Assembly: GCF_000422545.1 (NCBI RefSeq)
Contig: NZ_AULZ01000011.1
Location: forward strand, 1-64,000
Source of the DNA: Desulfocurvibacter africanus subsp. africanus DSM 2603
GTDB taxonomy: Bacteria > Desulfobacterota > Desulfovibrionia > Desulfovibrionales > Desulfovibrionaceae
Direction: 5' to 3'
Length of the DNA stretch: 64,000 bases
Positions 1 through 64,000 of this stretch are shown here, in pieces. The notes beneath the pieces were generated by a model. It had not been told where the DNA came from. It saw only the letters and a list, made by a program, of their open reading frames with translations, and did not search any database. The position numbers and the translations under genes were made by a program. Every line of letters begins with the position of its first letter. Positions within the stretch are counted from its first letter, which is position 1.

Positions 1-70
1 GGTCACGGGTGTGACGAACATCCGCGATGTCATCCCCTTTCCGCGCACGCCCAAGCATTTGGAGTTTTAG
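1..70 (+). CDS. asnS: Asparaginyl-tRNA synthetase, C-terminal end (partial)
   Basis: Only the last 22 codons are inside the window, in frame from base 2 to the TAG at 68-70. They read VTGVTNIRDVIPFPRTPKHL and then EF. The RDVIPFPRTP tail is the class II synthetase motif 3 region typical of asparaginyl-tRNA synthetase, whose protein ends a few residues later, as here. The enzyme charges tRNA-Asn in the cytoplasm. A tRNA-Asn gene lies about 250 bp downstream on the other strand, a fitting neighbour. AspS and LysS end differently after the RDVI motif, so AsnS is the best call from this short piece. Confidence 0.85.
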   Translation, partial: VTGVTNIRDVIPFPRTPKHLEF

Positions 71-113
71 CCAACAAAATAGAGCGACTGCCTTTGCGCC
101 AGTCGTAAAATTA

Positions 114-153
114 GCAAGCCCCCTTCCGCCAGCGGAAGGGGGCTTGCTTTTTA
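114..153 (+). terminator. Rho-independent terminator after asnS
   Basis: A perfect inverted repeat (114-129 with 132-147, GC-rich) is followed directly by a run of T from 148. It lies 44 bp after the asnS stop and is oriented to stop asnS transcription. Confidence 0.92.
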
Positions 154-273
154 TTTGCTCAAGGCCTTTACTTAACTGGTAAGCAGGGCGGCAATTCCTC
201 TCCCGGTCGCTCAACCGGTATAGCAGAGAAATCCAATCAGGGCGGGCGCTCCGCGCTTCACATAGATACACAC

Positions 274-309
274 AAAAAAGAAGCCCTCTGGATATGCTCC
301 AAAGGGCTT
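274..309 (-). terminator. Terminator of the tRNA-Asn transcript
   Basis: Read on the minus strand, AAGCCCT (309-303) pairs with AGGGCTT (287-281), with inner TCC/GGA pairing, followed by CTTTTTT. It lies just after the 3' CCA of tRNA-Asn. Confidence 0.8.
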
Positions 310-317
310 AAAATTCC

Positions 318-393
318 TGGCTCCCCGGCACGGACTTGAACCGCGAACCTAGTGGTTAACAGCCACCCGCTCTGCCTATTGAGCTACCGGGGA
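318..393 (-). tRNA. tRNA-Asn (GTT)
   Basis: A full cloverleaf can be drawn on the minus strand. The acceptor stem TCCCCGG (393-387) pairs with CCGGGGA, the D arm has GAGC, the anticodon loop is CTGTTAA (anticodon GTT), the T arm is GCGGTTCAAGTCCGT, and CCA is encoded at 320-318. The length is 76 nt. Confidence 0.96.
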
Positions 394-421
394 AAGCGTT
401 CCGCGCTAGCGGCGAGGTAGT

Positions 422-450
422 GGATTAAACAAATCCCCCTCGCTCGTCAA
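422..450 (-). promoter_or_regulatory. Candidate sigma-70 promoter for tRNA-Asn
   Basis: On the minus strand TTGACG (450-445) is followed after 17 nt by TAATCC (427-422), about 28 nt before the mature tRNA 5' end. The -35 is good and the -10 is weak. Confidence 0.4.
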
Positions 451-794
451 GGACCTTTTTTAAGTTGGAGAAAAAGATTCTTCGCGCTTGTCGTGGAATG
501 CATGCGTTTACTAAGATGGCTGCGCGTGCAGGCCGTCTCATCCAGGCCAAACGCCTGAATCCCGCTAGAGCACTTTTCTAGTAAGGTGAGACATACCGCA
601 GGCCCAGAATCAGCCTCTGGCATCATCAGGGGAGACCTTATCCAAGGCAACCGCGAGTGCTTGTAAGGAGCCTCCTTGTACGGATCTTGGCCGCCCGGAG
701 GTTCTCTTTCACTTTGATCCACATTTTTGCTCGGTCGAGTACACTGGCGGCCAGAAGCCGGCCTCAGTGGCCTGATCAATTCCAGGGCTACTTT

Positions 795-938
795 GTCCTT
801 ATGGGCCGACAAATTGTCCGCTACCACTTCGCGGATTGGTTCGAGGACTACAACGAGAGACATCCTCACAAGGGGCTGCGGATGAAATCTTCCCGGGAGT
901 TCATCCGTTCAATAGCAGCTGCGGAATGTCCATTTTAG
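795..938 (+). pseudogene. Remnant of an IS3-family transposase (OrfB C-terminus)
   Basis: The last ~35 codons before the TAG at 936-938 contain FADWFEDYNERHPHKGLRMK and then a SSREFI motif. This is the conserved C-terminus of IS3-family OrfB integrase-type transposases, near the last catalytic region. No DDE core, OrfA or terminal repeats are visible upstream, so only the tail is left. It sits between tRNA-Asn and the glutamate synthase operon, a place where mobile DNA could have landed. The extent upstream of about 795 is uncertain because recognisable similarity fades. Confidence 0.7.
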
Positions 939-1483
939 CGGAGACACTCCAGAAACTGCGGATTCGTGCTCTTACTCTCTGGTAATTGCAACCTTTGTAC
1001 ATATTTGTTTGACTTTGGGCTGGCCTTAACAAAATTTGTCAAAAGATGGCAGTCGCAAATGGCAAGATGATGTCTCCGGAGTGAGTAAAATTTGAGTTTA
1101 GCGTGAAAAAACGGCCTTTGGGGGCCGCTTTCATTCGTGAGCCATAGTTCTTCCATTCTGTGTAGAATAAAGGATGCATAGGTCCGGTTGTTGCACAAAA
1201 TAGCTCCACCTCAAGTGGGATTTGGAGATTTCGTACAAATTTGTCTGGTTGAACAACCTGTTTTTCGCATGAGTTGGTGAAGAGAAGAGCGTGCGAAAAT
1301 GGCCTGATGAGGCTGCATGAGTAGTGCGAACACTTGAATCTTGGTCCTGGGCAGCCGTCGCTGCGAAGATGAAAATCAAGGTTCAACTGCTTAACGAAAT
1401 TGGAAACGTTTTTGCTAATAATTTGCGATAGGCTTGGGTACCTAGCTCTTCAGGCGGGTTAATCCTTCTCGACCGAGGTCCTC
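939..1483. other. Intergenic stretch without recognisable gene
   Basis: No open frame here has recognisable protein character. The short frames on both strands look random. A weak GC hairpin (about 1112-1127) has no T-run. The stretch should hold the promoter of the glutamate synthase operon, but I see no convincing -35/-10 pair. Confidence 0.5.
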
Positions 1484-1543
1484 GTGCGTCCCCAGCCCAA
1501 ACGGGGGGATTGCTCAAACCACCAGCTAGTAGAGGGTTGTGTC

Positions 1544-3067
1544 TTGCTGTTTAATCCCATCAACAAGTCCTACTACGATTATGCCATCGAGAGGGACAAA
1601 GAGGCGTGCATCAATTGTGAGGTGTGCGTCCGCCAATGTTCCTATGGAGCGCACTTCTGGGATGACGTACGCAAGAGTGTGCGGCATGACAGCTCCAAGT
1701 GCGTAGGTTGTCATCGTTGTGAGGCGTTCTGTCCAACGGCGTGCTTGACCATACGACATAAGCCCACCGAATTTCGCGATAATGCCGTATGGAATCCAAA
1801 ATTTCTCAAGTACATTTATAAGCAGGCTGATACAGGCGGTGTGCTTCTGGGTGGAATGGGTTGCCCGACCAATATCCCGGTCTACTGGGATAAGCTGCTT
1901 CTTGATGCTAGCCAAGTAACCAACCCTTCCATCGACCCGTTGCGCGAGCCCATGGAACTCAAGACGTTCCTGGGGACTAAGCCCAGCAGACTAGAGTTCG
2001 AGGAAGCTTCCGAAGGACCCCGCCTCAAGACCCAGATAGGGCCGCAGTTGGAACTCGAAGTGCCGATCATGTTCGCGGCTATGAGCTTCGGCGCAATCAA
2101 CTTTAATTTGCATGTGGCGATGGCCCGGGCCGCAACCGCTAGCGGGACCATGTACAACACTGGCGAGGGCGGCTTGCACCGTTCGCTGTACAAGTACGGC
2201 AAGAATACTATTGTGCAGGTAGCTTCGGGCCGTTTTGGCGTGCACAGTGACTACCTGAACGCTGGTGCGGCCGTTGAGATTAAGATTGGTCAAGGCGCCA
2301 AGCCCGGTATCGGCGGTCATCTGCCCGGCGAGAAGATTGATGCGCGCGTATCCGAAACACGTATGGTGCCAATCGGCTCCGATGCCATATCGCCGGCCCC
2401 TCACCACGACATCTACTCCATCGAGGACCTGCATCAGCTCATCTATGCCATCAAGGAAGCTACGGCTTATACTAAACCCGTTTCCGTTAAGATCGCCGCA
2501 GTGCACAATGCCCCGGCAATCGCTTCGGGTGTGGTGCGCGCCGGCGCTGATATTGTGGTTATTGACGGCATGCGTGGTGGCACAGGTGCAGCTCCTGCCA
2601 TGATTCGCGACAACGTGGGATTGCCCATGGAACTGGCCCTGGCCGCCGTGGATCAGCGCCTGCGCGATGAGGGGATACGCAACCGGGCCTCGATCGTGGC
2701 TTCGGGAGGCATTCGCTGTAGCGCGGATGCCGTCAAGGCCATCGCCCTGGGAGCCGATGCCGTGTACATCGGCACGGCCACGCTCATTTCCGTGGGCTGC
2801 ACGGTCTGCGGCCGCTGCTATACGGGCAAGTGCCCGTGGGGCATCGCCACAAATGAAGCCAGCCTGGCCAGGCGCCAGAATCCGGATGTGGCGGCCGAGA
2901 AGATGGCCAACCTCATCAAGGCTTGGGGCCACGAAATACAGGAGATGCTTGGCGGCATGGGACTCAACTCCATCGAGAGTCTGCGTGGCAACCGCGACAA
3001 GCTGCGCGGCGTGGGCCTGAACGACACCGAGTTAGACATTCTCGGCGTCAAGCACGCCGGGAGGTAA
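1544..3067 (+). CDS. Archaeal-type glutamate synthase, FMN/iron-sulfur core subunit
   Basis: This subunit carries the synthase site of a split glutamate synthase, where ammonia from glutamine reacts with 2-oxoglutarate on FMN. Two 4Fe-4S motifs lie at the N-terminus (C22, C25, C28, C32 and C53, C56, C59, C63). They are followed by the FMN-binding TIM-barrel domain (EDLHQLIYAIKE, GGTGAAPAM) and the cluster motif CTVCGRCYTGKCP. The frame is open from GTG 1484. I prefer TTG 1544, which has GAGGG seven bases upstream and gives the usual short N-terminus (MLFNPINKSYY, 507 aa). The ferredoxin, flavoprotein, amidotransferase and GXGXG subunits follow in the same operon, so the domains of GltB are spread over separate genes. 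Confidence 0.92.
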   Translation: MLFNPINKSYYDYAIERDKEACINCEVCVRQCSYGAHFWDDVRKSVRHDSSKCVGCHRCEAFCPTACLTIRHKPTEFRDNAVWNPKFLKYIYKQADTGGVLLGGMGCPTNIPVYWDKLLLDASQVTNPSIDPLREPMELKTFLGTKPSRLEFEEASEGPRLKTQIGPQLELEVPIMFAAMSFGAINFNLHVAMARAATASGTMYNTGEGGLHRSLYKYGKNTIVQVASGRFGVHSDYLNAGAAVEIKIGQGAKPGIGGHLPGEKIDARVSETRMVPIGSDAISPAPHHDIYSIEDLHQLIYAIKEATAYTKPVSVKIAAVHNAPAIASGVVRAGADIVVIDGMRGGTGAAPAMIRDNVGLPMELALAAVDQRLRDEGIRNRASIVASGGIRCSADAVKAIALGADAVYIGTATLISVGCTVCGRCYTGKCPWGIATNEASLARRQNPDVAAEKMANLIKAWGHEIQEMLGGMGLNSIESLRGNRDKLRGVGLNDTELDILGVKHAGR

Positions 3068-3072
3068 GAGAC

Positions 3073-3513
3073 ATGAAACGCGTCTACCCCGATAAGGAAG
3101 TCTGCATTGGTTGCCGCCTCTGCGAGGTGGCTTGCTTGACCGTGCATAGTAAGAGTCAGGATATTATCATCGCGCACAGGGAAGAGAAGGCTGCGGGCCT
3201 GTCTTCCCGTAAGGCGGTGTATCAAAGCGGTCCGACCTGCGTTGCTCTGTCCTGCCGGCATTGTGCCGAACCAGCCTGCGTAGCAGCTTGCATTTCCGGT
3301 GCCCTGAGCAAGGACCCGGAGAGCGGCCGCACCGAGTACGACGAGAGCAAATGCGTGGGCTGCTGGTCGTGCGTTATGTCCTGCCCGTTCGGGGCCATCA
3401 AACGGCACGCGGCCAAGCAGAAGATCGTCAAGTGCGATCTGTGCAAGGGCAGGAAGATGCCTGCCTGTGTAGAGGCATGTCCAAACCGGGCCCTCAAGTA
3501 CGAGGAGCGCTAG
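3073..3513 (+). CDS. Polyferredoxin-like electron carrier of the split glutamate synthase
   Basis: A 146-residue protein with four cysteine clusters: CIGCRLCEVAC, CRHCAEPACVAAC, CVGCWSCVMSC, and CDLC followed by PACVEACP. This matches a CooF/DmsB-like four 4Fe-4S ferredoxin subunit. The ATG lies 5 bp after the previous stop, with GGTAAGAG upstream. From its place between the FMN subunit and the NAD(P)H flavoprotein it probably carries electrons between them. There is no signal peptide, so it is cytoplasmic. Confidence 0.88.
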   Translation: MKRVYPDKEVCIGCRLCEVACLTVHSKSQDIIIAHREEKAAGLSSRKAVYQSGPTCVALSCRHCAEPACVAACISGALSKDPESGRTEYDESKCVGCWSCVMSCPFGAIKRHAAKQKIVKCDLCKGRKMPACVEACPNRALKYEER

Positions 3514-3547
3514 TCGCTCGGGCCCTCCAAATTCAAGCGAGAATGAC

Positions 3548-4831
3548 ATGACCTATGTAATCATCGGCGGCGGCGCTTCAACCCTGGGCGCCATCGAAGG
3601 CATACGGCGATATGATAAGCAAGGGCGCATCGTGGTCATCAGCGCCGAAAATGAACCCATCTACGGCAGGCCGCTCATTTCCTACATGCTTGCTGGCAAG
3701 ATAGGCTCTTCGGATATCCCGCTCCGGCCAGGCGACTACTACGAAAAAAACTTGGTCGAGCTGAAGCTCGGTACCACGGTCACATCCATCGACACGCAGA
3801 AGCGTTGCGTTGTCACCTCTGCGGGCGAGACCATCGGCTATGACAAGCTTATGCTGGCCACTGGCGGAACGCCCTTTAACCCGCCAATTCCAGGCCTGCA
3901 GGGACCTGGCATCTACAACTTCACCACGGCCGAGCATGCGCGGGTCCTGGATAAGCTGGCTGGCAGCTTGCGGCGCGTGGTGGTCATCGGCGGCGGGCTA
4001 ATCGGCCTTAAGGCTGCTGAAGCCCTTTTTGACCGTGGCGTGGACGTGAGCATCGTGGAGCTTGCGCCGCGGGTTCTGTCCGCCGCATTTGACGATGATG
4101 CGGGTAATCTGGTGCAGGGCCGACTGCACAGGGTGGGGCTGCATATTTTCTGTAAGGTTTCGGCCAAGGAGATCAAGCGGGGCGAGGATGGGACGCTCAA
4201 GGGCGTGCTCCTGTCCGATGGCCGTTTCCTGGAAGCCGAAGCCGTGGTCGTGGCCATCGGCGTCGTCCCGGAGAAATCCCTGGCAACTGCGGCCGGGCTC
4301 AAGGTCGATCGCGGCATCCAGGTTGATGATCGGCTGCAGACCAGCATTCCGGGCATTTATGCCGCGGGAGACGTTGTGCAGGCCTTGGACATGATCGCGG
4401 GCGACAACCGCGTGGTCCCCATCTGGCCCAATGCCTACAATCAGGGCTTTACCGCGGGAATGAACATGGCTGGCGCCGACCGGCCATTCGAAGGCGGTTT
4501 GGCCATGAACTCGATCAGCTTCTATGGCTTGGCCACAACTTCGGTTGGCTTGGTCAATCCGCCGGAAGAGGGCTTCGACGTTCACACGCTGCTCAATGAG
4601 CAGAAACAATCATATCGCAAGCTCGTTTTCAAGGAAGATCGCCTGGTTGGCTACGTCCTGGTCGGAGATATCGATTGTGCCGGTCTTTACACCGGCTTCA
4701 TTCGCTTCAAGCTGCCGTTGACTTCCGAAGTCAAAGAACAACTCATCTCGGGCCAACCCTGCGCGCTCTTGTGGCCGGAAGAGATCTTCAAGAACCAATG
4801 GAACCCGGAAAGCGGCACGGCTGCGAGCTAA
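3548..4831 (+). CDS. FAD/NAD(P)-dependent oxidoreductase of the split glutamate synthase
   Basis: 427 residues of the pyridine nucleotide-disulfide oxidoreductase fold. An N-terminal FAD motif (IIGGGASTLGA), a central NAD(P)H motif (VVVIGGGLIGLKAA) and the second FAD motif (GIYAAGDVV) are in the expected order. No CxxxxC redox disulfide is seen, so it resembles NADH:rubredoxin/nitrite reductase-type enzymes rather than lipoamide dehydrogenase. By position it takes the role of GltD, passing electrons from NAD(P)H through the ferredoxin to the FMN core. It is unlike the usual GltD in lacking a fused N-terminal cluster domain; the separate ferredoxin gene supplies clusters instead. Confidence 0.88.
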   Translation: MTYVIIGGGASTLGAIEGIRRYDKQGRIVVISAENEPIYGRPLISYMLAGKIGSSDIPLRPGDYYEKNLVELKLGTTVTSIDTQKRCVVTSAGETIGYDKLMLATGGTPFNPPIPGLQGPGIYNFTTAEHARVLDKLAGSLRRVVVIGGGLIGLKAAEALFDRGVDVSIVELAPRVLSAAFDDDAGNLVQGRLHRVGLHIFCKVSAKEIKRGEDGTLKGVLLSDGRFLEAEAVVVAIGVVPEKSLATAAGLKVDRGIQVDDRLQTSIPGIYAAGDVVQALDMIAGDNRVVPIWPNAYNQGFTAGMNMAGADRPFEGGLAMNSISFYGLATTSVGLVNPPEEGFDVHTLLNEQKQSYRKLVFKEDRLVGYVLVGDIDCAGLYTGFIRFKLPLTSEVKEQLISGQPCALLWPEEIFKNQWNPESGTAAS

Positions 4832-4865
4832 ATGACCGGATCGTGCATCCCTGGAGTAGGAGTTC

Positions 4866-5960
4866 ATGAAAGCGCCACATAGATATCACGACTTCGAGAA
4901 AGATATATCCGGCTGCGGTGTATTTGGCGTCATCGCCCGCGACCGCGAGCTGATTCCGGGCGATATGCCCATCAAGGCCATGTGCACCATGCATGACCGC
5001 GGCAATGGTCTGGGCGGCGGTTTCGCTGCTTATGGAATCTATCCAGACTTGGCCGATTACTGGTGTTTCCACCTCATGTGCGATGATCAGGCTGGACTGG
5101 AAAGGGCCGAGGAAGTCCTCAAGCACTTCTTCGAGATCAAGGAAGCTCAACCCATCCCCACCCGGCGGACCCCTGTCGTGACCAATCCGCCCGTGCTTTG
5201 GCGTTTCTTCCTTAAAGTCAAAGATGCTAGGCCCAAGTGGAAAGAGCGTGACGAAAAGGATTACATCGTCAGCGTGGTCATGCACATCAACCAGAACGTT
5301 CCCGGCGCCTTCGTTGCCTCCAGCGGCAAGAACATGGGTGCCTTCAAGGGCGTGGGCTTTCCCGAGGATATGGCCGATTTCTATCGTCTGGACGAGTACA
5401 AAGCCTATATCTGGACTGGCCATAACCGTTTTCCCACCAACACGCCGGGCTGGTGGGGCGGAGCGCATCCCTTTACTTTGCTCGACTGGTCCATAGTACA
5501 CAACGGTGAAATCTCTTCCTATGGCATCAATCGCCGCTACCTCTGCGAGCATGATTATCTGTGCACGCTCATGACTGACACCGAGGTGGTGGCCTATCTT
5601 TTGGATATGCTTGTGCGCCGGCACAAGCTCTCCTTACGCATGGCCAGCTGGGTTTTTTCGCCGCCATTCTGGGATGATGTTGCCCGTATGCCAAAGGAAC
5701 AACAGGATGCCTTCAAGGCCTTGCGCATGGTGTACGGTTCGGCCTGCCTCAATGGTCCCTTCGCTATCCTGGTTACGGCCGGCGATTTCATGATGGGCCT
5801 TAATGACAGGGTCAAGTTGCGGCCCCTGGTGGTGGCCGAGGAAGGCAAGCGGGTCTACATGTCCAGCGAGGAAAGTTCTATCCGCGAAGTGAGCGGAACG
5901 TTGGACAAGGTCTGGGCACCCAAGGCGGGCGAGCCCGTAATCGCAACGCTGGAGAATTGA
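4866..5960 (+). CDS. Glutamine amidotransferase (class II) subunit of the split glutamate synthase
   Basis: 364 residues of the Ntn-hydrolase class II amidotransferase family. It matches domain 1 of glutamate synthase, which releases ammonia from glutamine. The catalytic Cys is probably C17 in SGCGVFGV, so a 16-residue propeptide would have to be removed. Supporting motifs are TGHNRFPTNTPGWWGGAHPF and HNGEISSYG. TAGGAG lies 5 bases before the ATG. The gene is 34 bp after the flavoprotein gene and meets the GXGXG subunit gene. Confidence 0.92.
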   Translation: MKAPHRYHDFEKDISGCGVFGVIARDRELIPGDMPIKAMCTMHDRGNGLGGGFAAYGIYPDLADYWCFHLMCDDQAGLERAEEVLKHFFEIKEAQPIPTRRTPVVTNPPVLWRFFLKVKDARPKWKERDEKDYIVSVVMHINQNVPGAFVASSGKNMGAFKGVGFPEDMADFYRLDEYKAYIWTGHNRFPTNTPGWWGGAHPFTLLDWSIVHNGEISSYGINRRYLCEHDYLCTLMTDTEVVAYLLDMLVRRHKLSLRMASWVFSPPFWDDVARMPKEQQDAFKALRMVYGSACLNGPFAILVTAGDFMMGLNDRVKLRPLVVAEEGKRVYMSSEESSIREVSGTLDKVWAPKAGEPVIATLEN

Positions 5961-5962
5961 AG

Positions 5963-6718
5963 TTGGCCGATCAAAAGCTTGTGCTCGATGCGAAAGGAGT
6001 GTACTACCGCCAACTTAATGAGCGCATCCGCGATGCGGTGACTGGCGGTGTCCGTGAGATCGAGCTGAATAACGTCAATGGACAGCGTTATATCTTCACT
6101 GGGCTCAAAGGCGAGCTTAGTTTGAAGATCAACGGAGTGCCTGGCCAGGATATGGCCGCGTTCATGAACGGCCCATCCATTCGAGTGGAGGGTAACGCCC
6201 AGGATGGCGTCGCCAATACCATGGATGACGGCAAGGTCGTTGTTAACGGCATCGCCGGGGACGTTCTCGGGTATGGCATGCGCGGGGGCAGACTCTACAT
6301 TCGCGGAGACGTGGGCTATCGCGTGGGCATTCACATGAAGGCCTACAAGGAGAAATCGCCGGTCATCGTTATTGGTGGCAAGGCTGGAGACTTCTTAGGC
6401 GAGTATATGGCTGGCGGCTCCATCATTCTGCTTGGCATGTTCAGCGATAAGCCTTATGCGCCTATCTGCGGCCGCAGCCTAGGCACGGGAATGCATGGTG
6501 GCGTGATCTATGTACGCGGACCTGTGCCCGATACACAGCTTGGGCCACACTTGACCAGTGAGCCCGTGGACGAGACCGACAAGGCACGCATCCGAGAGAT
6601 GGTCACGGACTTCGCCCTGGAGCTTGGCCTGGATGCCCAGCACATCCTTGCGGAATCGTTCTTTAAAGTGAAACCGTTTTCTCATAGACCTTACGGAAAC
6701 ATGTACGTACCTTGCTGA
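5963..6718 (+). CDS. Glutamate synthase GXGXG (alpha C-terminal) domain subunit
   Basis: A right-handed beta-helix domain with repeated G-rich rungs (VEGNAQDGVANTMDDGKVVV, GYGMRGGRLYIRG, GDFLGEYMAGGSI, GTGMHGGVIYVRG). It is the structural C-terminal domain of GltB and also occurs in FwdC-type proteins. The frame could open at TTG 5957, overlapping the previous stop. TTG 5963 has GGAG eight bases upstream and gives MADQKLVL, so I use that (251 aa). It closes the five-gene operon; yajC follows 34 bp later. Confidence 0.9.
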   Translation: MADQKLVLDAKGVYYRQLNERIRDAVTGGVREIELNNVNGQRYIFTGLKGELSLKINGVPGQDMAAFMNGPSIRVEGNAQDGVANTMDDGKVVVNGIAGDVLGYGMRGGRLYIRGDVGYRVGIHMKAYKEKSPVIVIGGKAGDFLGEYMAGGSIILLGMFSDKPYAPICGRSLGTGMHGGVIYVRGPVPDTQLGPHLTSEPVDETDKARIREMVTDFALELGLDAQHILAESFFKVKPFSHRPYGNMYVPC

Positions 6719-6752
6719 GCGGGTACGGTAGCAAGACTAAGAAGGAGGAGTT

Positions 6753-7139
6753 ATGTCGTTCACGAGCATTGCCCATGCCATGGGGGCTGCGCCATCAGGC
6801 GGAGGAGCTGGCGGGAATCCCATCACCTCTTTCCTGCCTCTTATCCTCATGTTCGCCATCTTCTACTTCCTGCTCATCCGGCCACAGCAGAAAAAGGCCA
6901 AAATGCACAGAGAGTTTTTGGGTGGCCTCAAGCGAGGAGACTACGTGCTGACCAGCGGGGGCATCTACGGCCGTATAATCGATGTGGATGGCGATGTCCT
7001 GACCGTTGAGATTGCCAAGGATATGAGCATTAAGGTCAACCGCAGCTTTATATCCGGTCCTGGCGAAGCCACCAGAGCCGATACGCGGAAGGATAAGAAA
7101 GAGAAGGCCAAGGAAGCAGATAAGGAAAAGGCCGAGTAG
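6753..7139 (+). CDS. yajC: Sec translocon accessory protein YajC
   Basis: 128 residues with one N-terminal transmembrane segment (about 25-44, LPLILMFAIFYFLLIRPQQK) and the YajC soluble domain (GDYVLTSGGIYGRI). The C-terminus is a charged Lys/Glu tail of low complexity. YajC joins SecD and SecF in the inner-membrane holo-translocon, and secD-secF follow. AAGGAGGAG lies 3-4 bases before the ATG. A terminator and a candidate promoter separate it from secD, so secDF may also be transcribed separately. Confidence 0.95.
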   Translation: MSFTSIAHAMGAAPSGGGAGGNPITSFLPLILMFAIFYFLLIRPQQKKAKMHREFLGGLKRGDYVLTSGGIYGRIIDVDGDVLTVEIAKDMSIKVNRSFISGPGEATRADTRKDKKEKAKEADKEKAE

Positions 7140-7166
7140 CCTTCCTGTCCCTGCGCCTCTTTTCAA

Positions 7167-7210
7167 CAAGTCCCCGTGGAGGCCAAGCCTCGACGGGCGG
7201 CTTGTTTTTT
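7167..7210 (+). terminator. Terminator between yajC and secD
   Basis: An imperfect hairpin (AAG, CCCGT and GAGG pairing with CCTC, ACGGG and CTT) ends in a run of six T at 7205-7210. Confidence 0.7.
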
Positions 7211-7227
7211 GGGGTGGCGCGCGTGAG

Positions 7228-7255
7228 TTGACACCCAAAGCCTAAGTGCTAAAAC
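7228..7255 (+). promoter_or_regulatory. Candidate sigma-70 promoter for secDF
   Basis: A perfect TTGACA (7228-7233) is followed after 16 nt by TAAAAC (7250-7255), between the yajC terminator and the secD start. Confidence 0.45.
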
Positions 7256-7292
7256 TTGGGCGCCTTTTAAGTGTGTCCATCAAGGAGTGACA

Positions 7293-8891
7293 ATGAAAGG
7301 CAGTTTGCGCTGGAGGCTGGCGCTCTCGCTCATCGCCGCCATTATTGGACTGGTCTATATGATGCCCTCCATCCCCGCCGTGGATAGGGCTATCGGCTCT
7401 TTCCTGCCAAATGACAGGATCAGCCTGGGCCTTGATCTCAAAGGCGGCATTCACCTCACCCTCGACGTCAATGTGCGCAAGGCACTTGAGAATTCCTTGT
7501 CCCAAAGTGGGCGAGATATTCGTGACTTGGCCCGAGATAAGGAATTGGCTGTCATCAAGCCGCAGGTCATAGCGGGCGCCAAGTTGCGCTTGGCTTTGGT
7601 TAAATCCGGGCAACAGGAATCATTCGAGAGCCTCCTGAAGCAAAGCTTTGAAGGTCTTCGCATCGAGTCCAAGGAGCCTGGAGAGGATGGGCGTATCGAG
7701 TACGTGCTCGCCCCGACAGAGGAATATCGCAACTATTTTACCAACCTAACGGTGGACCAGGCAGTCAAGACCATCCGCAATCGCATTGACCAGTTTGGTG
7801 TCGCCGAACCCGATATCCGCAAGCAACAGGGTGGTCGCATCCAGGTGCAGCTCCCGGGGTTGCAGGACCCCGAACGCGCCATAGCCATTATCGGCAAGAC
7901 TGCGCATCTTGAGTTCAAGATCGTTGACGACAGTATGAGCCCGCAGCAGGCAGCCTCGGGCGTTCTCCCTCCCGGACGCGAACTGGCGACCATGCGCAGA
8001 ACCTCTGCCGATGGTGGAACAGTCGAAACATCCGTCGTACTCCAGCGTGACGCTGTACTCACCGGAGAGGCCATTACCGATGCCAACGTAAGTTTCGACC
8101 AGTTCGGGCAGCCTTATGTCGGCTTGACCTTCAATGCACGCGGCGCACGCGACTTCGAGCGCATCACCGGCGAGAACGTGCGCAAGCAGATGGCTATAGT
8201 GCTGGATGGCGTTGTCTACTCGACTCCGGTCATTCAGGAAAAGATAAGCGGCGGCAGAGCTAGCATCTCGGGCAGCTTCACCGAGGCCGAGGCCCACGAT
8301 CTGGCCGTCGTCCTGCGCGCCGGATCCCTGCCGGCGCCGGTAACGGTCATTGAACAGAGGGTTGTGGGGCCATCCTTGGGGCAGGAATCCATCGATCAGG
8401 GCCTCAGGGCAGGTATTATCGGCCTCGTGGTCGTCATGGCCTTCATGGTTTTGTATTATGGCTTGGCCGGCATTGTCGCCGATCTGGTTTTATTGTTCAA
8501 CTTGGTGCTCATCATGGCTGGCTTGGCCGCTTTTGGCGCTACATTGACCTTGCCTGGCATCGCGGGCATCATTTTGACCATCGGCATGGCCGTGGACGCC
8601 AATGTGCTTATCTATGAGCGCATCCGCGAGGAGTTGCGCAACGGAGTCACTCCCAGAGCGGCTATTGCTGAAGGCTTCAGCAGAGCAACATTGACCATTC
8701 TTGATGCCAACGTGACAACGGTCATCGCGGCTGTAATCCTCTATGAGTTCGGGACCGGCCCGATCCGCGGCTTCGCCGTGACGCTTATTCTGGGCATCCT
8801 GTCCTCCATGTTCACGGCCATTTTCGTTTCTCGGGTCATATTTGACCTGTACACGTCCGGTCGCAAGGAACTGCGGACCCTGAACATCTAG
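7293..8891 (+). CDS. secD: Protein translocase subunit SecD
   Basis: 532 residues. An N-terminal membrane anchor is followed by LGLDLKGGIHL, a large periplasmic P1 region (about residues 60-350), and five C-terminal membrane segments with GMAVDANVLIYERIREE, the RND-type motif of SecD. SecDF uses the proton gradient to pull secreted proteins out of SecYEG. ATG 7293 is preferred over GTG 7287 because AAGGAG lies six bases upstream. secF follows 12 bp later. Confidence 0.97.
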   Translation: MKGSLRWRLALSLIAAIIGLVYMMPSIPAVDRAIGSFLPNDRISLGLDLKGGIHLTLDVNVRKALENSLSQSGRDIRDLARDKELAVIKPQVIAGAKLRLALVKSGQQESFESLLKQSFEGLRIESKEPGEDGRIEYVLAPTEEYRNYFTNLTVDQAVKTIRNRIDQFGVAEPDIRKQQGGRIQVQLPGLQDPERAIAIIGKTAHLEFKIVDDSMSPQQAASGVLPPGRELATMRRTSADGGTVETSVVLQRDAVLTGEAITDANVSFDQFGQPYVGLTFNARGARDFERITGENVRKQMAIVLDGVVYSTPVIQEKISGGRASISGSFTEAEAHDLAVVLRAGSLPAPVTVIEQRVVGPSLGQESIDQGLRAGIIGLVVVMAFMVLYYGLAGIVADLVLLFNLVLIMAGLAAFGATLTLPGIAGIILTIGMAVDANVLIYERIREELRNGVTPRAAIAEGFSRATLTILDANVTTVIAAVILYEFGTGPIRGFAVTLILGILSSMFTAIFVSRVIFDLYTSGRKELRTLNI

Positions 8892-8903
8892 GAGAGAGCG
8901 CTC

Positions 8904-9980
8904 ATGGGCTTCCAGATTATCAAGCCGAATACCAATATTAATTTCATTGGCATACGCCGCATTGCCTATATTATCTCCTTGACGGTCATCTTGGCCGGAC
9001 TCGGCTCACTGCTCGTCAAAGGCGGGCCACAGTATGGCATCGACTTCGCTGGTGGCATGATCGTGCAGATCAAATTTGACCAGCAGGTCGAAGTCGATCA
9101 ACTCAAGAGCGCCCTTGGCGATACCGACCTGCCTGGGCTTGTGGTTCAAAGCTTCGGTCAAGAAGATGATTACGAGTTCCTGGTCCGTACTTCTGCCTCG
9201 GATATCCCCTCGGATACAGTGCGCAAACGTGTGAGCGATGCCTTGTCTTCAGATCTGCCCGGTCTGGGGTTCGAAGTGCAACGGCTGGAGATGGTTGGGC
9301 CGAAGGTCGGCTCTGACCTGCGCTCCAAGGCGTTGGAGGCAGTGTTTTACGCCGTGCTGATCATCGCAATTTACATATCTGGCCGCTTCGAGCAACGCTG
9401 GTTTGCGGCCATTGCCATGGCTGCGGGACTCGCAACTGGTATCTATTTACTCAAGCTGCTCGGCATACCCATGGCGTGGCTTATTCTTGCCGCCATGTTG
9501 ATAACCTTGGGTCTTTGCTGGTTCCTCAAGCTCAGTTTCGCGCTCGGCGCAGTGATTGCTCTGGTGCATGACGTGCTCATCACTGTGGGAGTGTTCTCAG
9601 TTCTGGGCAAGGAATTCGACCTGACTACAATCGCCGCAGTGCTCACGATTATCGGCTACTCGCTAAATGATACGATCATCGTATTCGACCGGATTCGCGA
9701 GAACATGAAGGGCCGCGCGCGCGAAGATTTCGCCGCGACCATTAACGCTAGCATCAACCAGACCTTGAGCCGTACCATACTAACCTCGGGCACCACGCTC
9801 CTGGTTATTCTCTGCCTTTGGATGTTTGGTGGCGGCGTGATCCATGACTTCGCTTTGGCTTTGCTCGTGGGTATCGGCACCGGCACGTTCTCTTCCATCT
9901 TTGTAGCCGCACCAATTCTTCTCAGTTTTGGTCCCGGTAGTTCTTTGGACGAACGCAAAGAGGTCGAGGCTACCTCGTAG
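8904..9980 (+). CDS. secF: Protein translocase subunit SecF
   Basis: 358 residues with the SecF signature GIDFAGGM near the N-terminus. A short periplasmic domain follows, then five membrane segments containing IIGYSLNDTIIVFDRIREN. It is the partner of SecD. AGGAGAG lies upstream of the ATG. A charged insertion-free C-tail ends at a good terminator. Confidence 0.97.
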   Translation: MGFQIIKPNTNINFIGIRRIAYIISLTVILAGLGSLLVKGGPQYGIDFAGGMIVQIKFDQQVEVDQLKSALGDTDLPGLVVQSFGQEDDYEFLVRTSASDIPSDTVRKRVSDALSSDLPGLGFEVQRLEMVGPKVGSDLRSKALEAVFYAVLIIAIYISGRFEQRWFAAIAMAAGLATGIYLLKLLGIPMAWLILAAMLITLGLCWFLKLSFALGAVIALVHDVLITVGVFSVLGKEFDLTTIAAVLTIIGYSLNDTIIVFDRIRENMKGRAREDFAATINASINQTLSRTILTSGTTLLVILCLWMFGGGVIHDFALALLVGIGTGTFSSIFVAAPILLSFGPGSSLDERKEVEATS

Positions 9981-10014
9981 ACTAAAAGGCCACAGTGGCC
10001 CCAATCTCATCTAC

Positions 10015-10047
10015 AAACCCCATCAGGTGAAGCTGGTGGGGTTTTTT
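10015..10047 (+). terminator. Terminator after secF
   Basis: CCCCATCAG pairs with CTGGTGGGG (one G-T pair) across a six-base loop and is followed by TTTTTT. Confidence 0.9.
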
Positions 10048-10106
10048 CCGTTGTGTTTATAGTCAGGCGACGAAGAAATCGTACATTTGAGGTTTGCAGC
10101 GCCTGA

Positions 10107-10222
10107 CTAGGGCCTGTTAACGCTATATAAGAACAAAAGTTATTATAGCGCGTTACGTTTGAAGCAATTTCTCTGGGCCCTTATCTTCATTCATAAACTG
10201 CTTTAGTGTGAACAGGCCCTAG
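10107..10222. mobile_element. MITE-like element with CTAG target duplication
   Basis: A 108-bp stretch (10111-10218) starts GGCCTGTTAAC and ends GTGAACAGGCC, an 11-bp inverted repeat with one mismatch. CTAG flanks it on both sides (10107-10110 and 10219-10222). It holds no coding frame. The structure fits a non-autonomous element of the kind moved by IS5-family transposases, some of which duplicate YTAR/CTAG. The right CTAG is the first bases of the ~128-bp repeat that starts at 10220, so the element seems to have inserted at the edge of that repeat. Confidence 0.65.
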
Positions 10223-10348
10223 AGCAGATTGCTTTTTAAGACGCCCGCTCCGGCGTTGACGGCGCAAGTGAATTGCGCCTACGCCTACGCGGCGGCAAGC
10301 CATGTTGACGCATGGCTTGCAGAGCATTTTCAAAAGCAAAATGCTCTA
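10220..10348 (+). repeat. Four-hairpin interspersed repeat, copy A
   Basis: It starts TAGAGCAGATTGC and ends AAAATGCTCTA. Inside are four hairpins: GACGCC/GGCGTT, GGCGCAA/TTGCGCC, GCAAGCCATG/CATGGCTTGC and AGAGCATTTT/AAAATGCTCT. The other copies are at 18113, 46733, 60444 and 62301. Copy A has one extra T near its 5' end and a C-to-T change in the third stem that leaves a G-T pair. Confidence 0.93.
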
Positions 10349-10531
10349 TAATGCGGGAGCAATCATACTTAATCCGAGAAGCACTTCTGACATGGCTTCG
10401 GCTCGTTCGACGGAGTGAACAGCACACCGGCTACACCTTGTTTCATCGCCAACCTGCCCGGACAATCGGGACCACCTCCATGCATTTAAAAATAATCTAC
10501 ATGACTGCAATATATGATGTAACCTGTCTAG

Positions 10532-11641
10532 ATGGAAACTCTCGCTGAGCCTGAGCCCGGTGCGATCGTGAAACGCAAGCTGGTTTCATCCACCTGGCTC
10601 AGGCTGGCCGTCGTGTTCTGTCTTATTCTCGCTTGCGCAGAATTACGTCTGGGATTGGCGGCAGGTTTTAAGCCTTCAGAGGCTTTGGGTACCTTCTCTG
10701 ATTTGCCTGAGCGCTTGTCCTGGGAGAAGGATGCTCCTCAAGTTCGTACAATCCGGATCACCTCCACTTCTGACGGTACGCAGCAGCAAGCTTTATTCTA
10801 TGATCCAGACTCTAAAACCAAGAGACCTCTCTTGGTTGCGTTGCATAGCTGGAGCGACGATTATACCCAGAAAGCCAGCATCCCGTATGCGCTTTGGGCG
10901 GTGCAAAACAGATGGGTTTTTATCCATCCCGATTTCAGAGGCGTTAATAATAAACCTCAAGCCACTGCATCTAAGCATGCAATCCAAGACATTATCGATG
11001 CTCTGCGTTACGCACAGAACAACGCCAATGTCGATGAATCCAGAATCTATCTCATAGGCTTTTCAGGTGGCGCCATGAGCGCTCTGGTCATGGCTGGGAA
11101 ATATCCTGAGCTCTGGACGGCCGTATCTGCCTGGGTACCTGTCTATGATCTGAATGATTGGTTTCGCTATAATCAGGAATTCCAGCCTACACGACATTAC
11201 GTCTCTCATATAACCGCCTCCTGTGGCGGTGTTCCTTCTCCGGGCTCGAAAGCAGCCAAGGATTGCGCACAGCGAAGCCCGTCGGCCTATCTTAAAGAGG
11301 CCAGGGGCAAAGGTGTACGAATTCAGATCGCTGTCGGGGTAAATGACGACTATGTGCCGCCTAGCCATTCCCTGCGCGCTTTCAATGATTTGGCCGCAGC
11401 AGAAGACGTGTTTTCCAAGGAGGACATGCTTTTTATCGACAAGCAAGGACGGCTTCCCTCCCGTCTCTTGGGCAGTCGCACCGCCGAGGCCGACTCAAGA
11501 CATGAATGGCCCAAAATCTTTGAAAGAACATCCCAGAATGCAACCCTGGTGCTCTTCGAGGGCAAGCACGACATATTTTATGATGTCGGGCTTGATTGGC
11601 TGAGCCAACAGGTTGGACCGACGATTCATCCTGGCCACTAG
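10532..11641 (+). CDS. Secreted alpha/beta-hydrolase (prolyl-oligopeptidase/esterase-like)
   Basis: 369 residues. A hydrophobic N-terminal segment (about residues 21-45, LRLAVVFCLILACAE) suggests export or anchoring. The hydrolase fold is shown by LLVALHSW (oxyanion region), the nucleophile elbow GFSGG (Ser178) and a late His in EGKHDIFYDVG. The overall pattern is like polyhydroxyalkanoate depolymerase/feruloyl esterase or S9-type peptidase domains. The substrate cannot be told. No good ribosome site precedes ATG 10532; GTG 10568 (MKRKLVSS) would give a cleaner signal peptide. An IS-rich repeat region lies just upstream. Confidence 0.75.
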   Translation: METLAEPEPGAIVKRKLVSSTWLRLAVVFCLILACAELRLGLAAGFKPSEALGTFSDLPERLSWEKDAPQVRTIRITSTSDGTQQQALFYDPDSKTKRPLLVALHSWSDDYTQKASIPYALWAVQNRWVFIHPDFRGVNNKPQATASKHAIQDIIDALRYAQNNANVDESRIYLIGFSGGAMSALVMAGKYPELWTAVSAWVPVYDLNDWFRYNQEFQPTRHYVSHITASCGGVPSPGSKAAKDCAQRSPSAYLKEARGKGVRIQIAVGVNDDYVPPSHSLRAFNDLAAAEDVFSKEDMLFIDKQGRLPSRLLGSRTAEADSRHEWPKIFERTSQNATLVLFEGKHDIFYDVGLDWLSQQVGPTIHPGH

Positions 11642-11806
11642 CCCGTTTTTTGCACGACTGGAGAGTCTTCACGAGGTCAAACGATCACTGCCGTATTTAT
11701 GGCCTTGTCTGCGGCTCTGATTATTTCGCCCAGAGCTTGTTGCTTCGGGTGACAAGCGTTTCCCGGCTTGAGCCGCTGCATATACTTCAGCAAGCACGCT
11801 CCAACC

Positions 11807-12553
11807 ATGCACACGAAAAAATACACACGAAGAAGCGCTCTGCGCATAATTGGTCTTGCGTCCCTGGCCTGTCTTGCCAATCCGCTCGATGCTTTCGCTG
11901 GTTCCAGCCCAATGCATTCTCCCGCTGCCGGGGGACATACCGATGGCAAGGGAGATATCGAGCGCAGGCTGATCGGCCAAGGGCTAATCGATGTCCAGAC
12001 GACCGATCCCTTGCTGCTGGTCGACCTCAAATATGCCCGAAGTGACAACTTCATGGGCGAGAATGTCTATGGGGATCTGCGTAAGTGCTATCTCCATCCC
12101 GAGCCGGCTTTGATGCTGAAGGAGGCGCATGCGCGTCTTCATGATCGGAATCCCGACCTGGTGCTCCTCCTGCTGGATGGCGTTCGGCCGAGATCCGTGC
12201 AGCAACGGATGTGGGAAATGGTCAAGAACACGCCCATGCAGCCATATGTCGCCAATCCCGCTCGCGGCTCCATGCACAATTATGGTGCGGCTGTGGACGT
12301 GACCATTGCCAGGGCCGACGGAACTCCCTTGGATATGGGCACAAGGGTGGATCACTTCGGAATGCTGGCGCAACCCCGCGAGGAGCAACGGTTCCTTAGG
12401 GAAGGCATGCTATCGCCGGAACAGGTCGCAAACAGGGAGATCTTGCGAAATGCGATGCTGGAGGCGGGCTTCCAACCTTTGGCCATCGAATGGTGGCACT
12501 TCAATGCGTTCGACAAGGATACGACCAGACGAAGATACGCCATTATCGAGTAG
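11807..12553 (+). CDS. D-alanyl-D-alanine dipeptidase (VanX/DdpX, peptidase M15D)
   Basis: 248 residues. The M15D zinc-peptidase motifs are present: DGVRP (Arg127 region), SMHNYGAAVD (His157 and Asp164 as zinc ligands) and EWWHF (Glu228 base, His231 ligand). An N-terminal signal with twin arginines (TRRSALRIIGLASL, ending near DAFA) suggests export, possibly by Tat. Exported VanX-like enzymes cleave D-Ala-D-Ala from peptidoglycan turnover; a resistance role is not indicated, since no vanA/vanH-like gene is near. The frame extends to TTG 11768, but ATG 11807 gives the proper signal peptide. Neither start has a clear ribosome site. Confidence 0.85.
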   Translation: MHTKKYTRRSALRIIGLASLACLANPLDAFAGSSPMHSPAAGGHTDGKGDIERRLIGQGLIDVQTTDPLLLVDLKYARSDNFMGENVYGDLRKCYLHPEPALMLKEAHARLHDRNPDLVLLLLDGVRPRSVQQRMWEMVKNTPMQPYVANPARGSMHNYGAAVDVTIARADGTPLDMGTRVDHFGMLAQPREEQRFLREGMLSPEQVANREILRNAMLEAGFQPLAIEWWHFNAFDKDTTRRRYAIIE

Positions 12554-12667
12554 ACGCTCCGAGTAGACACTTCAGACGGCTAGCCGCGTCCTAATCATGG
12601 GTCCAAGCGGATCCGCCCTGTAACCTTCAGCCTGGAAAGTAGGCGGCAAGGGTGCTATTGACGGCGT

Positions 12668-13117
12668 ATGGTGCGCTTTATTGGCTCCCTGGATACCAAC
12701 GCAAGGTTTTCCGCGCATTCCGAGTATCCGCTCCTGCGCGGGGCGGAAGAGTGCAAGTCTGATTGGCAGGCGCCTGCGGCGAATGCTGAAAGCATCGAGG
12801 ACAGCAAGCCGCGCTTTCTGCTCTGCAAAACTTGCCTCCATCGAGTTACAGCCGAAAATGCGCGTACGGAGGTGCAGGGAAAGCATGTGCACGTCTTCTG
12901 CAATCCTTACGGCTTGGTTTTTGAGATAGGCTGTTTTGGTGCCGCCCCTGGCTGCGCTCCTCTTGGTCTGCCAAGTCTTGAATTCACATGGTTTCCTGGG
13001 TATGAGTGGCAGGTAGGGGTGTGTCGTGGCTGTCGCGCTCACCTCGGCTGGCGGTACATAGCCGTTCATGGTGGCGAGTTTTACGGCCTCATCCTGGCAA
13101 ATCTCGTAGGCGAATAA
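12668..13117 (+). CDS. CULT-domain (cereblon-like) protein
   Basis: 149 residues. Residues about 50-149 match the CULT domain, the zinc and ligand-binding domain of cereblon that also exists as single-domain bacterial proteins. Four zinc cysteines are C53, C56 (CKTC) and C119, C122 (CRGC). Three tryptophans that would form the aromatic cage are W108, W114 and W128, with FTWFPGYEW and HLGW as landmarks. Their spacing (6 and 14) equals that I recall for the studied Magnetospirillum protein. In that family the cage binds cyclic imides such as glutarimide, and uridine. The ~45-residue N-terminal extension is unlike the domain. The gene stands alone just upstream of a glutamate synthase gene. No strong ribosome site is seen before ATG 12668. 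Confidence 0.85.
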   Translation: MVRFIGSLDTNARFSAHSEYPLLRGAEECKSDWQAPAANAESIEDSKPRFLLCKTCLHRVTAENARTEVQGKHVHVFCNPYGLVFEIGCFGAAPGCAPLGLPSLEFTWFPGYEWQVGVCRGCRAHLGWRYIAVHGGEFYGLILANLVGE

Positions 13118-13250
13118 CGCTGCTGACGACTATGCACCGCTTGTTGTATGCTGCCTGCCCACCCGGTGGTGTACGCGGATGTGCCGCATTCCACAGCAGG
13201 GGGCTCCTGCCGTTGCTTAGCGCTAAGAATTCTACAGTCAAGGGGGATGC

Positions 13251-16200
13251 ATGAGCCGTTCAAGAGGGCTCCGGCCGTTCGAAGTGGCCAGGGAGCAAGA
13301 CGCCTGCGCCATTATCGCCTATGTGGACAAGCAAGGCCGCTCCACGCACACGAACATCGCCCGCACCATCGAGGCGCTCAAGAAGATGGCCCACCGCTCG
13401 GGGGACATCAACGACGAAGGCGACGGCTGTGGAGTCATGACCGATATTCCCCGCCTTGCCTGGAGCCATCGGCTGGAGGCTGCGGGACTCAGCCCGCATC
13501 TGGCCGAGGGACGTGGCTTCTTCGTGGGCCATTTTCTGCTGCCCGCGAAATTGCGTGATGAACATGATGCGCTCATGAAACGTATGCGGGCAGGCTTAAG
13601 GGAAGCTGGGCTGGACCTTCTGACCGAGCTGGCCGGCAATACCCGCGATCAGGAACTCGGCCCTAACGCCAGAGCCGAGCCTTCGCTCTTCTGGCAGGTG
13701 ACGGGCATGGCTCCGAACATGGGGCGTCGGGAAACCGCGCGCTTGCTGTTCAGCGTCAAGGCAGGCCTGGAAGCCGAACTGCCGGAAGCGCATATCGCCT
13801 CCTTGAGTCCGGATACGGTGGTCTACAAGGTGCGCGGCGTACCCGAGCTCTTGCAGCGCGTGTATCCCGACCTTCAAGATCCTGACGTGCGTTCCATCAT
13901 GACCCTGGGACACAGTCGTTATTCCACGAACACCCTGCCCACGGTGGAGCGCGCCCAGCCTTTTGCCCTGCTTGGCCATAACGGCGAGATCAACACTATC
14001 GAGCGTTTGCGCAGCACGGCCGCCACCCTGAATATACCGCTAGTGCCGGGCGGCAGCGACTCCCAGGATCTCGATCGCATCCTCGAAGGACTCATGCACG
14101 TGCATGGCGTCGATCCCCTGGAGGCCATGGAGATGCTTTTCCCTGCCATCCACAGCGAAGTGGATCGCTTGGCCGACGAGGAACTGCGCAAGGTCTACGA
14201 GCATCTGCGTTGGTTCTTTCCGCCATCGGCTCAGGGACCGGCAGCCATTATCGCCCGCTTGGGCGACGTATGCCTTGGCAGCGTGGATGCCATGGGACTG
14301 CGACCCTTATGGTTCGGCGAGAGCGATGAGGACTGGTTCTTGTCCTCGGAGAAGGGTGTCGTGAACCTTGAGAGCACCATCAACGACCCCAAGCCCCTGG
14401 CCCCAGGCGAGAAGATTGCCATCATGGCCGGCAGGGGACGTCGTGCCCAGGTTCTGGATCAGGGCGAACTGCAGCGTTCTCTTAAGCTCTTGGCCCAAGC
14501 CAGGCACAGAGACAATGCTCCGGAGCATCGATTTAGCCATGGCGTACCCGAGGCGTGTCGACAATTCATGGGCAAGCTTGCCCTGGACGACTCAGCCTGG
14601 CTGGATCAGCCCGAACCTGCGGATCAGGCCCTGCACCCATCGAGGCTGGCGGCTTGGGGCTGGCAGCAGTACGAACTGGACATCCGTGAGGAGGTGGCGC
14701 GTACGGGCAAGCCCGTTGTCGGCTCCATGGGTCATCAGGGACCACTGGCTTGCCTTGAGTGGGAGGCTCTGCCCGTCATATCCGAGTTCTTCAAGGAGAA
14801 TGTGGCCGTGGTCACCAACCCGGCCATTGACCGCGAGCGCGAGGCGGATCATTTCTCCACGCGGGTCATCCTCGGCCCAAGGCCCGAAGCCGGAGGGCAA
14901 GGGCCCACATCTGTGGGCCTGGAGCTGGCGACGCCGCTCCTCCTGGAGCGCGGGCTGGGCGATGTTGAAGCCATCGATACGGTGGCCCGCCGATTCAAGG
15001 CCGCGACCTTGGAAGAAGTGCTGGCCTTCTTTACCGGTCAAGGGCGGGATTTATCCCGCGTGCGCCTGCTGGATGCTACGTTCGTGCCGGAGCGAGGTGC
15101 GTTGCGAGCACGCCTGGATGCCTTGTGCGCCGAGGCGGCGGAAGCCGTGGAAGCTGGCGCCATGCTGCTCGTGATGGACGACTCGCGTGCTTTTGTCGAT
15201 AGCCATACGGAGGGCCGGGTATTTGTAGACCCTGCCCTGGCCACGGCCTGGCTGCTGCAAGACATGGAGCGCCGGGGCCTGCGCAGGCGTTTCAGCCTTG
15301 TGGTGCGCTCAGGGGCCGTGCGCAACCTGCATGATATCATGTTCCTCCTTGGGCAGGGTGCGGATGCCCTGGCGCCCAGGTTGCTGTGGGCCGGGGCCGC
15401 GGTTCATGCCACGTCCGAGCTGCCGCTCTCCAAGGTCCTGCGCAACACCATGTCCGTACTGCAGCAGGGCATGGAAAAAGTCATGTCCACAATGGGCATC
15501 CACGAGCTGTGCGGCTATGGCCGCATCTTCGCCTCCATTGGGCTTGCCAGGGAATTGGCTGAAGTGTTCGGCTGCCCAAGCTTCTGTTCAGCGCAGGAAA
15601 CCGGCCTGAGCCTGGAAGCCCTTGAGGACATGGCTGCCAAGCGCCTTGAATGCGCCGCCGCCAAGGGAGTGCGGGCCCTGAAGAAGGATGTGCGCAGAAA
15701 TGTACGCGTGGGAAAACTGCTGCGCGACGTGGCAGTGGGAAAGACCGGCTTTCGCGACATGGCCGACGGTTTGCGCAAGCTCGAGCAGGACAGCCCTACG
15801 GCCCTGCGCCACCTGCTGGATTTCCGTAAGGCCGAAAACGGACGCAGACCGGCCATGGACGATGTGGACATCTCCATCGGCCAGCATGACATGCCTCTGG
15901 TCATTTCGGCCATGTCTTTCGGTTCCCAGGGAGAGAACTCGTTTCGCGTCTATGCCGAGGCGGGCCGCAAGGCTAACATCGTGTGCATGAACGGCGAGGG
16001 CGGCGAGATTCCCGACATGCTCGGCTTGTATCGCCATAATCGCGGGCAGCAGATCGCTTCGGGGCGCTTCGGCGTGTCCATGGAGTTCCTGAACTCTGCC
16101 AATTTTCTGGAAATCAAGATAGGCCAAGGCGCCAAGCCAGGCGAAGGCGGCCACCTGCCGGGGACCAAGGTCACGCCCAAGGTGGCTCAGGCACGTCACT

Positions 16201-17849
16201 GCAAGCCTGGCGTCACGCTCATTTCGCCCTCCAATCATCACGACATCTATTCTATCGAGGACCTGCACCAGATCATCACCGAGCTGAAAACGGCCAACCC
16301 GACGGCGCGCATCTCGGTCAAAATACCGGTTACCAGCGGCGTGGGCACCATTGCCGTGGGTGTGGCCAAGGCTGGTGCCAACATCGTCACCCTGAGCGGT
16401 TTCGAAGGTGGCACCGGCGCGGCGCGCGAGCACGCCAAGAAGTACGTCGGCCTGCCTGCCGAGATCGGGGTGAGCGAGGCCCACCGCGCCCTATGCGAAT
16501 CCGGCCTGCGTCGCTCTGTCGAGCTCTGGTGTGATGGCGGCATGCGCAGCGGCGCGGACGTGGTGCGCATGGTTCTTCTGGGCGCGGATCGTGTGGGACT
16601 TGGCACCGTGGCACTCATGGGTGTTGGTTGCATCAGCTGCCAGCGCTGCCATCTTGATCGTTGCCCACGCGGAATTTCCACGCAGCTCAGCTCCAAGGCC
16701 GAAGCCGAAGCACGCGGAGTAAAGGGCTTCTCCGAAGTGCTCGTGGAGCAGGAAACCGATAACCTGGTCCGCCTCCTGCGGACCATAGGCGACGAAGTAC
16801 GCGCGATTCTGGCGGATATGGGGCAGACGAACCTGCGCGAGCTTGTGGGCCGTACAGATCTTCTCGTACAGAAGAGCGCAAACGATCATGTGGATCTTGC
16901 CGATCTTCTGCGGCTGCCCACGTCCTGCGGTTTCTGGGAATCCGGTCCTGGCTTGGCTTCGCGCAAGGTGCGGCGGCCGTTGAACCACCTGACCAGGCTC
17001 ATCTCCGATTTGGCCATGCAGCGCTTCCGCGAGGGTAGCTCGGAGGTCGTCTATTATGACGAGGGCGTGCGCAGCATGGACCGGGCCATCGGCACCTATC
17101 TGGCCGGAGACATGGTCAGGGCTTTCGGCATGGAGCATGGTCGTCGTGCCGACCTGCGCTTGAGCCATTCCGTGCCGGGCAATGGGCTGTGCGCCTTCAC
17201 GATACAGGGCATCGACGTATTCGTGGAGGGCGGAGCCCAGGACGGTCCGGCCAAGGGCGGCATGGGCGGCAGCCTGGCCGTGCTCAAGGGCCTCAACCGC
17301 CATGGCCGGCGCGTGGATGGCTCGGCCGGGAAAAGTTTGGCCTACGGAGCCATTGCTGGAACGATCATGATTCAGAACATGGCTGATTCGCGGGCCTGCG
17401 TGCGCATGTCCGGAGCCGACGTCGTCTTCGGCGGCCGCATCACGGCCCCGGTTCGCGACGAGCAGGGCAACATAGCCTCGCGTGCGCACCTCAAAGGCTT
17501 CGCCTTCGAGTATATGACGGGCGGCCGGGTTGTGATGCTGGGCGATCCGGGTCCCTGGATCTGCTCGGGCATGACGGGCGGAGTTATCTACCAATGCCTG
17601 TACCCCGAGTTCGGATTCACCCGTGAATCCGTGACAAGGCGTTTGGCGACAGGCGCCAAGGTAGCCTTGCGCGATCTGGGCGATAAGGGTCTTGTCGACG
17701 TGAATCTGCTCCTTGGCCGCTACTTGGAGTCCCTGCGCCAGAGTTTCCAGGATGCGGAAGCGGATTCCGTGGCCCTGTTGCTGGAGCAGGCCGAGGAGCG
17801 ATTCGTCAAGGTTGTGCCCGAGCTGGGGCCTTCAGTGATCGAAGAATAG
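13251..17849 (+). CDS. gltB: Glutamate synthase, full-length large subunit
   Basis: 1532 residues, the normal length for GltB or ferredoxin-dependent GOGAT. The class II amidotransferase domain starts at C19 (EQDACAII) after an 18-residue propeptide. The central and FMN domains follow (EDLHQIITELK, GFEGGTGAA). The 3Fe-4S cysteines are C1127, C1133 and C1138 in CISCQRCHLDRCP. The C-terminal GXGXG domain contains GGMGGSLAVLKG. AAGGGGG lies four bases before the ATG. No gltD flavoprotein gene is near, so the electron donor (ferredoxin or a distant GltD) cannot be told. It is the second glutamate synthase of this window and has a different architecture from the split one. A terminator follows at once. 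Confidence 0.95.
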   Translation: MSRSRGLRPFEVAREQDACAIIAYVDKQGRSTHTNIARTIEALKKMAHRSGDINDEGDGCGVMTDIPRLAWSHRLEAAGLSPHLAEGRGFFVGHFLLPAKLRDEHDALMKRMRAGLREAGLDLLTELAGNTRDQELGPNARAEPSLFWQVTGMAPNMGRRETARLLFSVKAGLEAELPEAHIASLSPDTVVYKVRGVPELLQRVYPDLQDPDVRSIMTLGHSRYSTNTLPTVERAQPFALLGHNGEINTIERLRSTAATLNIPLVPGGSDSQDLDRILEGLMHVHGVDPLEAMEMLFPAIHSEVDRLADEELRKVYEHLRWFFPPSAQGPAAIIARLGDVCLGSVDAMGLRPLWFGESDEDWFLSSEKGVVNLESTINDPKPLAPGEKIAIMAGRGRRAQVLDQGELQRSLKLLAQARHRDNAPEHRFSHGVPEACRQFMGKLALDDSAWLDQPEPADQALHPSRLAAWGWQQYELDIREEVARTGKPVVGSMGHQGPLACLEWEALPVISEFFKENVAVVTNPAIDREREADHFSTRVILGPRPEAGGQGPTSVGLELATPLLLERGLGDVEAIDTVARRFKAATLEEVLAFFTGQGRDLSRVRLLDATFVPERGALRARLDALCAEAAEAVEAGAMLLVMDDSRAFVDSHTEGRVFVDPALATAWLLQDMERRGLRRRFSLVVRSGAVRNLHDIMFLLGQGADALAPRLLWAGAAVHATSELPLSKVLRNTMSVLQQGMEKVMSTMGIHELCGYGRIFASIGLARELAEVFGCPSFCSAQETGLSLEALEDMAAKRLECAAAKGVRALKKDVRRNVRVGKLLRDVAVGKTGFRDMADGLRKLEQDSPTALRHLLDFRKAENGRRPAMDDVDISIGQHDMPLVISAMSFGSQGENSFRVYAEAGRKANIVCMNGEGGEIPDMLGLYRHNRGQQIASGRFGVSMEFLNSANFLEIKIGQGAKPGEGGHLPGTKVTPKVAQARHCKPGVTLISPSNHHDIYSIEDLHQIITELKTANPTARISVKIPVTSGVGTIAVGVAKAGANIVTLSGFEGGTGAAREHAKKYVGLPAEIGVSEAHRALCESGLRRSVELWCDGGMRSGADVVRMVLLGADRVGLGTVALMGVGCISCQRCHLDRCPRGISTQLSSKAEAEARGVKGFSEVLVEQETDNLVRLLRTIGDEVRAILADMGQTNLRELVGRTDLLVQKSANDHVDLADLLRLPTSCGFWESGPGLASRKVRRPLNHLTRLISDLAMQRFREGSSEVVYYDEGVRSMDRAIGTYLAGDMVRAFGMEHGRRADLRLSHSVPGNGLCAFTIQGIDVFVEGGAQDGPAKGGMGGSLAVLKGLNRHGRRVDGSAGKSLAYGAIAGTIMIQNMADSRACVRMSGADVVFGGRITAPVRDEQGNIASRAHLKGFAFEYMTGGRVVMLGDPGPWICSGMTGGVIYQCLYPEFGFTRESVTRRLATGAKVALRDLGDKGLVDVNLLLGRYLESLRQSFQDAEADSVALLLEQAEERFVKVVPELGPSVIEE

Positions 17850-17855
17850 ATAGAT

Positions 17856-17887
17856 GGGCACGGGTGATAATCACCCGTGCCCTCTTG
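17856..17887 (+). terminator. Terminator after gltB
   Basis: A 12-bp perfect stem (GGGCACGGGTGA with TCACCCGTGCCC) and a 3-nt loop, seven bp after the stop. The T-run is poor (TCTTGT), so efficiency is uncertain. Confidence 0.65.
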
Positions 17888-17947
17888 TGATACCTCCAAG
17901 CCAGGCTATAACGAATATGGCCGACAACCTGCCTAAGGAGGTACCAC

Positions 17948-18106
17948 ATGAGAAAGCTGCTGATTTGCCTGATTGTCTCCCTGTTGTCCTTCTCCGCCCT
18001 GACCGGCTGCTATCACATGGGCAAGGCTACGGGCGAGGGAGCCGAGGAGGCCGAAGAAGGCGCTGAAAGCTTTGGTGAGGGTTACGAAGAAGGCAAGGAC
18101 AACTAG
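17948..18106 (+). CDS. Small lipoprotein, 52 residues
   Basis: A very strong ribosome site (AAGGAGG) lies six bases before ATG 17948. The product has a typical lipoprotein signal with lipobox LTGC (Cys21), leaving a mature peptide of 32 residues. The mature part is rich in Glu and Gly, with repeated GAEEAEEGAE-type units and no hydrophobic stretch. It should be an acylated envelope peptide, in the size class of entericidin-like lipoproteins, but I do not recognise the family. It stands alone between two terminators. Confidence 0.8.
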   Translation: MRKLLICLIVSLLSFSALTGCYHMGKATGEGAEEAEEGAESFGEGYEEGKDN

Positions 18107-18112
18107 CCGACT

Positions 18113-18240
18113 TAGAGCAGATTGCTTTTAAGACGCCCGCTCCGGCGTTGACGGCGCAAGTGAATTGCGCCTACGCCTGCGCGGCGGCAAGCCATGCCGA
18201 CGCATGGCTTGCAGAGCATTTTCAAAAGCAAAATGCTCTA
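18113..18240 (+). repeat. Four-hairpin interspersed repeat, copy B
   Basis: 128 bp from TAGAGCAG to TGCTCTA, seven bp after the small lipoprotein stop. The third hairpin has a perfect 11-bp stem (GCAAGCCATGC with GCATGGCTTGC) and a 4-nt loop. I take this copy as the reference form. Confidence 0.95.
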
Positions 18241-18275
18241 AATCCTTTCTGAAGCGATTGACATCCTGGCATAGG

Positions 18276-18301
18276 GGGTGCGGAATGGCCGCACCCTTTT
18301 T
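18276..18301 (+). terminator. Terminator upstream of the flavoprotein gene
   Basis: GGGTGCGG pairs with CCGCACCC across a 5-nt loop, followed by TTTTT. It ends transcription from the small lipoprotein side. Confidence 0.85.
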
Positions 18302-18322
18302 CATTACGGACAGGAGGCTTGC

Positions 18323-19504
18323 GTGGGGTTGGCCACAGAGGCGAGATATGACGTGCTGGTCTTGGGCGCTGGAGCCTCGGGCCTCATGTGCGCGATGGAG
18401 GCCGCCAAGCGGGGGCGGCGCGTGGCCGTGCTGGACCACGCCGGCAAGGCCGGTCGCAAGTTGCGTCTTACGGGCGGAGGAAAGTGCAACTTCACCAACC
18501 TGGACGTATCCGCGGCCAACTACGTCTCCGCGAATCCGCACTTCTGCAAATCGGCCTTGGCCCGCTTCGACCAGTACGCGGCCATGGAGATGCTCTCCAG
18601 CCATGGCATTGCTTGGGAGGAGCGTGAGCAAGGCCGCCTGTTTTGCCTTGGCAGCGCGGGAGAAGTCGCCGGACTGTTGACGACGCTATGCCATCGGCAG
18701 GGCGTGGATATCCTGCTCGATTGCACGATTCGCGAAGTGGACCGCGAACAACGGTTGTTCAGGGCCGCGACGTCCCAAGGCGTGTTCCTGGCCCCTTCGC
18801 TCGTCGTGGCAACAGGCAGTCCGGCTTGGCCCCAGGTAGGGGCTACCAGACTTGGTTTGGACATTGCCCGACATTTCGGACTGCCGGTAGTGCCCGTGCG
18901 GCCGGCCCTTGCGCCGTTGGTCATGGCCAAGGACTGGCCCTTGGCCGGATTGGCCGGGATTTCCCTGCCAGCGACCGCGCAGGTTGCCGACAGATCCTTC
19001 AGCGATCACCTGCTGTTCACCCATGAGGGCCTGAGTGGTCCGGCGGCCTTGCAGGTTTCGCTTTTCTGGCGACCCGGCCTGGAAGTCAGCATCAATTTCC
19101 TGCCGGAGTTGCAACTTGTGGATTTCCTGGCCAGCCTGCCTGACCGCAAGGTCAAGCTGCGTAACGCCCTGTCCCGCGTGCTGCCGGCGCGCCTTGCAGC
19201 GGCGCTTTGCTCGGCAGAGCTTGGCGATAAGACCGTAGCCAATTTGTCCCGCGCGGAACAGGAGACCGCCTTGGCCAGCGTACATTCATTCAGGGTCACG
19301 CCGCTCTCGATTGAAGGCTTTGCCAAGGCCGAGGTCGCGGCCGGCGGAGTTGATACCCGCGAGTTGTCCTCCAAGACCATGGAGGCCGCGCAGATGCCGG
19401 GCCTCTATTTCATCGGCGAGGTGCTGGACGTCACCGGCATGCTCGGCGGCTACAATCTCCAGTGGGCCTGGGCTTCGGGCTTCGCGGCGGGCCAGCACGT
19501 CTGA
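18323..19504 (+). CDS. BaiN/HI0933-family NAD(P)/FAD-dependent oxidoreductase
   Basis: 393 residues. The FAD-binding GxGxxG motif is at the start (VLVLGAGASGLMCA), followed by the family motif GRKLRLTGGGKCNFTN and the C-terminal GEVLDVTGMLGGYNLQWAWA. These define the HI0933-like (BaiN/RdsA) flavoproteins, whose natural substrates are mostly unknown. I chose GTG 18323 because AGGAGG lies five bases upstream; the frame is open further, to 18278, through the terminator hairpin. It converges on the minus-strand PqqD operon. Confidence 0.88.
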   Translation: MGLATEARYDVLVLGAGASGLMCAMEAAKRGRRVAVLDHAGKAGRKLRLTGGGKCNFTNLDVSAANYVSANPHFCKSALARFDQYAAMEMLSSHGIAWEEREQGRLFCLGSAGEVAGLLTTLCHRQGVDILLDCTIREVDREQRLFRAATSQGVFLAPSLVVATGSPAWPQVGATRLGLDIARHFGLPVVPVRPALAPLVMAKDWPLAGLAGISLPATAQVADRSFSDHLLFTHEGLSGPAALQVSLFWRPGLEVSINFLPELQLVDFLASLPDRKVKLRNALSRVLPARLAAALCSAELGDKTVANLSRAEQETALASVHSFRVTPLSIEGFAKAEVAAGGVDTRELSSKTMEAAQMPGLYFIGEVLDVTGMLGGYNLQWAWASGFAAGQHV

Positions 19505-19545
19505 GCCGGTCCCGTTGCTCGGGAAACTCTTCGGAAGTTATCAGT

Positions 19546-19935
19546 TCAGCGCGCCAAGCCGATTATGCCTCTCCGCCCAAGCTCACGCAGAAAAGCGGAC
19601 ATGGACACCTCGGCCTCGCGTTCGTGCAGGCCATAATGTTCAGCTAGCTTGGTGGCCAACGCGTGTACCGTGTTATGGCCGTCCAGCCAGTCCCAGACCG
19701 TGGAACCCATGGTGTCCAATTCCAAAGTGCGCAGCATGGACTTTTGGTCCTTTAGGCCAAGGCGTTTGGCCAATCCTGCAAGCCATGGCTTGATGGCAAT
19801 CGGATAGAGGATGCGCACCAGGCCGGCTTCTGTGCGTTCCGTCATGACTTCTCTGCTGATAACAGGCTTATACGCGAGGGCTTCCTTCCGGCTCAGCTGT
19901 GAATGCGTTACCGTATTGCCCTTAGACAGTCGCAT
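19546..19935 (-). CDS. PqqD-like (RRE-fold) protein
   Basis: 129 residues. The C-terminal two thirds follow the PqqD pattern: a strand with ILYPI, then LELDTMGSTVWDWLDG, a helix with TVHALATKLAEHYG and a final helix AFLRELGRRGIIG. PqqD-like domains bind leader peptides for modifying enzymes (RiPP recognition element). Here an insertion of about 20 residues (KPWLAGLAKRLGLKD) splits the two halves. No radical SAM or other RiPP enzyme is in the window. It is the last gene of the minus operon and overlaps the preceding gene by 14 bp, so translation is probably coupled. Confidence 0.8.
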   Translation of the reverse strand: MRLSKGNTVTHSQLSRKEALAYKPVISREVMTERTEAGLVRILYPIAIKPWLAGLAKRLGLKDQKSMLRTLELDTMGSTVWDWLDGHNTVHALATKLAEHYGLHEREAEVSMSAFLRELGRRGIIGLAR

Positions 19936-20800
19936 ACGAATTCACTACCTGTTTAATCATATCTTTATCCAGCGGTGTGGCCCCCTGCATCTCCACGCAC
20001 AGCAGGCGGTTATGGCCGGCAGGCCGCCAGACCCGTATGTAGGCGTGCACAGGACGGTTTAACAGCAGGGCCGTCGCGCTGGCGAGCCTTCCAGGGGGCA
20101 GCGGTCTGCGCCAAGTCACGGCATCGACATCTCCGGTTTCCTCCATCATCAGGTGGCAGCGTCTGATGGCTGCCTCGAAGTGTTTACGGCTCCACATGAC
20201 CAAGCTGCGCCCGATCAGCAGGATGTCGGCCGGCGCCAACCGGTGCAGGACAAGCCGCTGCCTGCTGGAACGCAGGGCCAGTCGGTAGCGCCCGGGCTGC
20301 AGCGCGTATTCTTCCAAATGAAAACAGCCCGGCGTCTGGGCGCGCAAGTCGTACACGGCCCAGGGCACGAGTGGATCGGCCCAATGACAGTGCAGGGAGG
20401 ATAAGACAGCCTCGGCCTGCTCAGCGGGACCGCTGCTTTGGACCAGAATGGCTGTTGAAGAGGCGGAATGATGGAGGAGGGCGCCCCTGCCGCCCTTGCC
20501 CGAATCACCCCAAACAAATGAACGGGCTGCCATGTCGGGACCCAGGTCCCAGCGCTTATGGTCATTCGTGACTGAGAATCCCCCGTGTTTTTTGTCGTGC
20601 GCCTTTTCCAGCTTGCGCAGGTGCGCGTCGAAGGAGAAGCGCCCGCGGATGCGATTCCAGCGTACATCCAGCATCGGCTTTCCATTTCTTGCGAGCTGTA
20701 GACGTTGGCGTCCCAGGGCAGCCAGGTCCCAGCCTGCCGGACGTGTGAGGCTCAGGCCGTTCCAGGCCAAGTAGTGCGTGTCCATGGCCATCGCATCCAT
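19922..20800 (-). CDS. Unrecognised protein of the PqqD/FtsX operon
   Basis: 292 residues that I cannot assign. It has no signal peptide and no membrane segment, so it should be cytoplasmic. It is rich in Arg, His and Trp. The N-terminal part (HYLAWNGLSLTRPAGWDLAAL) and the periodic beta-like segments look like a small beta-rich domain, and the middle has a run of GRYRLALRSSRQRLVLHRLA. The ATG overlaps the stop of the upstream membrane protein gene (TGATG), a sign of translational coupling. It always-or-never pairing with the PqqD protein cannot be judged from one genome. Confidence 0.75.
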   Translation of the reverse strand: MDAMAMDTHYLAWNGLSLTRPAGWDLAALGRQRLQLARNGKPMLDVRWNRIRGRFSFDAHLRKLEKAHDKKHGGFSVTNDHKRWDLGPDMAARSFVWGDSGKGGRGALLHHSASSTAILVQSSGPAEQAEAVLSSLHCHWADPLVPWAVYDLRAQTPGCFHLEEYALQPGRYRLALRSSRQRLVLHRLAPADILLIGRSLVMWSRKHFEAAIRRCHLMMEETGDVDAVTWRRPLPPGRLASATALLLNRPVHAYIRVWRPAGHNRLLCVEMQGATPLDKDMIKQVVNSYATV

Positions 20801-22761
20801 CAGTAGGCCAGTTTGTTGAGAGAGCTGAGGATGAGCGTGCAGCCCATGGCGAACATGCCCACCAGGCCCATGCCGCAGGAGAATCCCGCCAGAAGTACGG
20901 GCGCGTATTGTCGCCAGGGTTTGCCGAAACGCTTAAGGAAGTAGAAACGGCCCAGGAGCGCTCCCGCGACTTCCAGGATGTGCGTGTGCGGTGTCGTCTG
21001 GCCCAGGCCCCGTACCAGGCCGTACACGAGCATGAGCGGCAATCCCAGGATACTGAGAATATTGTACAGGATTAGCGCCAGCACCGCTCCTGCCAGCACG
21101 ATGGGGCCGCTGAGGGCTTGGAAGAAGAGCGAGTTGCCCTCCAGGGTCGAGGTCTGCATAAGCAGCGTGTTCAGGGCCTGCAGATGCCACAGCTCCGCGG
21201 CATAGGGATAGGCCGCGGAGGGAATGGGCGCCAGGCGCCACAGGAATTGCGAGAAAAGTATGCTTGCCACGAATACTATGGGCCAGGCAACGACCTCGGC
21301 CTTGATGATGCCGCGCAGGCTGGTGCCGGTAAGCTCGATCTGACGGAATTCCAGTGTGGATTCGGCGTAGTTGTGGATGGGGATGGGTGCGTACCAGATC
21401 TCGATGCCGGTGTAGCCGAAGTAGCGCGCGCCAGCAATGAAAGAGGCCTCGCGCACCAGCGGCAGGGTCACGAACTGGCCAGTTATGCCTTCCATGCGCG
21501 CCGAAACGTAGGAGATGAAGGGCGTATAGACAAAACCGTACAGGGCGAAAAAGAACCAGGGAAAGCTCGGCACCAGGGCCATGCACAAGGCGATGTAGGC
21601 TAGGGTGGAGACAACATAGATGCCGATGGACAGGAAAAAGTTGATATCTCCGCGCTCAGGTTTGCCATGGAGCAGGATGTGTAGCGAATTTCGATCCTTG
21701 CGCTCGCTTGAGCGGAGGGTCCTGAGCACATGCCAGATTCCGAGAAGACCAATGGCCAAGCCCAGGCCGATGGAAAAGCTCAGGTAGAAGTCGAAGTTGT
21801 TGGCGAAGATAGTGTCCACGGTCCCCATGCCGGGCTGCCAGCGCCGCAGCAGGCCCTGATCGAGCAGCACCGGGTTGGCGATGAAGGTGAACAGCACACC
21901 GATGCCGCCGCCAATGACGGCCCAGAAAGGCAGTACCATGCCCACGAACAGGAGCCCCAGGTCGAGTTGCAGTCCCGTGGCCACGGCCGGCAGCCAGTCC
22001 TGGGTGTGGGGCGTCAGCTCGATCCAGGGAATGGGAATGATGTGCACGGGTTGGGTGAACACGAGGCCCGAGACCGTGGGCAGCAGAACGTAAACAGCTC
22101 CGAAGGCCAGACCGATGACCCCGCCGATGGAGAACACCCTCCATTTCCAGCTCTTTTCGCGTTCCTCGGTGGATTCGGCCAGGGCCATGGTGCCTAGCGC
22201 ACCCACGGGCGCCATGGGAAAGGGCAGGCGCTCCACGTCCGAGGTCAGGCGGTACATGGCGTAGCCCAGGCCGAACTGATCGATGCGCTGGATGAGCTGC
22301 GCGCCGAACAGGAGCAAGATAGGCACGAGCCAGTCGCGATGGAAGAAAGAACGCTCGGCCAGCGCCTCGGACGCGGCGGGCGGGGCCACCCAGGAGGGGA
22401 TGTACTCGGCGAGCCCCAGCATGCGCGCGGCGTCGGACTGCACCAGATACTGTTGCCAGAGTAGACCCTGGAAAGGCGAGGCCAGGGCAGCGCCCGCCAT
22501 GTAGTAGAGCAGGAATATCTCCTGCTGTTTTAGTTGCGTATAGGAACGCTTGGCGATTTCGGCAAACAGGATGATGGTCACCCAGCGCGCGGCCGGGCCA
22601 ATGCCTTGGCCGATGACGAGCTGCAGGTACATGGAGCCGGGCATCATGAGGAAACCGATGAACACCGCGCCGACCAAGGTCTTCCAGTCGAAGCCTTGCT
22701 CGAAATGCTCAGGCGGCTGCAGCAGGTCCCGATACTCGCGGAGTTCCTTGTCCTCGTACAT
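20800..22761 (-). CDS. Large multi-pass membrane protein, OPT-transporter-like (first of two)
   Basis: 653 residues with about 14 hydrophobic membrane segments and a soluble N-terminus of about 25 residues. A motif of the type RLTSDVERLPFPMAPVGA resembles the LPFP segments of oligopeptide (OPT) transporters, and the size fits that superfamily. I believe it belongs to a large uncharacterised membrane family near OPT (DUF6784/DUF6785 group), but I could not check. It lies 39 bp after its larger neighbour and overlaps the next gene by one base. Confidence 0.7.
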   Translation of the reverse strand: MYEDKELREYRDLLQPPEHFEQGFDWKTLVGAVFIGFLMMPGSMYLQLVIGQGIGPAARWVTIILFAEIAKRSYTQLKQQEIFLLYYMAGAALASPFQGLLWQQYLVQSDAARMLGLAEYIPSWVAPPAASEALAERSFFHRDWLVPILLLFGAQLIQRIDQFGLGYAMYRLTSDVERLPFPMAPVGALGTMALAESTEEREKSWKWRVFSIGGVIGLAFGAVYVLLPTVSGLVFTQPVHIIPIPWIELTPHTQDWLPAVATGLQLDLGLLFVGMVLPFWAVIGGGIGVLFTFIANPVLLDQGLLRRWQPGMGTVDTIFANNFDFYLSFSIGLGLAIGLLGIWHVLRTLRSSERKDRNSLHILLHGKPERGDINFFLSIGIYVVSTLAYIALCMALVPSFPWFFFALYGFVYTPFISYVSARMEGITGQFVTLPLVREASFIAGARYFGYTGIEIWYAPIPIHNYAESTLEFRQIELTGTSLRGIIKAEVVAWPIVFVASILFSQFLWRLAPIPSAAYPYAAELWHLQALNTLLMQTSTLEGNSLFFQALSGPIVLAGAVLALILYNILSILGLPLMLVYGLVRGLGQTTPHTHILEVAGALLGRFYFLKRFGKPWRQYAPVLLAGFSCGMGLVGMFAMGCTLILSSLNKLAY

Positions 22762-22800
22762 TCGGCTTCCGTCCCGTCCGTTTCTCTCGATGATCTGCCG

Positions 22801-24777
22801 TTAGTCGGGCATCGTCATGTAGCTCGACCCTGTCCATACGCCCAGTCCCGCGAATATGCCGCCCATGAGAAAATCGCCCAGGATAAGCCCGAAGAAGAAC
22901 AGGCGTACCCTGCGGTGCAGGCCCATGCCGCCGTAGCGCAGCACCAGCTCGTTCACGGCCCAGCCCACGAAGAAGCTGAACCACAGAATGCGCATGGCCG
23001 AACTGTAAGTGGCCAGATAGCCGAGGGGGTGCAGCGGCCACCAGTAAAAGCGCTGGTAGCAGACGATGAGCCCGAGCATGACCGCCGCTCCAATGGCGGC
23101 GAAGAGCATGACGAAGGGACGGGCATCGCTGGGGACCTCCAGCAGCCGCTGTACGTTCTCGTACACGCTTACCGTGGTGGTAGTGGACCACTCAAGGTTC
23201 AGCTCGCGCATGCCGTAGCGGTGAGCCAGCACGAGCATGGCCGCGAAGCTGGCCACCAGGCCGAGCAGGATGACCAGCACGATGCCCAGAAGCATGAGCC
23301 GCTTGCGCGAAGTCTGCTCGCTGACTTTGGAGGCGTGCAGCAACGAGGGCATGAGTGACTCGCGCAGGTCGGCGTAGAGTACCTTCTGGGACACGGCAGC
23401 CAGCAGCAGGCCCTGGGCGGTGAACAACTTGGAGCCCATGAAGGCCAGGATGGCGTCGAGCGGCGCGGCGGTGAGCGTGAAATAGGGGATGCCGCCCTGG
23501 CAGATCACGCGCGTGGCTACGATGGTCATCATGTAGAAGGCCAGCAGTACCAAAAGGGCCATGGGCAGGCCCATGCCGAAATACATGCACCAAGCGACCA
23601 GACCACAGCCGCCCAGCATTAGCCCCCAGAAGGACCAGCGTAGGGATAGCCACTCGGTTTCGCGTGGCGGTTCTCCGCCGGGAACGAAGGCGGCCTTGAG
23701 CACCTGGGCCAAATGGAAGCGGGCCAGCCAGAGGATGAACAGGAAAAAGACGACGCATGCCCCGATCATTTGCGTTTCTTCCGGAAAGGCCAAGGTGGGG
23801 CCGAAGGACACTCCCAAGGCTGCCGGCGGCACGGAGAGTCCGATCAGAGCCAGGATGCCGAAGATGAACGAGCCGAAAAGATAGAAAAACCAAAAGCTGA
23901 GCGAGATCTGGCGCGCGGCCAGGAAAGCGAAACCGATGAAGGCCGGATAGAAGTAGATACGCAGCTTGGCGAAACCGGCGAACAGGCCTGTGGGAGGAAA
24001 ATAGGGGCCGATGGGAATCAGCGTGGGTATGGCCGGCACCTGCGGATGGTAGAAGTTCAGGCCATTTATAGTGTGCAGAAGTGTGGGCACGAGCAGGCCC
24101 AGGACCAGGTAGCGGTCGGTGAGGAAATTTCCCAGACGCTGCTGGTCCATGACCTCTTCCATGAACTGCGGCAGGCGCAAAAGCGGGAAGTTCATGCGTT
24201 CGTTGGCGATCCATTGGCGGCTGAGAATGTTAACTGTGCACAGCATGGTCAGGTAGGAAAGCAGGATGAACACGGCCCACCAGGAAAGCGGCGTTATCCA
24301 GGCCTGCCAGGGGATATTGGACAGGATTTCCCACCAGCCCATGTCGAAGCCGCGATCCAGACCGTTCCACAGAATTTCCACGGCTGTAGGATCCTGCGGA
24401 TAGAGTCCCTTTGGCATGATCGGATGCAGCACTTCGTCCCAGCGATTACCCGTGGTGGCGAACTGGAAGGGCGCCGTTATGTTGACCAGAAACGTGCGCA
24501 GCAATCCGGTGTAAGGGATGCCGGAAACCACGACCATGATCGCCCAGGCGCACAGCAGTTCCAGCCCCGTGAGCAGCGGCGGCCGCCGCAGGACGCGCGC
24601 CGTGGCGGATATGAGCACCATGAGCCAGGCGAAGATGAAGAACGGTGCCAGGGGAAAGTGACCGCCGCCCAGCAGCGTGCCCATCAAATAGATGTTGTGG
24701 TAGGGCGTGGCCAGGCAGATGAGCAGTCCGAAAACGATGCCCACCATCAGGGCGCGTGCGCGGATGTTCCTGCCCAT
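22801..24777 (-). CDS. Large multi-pass membrane protein, DUF6785/DUF6784-like (second of two)
   Basis: 658 residues and about 14 membrane segments. Landmarks are SRQWIANERMNFPLLRLPQF in the middle and, near the end, RFYWWPLHPLGYL followed by WFSFFVGWAVNELVLRYGG and LILGDFLMGG. I associate these with the paired DUF6785 and DUF6784 domains of OPT-like proteins with no known function. It is related in layout to the 653-residue neighbour but clearly not a recent duplicate. The start lies six bp after the stop of the giant M28/FtsX gene. Confidence 0.72.
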   Translation of the reverse strand: MGRNIRARALMVGIVFGLLICLATPYHNIYLMGTLLGGGHFPLAPFFIFAWLMVLISATARVLRRPPLLTGLELLCAWAIMVVVSGIPYTGLLRTFLVNITAPFQFATTGNRWDEVLHPIMPKGLYPQDPTAVEILWNGLDRGFDMGWWEILSNIPWQAWITPLSWWAVFILLSYLTMLCTVNILSRQWIANERMNFPLLRLPQFMEEVMDQQRLGNFLTDRYLVLGLLVPTLLHTINGLNFYHPQVPAIPTLIPIGPYFPPTGLFAGFAKLRIYFYPAFIGFAFLAARQISLSFWFFYLFGSFIFGILALIGLSVPPAALGVSFGPTLAFPEETQMIGACVVFFLFILWLARFHLAQVLKAAFVPGGEPPRETEWLSLRWSFWGLMLGGCGLVAWCMYFGMGLPMALLVLLAFYMMTIVATRVICQGGIPYFTLTAAPLDAILAFMGSKLFTAQGLLLAAVSQKVLYADLRESLMPSLLHASKVSEQTSRKRLMLLGIVLVILLGLVASFAAMLVLAHRYGMRELNLEWSTTTTVSVYENVQRLLEVPSDARPFVMLFAAIGAAVMLGLIVCYQRFYWWPLHPLGYLATYSSAMRILWFSFFVGWAVNELVLRYGGMGLHRRVRLFFFGLILGDFLMGGIFAGLGVWTGSSYMTMPD

Positions 24778-24783
24778 GCTTCC

Positions 24784-27700
24784 CTACGCCTGCTGTGGTT
24801 CTGGAGTGGGGAAAATGATGAGATCCTCGTAGCGCGTTCTGTCCTCCTGGCCCAGGGAGCGCCAAGCCAACAGTTGTCTGCGTAAATCATTGAGGAACCC
24901 CTTGTTGATACGCTTCCATGCTCCGTGCTCGCCTGCCTCCCGCTTGAGGCGCACCTGGATTTCCAGGAATTCAGGGCTGACCCGCGCCGGGCAGAAGATG
25001 AGCTGCACATGCTGGCGTACGCCAAAGTCGAAGGGGGCCAGCCAGACCTTGGCGCTCATCTGCAGGCATTCGTCCTCACCGCTCGGCTCGCCGATCGTGT
25101 CGGTCACGCTACCACGTATCGGCATGGGGCAGGCATAGCGGTAGGCTATGTCGTCCGAAGAGAACAGGCCGTGGGATATATCCTCATGGGCTTTGTAATA
25201 ATCCACCAGGTAGCCGCCCACGCAGCGCTGTTCGTCGCGCTTGAGCAGGAAAGGCAGGGTGGCGACCATCTCGTCGCCGTCCGGTTCCGGCATGGACCAG
25301 GAGCGGTTAACGTCTGGGATGGCGATCTGGCCGGCAACCTTGGATGGGTAGATGACCGATGCCAGCACCACGAGGATGACCAGGATCATGGCCGCCACGC
25401 CGCCAAGCGAAGAGTAGTTGGCGGTCATGCCGGCCCACAGGGGCGTGCCCGCGAGTACCTGGGCCGCTATCTGGGCCAGCAAGTAGCCGAGCACCACGCT
25501 GATGACCGCATAAGCCAGAGCCTCGGCCACGAACAGGAAGGATACATGCGTGGGGGCCATGCCCACGGAGGTGTACACGCTGATCTCGCGCTTGCGCTCG
25601 TACACGCTGGCGATCATGGTGTTGAGCACTATGAGCGCGGAGATGAGCACGGGCACCACCACGTTCGGCAGGCCCGAGTAGTCAAGGGTGTCGGCGGCGT
25701 AGAAAAGATAGGTCCCTGCGGACTCGCTTCCAGGACTGACGCCCTCCGGAACGATGCCGCAAAAGAGCGGCAGGCCGAATCGATCCACCATGTGCCGGGC
25801 AAGCCTGGGCACGTCTCCGGGCGCGGGTGGCCGGATGGCCATGGCCTTGAGTTGCCCGCCCAGGGCCATGGCCGTGGAGGCGGGCACGATGACCGTCACC
25901 TCGCCTGATACGTGCTCGTAGCGCGTCTGCACAGTGCGCAAGTCCTGCTCGGACTCGGTTTCCCCGGCCTCCATTTCAGCCACGCCGAGCACAGTCTCGC
26001 TGGGGAATACCGCGGGTGTAACCGGCTCCCCGTCCAGGTCTGTTTCTGACGTGAGCCGACCGCCATCAAAGACCCCCGTGACCGTGAAGGGTATTCCCCA
26101 CACGTTCACGGTAGCTCCCTCAGGATTGCCGGGATCGATGCCGAGGCGCTCGGCCATGCGATTGGGCAGGAGCACTGCCCGTTCTTCGTCCGGCGCAAAC
26201 CAGCGCCCGCCCACCAGGATGCGGTTCATGCCGCTGATTTCCGGCTCCTGGGGTGAAAGCCCCACCAGCCCGCGGGCCAACTCGTGGCCGGCATCCGTTT
26301 CCAGCGGCACGAAAGCTGCCGAGGTCCTGGCGCTGCCTTCCAGCCAGATGCGCGGACCCACGAGAGCCGCGCCACGAAATTTGTTGCGCACGATGGGCAT
26401 GGCTTCGGGCGGCAGGCTGGACCAGGCCAGGGAACGCATGAGCAGTCCGGCATAGGGAGTCTGCCTGGAAAAGAGGCTGGCGCCCCTTTCGCGTACGCTC
26501 TTGACCGCCGTGAAGCTCATGATGGTGAAGGTCAACAGCACCAGGGTCAAGGTGGTCAGCAAGGTGCGCATCTTACGCCGGCGCAGGTTGCTCACGCCGA
26601 TGGCGAAGGACGCTCCCAGGGCTTTCCAGCGGCCAAGTTCCGCGCCCTGGCTGCTGGTGCGCCGCTGCAGGCCGGCCATTTCCCGTTCGAAGCGCAGGAA
26701 GATGATCAGCGACACGAGCATGGACAGGCCCAGAATGAAGAAGGCCAGAATAACCACCAGCGGACTGTAAGTGAGCTGAAAGGCCGGGTGCACATTGTAG
26801 ATGATGCCGATGACCACGGCCAGAATGGCCAGCAGGGCCAGGATGCGCTGCTTGATGTCCGCGAAACTGAACAGCAGGCGCTCGGCGCAGTAGGCAAAGG
26901 GCACAAACAAGGCCACGTAGAACAGCACGCCGAGGAGCACGTCGCGCTGGGTGGCTTCCACGTCGTTGTAGACCCGGCTGGCCAGGGACCAGGCCACGCG
27001 CGAGGATTCCAGGAAGTCGGAGTAGCGCTGCTCGGCGTAGGCCCGTTCAGCCTCGTTGAAGGCGTCCAGCCCTTCCTGGCGCAATGACCGGATGCGCTCG
27101 TTGACCACGCCGTGCTCTTCCAGGTTGTCGATGCGCGGCAGGAGCAGCGCCCACATATCCTTGGCCGCATGATACTCGGTGCGCGGGATGAGCGGCCACT
27201 CTTCGGGCAGGTAGCCAACGCCCTCGGGTTGTCCCGGCACGGCATTGGTCATGATCATCTTGCGGTTCAGTAATGTATCCGAGAGGGTGTACTTGAGCGG
27301 GATGCCCGGCTCCAGGTAAAAGCTGAGCAGGGTGGAGTCGCGCGTGTCGATGCGGCTGTACCAGAAGCGGTTTGGCTCGGCGTCGCGCCGGGAGTCGAAC
27401 AGCGCGATCTTGGTCATGAAAGCGAATGTGCGCGGTTCCAGGGTGTTGAAGACCGTCATCTGGTCCGCCGCGAACATGGTCAGCCGCGTCTCTTCGAAGA
27501 GCCGGTTCATCTTGACCCGGTAGGCGTCCTTGCCCGTGCCGCGCTTGTCGATGGCCCAGAGCACGTTACCGCTCACGGGATCGAAACGGTAGGCCTCCAG
27601 GATGACCTTGCCCACGATGACCTTCTTATTGCCCACGCCCACCAGACGAAACATGCCTTCGGTGTCGGTCATGGCGTAGAACACTCCGTTGTCCTGGTAA

Positions 27701-29676
27701 GCCTGGATCACGGTGCCGGGCGCGGGCTGGTCCGGAAACAGCTCGCCCTGGCGCAGGAAACTGGCCTGGCCGTCCAGGGTGGCGAAGCCCAGGCGCGGCC
27801 GTTCGTCGGCCAGTGGCGTCGGAGTACGCGTCAGTTCGGTGACCAGCCCGGAGACGAAGCGTATTTGGCGCGACAGACGTTCCAGATCCATGTGTCCAGG
27901 CGTATCGTATGGTGTGCCCCACCAGGGCCGAGCGTCGTTGATGGTGGCTAGGCTGATGCCCACGTAGTTGGCTAGGCTAGCCAGCTCGCCGCCCATGAGC
28001 GGCTGGTCCAGAAACCAGCTCCGCCACGGTCTCAGGCTGTCCGGGCGCAGGGCATTGACGAAACGTACCTGCGCTTCGGAGCTGCCAGGGTTTGCGCTGG
28101 CTTGACCCGCCGCACGGTCAGCGGCGCGGCTGATGAGCGAGAAGGAACCGCTGTAGTTGCGGTCCGGCCGAATGGCGTACATGAAACCTTCGTTGGCGAA
28201 GGCTCCAACACCGTCGCCGCCGCTGGACAAGTACAAGGAGATGCTGGCCGCGACCTCGCGCACGGCGACCATGCCGCGCATGTCCCGTGAACTACGCAGG
28301 GAAGCAAGTTGTTCCTCGGCATCGGTCAGGACAGCTTCTTGCGTCCGCCGTATGCGGGGCAGCATGCGTTCGAGTGTTTCGCTCTGCTGCGCTGACACCA
28401 GTTCCGGGGACAAGCCCCAGGTGAGTTGGCGGATCTGCGCCCGATAGTCGGTCAGCGCGCGGATGCGGGTTTCATTGCGCCCTTCACCCAATAGACGCAG
28501 GCGCATGAGTTCCCTGGCCACGCGCTCGGATTCCTGTTTCAACTCATCGTCCATGGCTTTGGCCAGAGGGCCATGGGAACCCGGCAAGGCCGCGGCTACG
28601 GGAGCCGCCTCGTCCAAAGCCTTTAGAACTTCCTCGGCTTCGTCCATGCGGCTGCGTTGATGGCGCTCCAGGTCGCGCAGGTATTTGCCCTTGGCCTGCA
28701 TGGCCCACAGGAATTCTCGCCAACCGGCAAGGCCTTGGGCGTGTCCGCTTGTAGCCACGAGAAGCACCGAGCGGCCCGGAGGATTCTCCTTGAGGTGTTG
28801 CGCCAGATGCAGCAGGCCCGCCACGGACGAGGCTTCGTCCGCACCGGGGGATCGGCCGTAGGCCCAGGCTGTGCTGTCGTAGAAGGCCTCGATTACCACC
28901 AGCTCTTCCGAAAGTTTTTTGTCGACTCCGGGTACGAGGCAGAAGATGTTCTCGGACGCGGCTCGTTCCCAGATGACGTTGGATACGAGCACGGCTTCGG
29001 GATGCTGCGCGTTCCCGGCCTGCATGTCCCGGAAGCCGGGCAGAAGTTGCTCAGCCTCGCTTCCGGTCATGAAGAAGCGCGGAAAATCCAGGGGAGTCAG
29101 CTCGTGCTTGTCCTCGAAGCGCCCCTTGATGCTCGGCTCGTGGTCCACATAGATGAGTGCCTTTGCGCCCAGGGCCGCCGCCGTGCGCCAGTTGCGGCCG
29201 GAGTCCATGTCCATGAGCACGATGGCGCCCTGCACAGGCTTGCCGTCCATCTCGGAAGGCGAACCCCGGCCCACGTAGACCAGTGGACCGGAGACCCCAG
29301 GTGGTGGGATGGTATTCGGCGTAATGGCGTTGAGCTGCAAGGGTGTGATGGCCGTCTCACGCCCGCCGATGCGGATGCGGCTGCCTCGGTGGACGCGCAT
29401 CGGCGTCAGATAGGCATGGCGACCAAGGTCCTCATAGCCCAGGACCTTGAGCTGATCGAAGATGTATGCGGCGGCTTTGGCCGCGCCCGGCGTGCCTGTG
29501 CTGCGGTCCTCCACCGCCGAAAGGGCGGTGATGGTCCGAGCGACCTCCGGCAACGGTTGGGCCGCCACTTTGGCCGAGATCAAGCCCGCCAGCAGGGCGG
29601 CCAGCAAAGCAGGCCAGTATCTTCGGAATGTGCCGGGCGGGCTTTTTCGTGCCAGGCTGGGCCGCGTGCGCATCAT
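24784..29676 (-). CDS. Giant fusion: M28-like pseudo-peptidase plus FtsX-type permease
   Basis: 1630 residues. Order: signal anchor (about 18-40); PA-like domain (about 120-205); M28-like domain (about 40-340); long soluble region (340-910); membrane segments at about 913-1000; an FtsX-type first segment preceded by NLRRRKMRTLLTTLTL (about 1030-1060); a periplasmic MacB-like domain; three further membrane segments (about 1340-1480) containing YERKREISVYTSVGMAP; and a cytoplasmic tail of about 150 residues. In the M28 part the first zinc His is replaced by F265 (AFYDS). The bridging Asp is kept (PGAD280). The catalytic Glu-Glu pair is replaced by H312-A313 (SGHAQGLAG). It is therefore probably a binding domain, not an active peptidase. 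The ATPase and second permease genes lie just upstream. Confidence 0.85.
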   Translation of the reverse strand: MMRTRPSLARKSPPGTFRRYWPALLAALLAGLISAKVAAQPLPEVARTITALSAVEDRSTGTPGAAKAAAYIFDQLKVLGYEDLGRHAYLTPMRVHRGSRIRIGGRETAITPLQLNAITPNTIPPPGVSGPLVYVGRGSPSEMDGKPVQGAIVLMDMDSGRNWRTAAALGAKALIYVDHEPSIKGRFEDKHELTPLDFPRFFMTGSEAEQLLPGFRDMQAGNAQHPEAVLVSNVIWERAASENIFCLVPGVDKKLSEELVVIEAFYDSTAWAYGRSPGADEASSVAGLLHLAQHLKENPPGRSVLLVATSGHAQGLAGWREFLWAMQAKGKYLRDLERHQRSRMDEAEEVLKALDEAAPVAAALPGSHGPLAKAMDDELKQESERVARELMRLRLLGEGRNETRIRALTDYRAQIRQLTWGLSPELVSAQQSETLERMLPRIRRTQEAVLTDAEEQLASLRSSRDMRGMVAVREVAASISLYLSSGGDGVGAFANEGFMYAIRPDRNYSGSFSLISRAADRAAGQASANPGSSEAQVRFVNALRPDSLRPWRSWFLDQPLMGGELASLANYVGISLATINDARPWWGTPYDTPGHMDLERLSRQIRFVSGLVTELTRTPTPLADERPRLGFATLDGQASFLRQGELFPDQPAPGTVIQAYQDNGVFYAMTDTEGMFRLVGVGNKKVIVGKVILEAYRFDPVSGNVLWAIDKRGTGKDAYRVKMNRLFEETRLTMFAADQMTVFNTLEPRTFAFMTKIALFDSRRDAEPNRFWYSRIDTRDSTLLSFYLEPGIPLKYTLSDTLLNRKMIMTNAVPGQPEGVGYLPEEWPLIPRTEYHAAKDMWALLLPRIDNLEEHGVVNERIRSLRQEGLDAFNEAERAYAEQRYSDFLESSRVAWSLASRVYNDVEATQRDVLLGVLFYVALFVPFAYCAERLLFSFADIKQRILALLAILAVVIGIIYNVHPAFQLTYSPLVVILAFFILGLSMLVSLIIFLRFEREMAGLQRRTSSQGAELGRWKALGASFAIGVSNLRRRKMRTLLTTLTLVLLTFTIMSFTAVKSVRERGASLFSRQTPYAGLLMRSLAWSSLPPEAMPIVRNKFRGAALVGPRIWLEGSARTSAAFVPLETDAGHELARGLVGLSPQEPEISGMNRILVGGRWFAPDEERAVLLPNRMAERLGIDPGNPEGATVNVWGIPFTVTGVFDGGRLTSETDLDGEPVTPAVFPSETVLGVAEMEAGETESEQDLRTVQTRYEHVSGEVTVIVPASTAMALGGQLKAMAIRPPAPGDVPRLARHMVDRFGLPLFCGIVPEGVSPGSESAGTYLFYAADTLDYSGLPNVVVPVLISALIVLNTMIASVYERKREISVYTSVGMAPTHVSFLFVAEALAYAVISVVLGYLLAQIAAQVLAGTPLWAGMTANYSSLGGVAAMILVILVVLASVIYPSKVAGQIAIPDVNRSWSMPEPDGDEMVATLPFLLKRDEQRCVGGYLVDYYKAHEDISHGLFSSDDIAYRYACPMPIRGSVTDTIGEPSGEDECLQMSAKVWLAPFDFGVRQHVQLIFCPARVSPEFLEIQVRLKREAGEHGAWKRINKGFLNDLRRQLLAWRSLGQEDRTRYEDLIIFPTPEPQQA

Positions 29677-29686
29677 TGCCGCATCC

Positions 29687-30451
29687 TTATTCGGCCTGGG
29701 CCCTGCTTGAGATAGTGCCGACCTCGATCTTGAGCTCGGAGCGATTCTCGATGCGGTCGATGCGGCCGTCCACGATCCAGACTACCCTATCCGAGACATT
29801 GAGCATCTTGTAGTCGTGGGTGGCGGTTATAACCGTGACGCCCTGTTCGCGGCTCAAGGTCTTGAGCAGGGTGATGATCTCCTCGCCCGTTGACAGGTCC
29901 AGGTTGCCCGTGGGTTCGTCGGCCAGGATGATGGCTGGGTCATTGGCCAGGGAGCGGGCGATGGCCACGCGCTGTTGCTGGCCGCCCGACAACTCCTGGG
30001 GCTTGTGGTCGAAGCGTTTGTCCAAGCCCACCAGGCGCAGGAGCTTGATGCCTTTGTCCACGGCTTCATCGTTGCTCGCGCCGCCGAAAATCATGGGCAA
30101 GGTCACGTTCTCCAGGGCGGTCATGACCTGGATGAGGTTGAAGGTTTGAAAGATGTAGCCGATTTTGCGGTTGCGCAGCCAAGCCAGTTCGTAGGCGTCC
30201 AGTTGAGCCACATCCACTTCGTCGATGAAGACCTTGCCTTCGCTGGGCTTGTCCAGGCCGCCGATCATATTGAAGAGCGTACTCTTGCCCGAGCCGGATG
30301 GCCCCATGATGGATACGTACTCTCCGCTCATGATCTCCAGGTCGATGCCGCGCAGGGCTTCGACCTCGATCTTGCCCAGGCGGAAGACCTTGCGCACCCC
30401 CATGGCCCTGACAATGGTGCGGCCCTGAATATTTGTGTGAATTGTATTCAT
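29687..30451 (-). CDS. ABC transporter ATPase, LolD/MacB type
   Basis: 254 residues with Walker A GPSGSGKST (50-58), Q-loop Q102, signature LSGGQ (154-158), Walker B ILADEP (around 175-180) and H-loop H212. The LxNxxLP-type sequence ENVTLPM and the N-terminal layout are typical of the LolD/MacB/FtsE group, which powers FtsX-type permeases that do mechanical work across the periplasm rather than classical import. Permease partners flank it: the 232-residue FtsX protein upstream (10 bp) and the giant fusion downstream (10 bp). Confidence 0.95.
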   Translation of the reverse strand: MNTIHTNIQGRTIVRAMGVRKVFRLGKIEVEALRGIDLEIMSGEYVSIMGPSGSGKSTLFNMIGGLDKPSEGKVFIDEVDVAQLDAYELAWLRNRKIGYIFQTFNLIQVMTALENVTLPMIFGGASNDEAVDKGIKLLRLVGLDKRFDHKPQELSGGQQQRVAIARSLANDPAIILADEPTGNLDLSTGEEIITLLKTLSREQGVTVITATHDYKMLNVSDRVVWIVDGRIDRIENRSELKIEVGTISSRAQAE

Positions 30452-30461
30452 GCCGGCTGTC

Positions 30462-31160
30462 TCATTCCTGCACGCGCATGGCTTCCACCGGCTGCATACG
30501 CGCGGCCACGATGGCCGGGTAGATCACGCCGGCCACGCTCAACAGAAAACCCGTGCTTACGGCTGCGAGGAGCGACAATCCCACGGTCGGCAGGGAAAGT
30601 GTTTTCAATACCGGGAGTCCGAAACGAGCCAGTCCCATCAATAGAGCGCCCAAGGCCCCCACCAGCGCGCCGGCCACGGCTCCCAAGATTCCCTGGATTC
30701 CCGCCTCCAGCAGGAAGAGCCGCAACACAAAGCTGTCCAGGGCCCCAAGGCATTTCATGGTGCCGATTTCGCGAAAGCGTTCGGTGACAGCCATGAGCTG
30801 AGCGTTGATAATACCCACGGTGCAGACCAGCAGCGACAGGAGCACGATCCAGCGCTCCGTGGCGCTGCTGCCCGCCTCCCGGACTCCTTGCTGCAGATCA
30901 TAGCCTGCTTGGACAAGGGAATCCCGCAAGTCTGGATCGCCGCTGCGCAGCAGGCCCGTGGCCACATCCGAGGATATGAGGACATAACCGAGAAAGGCCA
31001 CGGCCAGTACTAGGGTCAGGGTAGTGATAAGCGAGCGGAAAAAGCGCACGCGCAGGCTCTGAATGCTGATTTCCAGAGATTTGCGAAAGGGCAGTACGAC
31101 TTGCTTGGCGATGTTGCTTTGTCGCGTGCTGCTGACGTTTTCCTGTCTTTTGCCGCTCAT
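30462..31160 (-). CDS. FtsX-type ABC permease, short form
   Basis: 232 residues with the four-segment FtsX layout: first segment about 43-63 (SLITTLTLVLAVAFLGYV), then about 104-127, 150-178 and 198-222. Helpful motifs are ERFREIGTMKCLGALDSFVL and YPAIVAARMQPVEAMR. The periplasmic loop between segments 1 and 2 is only about 40 residues, whereas LolC/E and MacB have over 150, so this is a minimal subunit. It probably dimerises with the permease part of the 1630-residue protein. It is the first gene of the operon. Confidence 0.88.
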   Translation of the reverse strand: MSGKRQENVSSTRQSNIAKQVVLPFRKSLEISIQSLRVRFFRSLITTLTLVLAVAFLGYVLISSDVATGLLRSGDPDLRDSLVQAGYDLQQGVREAGSSATERWIVLLSLLVCTVGIINAQLMAVTERFREIGTMKCLGALDSFVLRLFLLEAGIQGILGAVAGALVGALGALLMGLARFGLPVLKTLSLPTVGLSLLAAVSTGFLLSVAGVIYPAIVAARMQPVEAMRVQE

Positions 31161-31282
31161 CTCGCTCCCGCCTTGTCAGGAAATCATGCCCATTCGGCTT
31201 GAGGCTACTCGTGCTACGGTATCCCATGAGGGGGAAAATGCAACCGGTTCGCGGTGCAAGTTACAGTGTGTCACAGATGGGA

Positions 31283-32065
31283 TCACCGGATGAGATCAGT
31301 CGGATGAGCAAGGCGCAGGCCTGCGGCCCGTTTGAGAGCGACCAGCAGGCAGTCCAGGAATTCCAGCGCCGCTCGGTTCATGCGTTGATGGTGGAGCATG
31401 ATGCCGCACAGTCCCGTGGCCAGGCTCTGCTCCAACTCGTTAAGCAGTGCGTCAAGAGCGGCCTGGGCCGTAGGCTCCTTGCGCGTGTGCAGATCCACGT
31501 TGACCGCCAGTTCCATCATCTTGGGAGGGGAAGCGGGCTGCGCCCCTGCACTACGTGATACCGCCCGGAAGCAAAGTTCGGCTAAGATATCCAGAGCCTC
31601 GCCATCACAGCGATTCCAAGGCGGAGTGAACAGAGGAGAAATTCGTCCTGCGAGGTAGCTCTCCAGGATGTCGCGGCCCCTGGATATATCCCTTTGCTTG
31701 GCTTCGGCGGATCGTGCCGGTCCGAACTCGCTTTTCTTCCCCGAAGGGTTTCCCTGCTCATGGTTCACATGCCGGAAGCCATGCTGGTGCAGACACCATA
31801 AAGCTCCTCCGGGCGCGAGCATGCCCTTCAGTTCCGTATGCCGCAGGGGCAGCCAAATCGGGACTACGGCCAGAGCCAAGGGCACGTCGTGACGGACGAA
31901 GAGGTCCGTCATACGCGCCAATTGTCTGCCGGGCAGTCCGATGTCATCGGCGCGAAAGAAGATCGTAGCCTGCCGTCCGGATGCCCGTTCAAGGGTCCGT
32001 TCAAGACGCTCCAAGGTATCCGCCGGCGGTCGAAGCCAGAGTTCACAGGGGGCGTATGCGGTCAT
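31283..32065 (-). CDS. Polysaccharide deacetylase-like protein
   Basis: 260 residues of the NodB/DUF2334-like deacetylase fold. The metal motif is FFRADDIGLPG (D40-D41). His residues that may complete the site are in LHQHGFRHVNHE, and FTPPWNRCDG matches the later conserved loop. It likely removes acetyl groups from a glycan or nucleotide sugar. There is no signal peptide, so it would act in the cytoplasm. The ATG overlaps the stop of the glycosyltransferase gene by four bases (ATGA). It ends the glycan operon. Confidence 0.75.
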   Translation of the reverse strand: MTAYAPCELWLRPPADTLERLERTLERASGRQATIFFRADDIGLPGRQLARMTDLFVRHDVPLALAVVPIWLPLRHTELKGMLAPGGALWCLHQHGFRHVNHEQGNPSGKKSEFGPARSAEAKQRDISRGRDILESYLAGRISPLFTPPWNRCDGEALDILAELCFRAVSRSAGAQPASPPKMMELAVNVDLHTRKEPTAQAALDALLNELEQSLATGLCGIMLHHQRMNRAALEFLDCLLVALKRAAGLRLAHPTDLIR

Positions 32066-33222
32066 GATGCGAGATCCTGGAGCAGCCTGGCCGTATTGGC
32101 TGCTCCATCCAAGTCGACCGGCGCCGGCCCGGATCGTCTGCCGGCTTCCATTGCCTGGGCCATGCGCACGGCCAGGCGTTCGGGCTCCAGATCGGCGTCT
32201 TCCAGTATGCCCAGCACACCGAGTTGTTTCAGCTTCTCGGCGCGCAGGCGCTGTTCGTGGTTCTGGTCAAAAGGCCAGACCAGGGCAGGAACTCCCGTGG
32301 CCAGGATATTCATGGCCGTATTGTAGCCGGCTTGGCTCAAGGACAGGTCCGCCGCGTCCAGGTAATCCAGGAAGCGGTCGGTGAAATGCTCAAGAATCAC
32401 GCTGGGTATGGCCGAAGCCAGTTTCTCCAAGGCGAGGAATTCGCTCGCTTCCATGTATGGTCCGCTGAAGACATGCATCCGCGCACCCGAGAGACCCAGG
32501 CGAGCGAAGGCCTGCAATGCGGCAAACAGGAGTCTGCCGCCCACTTTCCCGCCGCCTATGCTGGCCACGATGAGCTTCTGACTAGGCTCCAGACCGAGTT
32601 CCCTGCGCAAGGCAATCCCGGCACCCGATCTAGGCTTGGTAGTCACGAAACCTGTATAGCGTACCGGGATACGCACCCGATCCAGGCTTCCGAAGGTTTC
32701 GTCCAGGCGCAGCAGGGCCGGATCCGCGTGCACAGCCAGCAGGTTGAAGAACTCGTTAAGCCGCTTCACGACGCGCGCTTCGTATTTTTCTTGGTTACTT
32801 TTTTCAACGAGGATATCGCGCAGGCTGCAGACCACCTTGACCGGACCGAAATGGCCGTCGCGTATATCCTGGAGCAGGGGTAGGAGCTCGAAGCTGAACT
32901 GGTTGCGCCCAAAGGGGAAGAGTTCCACCAGGAACAGATCTGGAGAAAACAGGAGAAACCGTTCGCTGAGCAGCCGAGCGCGCTCGTTTTTGACCTCCTC
33001 CAGGCTGCGACCGGGCTCCAAGGGGTAAAGCTCGGAGAAGTCGTCGTTCATCATGAGTCCGGGGAGACGGAAAAGGGATACATGCGGAGGCAACTCGGCA
33101 CGCACCTCAGGGCCGCCCGAGATCAGGTCCACCTCATGGTCGGCCAAAGCCTTGGCGATCTCCAGACTGCGGAAGAAATGGCCCATGCCGAGCACATGCT
33201 GGCAGTAGTAAGCAACTCTCAT
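32062..33222 (-). CDS. MurG-like glycosyltransferase (GT-B fold)
   Basis: 386 residues. The N-terminal MRVAYYCQHVLGMGHFFRSL has the GHxxR-type loop seen in MurG/UGT-like enzymes. The C-terminal half has FTDRFLDYLDAADLSLSQAG and VPALVWPF, the nucleotide-sugar binding region. The frame is open ten codons further upstream, but ATG 33222 overlaps the stop of the phosphatase gene (ATGA) and gives a normal N-terminus. It is similar in type to the 36196-37422 gene, so the operon encodes two enzymes of this kind. The acceptor is unknown. Confidence 0.82.
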   Translation of the reverse strand: MRVAYYCQHVLGMGHFFRSLEIAKALADHEVDLISGGPEVRAELPPHVSLFRLPGLMMNDDFSELYPLEPGRSLEEVKNERARLLSERFLLFSPDLFLVELFPFGRNQFSFELLPLLQDIRDGHFGPVKVVCSLRDILVEKSNQEKYEARVVKRLNEFFNLLAVHADPALLRLDETFGSLDRVRIPVRYTGFVTTKPRSGAGIALRRELGLEPSQKLIVASIGGGKVGGRLLFAALQAFARLGLSGARMHVFSGPYMEASEFLALEKLASAIPSVILEHFTDRFLDYLDAADLSLSQAGYNTAMNILATGVPALVWPFDQNHEQRLRAEKLKQLGVLGILEDADLEPERLAVRMAQAMEAGRRSGPAPVDLDGAANTARLLQDLAS

Positions 33223-33836
33223 GGCGTCTCCAGCATTTCCGGCAGCGGCCACCCAGCCCCTCGTTGGAACAATCCTTGTTCTTCCAGGTCAAGAAGGTAG
33301 AGCCGGTAGCCCTTCTCCAGCAAAGGATTGCCGGGCAGCATGGGGTGTGACTGCGCATGATAGAGCAGGCACTTGATGACACCCTGATGGGTGACCACAA
33401 GTACATTCTGCCCTGGCCAACGGTGGCCGGCGTCCTCCAGTGCGGCCAAGGCCCTGTGCAGGACTTGCCTGCGGCTTTCGCCTTCCGGCGGACGGAAATT
33501 CCAGCCTTGCTCTGCCTGTGCTTTGAACTCCTCGTTAGCCGTCAAATCGGATAGGAGCAGGCCTGTCCACTGCCCCCAGTCCTGCTCACGCAGCCGGGGA
33601 TCGGCCATGCTCGGCAGTTCCTTGCCATTTGTAACAGCTTCGACAGTTTCTTGGGCCCGGCGCAGATCGCTGGTCAGCACTGCCTGGAAATCATGGTTGC
33701 GCAAGACCAACGCCCAGCTTCGGGCCAGGTTCAAGCCCTGTGGCGACAAGGGCGTGTCGCACTGGCCCTGGATACGCCGCTCCTGATTCCAGACCGTGGG
33801 AGCATGGCGCATGAGCAGGAAGCGTGTGACAGCCAT
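33219..33836 (-). CDS. Histidine phosphatase family protein
   Basis: 205 residues. The phosphohistidine motif is LMRHAPTVWN (H11), with LTSDLRRAQETVEA and the second catalytic His in VVTHQGVIK. It belongs to the phosphoglycerate mutase/alpha-ribazole phosphatase superfamily. Placed inside a glycosyltransferase operon and overlapping on both sides, it may remove a phosphate from a sugar-phosphate intermediate, but a role in cobalamin is equally open by sequence alone. Confidence 0.85.
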   Translation of the reverse strand: MAVTRFLLMRHAPTVWNQERRIQGQCDTPLSPQGLNLARSWALVLRNHDFQAVLTSDLRRAQETVEAVTNGKELPSMADPRLREQDWGQWTGLLLSDLTANEEFKAQAEQGWNFRPPEGESRRQVLHRALAALEDAGHRWPGQNVLVVTHQGVIKCLLYHAQSHPMLPGNPLLEKGYRLYLLDLEEQGLFQRGAGWPLPEMLETP

Positions 33837-34954
33837 CAGTTGTTCCCCTGGGTTCTACGCGCCACTTCCCGCAGCTCTGACTCAACCTGCTGGTAGTTGC
33901 GGTTCAAATCATGGTGTAATCGCACACGATCAGCGGCAGTTAGCCCCATGCTCCGGCGCAGCTTTGCATCATCCAGCAGTTTGGCCAGGGTCGCACGAAA
34001 GGCGTCCTCATCGAATGGCCGGCAGAGCAGGCCAGTCTCGCCATTGGCCACCACCTCCGGAATGCCCCAGCCGTCAAACGCCACCACGGGCAGGCCGCAT
34101 GACTGCGCCTCCAGAAAGACCATGCCCAGGGACTCGCGTATGCCGGGAAAGGCGAACACGTCGGCGGCGCTGTAATTCTCAAAGAGCTTTTCCCTAGGCA
34201 CCTGGCCGAGAAAGATGACCCGGCCGGGCAGCTGCTCACGGGCCAATGCTTCCAGGTGGGGACGCATGACGCCATCGCCAGCCAGGGTCAGCAGGAAGTC
34301 CTTGCCTTGGGCAGCAAGCTTGCCGCAGGCTTTGAGCAGAAAGGTCAGTCCTTGGGTTTTCACGTCGTCACGGAACATTGCCGCGGATAGGATAACGGAT
34401 CTGTCGCCCGTATCCCATTCCTTGCGCAGCCGTTCGCGGGCATCCAGATCGAATGCGAATTGCTCCGGAAAGATGCCGGGCGGTATATATCGCAGGCGGT
34501 CCTTGGGGATGATGCGCGCAAGGTTGGTAAGATCGTCTCGCTTGTTGCTGAACACCACAGACGCGGCTCGCAGCGCTGCTCGGTTGAGCAGAAAGCCTGG
34601 GCATGTTTTGAGACTGCGGCGCGTCTTGGTGGAGTAGATGCCCTGGAACACGGCATACGGCACACCGAGCCTGCGCGCGCAGGCCGGGCCGAGCAGGTCC
34701 GGAGCCTTGTAGTAGGTATGATAAGTCAGCCACAGGTCGCACCCTTTAGCGGCGCGCTGCGCCTGTATGCGCTCCAGGCATACCTGCGGCCATTGCCACG
34801 GCTTCCAATAGATCCAGCGGCTGCGCAGACGGCTGACCTGAACAACCTCGTTGTTCAGGCTCAGGAAATCGTGCAGCCCTGTGCCGATGGTCAGGTCGCC
34901 GGATGGATTGGGATGTCCCAGGGGCTTGAATGGAGCATAAAAGGCGATGCGCAT
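33836..34954 (-). CDS. GT4-family glycosyltransferase
   Basis: 372 residues with the GT4 donor site GIRESLGMVFLEAQSCG followed by PVVAFDGWGIPEVV and NGETGLL. The N-terminal domain has FYAPFKPLGHPNPSGD. It is a retaining GT-B enzyme using a nucleotide sugar at the cytoplasmic side of the membrane. The stop overlaps the next ATG by one base. It lies three bp after another GT4 gene. Confidence 0.88.
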   Translation of the reverse strand: MRIAFYAPFKPLGHPNPSGDLTIGTGLHDFLSLNNEVVQVSRLRSRWIYWKPWQWPQVCLERIQAQRAAKGCDLWLTYHTYYKAPDLLGPACARRLGVPYAVFQGIYSTKTRRSLKTCPGFLLNRAALRAASVVFSNKRDDLTNLARIIPKDRLRYIPPGIFPEQFAFDLDARERLRKEWDTGDRSVILSAAMFRDDVKTQGLTFLLKACGKLAAQGKDFLLTLAGDGVMRPHLEALAREQLPGRVIFLGQVPREKLFENYSAADVFAFPGIRESLGMVFLEAQSCGLPVVAFDGWGIPEVVANGETGLLCRPFDEDAFRATLAKLLDDAKLRRSMGLTAADRVRLHHDLNRNYQQVESELREVARRTQGNN

Positions 34955-34957
34955 GCT

Positions 34958-36196
34958 TCAGGTCCCCGGAATTTCATGGCGCAGGATTGAAGCCAGGTTC
35001 TGGATGAGCCGCAGGTTGTCGAAGCATTGCCTTACCCTGTCCTGGGCGGCCGGAATCATGCGCCGGCGCAGATCCTGGTCTGTGAGCGCGCGCTCCAAGG
35101 CCGCGACCATGGCCTGCTCGTCGTCAGGCGGCACGAGCAGGCCTGTGACGCCATCCTCCACGATCTCGGGCAGGGCTGAAACCGATGTTGCCACCACGGG
35201 CACGCCCATGGCCATGCTCTCGGCCAGTACGTTGGGGATTCCGTCGCGGTCGCCGTTCTCCTGGATCCTGCTGCCCAGGACAAAAACGTCGGCCTGCCTG
35301 AATTGTTCACGGATCACCTCATGGGCTTGCACGCCCGGCATGCTCACGACATCCTCCAGGCCAAGTTCGCCTACCAAGGCCTTCAGCTGCGCCCGCTGCT
35401 CGCCATCGCCCACGAGCTCGTAGCGAAAGGCAAGCCCGCGTTGCCGAAGCAGCTTGATGGCCCGGAGCACGGTGTCCAGGCCTTTCTTGCCTGTAAGCCG
35501 GGCCACGGTCAGGATGCGGAAGGGAGGCCGCGCAGTCGGAAGCCGGCCATTGGGCGCGAAGAAGCGCAGGTCGATGCCGTGATAGACTGCATGAACGGGC
35601 GTGCGTCCACTTCCCAGCCTCGTCAGGTATTCGCGATTGGCACGGGTGCAAGTGACCACGAACCTGGCCAGGTCGATCTTCTCGCCAAGCTGTTCAGCCT
35701 CCTGGGTCCAGACGTCTTTTGCATGGGCCGTGAAGCTGAAAGGCAGCCTGCTGAACAGCGAGGCGAACATGGCCACGGAGGTCGGCGAATGGGCAAAGTG
35801 GGCGTGCAGGTGGGTGATACCCGAGCCGGGCAGAATCTTGCGGACGATGTAGGCACCTTGAAGCAAATGCTTGAGCGTGGCCAGCCGGCGCGTGCGCCGA
35901 TATCTGCTCCAGGCAAGAGCCAGGGCGGCGCGAGTTTCGCGCGGCCGTTCGCGCCACAGACTCAGGAAAGGCGGCAGCAGGCGAGGTAGTCCGGTGGTCA
36001 GTTCGGTAGGCAGATAGCTCACTTGTGCCCGGATGCGCCGCACATTGCCGTGAGTGAAGTCCTCGCGCGGTTCGCGCATGGAGATTATATGGATACGGAA
36101 GCCCAGGGACTCCAACTGCAGTATTTCGTTGGAGATGAAGGTCTCGGAAATGCGCGGATAGCCCTTCAGGATCATGCCGATAACGTTGCGCTCCAT
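34958..36196 (-). CDS. GT4-family glycosyltransferase (WcaL/colanic-acid type)
   Basis: 412 residues. The N-terminal KGYPRISETFISNEIL is the signature of WcaL/EpsF-like glycosyltransferases. HLHAHFAHSPTSVAMF and the GT4 site DGIPNVLAESMAMG followed by PVVATSVSALPEIV are clear. It transfers a sugar in the synthesis of an exported or lipid-linked glycan. The ATG overlaps the stop of the upstream gene by one base. Confidence 0.9.
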   Translation of the reverse strand: MERNVIGMILKGYPRISETFISNEILQLESLGFRIHIISMREPREDFTHGNVRRIRAQVSYLPTELTTGLPRLLPPFLSLWRERPRETRAALALAWSRYRRTRRLATLKHLLQGAYIVRKILPGSGITHLHAHFAHSPTSVAMFASLFSRLPFSFTAHAKDVWTQEAEQLGEKIDLARFVVTCTRANREYLTRLGSGRTPVHAVYHGIDLRFFAPNGRLPTARPPFRILTVARLTGKKGLDTVLRAIKLLRQRGLAFRYELVGDGEQRAQLKALVGELGLEDVVSMPGVQAHEVIREQFRQADVFVLGSRIQENGDRDGIPNVLAESMAMGVPVVATSVSALPEIVEDGVTGLLVPPDDEQAMVAALERALTDQDLRRRMIPAAQDRVRQCFDNLRLIQNLASILRHEIPGT

Positions 36197-37422
36197 CAGA
36201 CCACCCCTGCCTGGAACGCTGCCAACCGCTGGCGCATGACTTCCAAACCAGTGAAGCGAAAACCCTGCACGGCGTCGACATAGGGCTGTGGGTTGGTCAG
36301 CAGCTCCTCGATCTTGCTCCGCAGTCGGTCAGGTGTCAGTTCCTGCCAAGCCAAGTAGTCGGCCAACCCCTTGGCCTTGAGCACCTGGGCTCGAATGAGC
36401 TGCTCCAAACGCGGAGTCTCGCGGGGCACGATGAGCGAGACCTTGCGCTGGCTGAGGATTTCGCAAATCGTGTTGTAGCCGCCCATGCTCACCACCAGAT
36501 CGGCCGCGGCCATGAGCTGCTCCATCTGGCGGCAGAAGTGATAGTAACGTACGCCAAGTTTCCTGGCGCGCGCGGCTATGTCCTTGCGCTCGGGAGTGGG
36601 CATGAACGGTCCCGTGACGACAATGCTACGATGCTCCGCCGGCCATGTCTCCAACATGCGCAGATAGACATCCATAAGCTTGTATCCATCGCCCCCCCCG
36701 CCCGTGGTCACGAGCACCCGTTTTTCCTTGGCGCCGAAAAGGCCTGCATCGTTATTGCTGCCGGTGCCACAACCGTTCATGCCGTTTCCTTTGTAGATAT
36801 CATGACCATTGATAAGCGGCTTGCGCGGAAGATAGCCAGTAAAGATCATTTTTTGACTTATACTCTCTGGTATTTCGTATTCCTTGATAGGATCGTACAT
36901 TTCACGATGCCCATAGACCCATATCTCGGAATAGTACTTTTCCAACGCGTCATAGACGCGCTTATTGCGCCAGTCTTCGATGGTGCTGCGTGCGTCATCC
37001 ATGATGTCCCGCAAGCCCAGGACCGTTCGGCAGGAAACCTCACTTGTGTTCCGCAGCCACTTGAGCGCTGGAATGACTTCACGCTTGAGCCCCAGGGGGG
37101 CCTTGTCCACGATGAATAGGTCAGGCTCGAAAGCCTTGGCCGTAGCCTTGATGATGCTTTGGCGGATATTCATGGCTTCCTGGGCTTCGATGCGGATGGA
37201 ATGCGGCAGGTAGAGGTCGTTGCTCTTCTTGATCATGCCCGGGATGCGCACAAAGTCGACTTGTTCGGGAAAATCGAAACGGCCCACGATGGGCGAGCCG
37301 GTAAGAATGAGGATGTTCACATTTGGGCGTCGGAGCTGGGAAGCAATGGCCAGCGTCCTCCGGATGTGCCCCAACCCATAGGTATCATGGGAATACATCA
37401 GGATCTTGAAAGTATTGCTCAT
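36196..37422 (-). CDS. MurG-like glycosyltransferase, first gene of the glycan operon
   Basis: 408 residues from ATG 37422 (AGGA four bases upstream); an 18-codon upstream extension of the frame looks non-coding. The N-terminus MSNTFKILMYSHDTYGLGHI has the GHxRR loop, and the C-terminal half has VTTGGGGDGYKL, FMPTPERKD and ADLVVSMGGYNTICEIL, all MurG/UGT-like donor-site features. It is probably a polysaccharide glycosyltransferase. A methyltransferase gene is divergent 213 bp away, so the promoter of this operon lies there. Confidence 0.85.
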   Translation of the reverse strand: MSNTFKILMYSHDTYGLGHIRRTLAIASQLRRPNVNILILTGSPIVGRFDFPEQVDFVRIPGMIKKSNDLYLPHSIRIEAQEAMNIRQSIIKATAKAFEPDLFIVDKAPLGLKREVIPALKWLRNTSEVSCRTVLGLRDIMDDARSTIEDWRNKRVYDALEKYYSEIWVYGHREMYDPIKEYEIPESISQKMIFTGYLPRKPLINGHDIYKGNGMNGCGTGSNNDAGLFGAKEKRVLVTTGGGGDGYKLMDVYLRMLETWPAEHRSIVVTGPFMPTPERKDIAARARKLGVRYYHFCRQMEQLMAAADLVVSMGGYNTICEILSQRKVSLIVPRETPRLEQLIRAQVLKAKGLADYLAWQELTPDRLRSKIEELLTNPQPYVDAVQGFRFTGLEVMRQRLAAFQAGVV

Positions 37423-37635
37423 TCGTCCTGGCTCATTCTCCCGGTCGCGCGCAGCGGTGTTCACCCAACTCGACAAGCCCCCGTCAGAACCGAGATGGGC
37501 ATTCTCACCAGTTTTGAATGAAAAATAGTTTTTTGTCCATGGAGTAGCTTTTTCGTATGTTCACGCAGCTCTCAGGAATATAGCCGATGAAAAGCACAGC
37601 CATTGCCGCTTCAAGCTTGAGTATGTACATGTATC

Positions 37636-38367
37636 ATGAATGTTGAACTGAACACTAACCGATCAGGCAAGGGCGGTATGCGAACATGGCTTGAGCGCGC
37701 GACAAAGACCCTGGCTCGGGATGAGAGCGCAGAGATTGCCAAGGCACTGAAGCCCTTGCCGCGAGAGTTATCCGTGCTGGATGTGGGTTGCGGCTTTGGC
37801 CGCAAAATGCGCCTTCTGCAAAGTCTGGGATTCTCAAACGTGGAGGGCGTGGAAAAAAACACCGCGCAAGTGAAGCTGGCCAGGCAAGATGGGCTGCGGG
37901 TGCATGGAGCTGAAGAGTTCTGTCAAGGCGTAGGCCAAGCGGTTTACGATCTGCTGGTCATGGCCCATGTCATTGAGCACTTCCCGTTCGACAAGCTGTT
38001 GGAGTTCCTGGACGACTATCTTGATCGTTTAAGGCCGGGAGGGTGGCTGCTTGTTGTTTCACCCCTTATGCACAAGGATTTTTTTCTCGATTTCGACCAC
38101 GTGAAGCCTTATTACCCGCAAGGTATCAAGGATTTCTTCGGCAAGGGCGACGAGCAGGTGCAATCTTACTCCCGGCACACGTTGCAACTTGTGGACATTC
38201 GGTTTCGGCGAAGCCCCTGGCGCCTGCGCTTGAACCGTGCCTTGATACTCAAACGAGGCGACTTGCTTCCTAAAGTGTGCAACTTCTTGCTGGCCTTGGC
38301 TTTTCGCTGCTCAGGAAAGCTCTTGGGCCATAAAACAGGCTGGATCGGATTGTACCGCAAACGCTGA
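37636..38367 (+). CDS. Class I SAM-dependent methyltransferase
   Basis: 243 residues. The SAM-binding motif I is VLDVGCGFGRKMRLL, then the acidic end VEGVEKN and motif AHVIEHFPFDK, with RLRPGGWLLVVSPL. It may modify a sugar or lipid, since it is divergent to a glycan operon, but the substrate is not given by sequence. No ribosome site is seen before ATG 37636. The C-terminal basic tail (WIGLYRKR) suggests contact with membrane or acidic polymer. Confidence 0.85.
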   Translation: MNVELNTNRSGKGGMRTWLERATKTLARDESAEIAKALKPLPRELSVLDVGCGFGRKMRLLQSLGFSNVEGVEKNTAQVKLARQDGLRVHGAEEFCQGVGQAVYDLLVMAHVIEHFPFDKLLEFLDDYLDRLRPGGWLLVVSPLMHKDFFLDFDHVKPYYPQGIKDFFGKGDEQVQSYSRHTLQLVDIRFRRSPWRLRLNRALILKRGDLLPKVCNFLLALAFRCSGKLLGHKTGWIGLYRKR

Positions 38368-38456
38368 CCTGCAGGCACGGAATCATGCTGTTGAGGCCAT
38401 GGCGGGCGCCGGCCGGACTTACCGCGTGCTGGCCAAGCGACCTTATCGGAAGAGCA

Positions 38457-39158
38457 TTACTTGCTGTCAGAGCTGCTTTTGCGGAAAGCTCGCACACGGG
38501 TTTTGAGGTTGTGCTCCCGGAAGCGGCCTGGACAATCCACGCTGATTTCCCAATCCTGCTTTAGGATCTCCGCCGCATACTCCAGGACTTGAACACGTCC
38601 GTGCCGAAGGAAGCCAGGAGGGTAGAATGCGGACAGACTGTCGTGATCACAGCCCAAGTCGTTTTGGCTGTTGTATTCCGGCCGAAGGGTAAAGAGCAGT
38701 TCACTACGCGATACCTGTGCCACGGCCTTCAAGCATGCGTGCAGCTTGCCTTTAGCCACCACGGACCTACCGATGAAGTCGATGAGCATGCCTAGGCCGA
38801 AGGTTTCCTTCAAGTCTTCCTTGAGGAAGTCAGCTACACGAAATTCCGTGTTGGTAAGACCGTAATCTAGAGCCAGAAGACGGCAACCGGCGACAACTGC
38901 TGGATCGATGTCCACGCCAAGAACCCTGGCCGCTCCACCCTGTGCCGCCAGGAGTGAGTAGGCGCCAAGGTTGCAGCCAAGGTCGACGATGCTTCTGCCT
39001 GTCAACTCGACTCCATGCAATGTCTCTGGAAGTATGTCGGGAAATTTACCGCCGCCTCGACGCAACAGCTTGCCTGCATGATCACGCACCGGGCGCCAGA
39101 CGCTTTCAGCAGGCAGGCTCCCGATGTACCGCTCCAATTCGTTCGGTTCAAATTCCAT
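38457..39158 (-). CDS. Class I SAM-dependent methyltransferase
   Basis: 233 residues. Motif I is SIVDLGCNLGAYSLLAAQGG, with VLGVDIDPAVV as the acidic loop. It converges on the methyltransferase at 37636 but is not closely related to it; the C-terminal half differs fully. Substrate unknown. The ATG is at 39158, preceded on the minus strand by weak AGAG. Confidence 0.82.
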   Translation of the reverse strand: MEFEPNELERYIGSLPAESVWRPVRDHAGKLLRRGGGKFPDILPETLHGVELTGRSIVDLGCNLGAYSLLAAQGGAARVLGVDIDPAVVAGCRLLALDYGLTNTEFRVADFLKEDLKETFGLGMLIDFIGRSVVAKGKLHACLKAVAQVSRSELLFTLRPEYNSQNDLGCDHDSLSAFYPPGFLRHGRVQVLEYAAEILKQDWEISVDCPGRFREHNLKTRVRAFRKSSSDSK

Positions 39159-39676
39159 GCTGGCCGCTCTCCTGGTTTTTTCCAGACATCCCGCAGCGTA
39201 CGCTAATTCCGCGTCAGGTTTCCTGGAACCCCGGCGGTAGTCTTAAGTTTACACTGAAAACACGGGATTGCCACGGTATTCTGATAATATGGTCAAGTTC
39301 TTGCAAACTACCTGGATAGAGCTCCAATGGCCTGTGCGGGGGATTTGTGCTTCATGATTGGAAAAGTAATCGCGTTATCCAGCGATATCCATGTAGAAGG
39401 GCTCGCATAATAAAAAGATGTTCAGTTCTGAAGCGTTAGTGTGAGAAGAAGCAATGCGAAACTAGTATTGCGTTTTTTCCACTTGAAAATGGGGAAATGA
39501 AAGGTCATTCATCTGGAAAGAGAAGCAAGCATAAGGCGATGGCCAGCGATGGAGAGCCGGTCCGCTATGGGTGGGAGCATGCATGCCGTGTAAGGCGAGC
39601 GTGCGGTCGACTGTGCTTGGTAATTTCGTGCATGAGCGGCATGACATAGTTTTCTTCACGACAGGAATCCGAGCAG
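39159..39676. other. Intergenic stretch, divergent promoter region
   Basis: This stretch separates the divergent methyltransferase and the chemotaxis operon and must hold their promoters. AT content is higher than in the genes. I found no convincing sigma-70, sigma-54 or FliA-type pair, no RNA gene and no recognisable reading frame. Confidence 0.5.
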
Positions 39677-41542
39677 GTGATGCAATTGGGCGTACAGGGC
39701 ATGGCGTTTGCCGAGGCGGGTAAAAAACGATCCCTCAAGCCGCTTGGCGAGGCGCTCGAAAGTGTGGCCAAGGCCGTTGGCAAGGCAATTGAGGGCCGAG
39801 AGACGGATTTTCTTGCGTTGGGGACTAGACTTCAGGAATTTACTCGCTCCGTACTTGATTTGACGCGTCAGGCCTCGGATCTCGCAGGGTTAACTTCGGG
39901 AGACGAACTGGACAGAAGAGTCGGGGAATTGTCTGCCGAGCTTGAGCGCATGCGCAACCTAGTGGGCCGGGATTCTTCAGGCCAGAGCCTGCGGGAACTC
40001 GATTCCATCCTGGAGGTTTCCCGTAAGCTTAAAGCACTCAGCCAGGACTTCCGGCGCATCGTCAAAAAACTGCAAATGCTTGGCATATCGACGCGCATCG
40101 AGAGCGCCAGGCTTGGTAGCATGGGGCGGGGGTTCACCACCCTGGCCGACGATGTGGAAAAGCTGGCCCACACCATTGTTGCGCATTCATCCCAGATAAC
40201 TCAAAAGGCTGAATCCTTGTGTGAGCTTGTAGCTTCGGTGCGCGAACGGACTACATCCATTCTGGACATGCAGCAGACATGTTCGACCGACATTTTTTGC
40301 GGCATCGAAGACAACCTGCGCTCGCTGGTGGACTTGACGCACAAGTCCGCACAGGTATCGTCCGAGTTGCCGGACAAGGCTCGCAACATTTCCGCCGAGA
40401 TCAGCGAGGTCGTCTCATCCCTGCAGTTTCATGATATCGTGCGCCAGCAGGTTGAGCATGTTGCCGAGGCCTTGGAAGAGGGCTTAGGGCTGCTTCAACC
40501 ACACCTTGCCAAAGCTGAGCTTGAGCCTGAGGGCAAGGATTTGGTGAGTTGGGTAGCCGACGTCTGTACCCTGCAAGCTTCCCAACTACATAACGCAGCC
40601 GGTCAGTTTTCCTCTGCTCTGGAGTGCTTGAGTGAGCATATGGGGGGCATAGCGCGGCACGCCGTTGCGTTGAGTAGCTCTTTAGCGCTGTCCGTCTCGG
40701 CCGATAGAGGGTCTGGGGTTAGTGTCCTAGACCAGATTGAGCAAGGCGTCGGAGACATCACCGAGTCCATGCGTGAATATGCCAGCCAGGGCGAGGCCGT
40801 GGGCGGGATCATGAGCGATGTTGCCAACACCATCGCTGAAATGTCAGCTTTCGTTAGCGACATTGAAGACGTGGGTGCGGAAATCGAGCTTATTGCTCTG
40901 AACGCGAGCGTCAAGGCTGCGCACACCGGAGATGAAGGCAAGGCCTTGGGCGTGTTGGCACAAGCCATTCAGCATCTTTCCGTGGAAGCCAGAGATCAGA
41001 CAGAGGCTGTATCTTCTGTTCTCGTGCAGATTTCCACTGCTTCCGAGGCATTGCTCCGCAATGCCGATGCTTCTATTGACCGCGGGCAGGTGGCTGCCAT
41101 GATCGCGCGTATGGGCGACCTGACGGGCAGCTTGCGCAACATTAGTGAACGGGTTGGCTCTGGGCTGGCGACTATCGGCACTTCGGTGGGAGACTTGGCC
41201 AACTCCATTGAAGATACGGTGGAGGGTCTGACGTTCCATCACGATGTAGCTCACAAGCTCGAGGAATCCAAAGCCAGACTGGAGCAGGCCGGTCAGGAAG
41301 CTAGACATATCGTCCCGCACAGTGATGATGCACTGCGTTCGGAGCGGCTCAGGGCTATGCTCGACAGATATACCATGGATGCCGAGCGCATCATTCACAT
41401 GAGCACCTTTGGTCACTCTGGTCAGACTCTGGAGAACTCCAATAGCTTTCAACCTGCAGCGTGCGTGACGAGTCTTGATCGAACCAAAAAAGCGGCTCCA
41501 AGTGGCAGTGACGATCTCGGTGACAATGTGGAGCTATTTTAG
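39677..41542 (+). CDS. Soluble MCP-like chemotaxis signalling protein with two hairpin regions
   Basis: About 620 residues, nearly all helical coiled coil, with no membrane segment and no sensor domain. Two regions resemble the MCP signalling hairpin tip: residues about 135-165 (MLGISTRIESARLGSMGRGF) and about 405-440 (IELIALNASVKAAHTGDEGK). The second is the nearer match to the canonical LLALNAAIEAARAGE motif. It could dock to CheA in the cytoplasm. It opens a CheY/A/R/B operon, so a role in that array is likely. Start GTG 39677 has AGGA at a better distance than ATG 39680. Confidence 0.75.
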   Translation: MMQLGVQGMAFAEAGKKRSLKPLGEALESVAKAVGKAIEGRETDFLALGTRLQEFTRSVLDLTRQASDLAGLTSGDELDRRVGELSAELERMRNLVGRDSSGQSLRELDSILEVSRKLKALSQDFRRIVKKLQMLGISTRIESARLGSMGRGFTTLADDVEKLAHTIVAHSSQITQKAESLCELVASVRERTTSILDMQQTCSTDIFCGIEDNLRSLVDLTHKSAQVSSELPDKARNISAEISEVVSSLQFHDIVRQQVEHVAEALEEGLGLLQPHLAKAELEPEGKDLVSWVADVCTLQASQLHNAAGQFSSALECLSEHMGGIARHAVALSSSLALSVSADRGSGVSVLDQIEQGVGDITESMREYASQGEAVGGIMSDVANTIAEMSAFVSDIEDVGAEIELIALNASVKAAHTGDEGKALGVLAQAIQHLSVEARDQTEAVSSVLVQISTASEALLRNADASIDRGQVAAMIARMGDLTGSLRNISERVGSGLATIGTSVGDLANSIEDTVEGLTFHHDVAHKLEESKARLEQAGQEARHIVPHSDDALRSERLRAMLDRYTMDAERIIHMSTFGHSGQTLENSNSFQPAACVTSLDRTKKAAPSGSDDLGDNVELF

Positions 41543-41819
41543 GGCATTTTTGCGCAAGTCTGATGTCCTACCTACGAACTTGCATAAATGCACAAAGCAA
41601 GATATTTAAGCTTTATAAATGGCTAGCTCGTAGAGATTGGCGAAAGGCATTGCAAGAAAAGCTTTAATTGACTTTTGATGTCTCAAGTAACGAAACATAT
41701 TTGCAATGTCTGGCATCGCTCTAAGGAACTATTCTATAGTCGCCATGGCCTTGTCCACGGCAAGAGATTGTGAACAATAGTTGACGAATGGCCCAGCGCA
41801 ACAACGCAGGGAGAGAAAT

Positions 41820-42125
41820 ATGGGTGACTGCGAAAAAGTGGACGATCGACTTGTCTTGAGTGGAGAGTTCACCATTGAGCATGCGGCGGACCTCAAGGCG
41901 TTTCTGGCTGAGGCCGCGGCTGCCGGTGGGCCGGGGCTTGTGGATCTCACCCAGGTTACCAGGGCAGGCATCTCTTTGTTTCAGTTGCTGATTTCTTTCG
42001 CCACGACCATGGAAGCGTCGGGATTCGATGTCCGTTTCACCGGTCTGAATGAATATCTCACATCGCTAGCTGAAACCGCCGGGGTGCGCGATGCCCTGGC
42101 GCCGCACATCGCAGAGGGAGGATGA
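41820..42125 (+). CDS. STAS-domain protein
   Basis: 101 residues with the STAS fold pattern (VLSGEFTIEHAADLKAFL, LVDLTQVTRAGISLFQLL). STAS proteins act as anti-sigma factor antagonists or as switches in phosphorelay. In the conserved loop DLTQVTRAGIS the usual phosphorylated Ser is not at the canonical place, though T and S are next to it. The frame extends to 41781, but GGGAGAG before ATG 41820 fixes the start. The stop overlaps the CheY region, so translation of the two is coupled. Confidence 0.8.
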   Translation: MGDCEKVDDRLVLSGEFTIEHAADLKAFLAEAAAAGGPGLVDLTQVTRAGISLFQLLISFATTMEASGFDVRFTGLNEYLTSLAETAGVRDALAPHIAEGG

Positions 42126-42130
42126 GCCGG

Positions 42131-42493
42131 ATGGCCAAGACGATCATGACCGTGGATGATTCCGCCAGCGTCCGCCAGATGGTCAGCTTCACGCTGAAGA
42201 ATGAAGGGCACACCGTTATCGAGGCGGTGGATGGCAAGGATGCCCTGGGCAAGCTCAAAGGTCAGGTGGACATGATCATCACCGATTTGAACATGCCTAA
42301 CATGGATGGCATTGAGCTTATCAAGCAGGTTCGCGCCCAGGCGACCTATAAATTCATACCAATCATCATGCTGACTACTGAATCCCAGGCCGAGAAGAAG
42401 CAAGATGGCAAGGCCGCCGGTGCTACGGGCTGGATAGTCAAGCCATTCAAACCCGAGCAACTTCTCGCGGTGGTGAACAAGGTCCTGCGCTAA
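42131..42493 (+). CDS. cheY: Response regulator CheY
   Basis: 120 residues, a single receiver domain. The Asp pocket is VDDSASVR, the phosphoacceptor is in MIITDLNMPNMDG, the Thr in IIMLTTES and the Lys in WIVKPFKP. ATG 42122 is also possible, but GGAGG lies nine bases before ATG 42131, which gives the usual MAKTIMTVDDSAS start. It is the output of the CheA encoded next. Confidence 0.93.
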   Translation: MAKTIMTVDDSASVRQMVSFTLKNEGHTVIEAVDGKDALGKLKGQVDMIITDLNMPNMDGIELIKQVRAQATYKFIPIIMLTTESQAEKKQDGKAAGATGWIVKPFKPEQLLAVVNKVLR

Positions 42494-42572
42494 GCGGGAC
42501 AGCGACCTGTCGCGCGCCCAGAGTTGTTGCCTGAAGCAACGCAGGGATTGCAGACAGGGAAGCGAGGAATCC

Positions 42573-44684
42573 ATGTCCCGTGACGATCTTAACAGGCTGG
42601 CATTCAAGGAGGAGGCGCACGACCTTCTCTCGGAGTTGGAAAGCGCTCTGCTAGAATTGGAGGCGACCCCCGACGACCGCGAGACCATTGATCGTGTCTT
42701 TCGGGCCATGCACACCATCAAAGGCTCTGGCGCCATGTTCGGGTTCGACGACATCGCCAGGTTCACCCATGAGGTGGAAACCGTTTTCGATTTGGTGCGT
42801 AACGGTCAACTTGCGGTCAGTAAAGAGTTGCTCGATCTGACATTGGTCGCCCGGGACAGAATCATGGCCATGCTTAGCGGCTCTGAATCGGGAATTGATC
42901 AGGACCCTGCCGCCTCGCAGCGCATCGTCAAATCGCTGAAATCCCTTTTAGGGCAAGCCGGAGTCTTTGCGTCCCTCCCGGAGCCAAAGCCCGAGTCCAG
43001 TATCCAACCCCCGACTGCCGTGAATGAAGATGCTGAAATTTTCCGCATCCACTTTAAGCCTCCCAGAAATGTTTTCTTGTCTGGCACTGACCCGCTGGCA
43101 CTTTTGGAGGAACTCGCAGCGCTCGGCACATGCAAGGTTACGGCGCACCTGGATGATGTTCCCGTTTTATCCGCCTATGAACCGGATGCCTGCTACGCTT
43201 GGTGGAATGTGATCATCGTCACCAGGGCAGGGCGGCAGGCGCTGCAGGATGTCTTCATCTTTGTCGAGGACGACAGCGAGATCTCGATTGACAAGGTAGA
43301 GCCCGGCTTGAATGTCGAGGTCAACGGCGAGCACAAGAAGCTGGGCGAGATACTTGTCGATCGAGGCGACATAACCGAGGAGGACTTGCTCAAGGCTTTG
43401 GGCAGCCAGAAGCGCATTGGTGCGATCCTCACCGAGAGCGGTATTGTCAGCCCGGCGCAAGTGGCCTCGGCTTTGGCCGAACAAGCCGCACTTAAGGACG
43501 GACGGGGCGCGCGCAAGCCCCAGGAGTCTGTTTCCAGCATTCGCGTGGCGGCCGAAAAGTTGGATAAGCTGGTGGACCTTGTTGGCGAGCTGGTCATTGT
43601 TCAGGCCCAGGTTAATCAGTATGTGGTCCAGCGTAAGGACCCATACTTGGCTGCTTTGTCGGAGCAATTGGGGCGGCTTTCGGACGAGTTGCGCGATAGC
43701 ACTCTGGGCATCCGCATGTTGCCGATCGGCACAACTTTCAGCAAGTTCAAGAGACTCGTTAGAGACCTATCGGACGCTTTGGGCAAGGAGATAGAGCTGG
43801 AGACGGAAGGCGCCGAAACTGAATTGGATAAGACAGTCATTGAGCGCTTTGGCGATCCACTGGTGCATCTTCTGCGCAATTCCATCGATCATGGCATCGA
43901 GCTTCCAGCCGAGCGGCTGGCTCAGGGCAAGCCTCGCCATGGGACCATCAAGCTCACAGCCGAGCACTCGGGCGGCGACGTGCTAATCCGCATCTTCGAT
44001 GATGGCAAGGGCTTGGATGCGAAAACCATCTTCACCAAGGCCGTGGAAAAAGGGCTGGTCTCTCCCGATGCCGAGTTGAGCGAGAAGGAGATCTTCAACT
44101 TTATCTTCGCCCCTGGTTTCTCCACCGCCAAGGCCGTGACCAACGTCTCGGGACGCGGAGTCGGCATGGATGTGGTCAAGCAGGCCATCGACAGCCTGCG
44201 GGGCAGCATCGACATTGCCAGCAACAAAGGCTTGGGCACGACTATCACTATCAAACTGCCCTTGACTCTGGCCATTATCGACGGCTTGCAGGTCCAGGTT
44301 GAAAACGAATTCTACGTGATCCCGCTTTCTCTGGTTGAGGAGTGCGTGGAATTGATCGGGACCAAAGGCAATGGGCGTCGCGAACAGCGCATCATTCACC
44401 TGCGAGGGGAAGTGGTGCCTTATATCCGCATGCGTGAGTGGTTCGACATTTCCGGCACCGCCCCTGAGATCGAGCAGGTCGTCATTACATCTCAGGGTGA
44501 CAATAGGGTGGGTATTGTCGTGGATCACGTCATCGGTGAACACCAGACAGTCATCAAATCGCTGGGACGGGTTTATCGAGAGGTTGAGGGTATTTCCGGC
44601 GCAACCATCAAAGGTGACGGAAGTATGGCCCTTATTCTGGACATTCCGCGCCTGGTTCGCTCGGTTTTGGAGTCTTGCACGTGA
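42573..44684 (+). CDS. cheA: Chemotaxis histidine kinase CheA
   Basis: 703 residues. HPt domain (about 1-110) with H47 in HTIKGSG; P2-like domain (about 155-240); a linker with two ~24-residue repeats (257-280, KLGEILVDRGDITEEDLLKA, and 281-304, RIGAILTESGIVSPAQVASA); P3 dimerisation domain from about 325; HATPase with HLLRNSIDHGIE and GRGVGMDVV; and a C-terminal CheW-like domain. The linker repeats recall the LGEIL-type N-terminal motif of GspE/PilB ATPases. The kinase should phosphorylate CheY and CheB of this operon. Confidence 0.95.
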   Translation: MSRDDLNRLAFKEEAHDLLSELESALLELEATPDDRETIDRVFRAMHTIKGSGAMFGFDDIARFTHEVETVFDLVRNGQLAVSKELLDLTLVARDRIMAMLSGSESGIDQDPAASQRIVKSLKSLLGQAGVFASLPEPKPESSIQPPTAVNEDAEIFRIHFKPPRNVFLSGTDPLALLEELAALGTCKVTAHLDDVPVLSAYEPDACYAWWNVIIVTRAGRQALQDVFIFVEDDSEISIDKVEPGLNVEVNGEHKKLGEILVDRGDITEEDLLKALGSQKRIGAILTESGIVSPAQVASALAEQAALKDGRGARKPQESVSSIRVAAEKLDKLVDLVGELVIVQAQVNQYVVQRKDPYLAALSEQLGRLSDELRDSTLGIRMLPIGTTFSKFKRLVRDLSDALGKEIELETEGAETELDKTVIERFGDPLVHLLRNSIDHGIELPAERLAQGKPRHGTIKLTAEHSGGDVLIRIFDDGKGLDAKTIFTKAVEKGLVSPDAELSEKEIFNFIFAPGFSTAKAVTNVSGRGVGMDVVKQAIDSLRGSIDIASNKGLGTTITIKLPLTLAIIDGLQVQVENEFYVIPLSLVEECVELIGTKGNGRREQRIIHLRGEVVPYIRMREWFDISGTAPEIEQVVITSQGDNRVGIVVDHVIGEHQTVIKSLGRVYREVEGISGATIKGDGSMALILDIPRLVRSVLESCT

Positions 44685-44763
44685 AAGGAACTAACTGGAT
44701 GCCAAGCCGAACCTCGGAACGCCATGGCAGGCGTGAGCCGTTGTGAAGGAGCTAGGCGAGGCC

Positions 44764-45630
44764 ATGTCCGATAGCAAACAGGTATCTGTGAGAAGGGATC
44801 AGAGCAATTCTCGGCAACTCAGCGCCCGCGACTTCGCGCGTTTCAGCGAGTTCATACATACCGAATGCGGCATCAAGATGCCGCCGAGCAAGAAAACCAT
44901 GCTCGAAGCCCGCTTGCAAAAACGATTACGGGCTTTGGCTTTGCCTGACTACTCTCACTACTGCGCCTACTTTTTTTCAAAGGAAGGCATGGCTACGGAG
45001 CTTCCGCATCTTCTTGACGTAGTGACCACAAACACCACGGACTTCTTTCGGGAGCCAAATCACTTTGATTTGCTTTCCAGGAATGTGCTTCCGCGTTGGT
45101 TGAGCCGCCATCAAGGCCGAGAGTTGGCCGTATGGAGCGCTGGCTGCTCCACGGGGGAAGAGCCATACTCCCTGGCCATCGTGTTAAGTGAATTCCAGCT
45201 TCAGCAACCGGAGTTCCGCTTTTCCATCCTTGCCACGGATATTTCCACACGGGTCCTGGAGCATGCCTCTCGGGCCGTCTATGCCGAGGATAAACTCGAA
45301 AAGGTGCCCAAGCCTTTACACAAGCTTCACTTCCTGCGCAGCAAGGACCGCAGCAGGCGCCTTGTGCGCGTGGCTCCCGAAGTGCGCCGGCTAGTCAGCT
45401 TTCAGCGGCTCAATTTCATGGAAGAGTTCTCATTCAAGAACAGGATGGACATCATCTTTTGCCGCAATGTCATGATCTACTTTGACCGGCCTACCCAGGA
45501 GCGCCTGCTAAGCAAATTTTGCTCCCACCTGCACCAAGGTGGCCATATTTTCATCGGCCACTCGGAAAGCCTAACGGGAATGCAATTGCCGCTTCGGCAG
45601 CTCGCGCCCACGGTCTACGAGCGCGTCTGA
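44764..45630 (+). CDS. cheR: Chemotaxis methyltransferase CheR
   Basis: 288 residues. The N-terminal CheR helical domain has [20 protein letters not shown], and the SAM-binding domain contains [17 protein letters not shown] and [19 protein letters not shown]. It methylates Glu residues of chemoreceptors. The frame opens at GTG 44743, but AAGGAG upstream of ATG 44764 (12-base spacing) and the usual length favour the shorter protein. Confidence 0.93.
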
Positions 45631-45652
45631 ACGACAGCGATCAGGAGAATGC

Positions 45653-46735
45653 ATGCCTTTAGGCTCCAAGATTAAGGTGCTTGTAGTCGACGATTCCGCG
45701 CTCGTGCGCCAGACTCTCTCCGAGGTGCTCTCCGAGGACCCGGCCATTGAGGTTATCGGCAAGGCCGGCGATCCATTCGCGGCGGCGAAAATCATGGAGG
45801 AAATAGCGCCCGACGTCATCACGTTGGATGTGGAAATGCCACGCATGGATGGGCTGACATTTCTACGTAAGATCATGAGCCAGCATCCCATTCCGGTAGT
45901 CATTTGCTCCACGCTCACGGAACATGGCTCCGAAACGCTCATGCGCGCCTTGGACTATGGCGCGGTGGAGATCATCCAGAAGCCCAAGCTTGGCACGCGC
46001 CAGTTTCTGGAAGAGTCCAAGATCCGTATACGCGATGCGGTAAAGGCAGCGGCTTCGGTCAAACTCAGGAAGCTTACCAGACCCATGGAGGTCTCCCCCA
46101 AGCTATCCGCCGACGCTGTTCTGCCGGGCGTAAGGCTGAATGCCCCGAGCCAGTTGCAGACCACGGAGAAGATCGTGCTCGTGGGCGCTAGCACCGGCGG
46201 CACGGAAGCCCTGCGCATATTCCTTGAGGCCATGCCACAGGACTGCCCGGCCATCGCCATTGTCCAGCACATGCCCGAGCATTTTACCACGGCTTTTGCC
46301 AAGCGCCTGGACACCATCTGCAGCATCAATGTGCGCGAGGCCGCCAACAATGACACCATGTTGCGGGGGCAAGCGCTGATCGCTCCCGGCAACAAGCACA
46401 TGCTCGTCAAGCGTAGCGGAGCCCGCTATTACGTGGAAGTTCGGGATGGTCCACTGGTGCGCCGACATAGACCCTCCGTGGATGTGCTTTTTCGCTCCGG
46501 CGCACGTTACGCTGGAAAGAATGCTGTTGGCGTGATCATGACCGGCATGGGTGATGACGGTGCCCATGGCCTGCTGGAGATGAAACAGGCCGGAGCCTTC
46601 ACCGTGGCCCAAGATGAAGCCTCCAGCGTGGTATTCGGCATGCCGGGCGAGGCTATCAAGCTGGGCGCGGCTTATAAAGTTCTCTCCCTGGAGCGCATCG
46701 CCCATGAAGTAGTACGATTCTGTTCTTCGTCTTAG
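45653..46735 (+). CDS. cheB: Chemotaxis response regulator and methylesterase CheB
   Basis: 360 residues. A receiver domain ([26 protein letters not shown]) precedes the methylesterase domain with the catalytic Ser in [10 protein letters not shown], His in VQHMPEHFT and Asp in GMGDDGAHG. It removes methyl groups placed by CheR. AGGAG lies five bases before the ATG. No cheW, cheC or cheD is nearby. Copy C of the repeat follows the stop at once. Confidence 0.95.
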
Positions 46736-46860
46736 AGCATTTTGCTTTTGAAAATGCTCTGCAAGCCGTGCGTCGGCATGGCTTGCAGCCGCGTAGGCGT
46801 AGGCGCAATTCACTTGCGCCGTTAACGCCGGAGCGGGCGTCTTAAAAGCAATCTGCTCTA
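46733..46860 (-). repeat. Four-hairpin interspersed repeat, copy C
   Basis: 128 bp in reverse orientation, starting inside the cheB stop codon region (TTAGAGC). It shares with copy E a change in the third stem (in sense orientation GCACGGCTTGC), which leaves an A-C mismatch on one strand and G-T on the other. It lies between cheB and an IS5-type pseudogene. Confidence 0.93.
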
Positions 46861-46931
46861 GAGCTTCAAGTGCTGCTTCCCTGAAATAGGCTTACACAAC
46901 GGTCTCCAGCATGGGAGGCCGCAATGGGCGC

Positions 46932-47009
46932 ATGAAGTTGACCTTGTTTCGTGGACAGATCACCCTTCGTGGAGAAGAGGTTCACGAAGCCTACATCACG
47001 TCCGCTTAA
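46932..47009 (+). other. Short open frame of doubtful coding value
   Basis: A 25-codon frame (MKLTLFRGQITLRGEEVHEA then YITSA) between the repeat and the transposase pseudogene. It has no ribosome site and no recognised family; it may be debris of another element. I do not call it a gene. Confidence 0.2.
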
Positions 47010-47329
47010 TCAGTAGCCTTTCGCCAGTAGATCATCGACTTGTCCTGGACAGCCGCTCGCCTGAGGAGCTGGCTGTCGTAGATGATATCCTCGAAGACGC
47101 CAGCAGCAATCAAGCACCGCGCCTATCGATAGACGATCTGCCATGGTGGGAAATCGTGCGGCAGCCATCGCCAGAACGTGCTCGTGCGCACGATCCAGCG
47201 CAGGGCGTTGAAGACCTCGCATCAGTAGTGTCGGCGCTGGCCGGCGTACTCGGACAGAAGGCTCAGGTACGATACGACGAACTCCCACTCTTCGTCGCTC
47301 ACTTCCGTTGGGTAAGGCTTACGGTTCAT
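47006..47329 (-). pseudogene. IS5-family transposase N-terminal remnant
   Basis: From an ATG at 47329-47327 the minus strand reads MNRKPYPTEVSDEEWEFVV and, after an in-frame [33 protein letters not shown], then a TAG and more. This is the N-terminal region (DUF4096-like) of IS5-family transposases. Two in-frame stops and loss of the catalytic part make it inactive. The ATG lies inside a perfect 12-bp stem hairpin (47310-47340). Confidence 0.85.
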
Positions 47330-47340
47330 AAGCCTTACCC
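47310..47340. repeat. Perfect 12-bp inverted repeat over the IS5 remnant start codon
   Basis: GGGTAAGGCTTA (47310-47321) and TAAGCCTTACCC (47329-47340) with a 7-nt loop. There is no T-run in either useful direction, so it is not a normal lysA terminator. It covers the start codon of the transposase remnant. Confidence 0.8.
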
Positions 47341-47355
47341 AAAAAGAAATATCAA

Positions 47356-48618
47356 TCAGTCCACAACACGCTCTAGACAGCCCATCTCAGCGGCAACCAG
47401 GTCATCATAAGTTTCACGACGGCGAGCTAAAACGGTCACTTCTCCATCGACCATGACCTCGGCTGCTCGTGGTCGGGAGTTATACTGGGAAGACATGGCA
47501 AATCCATAAGCTCCAGCCGAGAAAGCAGCCAAAAGTTCCCCAGATTCCACGTTTGGCAGTTCACGATCACGGGCCAAAAAGTCTCCTGACTCACAGATGG
47601 GGCCCACCACATCCACATTGATTTTGGGCCTGTTATGCTCCACCACTTCGGCAATACGATGGAAGGAGCCGTAGAGCGAGGGGCGCACCAAGTCATTCAT
47701 GGCCGCGTCCACGATGACAAAATCCTTGCTAGGTGTGGACTTAGTGTAGAGTACCTTGGTGACCAGAATTCCTGCATTGCCGGCGATGACCCGCCCCGGT
47801 TCAAGGATGATGGTGAGCGGAAGACCCTTGAGCCGTTCCGTAAGAGCTTTGCCAAAGGCTTCGGGGTGTGGGGGCTCTTCCTCATTGTAGGTGATGCCCA
47901 AACCGCCGCCCAGATCGAGGTAGCGGATATCAATGCCCATTTCCCTCAGTTTGCCATAAAATTCCACGAGCTTGTCCAAGGCCTCCAGGAACGGCTCGAT
48001 GCTGGTCAACTGGGAACCAATATGGCAGTCGATGCCCACAGGCTCGATGCCAGGCAAGCCCTTGGCCATCCTGTAAGTTTCCAAGGAAGTCTCCATATCC
48101 AGGCCGAACTTGTTTTTCTTCATGCCCGTGGAGATGTAAGGATGCGTCTTAGGATCCACGTCGGGATTGATGCGTAGGGAAATGCGCGCGATCCGTCCGC
48201 TTTCGCTGGCTATAGCGCTTATGGTTCTGAGTTCTTCACGTGATTCCACATTGAACATGAGAATGCCCGCATCCAGGGCTTGGCGGATCTCCTCAGGGCG
48301 CTTACCCACACCGGAGTAAACAATCTTCTCAGGAGAAACGCCGGCCTTGAGCGCGCGATGCAGCTCGCCGCCAGAGACGATGTCCATGCCGGCGCCCAGG
48401 CTGGCCAGGAGTCGCAGCACGCAAAGATTGGAGTTGGCCTTGACCGAGTAGCAGGTGATATGTGGCAAAGCGGAGAAGGCGGAGTCAAAGGCCTGAAAAT
48501 GTCGGCTGAATGTAGCTTTACTGTAGACGTAAAGAGGCGTGCCGAACTGTCGGGCCAGATCTTCCACTGGAATGTCTTCGGCATGCAAGCGGCCGTTGTG
48601 GTATTCGAAATGATGCAT
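47356..48618 (-). CDS. lysA: Diaminopimelate decarboxylase
   Basis: 420 residues of the fold-III PLP decarboxylases. The PLP lysine is in YSVKANSN, the phosphate loop in LDLGGGLG, the active-site Cys in CESGDFLA and the C-terminal site in YNSRPRAAEV. It converts meso-diaminopimelate to lysine, the last step after the dapL product (dapL lies at 58264). The start is at the end of the lipoprotein gene, three bases apart, so the two are co-transcribed with mutS upstream. Confidence 0.96.
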   Translation of the reverse strand: MHHFEYHNGRLHAEDIPVEDLARQFGTPLYVYSKATFSRHFQAFDSAFSALPHITCYSVKANSNLCVLRLLASLGAGMDIVSGGELHRALKAGVSPEKIVYSGVGKRPEEIRQALDAGILMFNVESREELRTISAIASESGRIARISLRINPDVDPKTHPYISTGMKKNKFGLDMETSLETYRMAKGLPGIEPVGIDCHIGSQLTSIEPFLEALDKLVEFYGKLREMGIDIRYLDLGGGLGITYNEEEPPHPEAFGKALTERLKGLPLTIILEPGRVIAGNAGILVTKVLYTKSTPSKDFVIVDAAMNDLVRPSLYGSFHRIAEVVEHNRPKINVDVVGPICESGDFLARDRELPNVESGELLAAFSAGAYGFAMSSQYNSRPRAAEVMVDGEVTVLARRRETYDDLVAAEMGCLERVVD

Positions 48619-48620
48619 GA

Positions 48621-49064
48621 TTACTCCTTGGGATTGCTGGATACAGCGCTAGCGGGCATGACCGGCCCCGCCACGGTGTCGCCTGGCCGCAGACGGGTGG
48701 CCCCCGTGAGCCGCCACCGGTATTGCCGGTCAGGGTCAAGACCGCAGTAGCTCAGTGAAAGTATGCTATCCTTCAATAGAAGCTGGGGATCTCCAGGTAG
48801 ATACTCGATGCGCTGGTCGGGTGAAAACGGGCAGTCAGGACAACCATCGGGAGCCTCGATTTGCAAGAATAGGGCGCGGGCAGCTCCAATGTTGCCTTGT
48901 ACATCAGCGTTCACCAGCAGGCATTTCCCTTGGCGGCGACCTTGGACCTTAGCAAAAGAGAAGGTCTCCTCCTCAAGGTTTGGTCTAGGCCACCTCTTGT
49001 TGCCGCAGGATATCGATGAGGCAAAAAGGATGACCATCATTGCCGCAAGCAGGAAATTTCTCAT
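48621..49064 (-). CDS. Lipoprotein of unknown function next to lysA
   Basis: 147 residues. The signal has the lipobox SISC (Cys20), followed by a polar mature part with two Cys pairs (APDGCPDCPF and a lone LSYCGLD), which may form disulfides in the periplasm. The compact C-terminal domain (GPVMPASAV) resembles a beta domain. In other bacteria a small lipoprotein gene also precedes lysA, but this one is longer and not obviously related. It overlaps the mutS stop by four bases. Confidence 0.75.
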   Translation of the reverse strand: MRNFLLAAMMVILFASSISCGNKRWPRPNLEEETFSFAKVQGRRQGKCLLVNADVQGNIGAARALFLQIEAPDGCPDCPFSPDQRIEYLPGDPQLLLKDSILSLSYCGLDPDRQYRWRLTGATRLRPGDTVAGPVMPASAVSSNPKE

Positions 49065-51715
49065 GAGCCTGATTCCTCGTCAATGCGGTTTTTCCAGGTC
49101 TGGAGGAGGTTTAATGCTTCAAGCGGTGTCAGGCGATCAACCTTGATTTCCCGCAATTCCTGTATCAGCGGGTGTTCCGCTGCCTTGGCTGTCGCTGTTA
49201 CCTTGCCAGGCTTGCCCCCCATGCCAGGCAGCAATGTTTGGCAGGACAAGGTTCGCGGCGAATCGGGCGCATCACCACTCTTGGCTCGTTCCAATTCGGA
49301 GAGTATTTCGCGCGCTCGTCGCACCACGCTGTCCGGCACGCCAGCCAGCCGGGCCACTTCGATGCCGTAACTGCGGTCAGAGGGGCCAGGCACGAGCCGG
49401 CGCAGAAAAATGATGTCGCCTTTCCATTCCTTGATGGCCACGGTGTAGTTGCGTACGCCGGGCATACGTCCTTCCAATGCCGTAAGCTCATGATAGTGCG
49501 TGGCGAAGAGGGTGCGGATGGCGCCCTTACCCCGGCGCGCGAATTCCTCCACCACGGCCCAGGCCAAGGCCAAGCCATCGAAGGTGCTCGTGCCCCGGCC
49601 TATTTCGTCCAAAATGACTAGGCTGCGCATAGTGGCTTGGCGCAGGATGCGCGCAGTTTCCATCATCTCGACCATGAACGTGGACTGCCCTTGGGCCAGG
49701 TTGTCCGATGCTCCTACACGAGAGAAGACTCGATCAACCAGGCCGATATCCGCCTCGGACGCAGGCACGTAGGAACCCATCTGGGCCATGATGCAAATGA
49801 TGGCGGACTGGCGCAGGATGGTGGACTTGCCGGCCATGTTGGGACCGGTAATAAGCATGAGCCGGCAGAACTCGTCCAGGCGCAGGTCGTTGGGGATGAA
49901 GTTGCCTCGACCTTGGACCTGCTCGACCACGGGATGACGGCCTCCTCTGATGCGCAACTCCAAGCCTTCGTGCAGCCTCGGCCTAAGCCACTCGTTGCGC
50001 CGAGCGACCTCGGCCATTGATTGCCAATAGTCCAGTGTTGCCAGAGCTTCAGCCATGACCATGAAGCGCGGCCTGGCTTTGGCTACGGTTTCGCGCAACT
50101 TTTGAAACAGCTTGTATTCCAAGCTCTTGAGTATTTCCGCAGCAGTAAGAATTTTCTCCTCCAGCTCTTTAAGGGCTGGAGTCACATAACGTTCGGCGTT
50201 GGCCAAGGTTTGGCGACGGATGAAATGCTCGGGCGCGCGATCGTGAACGGCCTTTGACAACTCCAGGTAGTAGCCGAAAACCCGGTTGTAGCCCAACCTA
50301 AGCTTGGGCAGGTCGTTCTCGCGCTGTTCGACCTCCAGAAGTTCCTTGAGCTTGGCCTCGCCATGCTCGCTCAACTCGAGTAGCTCGTCCAACTCAGAGT
50401 CAAAGCCGGGCTTGAACAAACCTCCCTCTGTGATCACCGGAGGAGGATTGTCGGACAGGGCGCGATTAAGCAGGTCGCGGATGTCTTCCAGGTCATCCCA
50501 TGCCGAGAGAATCTTGGCGGCTTCCGTTGGAAGGTCGCCACCTGTTGATACCAGTGCCTGGCGGACCTCCGGCAATACAGCCAAGCTTTCACGCAAGGCC
50601 AGGTAGTCTTTGGGGGCTGCGCGCCCCAGAAAAACACGCGTGGAAAGCCGTTCAAGATCATAGACCCGCTCCAGGGCCATACGCAGCCGTCCGCGCTGCT
50701 CATCTCCAGCAAAAAGCCACGCTACGGCCTCCTGTGTCGCCAGAATAGGCGCCAACATGCGCCAGGGCTGCCGAAGTCGCGATTCGAGCAGTCTGCCGCC
50801 CATGGCCGTCATGGTTTCGTCCAGCACATGGCGTAACGTTCCCCGGCCTGTTTTGCCATCCAGGCGGCGGAATAACTCCAGGTTGCGTTCGGTCACCTCA
50901 TCAAGGATGAGGTGGTCGCCCAAATTGAGCGGACGAAACGCACCCAGATGCCCTAGCTCATCATGCCTCTGAGTCTGACGCAGGTAGCACAGGAGGGCGC
51001 CGCAGCAACGGGCCAATTCGGGTTTGTCCTCCAGGTCGAGAACTGAGAGATCGGCTACTCCCAAAACCTTAGGCAATTCTCGCCTTGCCGCGGCCAGGTC
51101 GAAGGCGGGCAGAGCAGGGAGTCTGTTCACTTGCTTGGCAGCCTCGGCATATTGAGGCAGGACCTCATGACCAAGTGGCAGAAGCAGTTCGCGTGGTCCA
51201 AGTTTGGCCGTCCATTGCCATAGGATTTCAGCGCGACGGCTAGCCAAGCCACTCCATTCTCCGGTGGAGAAATCGACCCAGGCCAGAGCGCCGGCACCCT
51301 TATCCGCATCCCACCACAAAGCGGCCAGATAGTTGTGTGACTTAGATGCGAGGTTGGCATCCTCTATGACTGTACCGGGAGTGAGTACGCGGGTTACTGC
51401 CCGGCGCACCAATCCTTTGGCCTGCTTCGGATCTTCCACCTGATCACAGATGGCGACCCTGTAACCCTTTTCCAAGAGTTGGGTTAGGTAGCCGTCCACA
51501 GAGTGGTGGGGCACGCCGCACATTGGCACTTTGGTTTCGGAATTGGGATTGCGGCTGGTCAGGGCGATCTGCAGCTCCCGGGCCGCGATCTGGGCGTCTT
51601 CAAAGAAGACTTCATAGAAGTCGCCCATACGATAGAAGAGCAAGGCATCCGGGTATTCCTGCTTAATACCGAGATACTGCTCGAACATGGGCGTGAGCTT
51701 GGGGGCCGAGGACAT
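49061..51715 (-). CDS. mutS: DNA mismatch repair protein MutS
   Basis: 884 residues. The mismatch-recognition motif GDFYEVF is near residue 33. Further on are the Walker A in TGPNMAGKST, the Walker B region VILDEIGRGTSTFDGLALAW and the helix-turn-helix C-terminus with ARLAGVPDSVVRRAREI. It binds mispaired bases and starts repair with MutL. The length and domain order are normal. A strong terminator is not seen between it and lapB. Confidence 0.98.
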   Translation of the reverse strand: MSSAPKLTPMFEQYLGIKQEYPDALLFYRMGDFYEVFFEDAQIAARELQIALTSRNPNSETKVPMCGVPHHSVDGYLTQLLEKGYRVAICDQVEDPKQAKGLVRRAVTRVLTPGTVIEDANLASKSHNYLAALWWDADKGAGALAWVDFSTGEWSGLASRRAEILWQWTAKLGPRELLLPLGHEVLPQYAEAAKQVNRLPALPAFDLAAARRELPKVLGVADLSVLDLEDKPELARCCGALLCYLRQTQRHDELGHLGAFRPLNLGDHLILDEVTERNLELFRRLDGKTGRGTLRHVLDETMTAMGGRLLESRLRQPWRMLAPILATQEAVAWLFAGDEQRGRLRMALERVYDLERLSTRVFLGRAAPKDYLALRESLAVLPEVRQALVSTGGDLPTEAAKILSAWDDLEDIRDLLNRALSDNPPPVITEGGLFKPGFDSELDELLELSEHGEAKLKELLEVEQRENDLPKLRLGYNRVFGYYLELSKAVHDRAPEHFIRRQTLANAERYVTPALKELEEKILTAAEILKSLEYKLFQKLRETVAKARPRFMVMAEALATLDYWQSMAEVARRNEWLRPRLHEGLELRIRGGRHPVVEQVQGRGNFIPNDLRLDEFCRLMLITGPNMAGKSTILRQSAIICIMAQMGSYVPASEADIGLVDRVFSRVGASDNLAQGQSTFMVEMMETARILRQATMRSLVILDEIGRGTSTFDGLALAWAVVEEFARRGKGAIRTLFATHYHELTALEGRMPGVRNYTVAIKEWKGDIIFLRRLVPGPSDRSYGIEVARLAGVPDSVVRRAREILSELERAKSGDAPDSPRTLSCQTLLPGMGGKPGKVTATAKAAEHPLIQELREIKVDRLTPLEALNLLQTWKNRIDEESGS

Positions 51716-51742
51716 TAACGTGCTTTTCTAGAGTATTCTTTG

Positions 51743-52882
51743 TCAATCGGTTAAAAGCATACGGAAGACAATGGAGTGCCAGCTTCCACAGCGGGCACAG
51801 ACAAAAAATAGCTGGCTTTGCTTCAAACCGCAAACACCGCAGGCGAAGCGCTTCACGGATCGGGCCTTGTTAATGAAAAACTCTAATTGGCTATGGAATA
51901 AGGGAGAAAGATTTTGTTCCTCAAGCGACAACCCCAACAAGTCAAGACGCGCCGGCCAGAAGGTGGGATCCAGTAGAAGGGCGCGTTCAAGCCAAGTGCT
52001 CGCTTCCTGAAGTCGGCCATTGAGAGCCAGAATGAGGGCTCCGTAGTAGTGAAGGAGTATTTCGCCATGACGGGATTCCAATTCGTTGAGTACGGCAACA
52101 AGTAGTTCCGTTTCCGTCTGAGAGAGGGATATCGTTCTTGCATTGGCAGAGTCCGGCAAACGACCTTTGGTGGCATGACTCAAAAGTCCTTCAAAAAGAA
52201 TAAAGCTTAGTTCTGGCCGTACATGGGCAAGCGCATCCGAAAGTGTTTTGCGTAGCCTGTCCTTGTCGCCGGCATCATACTCGCGTGTGAGTTGAAAGAG
52301 CCATGCTTCGAGACTCCCAGGATAAACCCGCAAGGCTTTTTTGAGTGTCTTCTTACCTTGCGCCTCCACACCCTTGTCGAAAAGCTCGCGTGCGAACTGC
52401 ACAAGGTAGTGGGCCTCGGCCTGGGGATGGTCAAGCTGGGAATAGAGTGTAGCGGCCTGCTCGTAATCCCCGCCATCTGCGGCCAATCTAGCCAATTCGC
52501 TTAGAATGAGCTTGTTTCGACCTCCCAGGGCTTGGGCCTCTTCCAGAGCTGCCCGGGCGCGATCCACGAATCCGGCGCGTTTGTAGTCGCGGCCAAGTTC
52601 GTAGAGAGCCTTAATCTTGAACTCCTTGTCCAATCCCGGCCGTACAATAAGGTTATTACGTATCTGAACGGCGCGCTCTATCTCGCCTTGGGAGCGATAG
52701 AGGTTACCCAAGGCGAGATAGATCTCCACCGAATCGGGGTTGTTTTTGACCACCCGGCTGAGTTCGCCGATAGCCGCCAGAGTATCCTGGGACGGCGGCA
52801 TCTGCCCCTCTCCGGGATGCTTCGTCGGCTCGGTGCGCTGCTCAGGCATTTTGGAGCACTTCCGCCGGAATAACCAGAACAT
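51743..52882 (-). CDS. lapB: TPR protein LapB (YciM)
   Basis: 379 residues from ATG 52882 (GAGG six bases upstream); an upstream extension of the frame overlaps lapA and is not coding. The N-terminus (MFWLFRRK) is short, with several TPR repeats (SVEIYLALGNLYRSQGEIER) and a C-terminal rubredoxin-type metal site CGVCGL then CARCGSW. LapB controls LpxC turnover and so LPS synthesis at the inner membrane. Unlike the E. coli protein, no clear N-terminal membrane helix is seen, and lapA next to it may supply the anchor. Confidence 0.88.
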   Translation of the reverse strand: MFWLFRRKCSKMPEQRTEPTKHPGEGQMPPSQDTLAAIGELSRVVKNNPDSVEIYLALGNLYRSQGEIERAVQIRNNLIVRPGLDKEFKIKALYELGRDYKRAGFVDRARAALEEAQALGGRNKLILSELARLAADGGDYEQAATLYSQLDHPQAEAHYLVQFARELFDKGVEAQGKKTLKKALRVYPGSLEAWLFQLTREYDAGDKDRLRKTLSDALAHVRPELSFILFEGLLSHATKGRLPDSANARTISLSQTETELLVAVLNELESRHGEILLHYYGALILALNGRLQEASTWLERALLLDPTFWPARLDLLGLSLEEQNLSPLFHSQLEFFINKARSVKRFACGVCGLKQSQLFFVCARCGSWHSIVFRMLLTD

Positions 52883-52895
52883 GTTCAGCCTCGTA

Positions 52896-53273
52896 TTATG
52901 TTCCGGATTCGGCCTTGCTTTCTGGAGAAGCCGCATAGGATTCTTCGCTGACGGCGGGATACGTCTCCTGCAAGGGAAGATTACGCAGAGAGTTAACTTC
53001 TTGTTCCAACTTGCCGATCTGTGACCGGCAGGCGCGCAGTTGCTTGGCAAGGCGCAGTTTCTCGATGAAGAAGTAGAGCAAGGTCAGCACTCCACCGAGA
53101 AAGAACGCGGCGATAAGCACAAAATATAGCGGCGTTTGCAGGGAGCGCCAGACATTTCCAAATATATCGAGCTGGAACTGGAGGCCCGTATTGAGGATAT
53201 CAGTATTCTGCTGGAAGAAGATGAGCAGGATGGCGATAAAGATGAGCAGAGCTAGGATCTTAAGGTAACGCAT
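52896..53273 (-). CDS. lapA: LapA-domain membrane protein
   Basis: 125 residues with two membrane segments (about 5-25 and 48-70) and a cytoplasmic coiled coil (EKLRLAKQLRACRSQIGKLE), the layout of LapA (DUF1049). The C-tail is acidic and Ser-rich. lapB follows 13 bp later, as in other bacteria, so the two probably form a membrane complex. Confidence 0.88.
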   Translation of the reverse strand: MRYLKILALLIFIAILLIFFQQNTDILNTGLQFQLDIFGNVWRSLQTPLYFVLIAAFFLGGVLTLLYFFIEKLRLAKQLRACRSQIGKLEQEVNSLRNLPLQETYPAVSEESYAASPESKAESGT

Positions 53274-53295
53274 GGGCTCCTCCTTGGCGCTTGGA

Positions 53296-53784
53296 TTAGT
53301 TGCGTGAGGTTACGAAATAGGGTTTGAGCCTGGAATAGGTAGCCATAAGATGATCAGGAATGACCCTGGTTTCGCCAAATACGGCCATGAACGATGCGTC
53401 ACCGTTCCAGCGAGGTACAAGCTGGAAGTGCAGGTGTGCGGCAATACCCGCCCCCGCGGCTTCACCCAGGTTCAATCCGGCGTTGACTCCCTGTGGGCGC
53501 ATGGCCTCTTTGAGCACGGACACACAACGGGTAACGTATTCCATGACTTCTTGCCGTTCTTCTGCTGTCAGATCGGTCAGACAACTCACATGGCGGTAGG
53601 GGGCCACCATGAGATGACCACTATTATAAGGATACTTATTCATGATCACATAGCACAGGCTGCCTCGAGCAAGAATCTTACGCTCCTCGTCCTCAGCAGT
53701 ATTACTCGGCACACAGAACACGCACTCGTCTGGCTTGGGGCCGAGAATATAGTCCATTCTCCATGGTGCCCATAGCACGTCCAC
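53296..53784 (-). CDS. HIT-family hydrolase or phosphorylase
   Basis: 162 residues from a GTG start with AAGGAGGA eight bases upstream. A zinc-like pair CVFC is at the N-terminus. The HIT motif reads HLHFQLVPRW, that is H-x-H-x-Q, with the third His replaced by Gln. That form is known from nucleotide transferases and Ap4A phosphorylase types rather than the hydrolase branch. The substrate is likely a dinucleoside polyphosphate or similar nucleotide. Confidence 0.88.
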   Translation of the reverse strand: MDVLWAPWRMDYILGPKPDECVFCVPSNTAEDEERKILARGSLCYVIMNKYPYNSGHLMVAPYRHVSCLTDLTAEERQEVMEYVTRCVSVLKEAMRPQGVNAGLNLGEAAGAGIAAHLHFQLVPRWNGDASFMAVFGETRVIPDHLMATYSRLKPYFVTSRN

Positions 53785-53787
53785 TTG

Positions 53788-54255
53788 CTATTCCTCCTTG
53801 CCCAGCATTTGTTCTACCCAATCAAGCGCCTCCGCTGAATCAGTTGCGGAAATGACGCCTTCGATGCAAGACCATTTGCCAATGGCGATAACACTTTTGC
53901 CGATTTTTTTAGCCAGAGCGACTTCGGATAGGGTTCCCCAGCCGCCGTGTATGGCTACTATCACATCAGCGTTGAGCACGACTAAATAATTACGCATGTG
54001 GCCAAGGCCCGTCGCGATGCGGATATCATTGGGCTCCGCAGACTCTCTGCGGTCATGGCCAGGCAGAATGCCGATGGAACGGCCTCCTGCGGCACGCGCG
54101 CCTTCGTTGGCCGCGCGCATGACTCCGCCCATGCCGCCGCTGACGAGCGTGTAGCCGCGCAAGGCCAGCAGTCTTCCCAATTCGCGAGCCATCTCGGCCT
54201 CGCTCTGCCCGCAATTGCCTGCACCTATGACGGCTACAGCGCGCTCCCTGTCCAT
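53788..54255 (-). CDS. LOG-like protein (TIGR00725 family)
   Basis: 155 residues of the Rossmann-like LOG/lysine-decarboxylase-like family. Motifs are SGGMGGVMRAANEGA and the GGWGTLSE form of the PGGxGTxxE nucleotide site. Related proteins cleave nucleoside 5'-monophosphates to free bases. Its adjacency to a HIT nucleotide enzyme suggests nucleotide metabolism, but no function is proven. It overlaps the ribosome site of the HIT gene. Confidence 0.82.
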   Translation of the reverse strand: MDRERAVAVIGAGNCGQSEAEMARELGRLLALRGYTLVSGGMGGVMRAANEGARAAGGRSIGILPGHDRRESAEPNDIRIATGLGHMRNYLVVLNADVIVAIHGGWGTLSEVALAKKIGKSVIAIGKWSCIEGVISATDSAEALDWVEQMLGKEE

Positions 54256-54334
54256 AGCATCTTGCCTCTATTCTTCGTTAGGCAAATCACAACTGCATCT
54301 TACTACACAGCTTGGTGTGCGAGAGCAAGGATGA

Positions 54335-57043
54335 TTACGGTTTATGCTCGGAGGGCGGCTTAGCTGTATTCTGCGGCTTCTTTGTTTTAAGGTCGGGTAT
54401 GTGGCCAGCCAGGGATTCAGCCAGGGCCAACTGATCTCCACGGCATTCCGCCTTGCCATCGATGCGTGCGGCCAGCACCTCGCGAAGTATTCTGCCGTAG
54501 GCGGGACCTGGCTCCAGGCCAATGATTCGCAAATCCGCGCCACCTATCTCCAGCTTGATGTGCCGAAGCCGCGTCAGATAAACGGAAATGGCCTTTTTTA
54601 CCTGGTCCCGCGTGCTCTTGGCCATAAGGAGCAGGACGCCTTCAACGGGCAGTTCGTGCAGTATGAAGTAAAGCCCGCTGAGGGGCTCGCCGGACTGGCT
54701 CCAGTTGATAAGCTTGCCCAAGGCTTGGCCGGTTCGCTCACGCAAGGCCAGGAAATCATGACGTTGCCGCTCCGTGAAGCCAAGATTGCCCGCGATCTGC
54801 ACTAGTTCCTCAGGTGGCAGGTGTCCGCACAATCCCAAGAGGTATACTATCCAGGATTGGGCTGCCGGCTCTTCATAGAGCAAGCGGTACCAGTTGCGTA
54901 CGCTTTCCAGCTCCTCCAGATATTTGATGAGCTTGTCATCCAGCGTGAGATTCGGGTGGATGTGCGTCAGCAGTGTGAAACTGTCCATGCGCCGCAGGCA
55001 ACGCAGAGCATTGCGCTCGTCAAAAATTAGCCTTAGTTCGTGGAAAATGCGTGTGCCCGAGAGCTTCTGGAAAAAGGTCATCTGCACAGCATTGCGTATA
55101 AGCCGCTCGGTCTGGCCGCCTATACGAAATTCGAAACGCTGTTCGAACCGGATGGCGCGCAAGATACGCGTAGGATCCTCCACAAAACTAAGCGAATGCA
55201 GCACTCGAATGATTTTATCTTTGATGTCCCGCTGGGCGCCGAAAAAGTCTTCAAGGAGTCCAAAACGGCCAGGGTTGAGGTGCACGGCCAAGGCATTGAT
55301 GGTGAAATCTCGGCGATAGAGGTCCATCTTGATAGAGGAGAGTTCCACCACGGGCAGGGCGGCCGGGTACTCATAGTATTCGAGCCTGGCTGTGGCCACG
55401 TCGATACGCTGGCCGTTCGGAAGGATGATGACTGCGGTCTTGAATTTATGGTGGGCTTTGACCCTCCCGCCGAGAACGCCGGCCAACTTGTAAGCAAAGG
55501 CGATGCCGTCACCCTCTGCCACGAGATCAATGTCGAAGTTCGGCTGTCGCAGCAGAATGTCTCGGACAAAACCTCCTACGGCAAAGACCTCAAAGCCGTC
55601 CTCGTCGGCCAGCTTGCCGGCCAGGGTCAGAATGCCGAGGATATCCTCGGGCAGCCTGTCCCGAAGTTGACCTGCGATGCTCTTCTTTTGGCGTTTCTCA
55701 GGCAGCAGTGATTCAGGAATACGCGCCGGCTCTTCCACAAGGATGTTGATAAGATCCGTGCGTGTGAGTACTCCGACGACCCGTCCGGAATCCACGACCG
55801 GGGCCAAGCGTTGACGTTGGCCGAGAATGACATCCATGGCGTGTTGCAGCCCGTCGGAAGGCGAAAGCGTGGTCACATCGCGGGCCATGTATTCTCGCAC
55901 TTCAACATCTCCAAGGCCGTGAGCGATGGCCTTGTCCGCCAATTCGTGCTCCAAGAGACCCACGCAATGGCCGTCCTCGGGGTCGACCACCGGCACGGCC
56001 TTGAGGCCAAAGCGTGTCATGATTTCAGCGGACTTGGCCATGGTCTTGTTCTCGGTCACCACCACGGCTGGCTTGGACATGAGTTTGCCCGCGGTCATTT
56101 GGGTATTGATGCTCGCCAGCAACAGGGACAGGAGTTCATCCTTTACTTGCGCCGGAGTTCGATCCTTGATGGAGGCAGAGGCTGCATAGGAGTGCCCGCC
56201 ACCGCCAAACCGTTCGCAGATAACACCCACGTCCACTCGTTCGTCTCGCGAGCGGGCCACGAGCTGGATGCGGTCGTGCATGCGCCCCATGGCAAAGAGC
56301 GCATTTATATTCTCCATCTCCATAAGCTTGTGGGCCAAAAAGGCGAAATCACCGACATAATGTTCAGTAGTCGCTTCTGCCATGACTACTTCCACGCCGT
56401 TGATCTCGTGTGTGGTGGCGGACTCGAGCATGGTATTGAGGATTGAAACTTGTTGGGCGGTCAGCTCACGGGTAATGAGGTCGGAAACGACATCCAAATC
56501 CATGCCTTTGTGGCGCAGCCAAGCCGCCGCTTCGAGATCGTAGCCCGTGGTGGAGGAGAAGGTAAAGGATCCAGTATCTTCATAAAGACCGAGTCCCACG
56601 GCTGTGGCTTCTTCCGGGCCAATATCCAATCCTTTTTCGCGCACCTGTTGGATAATGATGGCAGCGCAGGAGCCCCATGGCTTCCATACTTCGAGTTGCG
56701 CCTGAAAGTCGTCCTCCGAATCAGGATGGTGATCATACGTGTGGATTTCAAGGCCTGGATTATCCAGCACGGCTTTGATGTGCTCAATGCGTGAACGTTG
56801 ACGGGTGTCCACGACCACCAGACGTTTGACCTGAGCAAGATCGATATCCTTGGTCGAAACGAAGTTGAAAAGATAGATGGCGCTTTGGATGTAGAAGTTG
56901 CGCAGGGATTTCTCTTGGCTGCCAGGGAATATGAGCGCAGCGCCAGGGTAGAGCTTGCCTGCGGCAATGATTGAAGAGAAACAGTCGAAATCAGCGTTGC
57001 CGTGGCCGGTGACGATGGTGTCGGTGACGATCTTTGGGGTCAT
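54335..57043 (-). CDS. tRNA nucleotidyltransferase fused to DHH/CBS domains
   Basis: 902 residues. The N-terminal DHH phosphoesterase domain has TGHGNADFDCFS, DHHPDSEDD and FGGGGHSYAASA. Two CBS domains follow (about 310-430, VTENKTMAKSAEIMTRF). The C-terminal half is a class II tRNA nucleotidyltransferase/poly(A) polymerase with VGGFVRDILL, the DxD of FDIDLVAEG and RDFTINALA. It should add or repair CCA, or add A tails, at tRNA ends. Such a fusion is known in deltaproteobacteria and some other bacteria. The DHH and CBS parts suggest control by a nucleotide ligand. Confidence 0.92.
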   Translation of the reverse strand: MTPKIVTDTIVTGHGNADFDCFSSIIAAGKLYPGAALIFPGSQEKSLRNFYIQSAIYLFNFVSTKDIDLAQVKRLVVVDTRQRSRIEHIKAVLDNPGLEIHTYDHHPDSEDDFQAQLEVWKPWGSCAAIIIQQVREKGLDIGPEEATAVGLGLYEDTGSFTFSSTTGYDLEAAAWLRHKGMDLDVVSDLITRELTAQQVSILNTMLESATTHEINGVEVVMAEATTEHYVGDFAFLAHKLMEMENINALFAMGRMHDRIQLVARSRDERVDVGVICERFGGGGHSYAASASIKDRTPAQVKDELLSLLLASINTQMTAGKLMSKPAVVVTENKTMAKSAEIMTRFGLKAVPVVDPEDGHCVGLLEHELADKAIAHGLGDVEVREYMARDVTTLSPSDGLQHAMDVILGQRQRLAPVVDSGRVVGVLTRTDLINILVEEPARIPESLLPEKRQKKSIAGQLRDRLPEDILGILTLAGKLADEDGFEVFAVGGFVRDILLRQPNFDIDLVAEGDGIAFAYKLAGVLGGRVKAHHKFKTAVIILPNGQRIDVATARLEYYEYPAALPVVELSSIKMDLYRRDFTINALAVHLNPGRFGLLEDFFGAQRDIKDKIIRVLHSLSFVEDPTRILRAIRFEQRFEFRIGGQTERLIRNAVQMTFFQKLSGTRIFHELRLIFDERNALRCLRRMDSFTLLTHIHPNLTLDDKLIKYLEELESVRNWYRLLYEEPAAQSWIVYLLGLCGHLPPEELVQIAGNLGFTERQRHDFLALRERTGQALGKLINWSQSGEPLSGLYFILHELPVEGVLLLMAKSTRDQVKKAISVYLTRLRHIKLEIGGADLRIIGLEPGPAYGRILREVLAARIDGKAECRGDQLALAESLAGHIPDLKTKKPQNTAKPPSEHKP

Positions 57044-57063
57044 GTTAAAGTTCTACTTTAGCT

Positions 57064-58026
57064 TTATTCCGACCCATCATGAACTGCGGCTGCGCGGCCT
57101 GACTGTCTAGCAGAGCGAGGGTGGTGCTCACGGTGCACGGCCAGGAGACGGGAAGTTTGTAAGTGAGTGTAAATTTCCGTAGCGCTGATATCCGCATGGC
57201 CAAGGAGTATCTGAACAGTGCGTAGATCGGCTCCACCTTCGAGCAGATGCGTGGCGAAGCTGTGCCGCATTGTATGGGGAGATATCTCGCGGAAAATGCC
57301 TGCTTCCTGGGCATAGCGTTTTATCAGCTTCCAGATGGCTTGCCTGGTCAGACCCTTGCCCGAGCGGTTGAGAAACATATGCTCTTCCAAGGGCTTGAAG
57401 CTATTTCGCCAACTTTCAAGATAAGCCAGCACAAAACGTTGTGCCAGGTCGTGCAAGGGTACAAGGCGTTCCTTGCTGCCCTTGCCAAAAACACGCAGCA
57501 CGCCTGTCTGAGGGTCGAAGTCGAGTGGTCGCAGATCCACAAGCTCGGATACACGCAAGCCCGCAGCATATAACAGTTCGAGCATGGTCCGGTCACGGAA
57601 GCCGAGTTTGGTGCGCGTATCGGGCCGCTCCAGCATTCGCTCGACTTCCTCGCGGCTGAGTACTTCGGGGAGCGTTCGAGGAAGCTTGGGATTTTCTAGC
57701 AACTCGGCCGGGTTTTCAACCAGCCAGCCTTCCTCCAAAGCGAAGGCGAAGAAACCGCGCAAAGCTGACAGGTGGCGGGCCATGGATCTGTTTCCAAGGC
57801 CTTTGCGGCGCAAGTGTAGGAGGTATAGGAGCAAAGTCTGAGGCGTGACCCGCTCCATGGGCAGAGCCTTTTCAGTCAAGAATTCGAGCAGGCTTTCAAA
57901 ATCAGTGGCATAGGCTGTCAAGCTGTTCTCGGACAGGCCCTTGGAGACAAGCAGGTGCTCCAGATAGCGGTCTATCCAAGGATTGGCCGGCATTGTCGGC
58001 CGCTGATCATTACCGAAAGTGGTCAT
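57064..58026 (-). CDS. xerD: Site-specific tyrosine recombinase, XerD type
   Basis: 320 residues from ATG 58026 (AGGAG upstream); MPANPWIDRY at 57993 is an alternative. Catalytic residues are the first Arg in AAGLRVSELVDL, Lys in GKGSKERLVP, His and Arg in HTMRHSFATHL, His in LLGHADI and Tyr in TEIYTHL. Length and N-terminal SAM-like domain are those of chromosomal XerC/XerD, not a phage integrase. It resolves chromosome dimers together with a partner and FtsK. Confidence 0.9.
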   Translation of the reverse strand: MTTFGNDQRPTMPANPWIDRYLEHLLVSKGLSENSLTAYATDFESLLEFLTEKALPMERVTPQTLLLYLLHLRRKGLGNRSMARHLSALRGFFAFALEEGWLVENPAELLENPKLPRTLPEVLSREEVERMLERPDTRTKLGFRDRTMLELLYAAGLRVSELVDLRPLDFDPQTGVLRVFGKGSKERLVPLHDLAQRFVLAYLESWRNSFKPLEEHMFLNRSGKGLTRQAIWKLIKRYAQEAGIFREISPHTMRHSFATHLLEGGADLRTVQILLGHADISATEIYTHLQTSRLLAVHREHHPRSARQSGRAAAVHDGSE

Positions 58027-58174
58027 CCTAGAGAGCGCTCCTGGGCTTGGCTGTCCCAGCCTGCAAAACTGCTGGACACCACGGCACAATACACGCGGGG
58101 AGAAGAGGGCTCAAGGTCAATTCCTGTTGCTTTTCTTAAAGAAAACAGGAAGAAAAGGGTTTCGAGATGGTGCA

Positions 58175-58203
58175 TTGACAGGCTCGTCAGCCCCATCTAC
58201 CAT
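58175..58203 (+). promoter_or_regulatory. Candidate sigma-70 promoter for dapL
   Basis: A perfect TTGACA (58175-58180) is followed after 17 nt by TACCAT (58198-58203), 60 bp before the dapL ATG. Confidence 0.55.
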
Positions 58204-58263
58204 GCTGAACTTTCTTGACCAACCCATACCGTTCACCCTGCCAACCAAGGAGATTCCCGGATC

Positions 58264-59430
58264 ATGGCCCAGTTCCCACTTGCCGACCGTCTGGCCGCGC
58301 TGCCGCCCTATCTGTTTGCAGAAATCGACAGGGTGAAACAGGAAGTGAAAGCCAGGGGAGTGGATATCATCAGCCTCGGCATCGGCGACCCGGACATGCC
58401 AACCCCGGACTTCATCATCGAGGCCCTGCATGCGGCAGCCAAGAAGCCGATCAATCACCAATATCCTTCCTATCGAGGGCTGCTCGGTTTTCGCCAGGCC
58501 GTAGCCGCCTGGTACAAGGTTCGTTTCGGTGTGGACCTGTCGCCCGAAAAAGAGGTTGTCAGCCTCATCGGCTCCAAGGAAGGCATCGCACATTTCCCGC
58601 TGGCTTTTATCAACCCCGGCGACTTGGCTCTGGTCTGCACGCCCAACTATCCTGTTTATAACGTCGCCGTCGGTTTCTGCGGCGGCACGGTCAAATATCT
58701 ACCTTTGACCAGTGACAACAACTTTCTTCCCGACTTGGACGCTGTTGATAACGACACATGGAAGAAAGCCAAGCTGCTGTTCATCAACTATCCAAACAAC
58801 CCCACCTCGGCCACGGCCGACCGCGCATTCTATGAAAGGGTGGTGGAGAAAGCCCGCGAGTTCAACGTCATCGTGCTTCATGACGCGGCCTACACCGAAG
58901 TCTACTTCAATCCAGCCAAGAAGCCGATGTCCATTCTTGAGATACCCGGGGCCAAGGACGTGGCAATCGAATTCCACTCATTGTCCAAGACCTACAATAT
59001 GACCGGCTGGCGCATCGGCATGGCCGTTGGCAACGAGACGTTGGTGAACGGCCTGGGCAAGATCAAGGAGAATGTGGATTCGGGCATCTTCCAGGCTGTG
59101 CAGGAAGCCGGCATCGCGGCCCTTCAGCAGGGCGAGCCCTACGCCGAAAAATTCCGGGCCATTTATCGGGAGCGCCGTGACGTGATGCTTCAGGCCTTGG
59201 ACAAGGCAGGCATCGGCTATCGCAAGTCCGATGCGAGCTTCTACGTCTGGTGCAATGTGCCCAAAGGTTACACCTCGGCCGAATTCTGCACCAATGTGCT
59301 CCAGAAAACCGGAGTGGTGGTCACTCCAGGCAATGGATTTGGCGCTCCGGGCGAAGGTTATTTCCGGATATCTCTTACCGTGGACATGCCCCTGCTGGAG
59401 GAAGCCGTATCGCGCATCATCAAGCTGTAA
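58264..59430 (+). CDS. dapL: LL-diaminopimelate aminotransferase
   Basis: 388 residues of class I PLP aminotransferases. The PLP lysine lies in HSLSKTYNMTGWRIG. IGDPDMPTP at the N-terminus and INYPNNPTSA are family motifs. DapL makes LL-DAP directly from tetrahydrodipicolinate, bypassing DapD/C/E. The predicted partner enzyme lysA is in the same window. AAGGAG lies 11 bases before the ATG. folK follows, with overlap at the stop. Confidence 0.92.
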   Translation: MAQFPLADRLAALPPYLFAEIDRVKQEVKARGVDIISLGIGDPDMPTPDFIIEALHAAAKKPINHQYPSYRGLLGFRQAVAAWYKVRFGVDLSPEKEVVSLIGSKEGIAHFPLAFINPGDLALVCTPNYPVYNVAVGFCGGTVKYLPLTSDNNFLPDLDAVDNDTWKKAKLLFINYPNNPTSATADRAFYERVVEKAREFNVIVLHDAAYTEVYFNPAKKPMSILEIPGAKDVAIEFHSLSKTYNMTGWRIGMAVGNETLVNGLGKIKENVDSGIFQAVQEAGIAALQQGEPYAEKFRAIYRERRDVMLQALDKAGIGYRKSDASFYVWCNVPKGYTSAEFCTNVLQKTGVVVTPGNGFGAPGEGYFRISLTVDMPLLEEAVSRIIKL

Positions 59431-59918
59431 TAGCTTACGTTTGCCTGGGCTCCAATCTAGGGGATGCGCGGAAGAATCTGCACGAAGCAGGGATGCGTAT
59501 CGACAGCCTTGAGGGCGTCTGCATAACCGCAAGTTCCGCGATTTGGCAGACCGAGCCGCAGGACCTTAAAGACCAACCCTGGTTCGCCAATCAGGTTCTG
59601 CAACTGAGCTGCGACTCTAAGTGGACACCGGAAGGGCTCTTGGCGGCGCTGCTGGAAATTGAGCAGTGCATGGGCCGGAGCCGAGGTATACGATTCGGCC
59701 CGCGTTGCATCGACCTTGACTTGCTTCTATTTGGCGACCGGATCATGACTTCGGACGACTTGATCCTGCCGCACCCCCGCATGCGCAAGAGAGCCTTCGT
59801 GCTCATTCCCTTGCGGGAGGTTGCGGGGAATCTTATATTCCCCGAGGGCGATACCTTGGATCAAGCCCTGGCTTGCTTGCGTTTCTTGACCACGGATAAT
59901 CGAATCTGCCAGGAATGA
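59430..59918 (+). CDS. folK: 2-amino-4-hydroxy-6-hydroxymethyldihydropteridine pyrophosphokinase
   Basis: About 162 residues. Family motifs are AYVCLGSNLGD at the N-terminus, GRSRGIRFGPRCIDLDLLL and LPHPRMRKRAFVL. It makes a folate precursor in the cytoplasm. There is no ATG, GTG or TTG before the CLGSNLGD motif: the frame reads GTA ATA GCT TAC. The expected start is the ATA at 59430-59432, which overlaps the dapL stop (TAATA, where TAATG would be normal). The first ATG downstream would remove the motif. Either a rare start with translational coupling is used, or the gene is damaged or misread. Confidence 0.82.
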   Translation: MAYVCLGSNLGDARKNLHEAGMRIDSLEGVCITASSAIWQTEPQDLKDQPWFANQVLQLSCDSKWTPEGLLAALLEIEQCMGRSRGIRFGPRCIDLDLLLFGDRIMTSDDLILPHPRMRKRAFVLIPLREVAGNLIFPEGDTLDQALACLRFLTTDNRICQE

Positions 59919-59989
59919 GCTTATGTTTGCGCTAATAAGCCTTAGATCGTGAGTACGGGAGTCCGCTCATATAACGCCGGAGAACGTGG

Positions 59990-60277
59990 ATGATAAAACT
60001 ACTCATTTTTGTGGGCGCAATTTTTATTCTCTGGAAGCTGCTCACCGGAGATAAAAAGAAAAAGGAAACGGAGCGGCGCAAGGATCAGGAAACCAAAGCC
60101 GCTTCAGGACAGATGGTTCGTGATCCGATGTGTGGGACGTTTGTGCCCCAAGATAGCGATATCCGTGTGCGTGAGGACGACAAGGTCTATTGTTTCTGCA
60201 GTTATGAATGCCGAGACAAATATATCAAGCAGATCGGCTCCAGCGCTGGCATCGAGAAGAAGACCAGTCAGGAGTAA
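59990..60277 (+). CDS. Small membrane protein with YHS/TRASH-like metal-binding motif
   Basis: 95 residues. One N-terminal membrane helix (residues 1-18), a Lys/Glu-rich linker, then DPMCGTFVP and YCFCSYECRDKYI, the cysteine pattern of YHS/TRASH-like domains (PP0621 group). The cysteines face the cytoplasm if the short N-terminus is outside. Metal binding is inferred. GGAG lies eight bases before the ATG, and a strong terminator follows. Confidence 0.78.
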   Translation: MIKLLIFVGAIFILWKLLTGDKKKKETERRKDQETKAASGQMVRDPMCGTFVPQDSDIRVREDDKVYCFCSYECRDKYIKQIGSSAGIEKKTSQE

Positions 60278-60305
60278 ACGGCAACCTGGTTGAAATCAGA
60301 AGCCC

Positions 60306-60347
60306 ACAAAGGGGGAAGGTGCGACAAGCTCCTTCCCCCTTTGTTTT
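60306..60347 (+). terminator. Terminator after the YHS-like gene
   Basis: A perfect 14-bp stem (60306-60319 with 60331-60344) with an 11-nt loop, followed by TTT. It is 29 bp after the stop. Confidence 0.9.
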
Positions 60348-60443
60348 GGAGAAAGCGGCAGGGCAGGTGGCAATAGCATTTTGCGGATGAACTGCCCGGA
60401 CCTGGGGCGCGCTTTATTCAAAATGGTCCTGGCGGAGTGGAGC

Positions 60444-60572
60444 TAGAGCATTTTGCTTTTGAAAATGCTCTGCAAGCCATGCGTCGGCATGGCTTGCCGC
60501 TAGCTTCGGCGTAGGCGCAATTCACTTGCGCCGTCAACGCCGGAGCGGGCGTCTTAAAAGCAATCTGCTTTA
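60444..60572 (-). repeat. Four-hairpin interspersed repeat, copy D
   Basis: Reverse orientation. It has the perfect 11-bp third stem but a diverged linker between stems 2 and 3 (GCCGCTAGCTTCGGCGTAGG in plus-strand order), and the end reads TGCTTTA instead of TGCTCTA. Confidence 0.92.
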
Positions 60573-60889
60573 GGAGAGGTAGCACCCTTTCCCGGTTCAA
60601 AGGCCATCGGCTCTTGAACAGAGGCTATCCACAGCGGGAAAGTCATTCACAACTTTTGTACTTATAATGCGTACAATACAGGTGTGTCGATTTGTTTCAT
60701 CCTGAAGCTGGGTGCGCTATATGTTTAAAAGTTGATTGAAGGTGCTGGAGCGCAGGTCAGGAGTTATGGGCACAGGCAGGTGTCCATGCGTTCTTTGGGT
60801 CGCTTGATACCTAAAGAGCCCGCCTTGATTATCCGTATTTAACTAAGTAAGAAGATACCTCTAAAGCATGCTAGCGTTGGAGGTAATGC
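60573..60889. other. Intergenic stretch between repeat and transposase remnant
   Basis: I see no gene or RNA in this stretch. It holds one DnaA-box-like CTATCCACA. TTGGAGGTAATGC at the end is the ribosome site of the transposase frame. Confidence 0.4.
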
Positions 60890-61369
60890 ATGGCAAAGCA
60901 GTTCCAATTATGGAGAGTGTCCGACCAGTTCTGGAACATGGTGGATCCCTTGATTCCTAGGCCGGAGCGCACGTCTGGAAAAAACTATCGTCGCAGGCCG
61001 GGTGGTGGCCGCAAACCGCTTGATCCTCGGCGTGTCTTTGAAGCCATCGTGCATGTGCTGCGAACCGGGATACCCTGGAAGGGGCTGCCTACGGAGCATT
61101 ATGGCAGTTCAAGTTCAATTCATTCCTATTTTCAGGTCTGGGAGAGCGCCGGTTTTTTCGATGATTTGTGGCGAAATGGCCTGGCGGAGCACGACGACAT
61201 GGTCGGAATCGCCTGGCAATGGCAGCGCAAGACTGAGCCCGGATCAAGGGCAATGCCTGCAAGAAACTCCGAGGAGTTGCAGCGAGCGGATCTGAGCAGG
61301 CAAATAGTGATGTCTCCTGAAAAAGTCTGGCGTCCCGTGGTCATTCGGCGAGAGCAGTGCAGGTTCTAA
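60890..61369 (+). pseudogene. IS5-family (IS427-type) transposase, truncated
   Basis: The N-terminal 115 codons match IS5-family OrfA: FWNMVDPLIPRPERTSG, RPGGGRKPLDPRRVFEAIVH, LRTGIPWKGLP and SYFQVWESAGFFDDLW. After IAWQWQ the expected catalytic continuation (DGAMVKAPLGG-type) is missing, and the frame runs on 45 codons of unrelated sequence to a stop. A good ribosome site (GGAGG, six bases upstream) remains. It is an inactive fragment. A short piece of the interspersed repeat (TAAAGCAGATTGCT) lies at its 3' end. Confidence 0.85.
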
Positions 61370-61536
61370 AGCAGATTGCTCTAAGCATATTGCCTGGTGG
61401 CAGTGGCATAAGAAGAGGGGGGGCGAGCCCCGGCTAGTCTTGAAGATCAGCACATGAGGGATGAAGGTATTATTTACGGATATTTAGCTAATTGAAGGGC
61501 ATATAAGCTCCGGAGCGCGTTTACTTCCATTGATTA

Positions 61537-62259
61537 TTACTCACACCGGCAATCGGAGAGCGCCTCATTTTTCGACAGAGCTGCGGCTTTGCCCGGAGTA
61601 AGCGACAAGAGCTTGGCATCTGGAGCATGACGGGCCAGATAATCGGAGAATGATTTGGTATTCTGCTCAAGGACAGGGAAAGTCCCCCAGTGCATGGGAA
61701 CGACCCAGGCTGGCCTGAGCAGCTTGCAGGCGTAGGCCGCCTGCTCTGGGTCCATGGTGAAGTGTCCGCCAATGGGCAGAATCGCCAGGTCGATTTCGTG
61801 AAATATGGCGAAAAGCTCCATGCTGGCGAACAGACCGGTATCGCCGGCATGGTATAAGCAGAAGCCATCCTCCAAAGTGAGAATGTAGCCACTGGCTGCA
61901 CCGCTGGCGGTGGAGTGCATGGCCTGCACCATCTTAATCCGCACGTTCGCGACCTGAACGCTGCCGCCGATGTTCATGCCCAGTCCTTGGGACTCCGGCA
62001 GACCCTGTTTCAAAAGCTTCTGGATTGTGTCAAAGACACCCACCACGGTAGCGCCGGTTGCCTTGGCGATCTCCAGGGCCTGTCCAACATGGTCGCCATG
62101 GTCGTGGGTCACGCATATGCAATCCGCATGGCCCACCGATCCCGAGGCGATCGGAGCATTCGGATTGCCTTCAAAAAATGGGTCGATAAGGATTGCTTTG
62201 CCAGTAGAGGTTTGCAGCTTGAAGTTGGAATGGCCATACCAGGTTAATTGATGCGGCAT
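61537..62259 (-). CDS. Metal-dependent hydrolase of the UPF0173 (metallo-beta-lactamase) family
   Basis: 240 residues. The N-terminus MPHQLTWYGHSNFKL and the zinc motif THDHGDHVG are those of UPF0173 hydrolases. A further His is in MHSTASG and an Asp in HAGDTGLF. Substrate unknown. AAAGGAGG lies six bases before the ATG. It converges on the transposase remnant. Confidence 0.88.
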   Translation of the reverse strand: MPHQLTWYGHSNFKLQTSTGKAILIDPFFEGNPNAPIASGSVGHADCICVTHDHGDHVGQALEIAKATGATVVGVFDTIQKLLKQGLPESQGLGMNIGGSVQVANVRIKMVQAMHSTASGAASGYILTLEDGFCLYHAGDTGLFASMELFAIFHEIDLAILPIGGHFTMDPEQAAYACKLLRPAWVVPMHWGTFPVLEQNTKSFSDYLARHAPDAKLLSLTPGKAAALSKNEALSDCRCE

Positions 62260-62300
62260 GACAAGCCTCCTTTGGCTAAGACTCGGCGGAAAACGCCTGT

Positions 62301-62423
62301 TAGAGCAGATTGCTTTTATGACGCCCGCTCCGGCGTTGACGACGCAAGTGAATTGCGCCTGCGCGGCTGCAAGCCATGCCGACGCACGGCTTGCAGAGCA
62401 TTTTCAAAAAGCAAAATGCTCTA
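62301..62423 (+). repeat. Four-hairpin interspersed repeat, copy E
   Basis: 123 bp. It lacks the ACGCCTACGC-type linker between stems 2 and 3. It has the same GCACGGCTTGC change in stem 3 as copy C. It lies upstream of the hydrolase gene, between it and ubiX. Confidence 0.92.
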
Positions 62424-62451
62424 TTCTATGTAGTCAAAGAATGAGAGAAAC

Positions 62452-63030
62452 TCAATCCTCAGGTAAACCATTCCAGCGTTTTGAGAGTTCGTGGCTAACT
62501 CCCAGGCGGTCCAGGATACGTGCCACGAGATGGTCAACGACGTCGGCGACGCTGCGCGGGCGATGATAGAAGGCGGGCATTGCCGGCAGAATCACAGCGC
62601 CGGCCTCCGAGGCGGACAGCAGGTTGCGTAAATGCACGCGGTTGAGTGGCGTTTCGCGTGGCACGAGCACAAGCGGCCTGCCTTCCTTGAGCGTGACGTC
62701 AGCGGCTCGATGCAGGAGAGAGCCGGCCAAACCTTGAGAGATGGCTGCCAGGCTGTGCATGGAGCAGGGGCAGACGACCATGCCCTGATGCAGCCAGGAA
62801 CCGCTGGCCGGCGGCGCGGCCAAGTCGTCATCGGAATAAACGGCTGTGGCGCAAGTTGTAAGCGCTTCAAGGGGTTCATCCGCTTCCAGCGCCAAGACCT
62901 GTTTGGCCGCTTTGCTGAGGATGAGGTGTAATTCCATGCCCGGAGTTGCGCCTAAAATCTTTGCCAGCTTGAAGGTGTAGGGCATGCCGCTAGCTCCGGT
63001 CACACCGAGGAGAATTCGTCGTGTGCTCAT
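62452..63030 (-). CDS. ubiX: Flavin prenyltransferase UbiX
   Basis: 192 residues. MSTRRILLGVTGASGMPYTF (flavin-binding N-terminus), CPCSMHSLAAIS and LVPRETPLN are typical. It attaches dimethylallyl to FMN to make prenylated FMN for UbiD-type decarboxylases. The frame extends 23 codons into the next gene region, but ATG 63030 fits the family start. No ubiD is in the window. Confidence 0.92.
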   Translation of the reverse strand: MSTRRILLGVTGASGMPYTFKLAKILGATPGMELHLILSKAAKQVLALEADEPLEALTTCATAVYSDDDLAAPPASGSWLHQGMVVCPCSMHSLAAISQGLAGSLLHRAADVTLKEGRPLVLVPRETPLNRVHLRNLLSASEAGAVILPAMPAFYHRPRSVADVVDHLVARILDRLGVSHELSKRWNGLPED

Positions 63031-63052
63031 GCTGTGCACCAGTGTTGAAGCT

Positions 63053-63718
63053 TCAGGAACGCCCTGGTTTTCTGAAAATGGTAGTTTCCCAGACGCCATT
63101 GGCGAAGGATATTCTGGGCCAAGCCGTTAGAACTACAAACAAAGATCTGTACTTGCTGCGTTCGCTATTGTCCAGGATGAGCACTCCCTCGGGTTTGAGC
63201 TTGTCCAGCGCGTTCATGGCGCATTCAATTCTGGCCCGTCCATCAACGCTCACGAAGTCAAAGGTCTCTGATGGGTAGTCCAGGATGGTGTCGCAATAAG
63301 CCGTGAACTCGGGCTTGGGCTTAAAGTCGAGTTCCTCCAGCATGGTCGGGCGCAGTTGAGAGGGTCGCGATTCAGTACCTGGTGGCCTGAAGAGATATGT
63401 TACATTGCACACATCGCGTTCAGCCAATCTGGATGAAACCTTTTGAAACCATTTACGCTTATGTTCCACCGATACCAATTTTGCGGAGCGCTGGGCGAAG
63501 AAAATCGTGCTGTGGCCGCTTCCCCATTCGAAGCCGTACATATAAGGCTTCAGAAAGCCCTGCAGCCACTTCACGCTGTCCTGGGCAAACCAGGGATAGT
63601 CCTGGCGCAGGGCCATGTGTAGCCGAACAGGTAGGTTTAGCGCTCCGCGGGCAAGCCATTTGGCGGCATGCACGAGCAGAGGATCTTTCGGTAACAGGTG
63701 AATTACAGGTATATACAA
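63053..63718 (-). CDS. Class I SAM-dependent methyltransferase-like protein
   Basis: 221 residues. YGFEWGSGHSTIFFAQ is a divergent SAM motif I, and FDFVSVDGRARIECAMNALD and GVLILDNSER match methyltransferases of the O-methyl/FkbM-like families. A soluble protein with a basic N-terminal part. Substrate unknown. It is 22 bp upstream of ubiX and probably in the same transcript. Confidence 0.75.
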   Translation of the reverse strand: MYIPVIHLLPKDPLLVHAAKWLARGALNLPVRLHMALRQDYPWFAQDSVKWLQGFLKPYMYGFEWGSGHSTIFFAQRSAKLVSVEHKRKWFQKVSSRLAERDVCNVTYLFRPPGTESRPSQLRPTMLEELDFKPKPEFTAYCDTILDYPSETFDFVSVDGRARIECAMNALDKLKPEGVLILDNSERSKYRSLFVVLTAWPRISFANGVWETTIFRKPGRS

Positions 63719-63812
63719 AGCGGACCTCCTGGCTGCGCACCTTTTTATCAGAGATTACCAGGACAGGTAAGGCGTTGAGATAGAAAACGCCGGCAAGGCT
63801 GAACCAATCGGC

Positions 63813-63841
63813 TTGACTAAAGCCGACTACAAGGATATTTC
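63813..63841 (+). promoter_or_regulatory. Candidate sigma-70 promoter for tRNA-Arg
   Basis: TTGACT (63813-63818), 17 nt, TATTTC (63836-63841). A start about seven bases later lies just before the mature tRNA at 63851. Confidence 0.5.
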
Positions 63842-63850
63842 ATCGTTCTT

Positions 63851-63927
<77 letters not shown>

Positions 63928-63938
63928 AAGACATCAAG

Positions 63939-63970
63939 GGCTTATGACCGTAATGGACATAAGCCTTTTT
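63939..63970 (+). terminator. Terminator after tRNA-Arg
   Basis: GGCTTATG pairs with CATAAGCC across an 11-nt loop, followed by TTTTT. Confidence 0.85.
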
Positions 63971-64000
63971 CTTTTTGGCTACCCTATTGCTACCCTGAGC

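Follow-up and report, generated by a model that had tools for sequence, protein, structure and literature searches.

The seven genes located at 19546-31160 of the window (the whole 64,000-nucleotide stretch of Desulfocurvibacter africanus DNA analysed here) appear to encode the inner-membrane part of a surface-glycan system of sulfate-reducing Desulfobacterota that extends beyond the operon and is so far undescribed, a reading to which we assign a probability of roughly 55%. Comparison of gene order among relatives shows that five of the genes, g1 to g5, form a core inherited as one block. Across the genomes compared, this core and six sugar-related genes directly upstream (u1 to u6) co-occur strongly, and g4, g5 and a distant gene for an ABC exporter (C8) co-occur perfectly in the phylum set.

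Gene organization

The seven open reading frames are all encoded on the minus strand (Table 1), and the intergenic distances from g1 to g7 are 10, 10, 6, 39, -1 and -14 bp, as the first-pass annotation of this DNA had described (gaps of 6-39 bp or overlaps). Six further genes, u1 to u6 (31283-37476), run in the same direction 122 bp upstream of g1 and are separated from one another by overlaps or 3 bp; hence the conserved neighbourhood continues past position 31160. Between 19400 and 37700, a sigma-70 scan yielded one promoter-like site, on the opposite strand, against 4.5 expected, and 19 terminator-like sites were counted against 13.4 expected, a scan that does not resolve the transcript borders.

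Table 1 Genes of the operon (g1-g7) and of the upstream sugar cassette (u1-u6)
Gene	Position	Strand	Length (aa)	Affiliation and profile matches
g1	30462..31160	-	232	Short FtsX-type permease; PF02687 56.1 bits; present at this place in 52/55 loci with room
g2	29687..30451	-	254	LolD/MacB-type ABC ATPase; PF00005; best NCBIfam match LolD, 232.0 bits (cut-off 307.75)
g3	24784..29676	-	1630	Pfam PA + Peptidase_M28 + MacB_PCD + FtsX
g4	22801..24777	-	658	Multi-pass; DUF6785 (PF20581) 533 bits + DUF6784 (PF20580) 118 bits
g5	20800..22761	-	653	Multi-pass; without Pfam family; unusually conserved
g6	19922..20800	-	292	Tandem Mog1/PsbP/DcrB-fold; without Pfam family; without TM segment (simple scan)
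g7	19546..19935	-	129	PqqD-domain protein; PF05402 40.0 bits (cut-off 23.4)
u1	31283..32065	-	260	DUF2334 (polysaccharide-deacetylase-like); PF10096 32.8 bits; relatives in alphaproteobacterial cassettes
u2	32062..33252	-	396	GT28-type glycosyltransferase; PF04101
u3	33219..33836	-	205	Histidine phosphatase; PF00300
u4	33836..34954	-	372	GT4-type glycosyltransferase; PF00534
u5	34958..36196	-	412	GT4-type glycosyltransferase; PF00534
u6	36196..37476	-	426	GT28-type glycosyltransferase; PF04101 59.2 bits

The FtsX/LolD-type ABC machine, the M28-like fusion in g3 and the PqqD domain in g7, all named in the first-pass annotation, were recovered by profile searches. The FtsX domain PF02687 (cut-off 25.5 bits) was also detected in g3 with 46.5 bits, and g2 matched ABC_tran with 120.4 bits, with LolD and MacB at the top of its NCBIfam list. 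That LolD gives the best score for g2 would fit a LolCDE-like machine sorting lipids or lipoproteins amid unrelated neighbours. Such an assignment is very improbable, since g2 stays under the LolD equivalog cut-off, as does the LolCE match with 37.0 bits (cut-off 362.45), and since the phylogenetic profiles of g4, g5 and C8 are identical (see below).

Conservation of the core genes

An alignment of g5 found 209 relatives in the contigs of named genomes, the best 80 of which were used as loci. The record titles of these best 80 of 209 fit Desulfobacterota or broad labels such as Proteobacteria, and name as carriers Desulfatibacillum, Desulfogranum, Desulfopila, Halodesulfovibrio, Pseudodesulfovibrio and Solidesulfovibrio. 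Where 8 kb or more precede g5 within the locus (55 cases), g1 to g5 recur in the same order and on the same strand in 52 (the exceptions being L038, L060 and L070), which is more than chance. Similarly, g4 directly precedes g5 in 71 of 73 loci with room, and g5 is present without an adjoining g4 in L070 and L101. Within a set of 59 relatives, g5 was found in 12 genomes including the source genome, the others sharing 73-79% identity, and the order g1 to g5 was kept in all 11 fetched 20-kb stretches, several of which are the same contigs as loci of the named-genome set. The median identity to the window protein was 75.5% for g5 (80 loci, best of 209) and 76% for g2 (55 relatives), and 48, 55 and 58% for g3, g4 and g1, respectively. 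Searches of plasmids with g4 and g5 and of viral contigs with g5 gave no match. The earlier proposal that these genes belong together withstood a search for scattered homologues lacking co-occurrence, both in these loci and in the phylum profiles.

Distant genes that track the core

The product of C8 is an ABC exporter, about 850 aa long, whose nucleotide-binding domain carries a 230-aa insertion. It resembles MsbA and peptide exporters, among others, and occurs in 29 of the 80 clustered loci (best of 209), accompanied in 26 of the 29 by C9, a protein binding cyclic nucleotides (cNMP). In the source genome, C8 (61% identity to the query) and C9 lie together on contig C29 with C6, a gene for a signal-bearing protein of 207 aa. 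A comparison of C8 segments for internal duplication gave a score of 46 for segments 2 and 3 against a shuffle maximum of 38, with segment 1 unremarkable. Another cluster, C15, comprises a histidine kinase/response regulator, and just three of the 80 loci contained a cyclase gene (cluster c32).

Among 297 genomes of the phylum, PF20581 (g4) scored over its cut-off in 20, with a sub-cut-off fragment in one more, and both g5 and the C8 insertion were found in 20 genomes, the identical set. C6 was present in 17 genomes, all of them inside this set. If the genomes were independent, the chance of identical 20-genome sets in 297 would be near 1e-31, a value that overstates the significance because the genomes are related. 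The carriers belong to 11 families, four of which (f1, f20, f42 and f96) also contain listed non-carriers. The dsrA gene was over its cut-off in all 20 carriers but also in 143 of the 297 genomes, so the carriers are a subset of the dsrA bearers and their distribution may reflect kinship. Genes g4 and g5 share a contig in 19 of the 20 carriers. The best C8 match and g5 are placed on different contigs in 16 carriers, are separated by 1.8 Mb in G334 and lie within about 20 kb of each other in three. In draft genomes, placement on different contigs does not give a distance; nonetheless, the location on other contigs in 16 of 20 genomes and the 1.8 Mb in G334 argue that the link of C8 with the core is not mere neighbourhood.

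The upstream sugar cassette

The occurrence of the cassette was followed through the presence of u2 in the 59 relatives. Matches of at least 278 bits were obtained in 13 genomes, namely in all 12 carriers of g5 and in one of the 47 non-carriers (G004), the next-best match outside the carriers reaching 56.5 bits. At an E-value of 0.001 matches extended to 21 of the 59 genomes, the weak hits among them representing other glycosyltransferases. In three genomes (G009, G024 and G030) u2 is distant from the core. Of 40 core loci offering 1 kb or more of upstream sequence, only 24 have u1 or u2 as the next gene; outside the Desulfovibrionales, therefore, the cassette is frequently missing or located elsewhere. 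Neither the glycosyltransferase genes nor the distant ABC exporter had been part of the first-pass annotation.

The M28-fold domain of g3

Protein g3 consists of a signal/TM segment, a PA/M28-fold region (about residues 47-620), a long periplasmic part, TM helices, a MacB_PCD/FtsX permease and a C-terminal tail. Its M28 homology was recognized by PF04389 (26.6 bits, cut-off 21.3) and by the aminopeptidase structure 2ek8 (E 4.3e-08), with which it aligns over residues 48-325 and at a W-x-T-P-x-D motif near residue 586; unlike in 2ek8, an insertion separates the two halves of the domain. Positions 265, 280, 312/313 and 587, taken from the alignment with 2ek8, are those which we take to be the M28 metal ligands. 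In the family alignment (64 rows, 61 distinct), the first His position, 265, is His in none of the 64 rows (F/P/S/A), the Glu pair position, 312/313, holds Glu in none (H/A-type residues) and the last His position, 587, holds His in none (G/S/A/N/D). Asp280 of the GAD motif is retained in 60 rows, and a fourth metal ligand was not located in the alignment with 2ek8. As three metal-ligand positions are lost in 64 of 64 rows, the domain is most likely non-catalytic, which gives no support to a catalytic peptidase as the periplasmic domain that was proposed earlier to act on the substrate.

Two residues at or near the old active site, His312 (53/64) and Glu263 (58/64), are conserved and leave room for other chemistry. 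They would agree with a hydrolase-coupled transporter of the kind of YbbAP-TesA, in which an ABC protein of the same class is paired with a fold-related hydrolase outside, and in which the M28-fold of g3 would still cut a lipid or glycan bond by changed chemistry. We regard this as unlikely, because three canonical positions are without ligand and a new chemistry would be needed.

The multi-pass proteins g4 and g5

The first-pass annotation had described g4 and g5 as two OPT-like proteins. The OPT profile PF03169 matched none of 25 DUF6785 relatives of g4 up to an E-value of 10 (HMMER filters on) and one of 34 relatives of g5, over residues 177-444 and in register, with 25.0 bits (cut-off 25.8); the other 33 were unmatched at E 10. 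Among 24 relatives searched for OPT sequences, PF03169 detected one sub-cut-off fragment only. A profile comparison of g4 with g5 found no similarity, a search of the PDB with both profiles yielded nothing useful, and the predicted structure of g5 had a pLDDT of 37, too low for fold comparison. The OPT-like label is therefore not secured, and the kinship of g4 and g5 with this family finds weak support. In the literature covered, outside which most subscription journals lie, nothing was found on DUF6785/DUF6784 or on this combination of genes, in line with the earlier statement that no described system with this set is known.

The removable pair g6 and g7

With 10 kb available downstream of g5, g6 was found in 31 and g7 in 32 of 46 loci, and g7 directly followed g6 in all 31 loci bearing the latter. 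In the phylum set g6 was present in 10 of the 297 genomes, every one a core carrier, and is thus missing from 10 of the 20 carriers. The two genes are best described, from their distribution, as a removable pair outside the core, so that the unit of seven genes proposed earlier does not hold. The pair is often preceded by C6, which has no Pfam match. In the same 10-kb stretches, partner-switching genes were encountered downstream (STAS in 14, HATPase_c_2 in 14 and SpoIIE in 10 of the 46 loci), and were not counted as core.

An AlphaFold2 model of g6 (mean pLDDT 93) displays two tandem domains of the Mog1/PsbP/DcrB type. Residues 4-167 match 3hlz (Z 12.8), human Mog1 (Z 11.7) and PsbP (2xb3, Z 11.5), and residues 142-292 match yeast Mog1 (Z 11.1). 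Further matches are the cytosolic Eag chaperones SciW (Z 9.6) and EagT6 (Z 8.0) and the C-terminal domain of RseB (Z 9.2). Sharing this fold does not in itself indicate the function of g6. A search of the genome contigs with the single g6 protein gave no match.

The PqqD domain of g7 had been taken as the starting point of a RiPP-like pathway in which a cytoplasmic peptide is recognized by PqqD, exported by the multi-pass proteins and acted on outside by the large periplasmic domain, and the resemblance of C8 to peptide exporters, among others, could be added in its favour. Such a pathway is very unlikely to be the centre of the system. The M28 ligands of g3 are lost, many cores have no PqqD nearby and no RiPP maturation enzyme is encoded in the window operon. 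Small-ORF clusters in 81 loci did not include a RiPP precursor, in a scan that could miss short or divergent peptides; three clusters occurred in at least four loci, none adjoining g6 or g7. With TIGR03859, the equivalog of PqqD from PQQ biosynthesis, g7 scored 20.1 bits (cut-off 46).

Proposed function

The known systems closest to g1, g2 and g3 are the type VII ABC complexes (LolCDE, FtsEX, MacB and YbbAP-TesA), which likewise combine permeases of the FtsX type with an ATPase resembling LolD and a large part in the periplasm. Such complexes pass ATP-driven motion to the periplasm, as described for YbbAP-TesA, whose ABC complex is paired with a partner of hydrolase fold (PMC12646458). The operon differs from them in that its two permeases are dissimilar, the larger one incorporating an M28-fold domain whose metal ligands are lost, and in having two large multi-pass partners (g4 and g5), and its proteins remain below every curated LolD/LolCE/FtsX/MacB cut-off shown.

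Within the glycan system favoured here, u1 to u6 would assemble a deacetylated glycan or glycolipid, which C8 may flip or export with cyclic nucleotide gating via C9. Proteins g1, g2 and g3 would assemble into an ABC complex of type VII (LolCDE/YbbAP-like), where ATP used in the cytoplasm sets the large periplasmic part in motion. In g3, the M28-fold domain may serve as a binding or receptor domain that no longer cuts, and g4 and g5 would be partner membrane proteins carrying the compound bound by it, most likely inward. For g6 and g7 a role as optional cytosolic helpers is conceivable; in other proteins their folds bind peptides or transmembrane segments. That the operon represents the binding-and-uptake half of the glycan system is a tentative proposal, clearly less probable than its membership in such a system. 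The same caution applies to the full version, an envelope machine of a new type. In it, a dead peptidase possibly acts as the receptor of a type VII ABC complex that, with the two giant multi-pass partners g4 and g5, serves uptake or recycling in a surface-glycan system gated by cyclic nucleotides, alphaproteobacteria having exchanged this half for an unrelated Opp-type importer.

Several observations count against the glycan-system reading, namely the upstream placement in only 24 of 40 loci, the presence of u2 without g5 in G004, the Mesorhizobium locus L148 without importer (see below), the rarity of the cyclase gene and the loci L070 and L101. If the reading is true, it would provide a function for two protein families, DUF6785/DUF6784 and the highly conserved g5, predict a glycan in a wide range of sulfate reducers and reveal a type VII ABC complex in a use undescribed in the literature covered. 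Because genes located at a distance from one another are perfectly matched in their presence and absence, deletions would offer a direct test of the hypothesis.

Related loci on alphaproteobacterial plasmids

Relatives of the C8 insertion were found in 241 plasmid records out of 72,556, with Rhizobiales as the source of nearly all, and relatives of u6 in 273. Ten plasmid loci, chosen non-randomly from the matches listed, were inspected and seven had the cassette (L140, L141, L145-L148 and L150). In these seven, relatives of u6, u5 and u2 are encoded beside a C8-type exporter, with u4 observed in five and u1 in four. The gene order of the window from u6 through u5, u4, u3 and u2 to u1 is repeated exactly in Sulfitobacter (L145) and Azospirillum (L146), where the C8-type exporter carries a C-terminal cNMP domain, a fusion suggesting that C8 and C9 act together. 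In contrast to the loci of the Desulfobacterota, the alphaproteobacterial cassette is without g1 to g7, and six of the seven clusters include an Opp-type importer, identified as SBP_bac_5 by Pfam in L141, L145, L146, L147 and L150 and by annotation in L140. The exception is L148, which has the cassette and no importer within 10 kb.

Inward transport by the operon is favoured for a single reason: in alphaproteobacteria an Opp-type importer occupies the corresponding place next to the same cassette. The analogy is one of position, not of homology. The importer would also suit peptide uptake or sensing, whereby the M28-fold binds a peptide outside, g1 and g2 supply the power, g4 and g5 act as OPT-like carriers and g6 and g7 as cytoplasmic receivers, and the sugar genes respond or are mere neighbours. 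The M28 and PA folds, the PqqD domain and the weak similarity of one g5 relative to the OPT profile point in the same direction. This alternative is nonetheless rather doubtful, given that half of the carriers do without g6, that u2 and C8 closely track the core and that the small-ORF scan of the 81 loci found no peptide gene. For the glycan system, the alphaproteobacterial version, occurring in rhizobia that grow in laboratory media, offers a genetically easy model of the common half.

A partial counterpart may be the msbA2 operon of Sinorhizobium meliloti (SMb21188-SMb21191), which combines glycosyltransferases with an MsbA-type ABC protein and was proposed to serve an unknown polysaccharide (PMC3687685). 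It differs in having four genes, including an acyltransferase. Two other leads, the KPS genes of S. meliloti (PMC5539429) and pRL110043 (PMC11406972), were set aside as unrelated. Among the three remaining plasmid loci, L143 (Escherichia) and L144 (Manganitrophus) contain part of the cassette together with a porin of the alginate-export type, no C8-type insertion being shown, and L149 contains one lone relative of u6.

Relatives of the glycosyltransferase genes and of g5 at other loci

The relative's genome G004 encodes an orthologue (49%) of the GT28-type protein u2 from the glycosyltransferase cassette upstream of the membrane operon, and the multi-pass protein g5 of that operon was not found in this genome. 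G004 is thus possibly a carrier of the sugar half alone. Copies of g5 without the DUF6785/DUF6784 gene g4 directly upstream occur at two loci, L101 and L070, with identities of 74-75%.

On a plasmid of Candidatus Manganitrophus, relatives of u2 and of the DUF2334 protein u1 are fused into one protein of 660 aa, whose gene clusters with a heparinase-type gene and one for an alginate-export-type porin. On an Escherichia plasmid, relatives of u6 (GT28-type) and u5 (GT4-type) share a region with genes for an ABC exporter, a nucleotide sugar dehydrogenase and a porin of the alginate-export type, plus two genes of phosphotransferase type; this region is flanked by fimbrial/S6 peptidase genes on one side and formate dehydrogenase genes on the other.

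The C8 exporter and neighboring genes

The insertion in the nucleotide-binding domain of the ABC exporter C8 contains a duplicated segment (score 46 versus a shuffle maximum of 38). This unusual architecture is common to D. africanus and rhizobial plasmids. The genes adjoining those of C8 and the cNMP-binding protein C9 in D. africanus resemble a set for a Qrc-type membrane redox complex, with a putative multihaem cytochrome and putative molybdopterin-type, FeS and NrfD-like proteins.

Partner-switching genes (STAS, HATPase_c_2 and SpoIIE domains) were found repeatedly next to C8/C9 and 3' of the PqqD-domain gene g7 in many Desulfobacterales loci, among them L030, L036, L077 and L079. The window itself carries a chemotaxis-type gene group.

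Coordinates of the features discussed
Feature	Location	Source
u2 orthologue	G004:C34:23787-24956	relative's genome
u2-u1 fusion	L144:28301-30283	Candidatus Manganitrophus plasmid
u6 and u5 relatives	L143:14007-24185	Escherichia plasmid
g5 copy, g4 not directly upstream	L101:7134-9089	
g5 copy, g4 not directly upstream	L070:10001-11959	
C8 exporter	L111:10676-13198	D. africanus (G000), contig C29
Qrc-type-looking gene group	L111:13370-18150	D. africanus (G000), contig C29
Chemotaxis-type gene group	39677-46735	window
MCP-domain protein	39677-41542	window
CheA-like protein	42573-44684	window
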